From the NCBI GenBank assembly GCA_020697375.1, contig JAJFBJ010000078.1:1-15330 (forward strand): a stretch of DNA of 15,330 nucleotides, in the 5' to 3' direction. Origin of the DNA: Nitrospira sp. GTDB lineage: Bacteria > Nitrospirota > Nitrospiria > Nitrospirales > Nitrospiraceae. Below are positions 1 through 15,330 of the stretch, one piece after another. How positions within the stretch are numbered: the first letter of the stretch is position 1; each line of letters begins with the position of its first letter. The notes below the pieces were generated by a model. It had not been told where the DNA came from. It ran no database searches and saw only the letters and a list, made by a program, of their open reading frames with translations. Both the position numbers and the translations under genes were made by a program.

Positions 1-1
1 T

Positions 2-835
2 GCACAGGTACCAACGACGATGTTGGAATTGTTAGAGGGCGGCGCGTCCGCGATGGCTGCTGCCCGGCGCGCCATGGATCACGCGGTGAGTCTCGGCTCG
101 TCTGTCATGGGCCCGGCCGGCGAGACAATCTTCTACGACGCGACCAGTGTCCAGTTGACGGCCCCGCTCCCTAATCCTCCTTCACTGCGCGATTTCATCG
201 CCTTCGAAGACCACATCGCCGCGACCTCCAAGCGACGAGGTCAACCGATTCCGCCTGAGTGGTATAAGGCGCCGGTCTATTACAAGGGGAACCATCGGAC
301 CATCATCGGATCCGATCATGATCTTCCCTGGCCGCTGAATACGGAGAAGTTGGATTACGAATTGGAACTGGCCTGCATCGTCGGACGAACGGGGAGGGAT
401 ATCGCAGAACAGGATGCCGCAGGCTACATCGCCGGCTACACGATCATGAACGACTTCAGCGCAAGGGACATCCAGTTTCAGGAAATGGCCTGCCGGCTCG
501 GCCCGGCCAAAGGCAAGGATTTCGCAACCGCCATAGGACCCTGCATCGTCACGCCCGATGAGATTGAGGACCTGGCCTCGCTGCGGATGGTCGCACGAGT
601 GAATGGAGAGATCTGGTCTGAAGGCCGCTTCGGCACGATCCATTGGTCCTTCCCGCAAATGATTGAACATGTGTCGCGAGGCGAATCGATCTACCCCGGC
701 GATCTGTTCGGATCGGGCACGGTCGGAGGCGGCTGCGGGTTGGAACTCGATCGATATTTAAAACCGGGCGACGTGATGGAATTGGAGATTCAACCCATCG
801 GAGTTCTTAGAACGACGATTGCGGCGAAACAATAA
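2..835 (+). CDS. Fumarylacetoacetate hydrolase family protein (5'-truncated by window edge)
   Basis: Members of this family are metal-dependent enzymes that hydrolyse, hydrate or decarboxylate 2,4-dioxo or similar acids. The frame is open to the window edge, with codons upstream of the ATG at 20 reading VPTT. That ATG is therefore probably internal and the gene begins outside the window. Visible family features are the Glu-x-Glu metal pair in DYELELA (Glu codons at 359 and 365), the following NDFSARDIQ motif, and the lysine-bearing GPAKGKDF stretch. The C-terminus, ending in GDVMELEIQPIG, is typical. It lies 18 bp before the next gene and is probably in the same transcript. Substrate cannot be read from sequence. 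Its place before a branched-chain catabolic module suggests a role in amino-acid or aromatic breakdown, for example an acylpyruvase or fumarylacetoacetase-like step. Family assignment is firm; function is inference. Confidence 0.9.
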   Translation, partial: AQVPTTMLELLEGGASAMAAARRAMDHAVSLGSSVMGPAGETIFYDATSVQLTAPLPNPPSLRDFIAFEDHIAATSKRRGQPIPPEWYKAPVYYKGNHRTIIGSDHDLPWPLNTEKLDYELELACIVGRTGRDIAEQDAAGYIAGYTIMNDFSARDIQFQEMACRLGPAKGKDFATAIGPCIVTPDEIEDLASLRMVARVNGEIWSEGRFGTIHWSFPQMIEHVSRGESIYPGDLFGSGTVGGGCGLELDRYLKPGDVMELEIQPIGVLRTTIAAKQ

Positions 836-853
836 CAGGAGTGGACGGCGAAC

Positions 854-1615
854 ATGACGCCATCGGCTGCGAAGTCATCGGGGACGATCATTCATGAGCT
901 GGTAGAACGACAGAAGAATCTTTATGAGGGACCCGAAATCGACGCGAGGCTCGAACGCCTGATTCATGACGTTCCGCATCCCACCTTCTCGTCCTGGGAC
1001 ATCCACCGTCTGTTACGCACCTCCCGAGCGTTGTATTTCGACAGCCATGTGGAAGTGGTTTCAGGCCACCATACGCAAACCTATCTTCGATTCGAGTCCC
1101 TCGTCCGGTTTCCGGAATTCATAACCACCATCGCGAACAACATGGCGGAGTGGATCGTACAGACCTTCCGGCATGAGCCCCCGGCGGGAATCATCACCAC
1201 GTCGTCTGATGCGCGCCTTCTTGCGGAGCGCACGAGTGAAGTCCTGGCCGCGCACATGCCGTTGCGCGTCGTCCTCACGCCGTTCGACGCCCGGACGGGA
1301 AAAATCGGCACCGACATTGTCCGCGGCACAGTCGAATCGGGGGAACGCTTTATCTCCTTGAACGATGTCACGACCCGCGGCATGTGCGTCAGTAAACTCG
1401 GACAAGTCGTCACGGATCGCGGCGGCCAACTCGCGGGCATGATGGTCTTCGCCAGGCGGGACAGCGGGCAATTCCCCTTGATGGACCAATTGACGACAAG
1501 GTATCCGTTTTACTTCAGCGTCGATCTGGACATGCCACAGTGGGAACCGTCCGATTGTCCGCTCTGCAAGGGACCCGAGCCGTTGCTGTCCTGGAAGGAT
1601 CTGCCGGAGCTCTGA
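854..1615 (+). CDS. Phosphoribosyltransferase-like protein, role unknown
   Basis: This 253-residue protein appears to have a type I phosphoribosyltransferase (orotate PRTase-like) core. The central beta-alpha unit reads GIITTSSDARLLAERTSEVL. It is followed by FISLNDVTTRGMCVSKLGQV (N170-D171-V172-T173-T174-R175-G176), which resembles the PRPP-binding loop normally written V-D-D-V-x-T-T-G. The first Asp is replaced by Asn and an Arg sits before the Gly, so the loop is altered. A C-terminal CPLC pair (C235, C238) could hold a metal together with other ligands, but only one CxxC is visible. No signal peptide or membrane segment is seen. AGGAG at 837-841 supports the ATG at 854. It stands between a FAH-family gene and E1-alpha. 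I know of no role for a PRTase in branched-chain catabolism, so it may be a degenerate regulator or a salvage enzyme. Fold assignment is by motif only. Confidence 0.6.
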   Translation: MTPSAAKSSGTIIHELVERQKNLYEGPEIDARLERLIHDVPHPTFSSWDIHRLLRTSRALYFDSHVEVVSGHHTQTYLRFESLVRFPEFITTIANNMAEWIVQTFRHEPPAGIITTSSDARLLAERTSEVLAAHMPLRVVLTPFDARTGKIGTDIVRGTVESGERFISLNDVTTRGMCVSKLGQVVTDRGGQLAGMMVFARRDSGQFPLMDQLTTRYPFYFSVDLDMPQWEPSDCPLCKGPEPLLSWKDLPEL

Positions 1616-1648
1616 GAAGACCTTCATGAAGAGTAAGAGGAGGAGGCT

Positions 1649-2650
1649 ATGGAACAGGCCGCCGTCTCCAAGGACATCAAACGCAGCGACCTTCTAGAGA
1701 TGTACTACTACCTTAGATTGACGAGAAGCTTGGAAGAGAGGATCACGGCCCTCTATCGGCAAGGCCGGATCGTCGGCGGCGTCTATACGAGCCACGGCAT
1801 GGAAGCCATTGCCGTCGGATATGCCTCTGCGTTGAACCCCGATGATGTCATCGCGCCATTTCATCGCGACATGGGAGCGTTCCTGATTCGTGGATTTTCC
1901 CCCGGCGAGGTCGTCGCTCAATACCTCGGCAAGCGGGCAGGGCCCACCAAAGGGAAAGACGGCAACGTCCACATGGGAGACTTGAAACGCGGCATGATCG
2001 GCTTCGTCAGCCACCTGGCCGACAACATGCCGGTCGCGGCAGGCGCGGCGCTGGCCTTCAAGATCAGAGGAGAATCCCGCGTGGCCTTTGCCGGAACCGG
2101 CGACGGCGGGACGAGCCGCGGCGACTTTCATGAAGCCATGAATTTTGCGGCCGCGCGCAGGCTTCCCGTCGTGTTCTTCTGCACCAACAATCAATATGCC
2201 TACTCGACGCCCTTGCGCCATCAAATGGCCATTACCGACGTCGTCGAACGCGCCAAAGCCTACGGCATGCCGGGAGAAATCGTAGACGGCAACGACGTGG
2301 CTGCCGTCTATCTGGCCTCCAAACGCGCCATTGCAAAGGCTCGAGGAGGCGGCGGGCCGACATTCCTGGAATTCAAGACCATGCGCATGCATGGCCACTC
2401 CGAACATGACGCGGCGAAGTATGTCCCGCGCGAGTTGCTGGAAGAATGGACAGCCAAAGATCCGATCCTCAAGGCGGAACAGCTCCTGATGCAACTGGCC
2501 TATGGGGATGAGTCCTATTTTCGCGAAGTCGGCGAACGGGCCAAGAAGGAAGTCGACGCGGGAACGGAATTCGCGGAACAGAGCCCGCTTCCGGAGGGAC
2601 CGGAGACGCTCGTGGGAGTCTTCGCCACAGAGGACGAGGTGCAATCATGA
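1649..2650 (+). CDS. bkdA1: 2-oxoacid dehydrogenase E1 alpha subunit (branched-chain type)
   Basis: This is the thiamine-diphosphate-binding half of the E1 decarboxylase of a 2-oxoacid dehydrogenase complex, acting in the cytoplasm as an alpha2beta2 tetramer. The 333-residue length is normal. The ThDP motif is complete: G151-D152-G153 followed about 27 residues later by N180-N181. The region HRDMGAFLIRGFSPGEV and the late MRMHGHSEHDAAKY, which corresponds to the phosphorylation-loop region of animal enzymes, are also characteristic. A strong purine-rich ribosome site (1636-1646) precedes the ATG. The stop overlaps the E1-beta start as ATGA, so the two subunits are translationally coupled. Pyruvate, acetoin and branched-chain E1 alphas are hard to separate by eye. 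The branched-chain reading rests on the leucine and valine degradation genes downstream. Confidence 0.88.
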   Translation: MEQAAVSKDIKRSDLLEMYYYLRLTRSLEERITALYRQGRIVGGVYTSHGMEAIAVGYASALNPDDVIAPFHRDMGAFLIRGFSPGEVVAQYLGKRAGPTKGKDGNVHMGDLKRGMIGFVSHLADNMPVAAGAALAFKIRGESRVAFAGTGDGGTSRGDFHEAMNFAAARRLPVVFFCTNNQYAYSTPLRHQMAITDVVERAKAYGMPGEIVDGNDVAAVYLASKRAIAKARGGGGPTFLEFKTMRMHGHSEHDAAKYVPRELLEEWTAKDPILKAEQLLMQLAYGDESYFREVGERAKKEVDAGTEFAEQSPLPEGPETLVGVFATEDEVQS

Positions 2651-3639
2651 CGATCACGACCGCCGCGCAAGAGGTCACTTACGTAGAAGCGATCGCCCAG
2701 GCCCTGGACGAAGAAATGAGCCGTGATGAACGGGTATTTCTCCTGGGTGAAGACATCGGCGCCTACGGCGGGGCCTTCAAGGTTACAGAAGGTCTGTTGG
2801 ACAAATATGGAGAATGGCGGGTGCTGGACACGCCGCTTTCGGAATCGGGCTTCGTCGGCGCGGCAATCGGCGCAGCGATGATGGGCCTGCGGCCGGTGGT
2901 TGAAATGCAATTTGCCGATTTCATTTCCTGCGCCTTCGATCAGATCACCGAAGTCGCCGCGAAAAACCACTACCGCTGGGGCGCGGCGGTTCCCATGGTC
3001 ATCCGTGCGCCCTTCGGCGGCGGGGTTCATGGAGGCCCATTTCATTCGGAATGTCCCGAGGGTTGGTTCTTTCATTCACCCGGCCTCAAGCTCGTGGCTC
3101 CCTCGACGCCCTATGACGCCAAGGGACTTTTGAAGGCCGCAATTCGCGATCCCAATCCCGTGCTCTACTTCGAACATAAGTTTCTCTATCGGCGCATCAA
3201 GGCGACCTTGCCGCGGGAAGATTACATCGTCCCTATCGGAAAGGCCGAGGTGAAGCGCATCGGCGGCGACATATCGATCATCACCTATGGGGCGATGGTG
3301 CACCTGGCCCTGGAAGCAGCGGAACTGCTGAGCCAGGAGGGAATCGATCTTGAAGTAGTCGATCTGCGAACGTTGATTCCCCTCGACAAGGAGACGATCT
3401 ACGCATCGGTGCGCAAGACCAGCAAGGCCATCATGCTTCATGAAGACAATAAAACCGGCGGCATCGGAGCCGAGATTTCGTCTCTGTTGGTGGAAGACTG
3501 CTTCGACTGCCTGGATGGACCGATCCTTCGCATCGCTCCCCCGGATACGCCGGTACCGTTCAGCACGCCGTTGGAGGAATTTTTTCTTCCCAAAGTGAGC
3601 GACATCGTAGCGGGGGCAAAAAAATTGGCGGCGTACTAA
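2647..3639 (+). CDS. bkdA2: 2-oxoacid dehydrogenase E1 beta subunit (branched-chain type)
   Basis: This is the E1 partner subunit, 330 residues, which completes the ThDP site and contacts E2. The N-terminal pyrimidine-binding domain shows FLLGEDIGAYGGAF and the glutamate in DTPLSESGFVGAA. The sequence around residue 120 reads GGGVHGGPFHSECPEG, where relatives have HSQSPE. The segment STPYDAKGLLKAAIRDPNP closely resembles remembered branched-chain E1 beta sequences, such as that of Thermus. The C-terminal transketolase-like domain has VVDLRTLIPLD and ends in a typical FFLPKVSDIVAGAKK helix. Its start overlaps the E1-alpha stop by 4 nt, with GAGGTG just upstream as ribosome site. A 52-nt gap holding a hairpin separates it from E2, the first real spacer in the cluster, which might tune E1 relative to E2 output. 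Confidence 0.9.
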   Translation: MTITTAAQEVTYVEAIAQALDEEMSRDERVFLLGEDIGAYGGAFKVTEGLLDKYGEWRVLDTPLSESGFVGAAIGAAMMGLRPVVEMQFADFISCAFDQITEVAAKNHYRWGAAVPMVIRAPFGGGVHGGPFHSECPEGWFFHSPGLKLVAPSTPYDAKGLLKAAIRDPNPVLYFEHKFLYRRIKATLPREDYIVPIGKAEVKRIGGDISIITYGAMVHLALEAAELLSQEGIDLEVVDLRTLIPLDKETIYASVRKTSKAIMLHEDNKTGGIGAEISSLLVEDCFDCLDGPILRIAPPDTPVPFSTPLEEFFLPKVSDIVAGAKKLAAY

Positions 3640-3642
3640 CTC

Positions 3643-3671
3643 GCGTAAAGCGTGAAAGGTCACGTTTACGC
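3643..3671. repeat. Hairpin between E1-beta and E2, built from CGTRAA-type heptamers
   Basis: Left arm 3643-3655 pairs with right arm 3660-3671 to give 12 base pairs with one bulged G (3650) and an AAGG tetraloop. The sequence is made of 7-nt units on both strands (CGTAAAG and CGTGAAA on +; CCTCGCG and CCTCACG at 3671-3684). No T-run follows, so it does not look like an intrinsic terminator. It occupies most of the gap between two genes that must be co-expressed. Possible roles are mRNA stabilisation or processing, or simply a dispersed repeat. Confidence 0.7.
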
Positions 3672-3691
3672 CTCGCGCCTCACGGAGAATT

Positions 3692-4837
3692 ATGGCGACC
3701 GACATCGTCATGCCTCAGCTGGGTGAAAGCATCGCCGAGGGGACCGTCATTAAATGGCTCATCCCTCAAGGCGGCGCGGTCGAGAGGGATCAGCCGCTCC
3801 TCGAGGTGGAAACCGAGAAGGTCGCGCTCGACATTCCCTCCCCTGCCGCAGGGTTCCTCACGGAGATTCTTGTGCCGGAGGGTGAGACGGTTCCGGTGGG
3901 AAGGTTGCTGGCCAGACTCGATAGCCAACCGGTTGCCGGGGTCGTCAATCGGGTCGGAGGGGTGGGTGTGCGTGCGATGGAGGCGGCGCCGGAAGGCGTG
4001 CAGCACTATTCACCCGCGGTACGGCAATTGGCAAGGGAACGAGGAGTGGACCTGGCCAAGGTTACCGGAACCGGCGAGGGCGCCCGAGTCACGAAGAAGG
4101 ATGTGCTGGACGCCATCGCCAAGCATGCAACGACAGACGATACCCCATCTCCTCACGCCTCTCCCCTAACCCCTCACGAAGAACTGTCGCCGCTGACGCA
4201 GATGCGGAAGACCATCGCGGAACGCATGGTCGTGAGCCGCCGCACCGCCGCTCACGTGGCGACCTTCTTCGAGGCGGATTTCTCCGGCGTCGAGACATTT
4301 CGAGCGGGACGTTCGTTGACCTACCTGTCTTTCGTGATCAATGCCGTCACGCGCGCCATGCAAGACCTGCCGTCATTGAATTCCTCCTGGAGCGATCAGG
4401 GACTCGTAATCAAGAGGGACATCCATATGGGCATCGCAGTGGCGCTCGATGAAGGCCTCCTCGTTCCCGTCATTCGCCATGCGGATCGCAAGGGACTGAA
4501 TCAGTTGGCCCATGAAGTGGCGGACCTGGCGGAACGAGCGAGGACCAAGCGGCTCATACCGGAGGAGGTGCGGGACGGCACGTTCACCATTACGAACCAC
4601 GGCGGCTTCGGAAGCCTCTTCAGCACCCCGATCATCAACCAGCCGCAGGCCGCCATTCTTGGACTGGGCTCGGTGCAGAAGCGCGCGCGGGTGATCGACG
4701 ACGCCATCGCGATACGACCCATGTGTTATCTCAGCCTGTCCTTCGACCATCGGATCATCGATGGCGCAACGGCCGATCGTTTCATGGGCAAGGTGAAACA
4801 ACACCTCGAACGGAGCGACTGGGAGAAATTCTTGTGA
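3692..4837 (+). CDS. bkdB: Dihydrolipoyl acyltransferase, E2 of the 2-oxoacid dehydrogenase complex
   Basis: E2 transfers the acyl group from E1 to CoA through a swinging lipoyl arm and forms the core of the complex. Domains in order: one lipoyl domain (about residues 2-78) with the lipoylated lysine K43 in ETEKVALDI; a linker; a peripheral-subunit-binding domain (about 104-142, starting HYSPAVRQLARERG); a second Pro/Ser/His-rich linker (about 147-165); and a CoA-dependent acyltransferase domain to residue 381. The catalytic HRIIDG motif (H353, D357, G358) is intact. A single lipoyl domain and 381 residues are normal for bacterial branched-chain E2. The second linker is encoded by a run of CCTCACG-like heptamers (4151-4178). 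The start at 3692 gives a lipoyl domain beginning in the usual MATDIVMPQLGE manner. E3, needed to reoxidise the lipoyl arm, is not in the window. The stop overlaps the thiolase start. Confidence 0.92.
   Translation: MATDIVMPQLGESIAEGTVIKWLIPQGGAVERDQPLLEVETEKVALDIPSPAAGFLTEILVPEGETVPVGRLLARLDSQPVAGVVNRVGGVGVRAMEAAPEGVQHYSPAVRQLARERGVDLAKVTGTGEGARVTKKDVLDAIAKHATTDDTPSPHASPLTPHEELSPLTQMRKTIAERMVVSRRTAAHVATFFEADFSGVETFRAGRSLTYLSFVINAVTRAMQDLPSLNSSWSDQGLVIKRDIHMGIAVALDEGLLVPVIRHADRKGLNQLAHEVADLAERARTKRLIPEEVRDGTFTITNHGGFGSLFSTPIINQPQAAILGLGSVQKRARVIDDAIAIRPMCYLSLSFDHRIIDGATADRFMGKVKQHLERSDWEKFL
4151..4178 (+). repeat. Four tandem heptamers inside E2, encoding its second linker
   Basis: Four contiguous 7-nt units lie in frame within E2. 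The first (4151-4157) and last (4172-4178) are CCTCACG, and the middle two are diverged copies starting CCT. They encode residues 154-162 and the surrounding Pro/His/Ala/Ser-rich linker between the E3/E1-binding domain and the catalytic domain. The same CCTCACG unit occurs outside genes at 3678-3684. Confidence 0.7.
4821..4825 (+). promoter_or_regulatory. Ribosome binding site setting the thiolase GTG start
   Basis: GGGAG at 4821-4825 lies 8 nt before the GTG at 4834. It supports a GTG start overlapping the E2 stop (GTGA) over an ATG at 4723, which would put about 37 unrelated residues ahead of the conserved thiolase N-terminus. Confidence 0.7.
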
Positions 4838-6015
4838 CCGGACAACGAGCCGTAATCGTGAGCGCAGTCCGGACTCCGATGGGCAGCTTCAACGGCGCCT
4901 ACAGCTCAATCTCTGCGACCGGACTGGGAAGCCTCGTCATTGCGGAAACCCTGCATCGTACCCGTTTGCCGGGCGATCGTATCGACGAAGTGCTCATGGG
5001 ATGCGTCCTCAGCGCGGGGCTCGGCCAGGCCCCTGCCAGGCAAGCGGCGATCGGCGCAGGACTTCCCCACAAGGTCGGAGCCGTCACGGTCAACAAGGTT
5101 TGCGGGTCCAGCCTGCAGACCGTGATCATGGCGGCAAGGGCCATCGCCCTGGGGGAAGCGCAGGTGATGGTGGCAGGCGGGATGGAGAACATGACGCGGG
5201 CTCCGTTCCTACTGGAGAAAGCCAGACAGGGCTATCGCCTGGGCCACGGTGAACTGACGGACAGCCTGATCAAGGACGGGCTCTGGGATGTGTATAACCA
5301 GTTTCATATGGGCAATGCCGGAGAACTGTGCGCCGCCAAGTATCGCTTCTCCAGACAGGAAGTGGATGACTTCGCCTTGGAAAGCTATAGCCGCGCACGC
5401 GAGGCGATCGCGACCGGCGCCTTCAAACGGGAGATCGTGCCGGTCGAGGCGCCTCAGAAGAAAGGATCCCCGGTCATCGTATCGGAGGACGAGGAACCGA
5501 ATCGGGTGGATCCGGCAAGGTTGCCGCAACTCAAGCCCGTTTTTCAGGATGACGGATTATTGACGGTGGGCAATTCACCTTCCTGCAACGACGGAGCTGC
5601 GGCATTGATCGTCATGGCGGAGGAAGAGGCCGGCAAGTTTGGTCTGGCGCCCATGGCCCGCATCGCGGGATATGCAGGCGCCGCGCTCGCGCCCGAATGG
5701 TTCACTGTCGCCCCGGTTGAAGCGATCCGGCGGCTGTTGAAACAAACAGGACTTTCCATCGGCGACATAGACCTGTTCGAAATCAACGAAGCCTTCTCGG
5801 TCGTCTCGCTTGCCATCAATCGCGAGCTTGGGTTGGACCCGAAGAAAGTCAACGTCAACGGCGGCGCGGTGGCGCTGGGCCATCCCATCGGCGCGACCGG
5901 AGCAAGAATCCTCACGACGTTGCTCCATGCCATGGAGGCGCGCGATGCCCGTCGCGGACTAGCGAGCCTCTGCATCGGAGGCGGAGAAGCGCTCGCGCTC
6001 ATCGTGGAGCGATGA
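4834..6015 (+). CDS. Acetyl-CoA acetyltransferase (thiolase)
   Basis: The thiolase cleaves acetoacetyl-CoA (or 2-methylacetoacetyl-CoA) with CoA to acetyl-CoA (plus propionyl-CoA). It is the last beta-oxidation step for carbon coming from valine via butyryl-CoA, or from isoleucine. From the GTG at 4834 it is 393 residues, the usual length for this family. The N-terminus VIVSAVRTPMGSFNG is standard. The nucleophile is C90 in NKVCGSSLQT. The NEAFSVV stretch, the histidine in GGAVALGHPIGATGAR and the second cysteine in CIGGGEALALIVER are all present, so the enzyme should be active. Translation is probably coupled to E2 through a 4-nt overlap. A 100-nt repeat-bearing gap follows. Acetoacetyl-CoA versus 2-methylacetoacetyl-CoA preference cannot be told by eye. 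Confidence 0.92.
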   Translation: MTGQRAVIVSAVRTPMGSFNGAYSSISATGLGSLVIAETLHRTRLPGDRIDEVLMGCVLSAGLGQAPARQAAIGAGLPHKVGAVTVNKVCGSSLQTVIMAARAIALGEAQVMVAGGMENMTRAPFLLEKARQGYRLGHGELTDSLIKDGLWDVYNQFHMGNAGELCAAKYRFSRQEVDDFALESYSRAREAIATGAFKREIVPVEAPQKKGSPVIVSEDEEPNRVDPARLPQLKPVFQDDGLLTVGNSPSCNDGAAALIVMAEEEAGKFGLAPMARIAGYAGAALAPEWFTVAPVEAIRRLLKQTGLSIGDIDLFEINEAFSVVSLAINRELGLDPKKVNVNGGAVALGHPIGATGARILTTLLHAMEARDARRGLASLCIGGGEALALIVER

Positions 6016-6018
6016 GTG

Positions 6019-6096
6019 GGCAAAAGTGAAAGGGTAAAAGTAAAAGGGCCGACGTCAGGAAGCGACGAGTGAAACTTTTGCCTTTTGAATTTTTAC
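6019..6096. repeat. A-rich 7/14-nt direct repeats with an inverted partner in the thiolase-hbd gap
   Basis: Two 13-nt copies, AAAAGTGAAAGGG (6022-6034) and AAAAGTAAAAGGG (6036-6048), differ by one base and repeat with a 14-nt period; each half is itself close to a heptamer. Downstream, 6074-6082 is the exact reverse complement of 6019-6027. In addition, CCTTTT (6081-6086) and TTTTAC (6091-6096) can pair with 6042-6047 and 6034-6039. Two mutually exclusive stems are therefore possible. No clear promoter or terminator was found in this 100-nt gap. Confidence 0.65.
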
Positions 6097-6115
6097 TATT
6101 TACTTCGAGATTGCT

Positions 6116-7000
6116 ATGACCATCGATGACATCAAAACGATCGGGGTCGTGGGCGCGGGGCAGATGGGACGTGGAATCGCACAGGTACTGGCGACTGCCG
6201 GCTGGAATGTTCTGCTGGTGGACGTGACGGAAGAGCTGTTGGAATCTGCCGTCAAGAACATCTGGCAGGGTGTCATGAAGGCGGTGGAGAAGGGAGCGCT
6301 GCGAGGAGATCAGGCTGGATTGGCGATGGCGCGCATCCAGACGCTGCGACAGGTGAAGCATTTGCGAGAGGCGCAGATGGTCATCGAAGCCATACCGGAA
6401 GATCTCGACATGAAACGTGGATTGTTCACGCAACTCGGACAGATCTGCGAACCGTCGGCCTTGCTGGCAAGCAATACGTCTTCGATATCCATTGCGACCT
6501 TGGGCAGGGCATCGGGCCGCCCGGATCGCGTCGTCGGCATCCATTTCATGAATCCGGTTCCCGCCATGCGGCTCGTCGAGATCGTGCGCACAGTCGAGAC
6601 TTCCGAAGATAGCGTGCACCTTGCCCGGGACCTCGTCCGGCGAATGGGCAAAACGCCGGTGATCTGCAAAGATTTTCCCGGTTTCATCGTCAACCGGGTC
6701 CTGATTCCCATGATCAACGAAGCCATCTTTGCGCTGGAGGATGGCGTGGCGTCGGCCGAGGCCATCGATCTCGCAATGGTGGAAGGGACCAACCATCCGA
6801 TGGGACCGTTGGCGTTGGCCGATCGCATCGGCCTGGATACGGTGCTCGCCATTTGCGAGGTTCTGCGCCATGACCTGGATGATCCGAAGTTTCGTCCCTG
6901 TCCCTTGTTGCGAAAATATGTCGAAGCCGGTCGGCTCGGCAGGAAAAGCGGGCAAGGCTTCTATCTCTACGCGGCCCGGACGGCGGTGAATGTGACCTGA
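6116..7000 (+). CDS. hbd: 3-hydroxyacyl-CoA dehydrogenase (3-hydroxybutyryl-CoA dehydrogenase type)
   Basis: This NAD(P)-dependent enzyme oxidises 3-hydroxyacyl-CoA to 3-oxoacyl-CoA, here most likely 3-hydroxybutyryl-CoA to acetoacetyl-CoA. It is 294 residues, a stand-alone bacterial form not fused to a hydratase. The Rossmann motif G13-x-G15-x-M17-G18-x-G20 follows IGVVGAG. The catalytic histidine H143 lies in GIHFMNPVPAMRLVEIV, and the C-terminal domain has DFPGFIVNRVLIPMINEA and the closing RKSGQGFYLY. The ribosome site is weak (GAG at 6107-6109), but the start fits the family N-terminus. It sits after a 100-nt repeat-rich gap and 30 nt before the mutase gene. With the thiolase upstream and the crotonase at 14373 it forms a butyryl-CoA oxidation set lacking only the acyl-CoA dehydrogenase. 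Confidence 0.92.
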   Translation: MTIDDIKTIGVVGAGQMGRGIAQVLATAGWNVLLVDVTEELLESAVKNIWQGVMKAVEKGALRGDQAGLAMARIQTLRQVKHLREAQMVIEAIPEDLDMKRGLFTQLGQICEPSALLASNTSSISIATLGRASGRPDRVVGIHFMNPVPAMRLVEIVRTVETSEDSVHLARDLVRRMGKTPVICKDFPGFIVNRVLIPMINEAIFALEDGVASAEAIDLAMVEGTNHPMGPLALADRIGLDTVLAICEVLRHDLDDPKFRPCPLLRKYVEAGRLGRKSGQGFYLYAARTAVNVT

Positions 7001-7030
7001 CACTCCCCTTCGTCATGGAGGACCTGTGCC

Positions 7031-8626
7031 ATGCGCGAGCGGAAACCTCGATTCAGCTCCCTCTCCGGACTGGACATCGAACGGGTCTACAATCCTGACC
7101 ATCTCAAAGGCTGGAGCGCCGAGCAGGATCTCGGCCAACCGGGCGCATTTCCTTACACGCGCGGTATCCATCCGGCCATGTACCGGAGCCGGCTCTGGAC
7201 CATGCGGCAGTTTGCCGGCTTCGGCTCCGCGGACGATACCAATCAGCGATTCAAATATTTGTTGAAGCAGGGCCAGACCGGGCTCAGTGTCGCCTTCGAC
7301 CTGCCGACGCTCATGGGCCTCGATTCGGACGATCCGATGGCGCGAGGGGAAGTGGGCTACTGCGGCGTGGCGATCTCTTCGCTCGCCGACATGGAACGGC
7401 TTTTCGACGGCATCCCGCTCGATCAGGTCACCACGTCGATGACGATCAACGGACCGGCCGCCGTGATCTTCGCGATGTATCTGGCGATTGCGCAAAAACG
7501 CGGTATCCCATTCGACCGTCTCGGCGGCACGATTCAGAACGATATCCTGAAGGAATATATCGCGCAGAAGGAATGGCTCTTCCCGCCGGAACCACACATC
7601 GCGCTGATCGTCGATACGATCGCCTATTGTACGAGCCACCTTCCGAGGTGGCACCCGATCAGCATCAGCGGGTACCACATCCGCGAGGCCGGGTCCACGG
7701 CAATACAGGAACTTGCCTTTACCCTCTACGATGGGCTTACCTACGTCGAGGCGGCCGTGAAGTCCGGGCTCGACGTGGACGCGTTCGCGCCGCAGCTCTC
7801 CTTCTTCTTCAACGCGCACAATGATTTCTTCGAAGAGATCGCCAAGTTCCGCGCAGCCAGGCGGCTCTGGGCCCGCGAAATGGAGCGGCGCTACCATCCC
7901 AAAAATCCCCGTTCACTCCAACTCCGCTGCCATGCCCAGACGGCCGGTTGCTCCCTCACCGCCCAGCAGCCGATGAACAACGTGGTGCGCACCACGCTCC
8001 AGGCGCTGGCCGCAGTGCTCGGCGGAACCCAATCACTCCACACCAACTCGATGGACGAAACCCTGGCGCTGCCGACTGAAGAAGCCGTGAAACTGGCTCT
8101 CAGAACGCAACAAGTCATCGCCACCGAGAGCGAGACGGTCAACAGCGTCGATCCGTTGGGCGGATCGTATTTTGTTGAGACGTTGACCAATCGGTTGGAA
8201 GAGGGGGCGCTGGAATATTTTCGAAGACTGGATGAGATGGGCGGCATGGTCCACGCGATCGAACAAGGGTTTCCGCAGCGGGAGATCCTGGATGCCTCTC
8301 AGCGGTACCAGCGTGAGTTGGAACAGAAAGAACGAGGCATCGTCGGCGTGACAGAGCATGTGGAACAGGAGAACCGGTCCATCCCCATCTTGAAAATCGG
8401 ACCAGAAGTGGAACAGGAACAGGTCGCTCGCCTGTCCGATTTCAGAAAGGCGCGGGACCCGTTCAAAATGGCAGGCGTGCTGGAGGAATTGCAGGAAATG
8501 GCCGCTTGTCACCAACAGCTCATGCCCCAACTGATAGAAACCGTCAAAGCCAAAGCCACGTTGGGAGAGATATGCGCGGCGCTGAAGGAAGTGTATGGGA
8601 CCTATCGCGAACCGGTGGTGCTATGA
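7031..8626 (+). CDS. icmA: B12-dependent acyl-CoA mutase large subunit, isobutyryl-CoA mutase type
   Basis: This is the substrate-binding TIM-barrel subunit of a coenzyme-B12 mutase, 531 residues with no B12 domain; that domain is the separate gene at 9728. It would normally be named methylmalonyl-CoA mutase. I aligned it by eye to my memory of the Propionibacterium enzyme with a constant offset of 28. Tyr89 becomes F61 (RQFAGF), Arg207 becomes Q179 ([11 protein letters not shown]) and His244 is kept as H216 (SISGYH). Tyr89 and Arg207 bind the methylmalonyl carboxylate. The Phe/Gln pair is the published isobutyryl-CoA mutase pattern, and 2-hydroxyisobutyryl-CoA mutase has Ile instead of Phe. 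The enzyme should therefore interconvert isobutyryl- and n-butyryl-CoA. Isovaleryl/pivalyl-CoA is an alternative substrate pair. A good ribosome site (GGAGG, 7017-7021) precedes the ATG. Confidence 0.88.
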
Positions 8627-8885
8627 AGCGGCGACAACCGGGCGCCTTCCGCGCTCGCGCAACGCGCGGCCTCAGAAGGATGAGACGGGAACCGCCGGAC
8701 CATCCTTCAAAGACACGGCCGGCTCACCGTCTCGCCGGCGTCCACAAGCGTGGCGCTCATTATTCTTCGCGCCGTGGACCTCGCAGAACGCGCACGATAA
8801 GACGGTGCTCGTCCGATGCGCGCAGTGAAGGACAGTCCGGCATTTCCCTTATAGAAATAGAGGGGCAAAGGAAAGATCGATAACG
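8627..8885. other. 259-nt spacer between mutase large subunit and hydrolase genes
   Basis: This is the longest gap in the window. An 86-codon frame begins with an ATG overlapping the mutase stop (ATGA, 8623-8626) and ends at 8883, three bases before the next gene. Its product is very Arg-rich (starting [20 protein letters not shown]), matches no family I know and looks like the translation of GC-rich noncoding DNA. Two short hairpins can form: 8649-8654 with 8664-8669, and 8718-8723 with 8734-8739. Neither is followed by a T-run. I cannot recognise a remnant of another gene, a promoter or a terminator here. Confidence 0.4.
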
Positions 8886-9728
8886 ATGAAACTCGGGGCC
8901 TTTGAAATCCATCCTGTGACCGATGGCCGGTTTCGACTGGACGGCGGCGCCATGTTCGGCGTGGTGCCGAAGGTCCTGTGGCAACGGTGCTGTCCGGCGG
9001 ATGAATCGAATCGCATCCCTCTCAGCCTCACCTGTTTGCTGATCCGGGCGCATGGCAAAAACATTCTGGTGGATACGGGACTGGGCGACAAGGAGGATGC
9101 GAAGTTCCGGTCCATGTTCGCGGTCGAACGAACAGCGACTCTGCAGGAATGCTTGGCACAGCGAGGGCTCAGCCGCAGCGACATTCATATCGTCATCAAT
9201 ACGCATCTCCACTTCGACCATGCCGGGGGGAATACAGTTAGGGAAGGGAACGACGGCGCCCTCATGCCGGCCTTTCCCAAAGCGACCTACTGCGTGCAAC
9301 AGGGAGAATATGACGACGCAGTGCACTCCAATGAACGGACGAGGGCCAGTTACCGCCGTGCCAATTTCACGCCGGTCATGCAGCTGAATCAGTGGGAATT
9401 CCTCCATGGCGATACGGAACTGCTTCCAGGCATCACGACGGTCGTGACGGCCGGACATACGCGCTTCCATCAAAGCGTGAAGGTGGAATCAGAAGGTCGG
9501 GTCGCATTCTTCCTGGGCGACCTCATTCCGACCGTCTCGCATCTGCCGCTGCCTTACATCATGGGTTACGATCTCGATCCCGTTCAAACGCTCGACAGCA
9601 AACGATGGGTGCTCGACCAGGCCTTCGAGGAAAATTGGCTGCTGCTGTTCGAACATGATCCGCTGATCCAGGCCGGCCATGTGAGGAAGGACGCGGAAGG
9701 AAAGTATGTCCTGCAAGAGGTGATGTAA
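8886..9728 (+). CDS. Metallo-beta-lactamase-fold hydrolase
   Basis: This is a 280-residue cytoplasmic protein of the metallo-beta-lactamase superfamily; no signal peptide is seen. The metal-binding signature is complete: H107-x-H109-x-D111-H112 in [12 protein letters not shown]191 in [12 protein letters not shown]212 in FLGDLIPT, and H257 in LLFEHDP. It should bind two metal ions and hydrolyse an ester, thioester or lactone. The substrate is unknown. It sits between the genes for the two mutase subunits and overlaps the small-subunit start by one base, so it is expected to be made together with the mutase. An acyl-CoA thioesterase or a repair or salvage role for a mutase side product would fit, but this is speculation. 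AAAGGAAAG at 8867-8875 serves as ribosome site. Confidence 0.88.
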
Positions 9729-10135
9729 TGACAGTCGCGACGGCTCACATTCGAGTCTTGATCGGGAAGGTGGGATTGGACGGGCATGACCGGGGGGTCA
9801 AACTGGTCGCGCGAGCGCTTCGCGACGCGGGGGTCGAAATCATCTACACCGGCCTCCATCAATCCCCTGAACAGATCGTGGCGACCGCCATCCAGGAAGA
9901 CGTTCAGGCTATCGGCCTCAGCATCCACTCCGGCGCCCATAACTCCCTGTTTCCTCGTGTGCTTGAATTGCTGAAGGAACAGGACGCCGGAGACGTGGCG
10001 CTGTTCGGCGGAGGGATCATTCCCGATGCGGACCTGCCGCGACTGAAGGCAGCCGGCGTGCGCATGCTGTTCCGGCCCGCCACGCCGATGCAGGAGATCG
10101 TGGATTTCGTAAAGGGACTTCCCACTGAGCGTTGA
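9728..10135 (+). CDS. icmB: B12-binding small subunit of the acyl-CoA mutase
   Basis: This 135-residue protein is a stand-alone cobalamin-binding domain of the methylmalonyl/isobutyryl-CoA mutase type. The base-off, His-on motif is D18-x-H20-x-x-G23 ([10 protein letters not shown]), in which H20 would ligate cobalt from below. The later [16 protein letters not shown] and [12 protein letters not shown] segments line the nucleotide tail pocket. The SGAH wording, rather than the AAGH seen in classical methylmalonyl-CoA mutase, seems to accompany isobutyryl-type enzymes, but I hold that loosely. It pairs with the large subunit at 7031 to give the active heteromeric enzyme. Its ATG overlaps the hydrolase stop (TAATG), with AAGAGG just upstream. 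Confidence 0.92.
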
Positions 10136-10148
10136 GAGGAATTTCGTC

Positions 10149-11753
10149 ATGCGGGCACTGAGCACGTCCGTGATTCCTTCCTCAGAAGTGTTCGCGCGCC
10201 ACCGGTCCCATTACGACAGCCTGATGGCAGACCTCAACAAACACCTGTCCATGGTGCAGGCAGGCGGACCGGCGGATGCCGTCGCCCTACACAAGCAACG
10301 CGGGAAACTGACGGCGCGTGAACGTATTGCGGCGCTGCTCGATCCCGGCTCTCCATGGATCGAGCTGAGTCCCCTGGCCGCCTTCGGCCTGTACGATAAC
10401 CAGGTTCCGTCAGCCGGGCTGATTACCGGCATCGGCTCCGTATCGGGACGATACTGCGTCATCGCCGCCAACGACGCCACGGTCAAAGGCGGGACGTACT
10501 TCCCGATGACCATCAAGAAACATCTGCGGGCGCAGGAAATTGCGCTGGAGAACCGGCTGCCGGCGATTTATCTCGTGGATTCCGGCGGCCTGTTCCTGCC
10601 GATGCAGGCCGAGGTCTTTGCGGACAAGGAGCATTTCGGGCGCATCTTTTTCAACCAGGCGCGCATGTCCGCGGCCGGCATCCCGCAAATCGCCCTGGTC
10701 ATGGGCATGTGCACGGCCGGCGGCGCCTATGTGCCGGCCATGTGTGATGAGAATGTCATTGTGAAGGGAACCGGCACGATTTATCTGGCCGGACCGCCGT
10801 TGGTGAAGGCAGCGACCGGCGAAGAAGTCACCAGCGAGGAACTGGGCGGCGCCGATCTGCATACGCGCCTCTCCGGCGTGGGCGACCATCTGGCGCAGGA
10901 CGACCGGGAGGCCTTGGAGATCTGCCGGTCGATCATCGCGACCTTGAGACAGCGACCCGTGGCATTTCGCCGGGAAAGGATCGAGGAACCTCTCTATCCC
11001 GTCGAAGACCTGTATGGAATCATCCCGGATAATCCTCGTCAGAGATGGGAGATCCGGGAGGCGATTGCGCGGCTCGTGGACGGAAGCCGCTTCCACGAGT
11101 TCAAGGCCCGCTACGGTTCCACGCTGGTCTGCGGCTTCGCCCATTGGATAGGCCATCTGGTCGGGATCGTCGCCAACAATGGCGTGTTGCTTTCGGAATC
11201 CGCGCTGAAGGGCACACATTTTGTCCAGCTTTGCGCGCAACGGCGCATTCCACTCGTATTTCTGCAAAACGTCACCGGCTTCATGGTCGGGAAAGATTAT
11301 GAAAGCAGAGGCATCATCAAAGACGGCGCCAAGATGGTGCAGGCGGTCGCGACCGCGGAGGTGCCCAAATTCACAATCCTTGTCGGCGCGTCGCACGGAG
11401 CCGGCAACTATGCCATGTGCGGCCGCGGCTATGGCCCCCGCTTTCTGTTCTGTTGGCCAAGCGCGCGGGTCTCGGTGATGGGCGCGCAACAGGCCGCGCG
11501 GGTGCTGGTCACGGTGAAACAGCAACAGCGGGAGCGTGACAAGGGAACACTATCCGAAGCAGAAGCGCGACGGATCACCGAATCGACCCTGCAGCAATAT
11601 GAAGAGGAAGGCGGCCCCTATTTCAGCAGCGCTCGCCTCTGGGACGACGGCATTCTAGATCCCATGGACACGCGCAAAGTTCTGGGTCTTTGCCTGGATA
11701 TCGCCGCAGGAAGCCCGACAAAAGAAACTCGCGCGCCGGTGTTCCGCATGTGA
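10149..11753 (+). CDS. liuB: Methylcrotonyl-CoA carboxylase carboxyltransferase (beta) subunit
   Basis: This 534-residue acyl-CoA carboxylase carboxyltransferase subunit takes carboxyl from biotin and adds it to 3-methylcrotonyl-CoA, giving 3-methylglutaconyl-CoA in leucine breakdown. Methylcrotonyl-type features include [18 protein letters not shown] near the N-terminus, [48 protein letters not shown] and [14 protein letters not shown]. The C-terminal half has [20 protein letters not shown] and [12 protein letters not shown]. These match my memory of MCC beta better than propionyl-CoA carboxylase beta; geranyl-CoA carboxylase is a close alternative. The following LiuC-like hydratase and HMG-CoA lyase genes favour the leucine role. 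The biotin-carrying alpha subunit, usually adjacent, is absent from the window. GAGAGGA (10134-10140) is the ribosome site. Confidence 0.9.
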
Positions 11754-11779
11754 GCTCGAGAGAAACGAAGGAGCCATCG

Positions 11780-12628
11780 ATGAACCGGTTTACGACGGTC
11801 GCCGTTGAGTCGGATGGCAGCATCGCCCGCGTCACGCTCAACCGGCCTGAACGGCGCAACGCCTTTGATGACCGGATGGTGACGGAGCTCAGTGATGCGT
11901 TCGAAACGCTGGCGCAGGACCAGTCCTTGAGAGGAATCGTGCTGGCCGGGACCGGGCCTGTCTTTTGCGCGGGAGCCGACCTTCAAGGGATGCAGTCTTC
12001 ATCGCCGGTCTCAGAAGCCCAGGCGAAAACCGACGCCCTCCGGCTCACCCGCATGTTTCGCGCCATCGACGAATGCCCCTGTCCGGTGATGGCCCTGGTG
12101 CAGGGCCCTGCCTTCGGAGGCGGGGTCGGATTGATGGCTGTCTGCGACATCGTCGTCGCGGCGGAAGATGCGACGTTCTCGCTCAGCGAGGCCAGGCTGG
12201 GATTGATTCCGGCCGTCATCGCGCCCTTTCTCCTGCGAAAGGCGGGTGAATCGTTTCTTCGACGCTACTGTCTGACCGGCGAGGCATTCAGCGCATCGAT
12301 TGCCCATTGTTTTGGTCTCGTCCATGACGTCGTCCCCCGGAGCGATCTTGACGACAGAATCACCGAATTGATCGAGGCGATCATGCGCCTGGCTCCCCGA
12401 GCTACCAGAGAGAGCAAAACATTGCTTCATACGATCCTTCCCTTGTCCGAAGGGGATCGTTTGAATGCCTGTGCGGAGGCCAACGCCCGCGCTCGTTGCG
12501 CGGCGGAGGCCACGGAAGGACTCCGGGCATTTGTCGAGAAGCGGCTGCCCTCATGGGCCAAACCATGCGAGCCGAAGCCGGATCAGGAGGCGCTCGAGCA
12601 GCAGGATGTCGCAGAACAACGCACATAA
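11780..12628 (+). CDS. liuC: Enoyl-CoA hydratase/isomerase family, probable methylglutaconyl-CoA hydratase
   Basis: This crotonase-fold enzyme is expected to hydrate 3-methylglutaconyl-CoA to HMG-CoA. The ATG at 11780 with GAAGGAG (11767-11773) gives 282 residues starting MNRFTTVAVE; upstream starts would run into the carboxylase gene. The oxyanion-hole segments are GPVFCAGADLQGM and GPAFGGGVGLMAVCDI. Only one catalytic glutamate is present (E137 in LSEARLGL); the other position is G117. The run GLIPAVIAPFLLRKAGES is the form I recall from LiuC-type bacterial methylglutaconyl-CoA hydratases, whereas ordinary hydratases have GLIPG-GGTQRL. Its neighbours, MCC beta upstream and HMG-CoA lyase downstream, are the steps before and after. 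The last roughly 25 residues (Pro/Glu/Gln-rich) extend beyond the usual end and overlap the HMG-CoA lyase start by 23 nt. Confidence 0.85.
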   Translation: MNRFTTVAVESDGSIARVTLNRPERRNAFDDRMVTELSDAFETLAQDQSLRGIVLAGTGPVFCAGADLQGMQSSSPVSEAQAKTDALRLTRMFRAIDECPCPVMALVQGPAFGGGVGLMAVCDIVVAAEDATFSLSEARLGLIPAVIAPFLLRKAGESFLRRYCLTGEAFSASIAHCFGLVHDVVPRSDLDDRITELIEAIMRLAPRATRESKTLLHTILPLSEGDRLNACAEANARARCAAEATEGLRAFVEKRLPSWAKPCEPKPDQEALEQQDVAEQRT

Positions 12629-13556
12629 CTCACACCTATCGCCCGTCAAGATCATCGAGGTGTCGCCGCGGGACGGGTTGCAGAACGAGCCGGAATTCGT
12701 GCCGACGGCGCGCAAGATCGCCTTGATCAATGCCCTGTCACAAACCGGTGTGGCGGAAATCGAAGCAGGCTCATTCGTGTCACCCGCCGCCATCCCGCAG
12801 CTTGCGGATTCCGATGAGGTGTTTCGAGCCATCGAACGGGTTCCGGGAGTCATCTATTCAGCATTGGTCCCGAACGAGCGCGGCCTCGAGCGAGCCAGGG
12901 CAGCGGGGGTGAACAAAATCGCAATCTTTACGGCAGCCTCAAACAGCTTCACGCGCCATAACATCAAGGCGACCGTTCATGAATCCCTCAATCGGTACAG
13001 ACCGATTGTGGCGGCAGCCAAACGGGACGGTCTGGCGGTGCGAGGCTATGTGTCCACCGTGGTGTTTTGTCCGTACGAAGGTCGTATTTCACCGGCCATG
13101 GTGATGGACGTGATGAAGCGATTGCTCGACCTCGGCCTGGACGACATCTCTTTGGGCGAGACCACCGGCAGGGCCTCGCCGCCGGATGTGCGCGCGCTGC
13201 TCGATACCGTATTGTCCCATGTCGGTCAAGCTCGCCTGTCGCTTCATTTCCATGACACCTATGGAATGGCCGTCGCCAATGCGCTCACCGCCTGGTTGGA
13301 CTATGGCATCACCGCTTTCGATTGTTCGGCGGGGGGCCTCGGCGGCTGTCCCTATGCTCCCGGCGCGTCCGGCAATGTCGCAACGGAAGATCTGGTATTC
13401 GCCCTCAAAGCGTCCGGCGCCAGCCTGCCGGTGGATGAAATGCTGGTGACCGCATGTGCGCAACAGCTCAGCGACGCGATCCAGCATCCATTGAGCTCAC
13501 GGCTGTCGAAGATGCCGCATCTGCGGAAGCCTGTTCGTACTGAAGGTGCCGCGTGA
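12606..13556 (+). CDS. mvaB: Hydroxymethylglutaryl-CoA lyase
   Basis: This enzyme splits HMG-CoA into acetyl-CoA and acetoacetate, the last step of leucine degradation. From the ATG at 12606 it is 316 residues, close to the bacterial norm. The DRE-TIM metallolyase signatures are intact: R22-D23 in VSPRDGLQNEPE, the metal-binding H214-F-H216-D in LHFHDTYGMAVANAL, and the lyase-specific glycine loop with C248 in GLGGCPYAPGASGNVATEDL. FTAASNSFTRHNIKAT is also typical. The start lies within the end of the hydratase gene. AGGAGG at 12585-12590 is 15 nt away, rather far, while the nearer AGG at 12603-12605 is too close, so initiation probably depends on coupling to the upstream gene. The stop overlaps the GTG of the next gene (GTGA). 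Confidence 0.93.
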   Translation: MSQNNAHNSHLSPVKIIEVSPRDGLQNEPEFVPTARKIALINALSQTGVAEIEAGSFVSPAAIPQLADSDEVFRAIERVPGVIYSALVPNERGLERARAAGVNKIAIFTAASNSFTRHNIKATVHESLNRYRPIVAAAKRDGLAVRGYVSTVVFCPYEGRISPAMVMDVMKRLLDLGLDDISLGETTGRASPPDVRALLDTVLSHVGQARLSLHFHDTYGMAVANALTAWLDYGITAFDCSAGGLGGCPYAPGASGNVATEDLVFALKASGASLPVDEMLVTACAQQLSDAIQHPLSSRLSKMPHLRKPVRTEGAA

Positions 13557-14371
13557 CTCACGTGTATATCGGCCGGTCATCCAAGGGCGAAGATGCCGCG
13601 ACTCTCGCCTCGCGGGTCATGGGCGGGGAAGTTCGGGCCGTCGCGCGCGTGATTACCCTGCTCGAAAATCAGGACCCGGTCGGAGCGGCGTTGCTGACAT
13701 CCCTGGCCGATTCCGCGAAGCGCGCCATGGTGGTCGGCATCACCGGTTATCCGGGCACAGGCAAAAGTACCTTGGTCGATCGGCTCATCACGGCCTATCG
13801 GCGTATGGGGAAAAGGGTCGCCGTTCTGGCAGTGGACATCAGCAGCCCCGTTACTGGCGGGGCTGTGCTGGGCGACCGCATCAGAATGCAACATCATGCG
13901 ACAGATCCACATGTCTATATCCGAAGCATGGCGACAAGAGGTTATCAAGGCGGGCTCGCAGCGGCAACGCGTGAAGCCTTGCCCGTCCTGGATGCAGCCG
14001 GATATGACGTGATCCTGATCGAGACGGTCGGTGTCGGTCAAAACGAGATCGACATCATGGAGGTGGCCCACAGCACTGTCGCCGTCGTCGCGCCGGGACT
14101 CGGCGATGACATCCAGGCCATGAAGGCTGGTCTGCTGGAAGTCGCCGATATAGTCGTGGTGAACAAATGCGACCGCCCAGGCGCCGAGGCAGCCATACGG
14201 GACCTGCGCGAATGGTTCAACCCCGTCCTGCGCACCGTCGCGTACCAGGGTGAAGGGATTCCTGAACTGATCGCAGTGATCGCCGAATACCACCGGGTCC
14301 GAGACCTCGACAACCGGGCATTGAGCAGCCCTCAACGGGCGGTCCTGGACTATCGGAGCCTGAGAGTGTGA
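13553..14371 (+). CDS. meaB: MeaB/MeaI-type GTPase, chaperone of the B12 mutase (short C-terminus)
   Basis: These G3E P-loop GTPases gate B12 delivery to acyl-CoA mutases and protect them from inactivation. They were long annotated as ArgK kinases. Here a GTG start overlaps the HMG-CoA lyase stop by 4 nt and gives 272 residues. The Walker A motif is G65-YPGTG-K71-S72-T73, switch regions are seen in AVDISSPVTGGAVLGDRIR and RSMATRGYQGGLAAATRE, and the base-recognition motif is N204-K205-C206-D207. Typical homologues are about 310-330 residues with a C-terminal helical dimerisation extension. This one stops soon after GIPELIAVIAEYHRV, and the next gene begins two bases later, so the short end is genuine in this sequence. 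In this context its client is the icmAB mutase. Confidence 0.88.
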   Translation: MTHVYIGRSSKGEDAATLASRVMGGEVRAVARVITLLENQDPVGAALLTSLADSAKRAMVVGITGYPGTGKSTLVDRLITAYRRMGKRVAVLAVDISSPVTGGAVLGDRIRMQHHATDPHVYIRSMATRGYQGGLAAATREALPVLDAAGYDVILIETVGVGQNEIDIMEVAHSTVAVVAPGLGDDIQAMKAGLLEVADIVVVNKCDRPGAEAAIRDLREWFNPVLRTVAYQGEGIPELIAVIAEYHRVRDLDNRALSSPQRAVLDYRSLRV

Positions 14372-14372
14372 C

Positions 14373-15155
14373 ATGATGCCGCATGCGCTGCTGACCATCT
14401 CACAACACATCGCGAGGATCACCCTCCACAACCCTCCGGCCAATGTCCTGCATTCGACCGTACTGCATGAACTTGAGCGTTGTTGGGGGGAGGTGGAAAA
14501 CAATTCCGATGTCCAGGTCGTCATCCTGACCGGGTCCGGCCGCTTTTTTTGCGCCGGAGCCGACGTTCATGAATTGACGCAGTTGAACAGCATCCAGGCG
14601 GGGACCGAGTTTTCCCTTCGTGGACAAGCCCTGTTCAACCGCATCGAATGTTCCGGCAAACCGGTCCTGGCGGCGATCAACGGAGCCTGCGTCGGCGGGG
14701 GACTCGAGCTGGCCCTGGCCTGCCACATCAGAATCGCCGCGATGGATGCCCTCTTCGGCCTGCCCGAAGTCACACTCGGTCTCATCCCAGGGTTCGGCGG
14801 CACCCAACGGCTCCCGGGCGTCGTCGGACCATCCAAAGCCGCGGAGATGATTCTGACGGGCCAACGCGTCACGGCGGAAGAAGCCTTGAAGATCGGTTTG
14901 GTCAGTCGAATCGTCCCGAGCCAGGAGTTATTAGCCCAGGCGGAAACCATCGCAAGCCTGATGACGGCAAACGGAATCCCGGCGACCCAGGCCGCCCTTC
15001 AGACAATCAGAGAGGGGCGAGAAATTCCATGGACGGAAGGCCTCGCCAGGGAAGCGCGACTGTTCGGACAGCTTTGTGTGACTGCGGAAAAGCAGGCAGC
15101 GACCCTGGCGTTCCTCGACAAACGGAAACCGAGATTGGCTGGAACGGAGGCGTAG
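14373..15155 (+). CDS. Enoyl-CoA hydratase (crotonase type)
   Basis: This 260-residue crotonase-fold hydratase adds water to a 2-enoyl-CoA, plausibly crotonyl-CoA to 3-hydroxybutyryl-CoA. It has both catalytic glutamates of classical hydratases, E112 in GGGLELALACHI and E132 in GLPEVTLGLIPG, spaced 20 residues apart as in the rat enzyme (144/164). The oxyanion-hole segment GRFFCAGADVHEL and the GFGGTQRLPGVVG run are standard. It would link acyl-CoA dehydrogenation to the 3-hydroxyacyl-CoA dehydrogenase encoded at 6116. Two ATG codons in tandem (14373 and 14376) are possible starts; GAGAG at 14362-14366 suits either. It begins 1 nt after the GTPase stop. Other short-chain enoyl-CoA substrates, such as methacrylyl- or tiglyl-CoA, cannot be excluded. 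Confidence 0.9.
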   Translation: MMPHALLTISQHIARITLHNPPANVLHSTVLHELERCWGEVENNSDVQVVILTGSGRFFCAGADVHELTQLNSIQAGTEFSLRGQALFNRIECSGKPVLAAINGACVGGGLELALACHIRIAAMDALFGLPEVTLGLIPGFGGTQRLPGVVGPSKAAEMILTGQRVTAEEALKIGLVSRIVPSQELLAQAETIASLMTANGIPATQAALQTIREGREIPWTEGLAREARLFGQLCVTAEKQAATLAFLDKRKPRLAGTEA

Positions 15156-15159
15156 CATC

Positions 15160-15330
15160 ATGGCGGGTGGGAGGACAGTGGCGCATCACCTTGCCGGTTA
15201 TACCCAGACAGTCTGTTACGATGATCTTCCGAGCGCCGTCGTGCATGAGGTCAAACGGCGGATCTTGGACAGCCTCGGCTGCGCATTCGGCGCATGGAAC
15301 GCGGCTCCCTGCAAGATCGCGCGCCAAGTG
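15160..15330 (+). CDS. MmgE/PrpD family protein, N-terminal part (runs off the window)
   Basis: Only 57 codons are visible. They translate to a protein beginning MAGGRTVAHHLAGYTQ, with DDLPSAVVHEVKRRILDSLG and then CAFGAWNAAPCKIARQV. The pattern of a short helix, DLP, helix and DSLGCA is the standard N-terminus of the MmgE/PrpD family, which includes 2-methylcitrate dehydratase and cis-aconitate decarboxylase. GGAGG at 15146-15150 is well placed, and the gene follows the hydratase stop by 4 nt, so it belongs to the same operon. If it is a methylcitrate dehydratase it could handle propionyl-CoA from isoleucine, but the family is broad and the catalytic part lies outside the window. Confidence 0.85.
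   Translation, partial: MAGGRTVAHHLAGYTQTVCYDDLPSAVVHEVKRRILDSLGCAFGAWNAAPCKIARQV

Follow-up and report, generated by a model that had tools for sequence, protein, structure and literature searches.

A Putative Stand-Alone Isobutyryl-CoA Mutase Encoded in an Apparent Row of Branched-Chain Acid Oxidation Genes in Nitrospira

Results

The window analyzed here, a 15,330-nucleotide stretch of a Nitrospira sp. contig (JAJFBJ010000078.1), is filled by a row of 15 plus-strand genes running from 20 to 15155, with the starts of the open reading frames (ORFs) partly chosen by us. The first half of the row encodes, in order, a protein of the FAA hydrolase family, whose start may lie upstream of the window, a PyrE-like protein, the E1 alpha, E1 beta, and E2 components of a 2-oxo acid dehydrogenase, a thiolase, a 3-hydroxybutyryl-CoA dehydrogenase-type protein, and the large subunit of an acyl-CoA mutase. 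The second half continues with a metallo-beta-lactamase (MBL)-fold hydrolase, the B12-binding small subunit, a methylcrotonyl-CoA-carboxylase-type carboxyltransferase, a protein of the enoyl-CoA hydratase family, hydroxymethylglutaryl (HMG)-CoA lyase, MeaB, and a second enoyl-CoA hydratase. Apart from a gap of 259 bases 3' of the large subunit gene, neighboring genes overlap or lie at most 100 bases apart, and we infer that the row forms a single transcription unit.

The large subunit of the mutase (7031–8626; 531 residues) is of the Phe/Gln, or isobutyryl-CoA mutase, type. Its partner, a small subunit of 135 residues (9728–10135), scores 142 bits with TIGR00640, above the cut-off, carries the B12-binding motif DxHxxG as DGHDRG (9779–9796), and has its best PDB match in the small subunit of 2-hydroxyisobutyryl-CoA mutase (HCM; 4r3u_C). 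The MeaB-type G-protein chaperone (13553–14371) matches PF03308 and, with 290 bits and above the cut-off, TIGR00750; its P-loop reads GYPGTGKST. Between the genes for the two subunits lies that of the MBL-fold hydrolase (8886–9728; PF00753), which resembles the YtnP lactonase (NF047919, 203 bits against a cut-off of 425) and also has a 40% match 3' of the small subunit gene in one of the loci from other genomes described below (L016). It may act in the pathway as a thioesterase or lactonase.

The E1 alpha (1649–2650) and E1 beta (2647–3639) components both match the 2-oxo acid dehydrogenase 1um9 best among PDB entries (183 bits, and 327 bits with 1um9_B), followed by pyruvate dehydrogenase (165 bits, and 320 bits with 1ik6) and branched-chain E1 proteins (152 and 273 bits), and the E2 lipoyl acyltransferase (3692–4837) has a pyruvate dehydrogenase E2 as its best PDB match. 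Because the E2 and, after 1um9, the E1 components score pyruvate dehydrogenases highest, a branched-chain substrate of this complex is not established. The thiolase, an acetyl-CoA C-acyltransferase (4834–6015, from a GTG start at 4834 that we chose), reaches 453 bits with TIGR01930, above the cut-off, and the 3-hydroxybutyryl-CoA dehydrogenase-type protein (6116–7000) has enzymes of that name as its best PDB matches, with 372 bits for NF004474, below its cut-off of 408. The carboxyltransferase (10149–11753) has its best PDB match in 9tps (716 bits), closely followed by methylcrotonyl-CoA carboxylase beta 8j4z (708 bits); the former bears the name propionyl-CoA carboxylase beta, and other such beta subunits, for example 1vrg, reach 281 bits. 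The hydratase family protein that follows (11780–12628, start ATG 11780; NF005675, 239 bits, below the cut-off of 350) is possibly a methylglutaconyl-CoA hydratase, a guess made because the leucine genes adjoin. HMG-CoA lyase (12606–13556, from an ATG at 12606 that we chose) scores 382 bits with NF004283, above the cut-off, and the last gene (14373–15155) is of the short-chain enoyl-CoA hydratase, or crotonase, type (NF005803, 289 bits, cut-off 313). The second gene of the row (854–1615) encodes a phosphoribosyltransferase-related protein with 50 bits for TIGR01367 (cut-off 150) and no Pfam match at an E value of 0.001.

By NCBIfam matches, the 15 genes include no acyl-CoA dehydrogenase, no biotin carboxylase, and no epimerase, and none is named for fatty acid synthesis. 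An epimerase or a propionyl-CoA carboxylase is a frequent but not a strict companion of methylmalonyl-CoA mutase genes, and the stretch covers only 15 kb. The window holds no Rfam family at gathering thresholds, and hence no B12 riboswitch was found.

A preliminary description of this DNA had noted Phe and Gln where the Propionibacterium shermanii methylmalonyl-CoA mutase (MCM) has Tyr89 and Arg207. The codons and the structure alignments bear this out. Within the ORF 7031–8626, Phe61 is encoded by TTT (7211–7213), Gln179 by CAG (7565–7567), and His216 by CAC (7676–7678), and HMMER alignments to solved structures set Phe61 against the Tyr of human and Mycobacterium tuberculosis MCM (RQYAGF) and Gln179 against the Arg of MCM (MVRNT). 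P. shermanii is represented in the alignment by 5req, according to its title an engineered Y89F mutant; we take the wild-type residue at this place to be Tyr89. No alignment that we made put Tyr/Arg at the two sites of the window's mutase. His216 occupies the place of the catalytic His244, and the constant offset of 28 to P. shermanii numbering proposed earlier applies through that residue; beyond it the offset becomes 27, owing to a one-residue gap in P. shermanii. Mapped through a fused relative (L104) in the reference alignment, Phe61 and Gln179 fall at the places of Phe598 and Gln742 of the fused isobutyryl-CoA mutase IcmF (4xc6), which are chain positions 618 and 762 of 1113 residues, less 20 (1093 is the last number used in the entry). 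These two residues are, we assume, the specificity determinants published for IcmF. In PMC7238569, the finding of two specificity sites is credited to Jost et al., and Tyr/Arg serves as the mark of MCM.

How widespread is this pair of residues? Among 8000 scored homologues, all 120 that were listed have Phe/Gln and retain the catalytic His. The organism names among these 120 are exclusively Nitrospira, Nitrospiraceae, Nitrospirae, or Nitrospirota; the nearest with such a name is 87% identical and the nearest overall 94%. We further kept 80 loci from other genomes, none named Nitrospira, out of at least 597 matches to six search patterns; 63 have Phe/Gln, 17 have Tyr/Arg, none has a mixed pair, and all 80 keep the His. 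The ratio of 63 to 17 is biased toward Phe/Gln and is not a prevalence, since one search pattern, IAQKEWLF, contains Gln179. Given 120 of 120 listed homologues with Phe/Gln and 80 loci without a mixed pair, we judge that the split is not due to chance. The 63 Phe/Gln loci span at least 23 named phyla. Genomes of two phyla gave a hit in 36 of 60 and 31 of 39 cases, none above 66% identity, and one scan of viral contigs returned no relative. In one locus, from an uncultured archaeon (L055, 10001–11581), a stop codon lies inside the mutase match; it is therefore absent from the structure alignment, and its 419-residue ORF piece was kept in the residue counts, the tree, and the neighborhood sets.

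Across the 80 loci, columns 61 and 179 alone, out of 531, separate the two types perfectly. The next-best columns are 180 (Lys/Gly), 94 (Leu/Gln), and 228 (Leu/Val), and the window has the Phe/Gln-type residue at all five. Lys180 (7568–7570) is Lys in 60 of 63 Phe/Gln loci and Gly in 17 of 17 Tyr/Arg loci; Leu94 (7310–7312) is Leu in 56 of 63 and Gln in 17 of 17, respectively, and the MCMs of human, M. tuberculosis, and P. shermanii have His there. Ala88 (7292–7294) stands at the place of Asp117 of HCM, whose pocket residues are presumably Ile90 and Asp117. Where P. shermanii has Tyr75 and Thr77, the window has His47 and Ala49 (7169–7177), unlike the majority of the 120 listed homologues, of which 95 have Tyr and 105 have Thr; His47 is common among the other Phe/Gln loci (37 of 63). 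The predicted structure of the mutase was poor with 28 close sequences (pLDDT 54.6) and good with 68, and comparison of the modeled fold ranked HCM and MCM above IcmF and does not separate the mutase types.

For the phylogeny we used 100 rows: the window, 10 of the 120 listed homologues (five named as Nitrospira or Nitrospiraceae, five without an organism name), the 80 loci, and nine references, with columns 61 and 179 removed. The characterized references comprise MCM, HCM, and Xaut_5043, with no row for IcmA, IcmF, or ethylmalonyl-CoA mutase; two fused references were kept outside the tree, one of which (L103, 22% identity, in a wrong frame) was not used at all. The Tyr/Arg rows, among them the MCMs of human, M. 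tuberculosis, and P. shermanii, fall on one side of a branch with an SH-aLRT support of 64, or 85 without the long row of the putative pivalyl-CoA mutase, both unstarred values from quick trees. The window groups with the 10 listed homologues (11 Nitrospira-like rows, support 100, starred) outside this branch; the next row is L035, from a Bdellovibrionales metagenome-assembled genome (MAG; support 90), and the three HCM references form a branch of their own (100, starred). Forcing the 11 Nitrospira-like rows together with the Tyr/Arg rows cost 34.8 log units, with a p-AU of 0.035. The tree check suggested earlier, as carried out with the MCM, HCM, and Xaut_5043 references, thus sets the window apart from the characterized MCMs, and we regard this phylogenetic support as moderate, not decisive. 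In an unrooted view the Phe/Gln rows form a background rather than one clade, from which the Tyr/Arg and HCM rows branch off, so that Phe/Gln may be the older state.

As expected, Tyr/Arg and Phe/Gln mutases have different gene neighborhoods. Of the 17 Tyr/Arg mutases, 11 have an epimerase-like gene nearby, compared with 3 of 63 Phe/Gln mutases (Fisher p = 3e-7; this and the following p values are optimistic because the rows are related to each other), and the pattern is similar when the count is restricted to the 64 loci that span 10 kb or more (10 of 14 versus 3 of 50). All three epimerase hits at Phe/Gln loci, and the two that were checked of the 11 at Tyr/Arg loci, pass the curated cut-off of TIGR03081. 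Two of the Phe/Gln loci (L004 and L018) combine the mutase with an epimerase and have no second mutase within the fetched stretch. An Anaerolinea MAG (L064, 7563–13163) encodes a Tyr/Arg mutase, an epimerase, and then a Phe/Gln mutase with its small subunit and MeaB; as the Tyr/Arg mutase directly precedes the epimerase, both kinds of enzyme stand side by side in one organism. Carboxyltransferase genes lie near 11 of 17 Tyr/Arg and 7 of 63 Phe/Gln mutases. Acyl-CoA dehydrogenase genes, conversely, are near 22 of 63 Phe/Gln and none of 17 Tyr/Arg mutases (p = 0.004). Of the four kinds acyl-CoA dehydrogenase, hydratase, 3-hydroxybutyryl-CoA dehydrogenase, and thiolase, at least three are near 10 and none, respectively; fewer than two of these four are found near 50 of the 63 Phe/Gln mutases. 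For any hydratase, 3-hydroxybutyryl-CoA dehydrogenase, or thiolase the difference is weaker (19 of 63 versus 1 of 17; p = 0.057).

The row in L035 consists of a 3-hydroxybutyryl-CoA dehydrogenase (429 bits, above the cut-off), an enoyl-CoA hydratase, an acyl-CoA dehydrogenase, a Phe/Gln mutase, and its B12 subunit, the set that a conversion of isobutyryl-CoA by way of butyryl-CoA would need, thiolase excepted. In the anammox bacterium Candidatus Scalindua rubra (L001, 4253–11293), a Phe/Gln mutase lies by homologues of hydratase, thiolase, and 3-hydroxybutyryl-CoA dehydrogenase. The E1 and E2 genes of the window have homologues in none of the 80 loci, and their link to the mutase is thus known from the window alone.

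Discussion

We propose that the products of 7031–8626 and 9728–10135 form a stand-alone, adenosylcobalamin (AdoCbl)-dependent isobutyryl-CoA mutase that passes valine carbon on through butyryl-CoA, a reading of the sequence that we consider quite probable. The preliminary description had recognized an isobutyryl-CoA mutase signature as opposed to that of MCM, and residues, tree, and neighborhood agree in favoring that identification over the others considered. These features are direct observations; the substrate of the enzyme, its direction, and its pathway are what we infer.

Phe61 and Gln179 would replace the Tyr/Arg pair that grips the free carboxylate of methylmalonyl-CoA, so that the pocket would suit a plain alkyl group, with the radical chemistry presumably retained through His216 and the B12 subunit. 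In the model, the 2-oxo acid dehydrogenase would convert valine-derived 2-oxoisovalerate to isobutyryl-CoA, and the mutase, with B12 carried on its small subunit and loaded with MeaB (13553–14371) as chaperone, would rearrange this to n-butyryl-CoA. An acyl-CoA dehydrogenase encoded outside the window would then yield crotonyl-CoA, from which the crotonase, 3-hydroxybutyryl-CoA dehydrogenase, and thiolase of the row could lead via 3-hydroxybutyryl-CoA and acetoacetyl-CoA to two acetyl-CoA. Leucine carbon might be handled in parallel by the methylcrotonyl-CoA-carboxylase-type subunit and the HMG-CoA lyase of the same row. The weak points of this pathway are the pyruvate-dehydrogenase-like E2 and the absence of an acyl-CoA dehydrogenase and a biotin carboxylase from the window. 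According to PMC8115632, N. marina did not grow on tryptone without nitrite, using it as an amino acid source and not for energy; amino acid oxidation for energy is thus not supported in that species.

A larger branched acyl-CoA as main substrate, with isovaleryl-CoA rearranged to pivalyl-CoA, or 2-methylbutyryl-CoA, would accord with the leucine-type genes in the mutase row, and IcmF, itself a Phe/Gln enzyme, also acts on the isovaleryl/pivalyl-CoA pair (PMC10481361). The putative pivalyl-CoA mutase Xaut_5043, however, has Leu/Asn together with further changes and is 34% identical to the window, isovaleryl-CoA seems to have a route of its own, served by the HMG-CoA lyase and the carboxylase subunit, and we recognize no gene that would serve pivalyl-CoA use. 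The isovaleryl/pivalyl option left open by the preliminary description is therefore the less likely one, even if Phe/Gln IcmF accepts both pairs, and we hold it improbable. About equally improbable is a reaction run in reverse, in which butyryl-CoA would give isobutyryl-CoA to prime the synthesis of branched fatty acids. The two compounds are interconverted, and the supply of building blocks, for polyketides, is the role given to the enzyme in Streptomyces (PMC2847961); but the row is of a catabolic type, with a 2-oxo acid dehydrogenase that could already make isobutyryl-CoA, HMG-CoA lyase, and thiolase, and its 15 genes include none named for fatty acid synthesis.

It is conceivable, but very unlikely, that the enzyme is a true MCM that tolerates Phe/Gln. 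Most source names and the name of TIGR00641 say MCM, and the Y89F mutant from P. shermanii was, by its structure title, solved with substrate. Against this, both carboxylate ligands are gone at once, in all 120 listed homologues as well as in 63 of 80 loci, the window falls outside the MCM branch, and an epimerase accompanies only 3 of 63 Phe/Gln genes; Tyr/Arg is moreover the MCM mark employed in PMC7238569. Slightly less probable still is a 2-hydroxyisobutyryl-CoA mutase: all three HCM references have Ile/Asp where the window has Phe61/Ala88, and they branch separately with full, starred support.

What would an isobutyryl-CoA mutase at this locus mean for Nitrospira? Most of the listed homologues are named methylmalonyl-CoA mutase, as is TIGR00641, although the latter is a generic subfamily model. 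With Phe/Gln at the two sites, this naming is probably wrong, as had been suspected from the window, and the two-residue rule marks 63 of the 80 fetched relatives as probably not MCM. Such enzymes and this type of misnaming, which for IcmF is in print (PMC7764203), are already known; what is new is the organism and the gene row. Several papers bear on the genus: PMC8115632 counts methylmalonyl-CoA mutase as one of the enzymes of N. marina that depend on B12, PMC12542776 lists mcmA1A2 with the genes for acid resistance in strain NS4, PMC11865330 reports mutA in soil MAGs from a set that includes comammox Nitrospira, and PMC5596200 notes a set of genes for beta-oxidation in some Nitrospira. A listed homologue from Nitrospira sp. 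NS4 (P0092), named acyl-CoA mutase large subunit family protein, has Phe/Gln and would correspond to mcmA1 of that study. Among the titles and abstract openings listed, in a search outside which most subscription papers fell, we found no paper that assigns isobutyryl-CoA mutase to Nitrospira.

Should the mutase indeed act on isobutyryl-CoA, the need for B12 stays, and the mutase would give no entry to methylmalonyl-CoA but a path from valine to acetyl-CoA. We speculate, with somewhat less than even confidence, that throughout the genus, comammox members included, the sole mutase of this kind is an isobutyryl-CoA mutase, that there is no methylmalonyl-CoA pathway, that a B12-based route from valine through butyryl-CoA to acetyl-CoA replaces the usual 3-hydroxyisobutyrate route, and that this enzyme is what published statements on MCM in Nitrospira describe. 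Anammox Scalindua, for whose sediment representatives PMC11104535 speaks of methylmalonyl-CoA mutase, may be a similar case.

How does the proposed enzyme compare with characterized mutases? Fused IcmF from Cupriavidus metallidurans (4xc6 and 5cjt) shares Phe/Gln at both sites; unlike the window, with its three separate ORFs, it has the mutase, the G-domain, and the B12 domain fused into a single chain, which sets a fused IcmF aside. The IcmF model NF045497 matches the window partially (358 bits, cut-off 1500), and identity to IcmF is 38%. HCM (4r3u and two further references, from Methylibium PM1 and Xaut_5021, which we take to be HCM) is 49 to 51% identical and has split subunits and Gln at the second site, as in the window. 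It differs in its gene neighbors and, in all three references, in having Ile for Phe61 and Asp for Ala88, which speaks against HCM membership. MCM of P. shermanii, human, and M. tuberculosis, about 45% identical, has the catalytic His in common with the window and a B12-binding domain related to its small subunit. Tyr/Arg in place of Phe61/Gln179, Asn for Lys180, His for Leu94, and a separate tree branch place the window outside MCM; an epimerase neighborhood is seen in 11 of the 17 Tyr/Arg relatives. Xaut_5043, which we assume to be the native pivalyl-CoA mutase of Xanthobacter autotrophicus Py2, belongs to the same family and likewise has split subunits; with 34% identity and Leu/Asn at the two sites where the window has Phe/Gln, this putative reference argues against a pivalyl-CoA mutase. 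The stand-alone IcmA/IcmB of Streptomyces cinnamonensis shares the two-subunit layout, and its IcmA presumably has Phe/Gln at the two sites. The window differs from it in its setting, an apparent row for branched-chain acid oxidation that includes MeaB.
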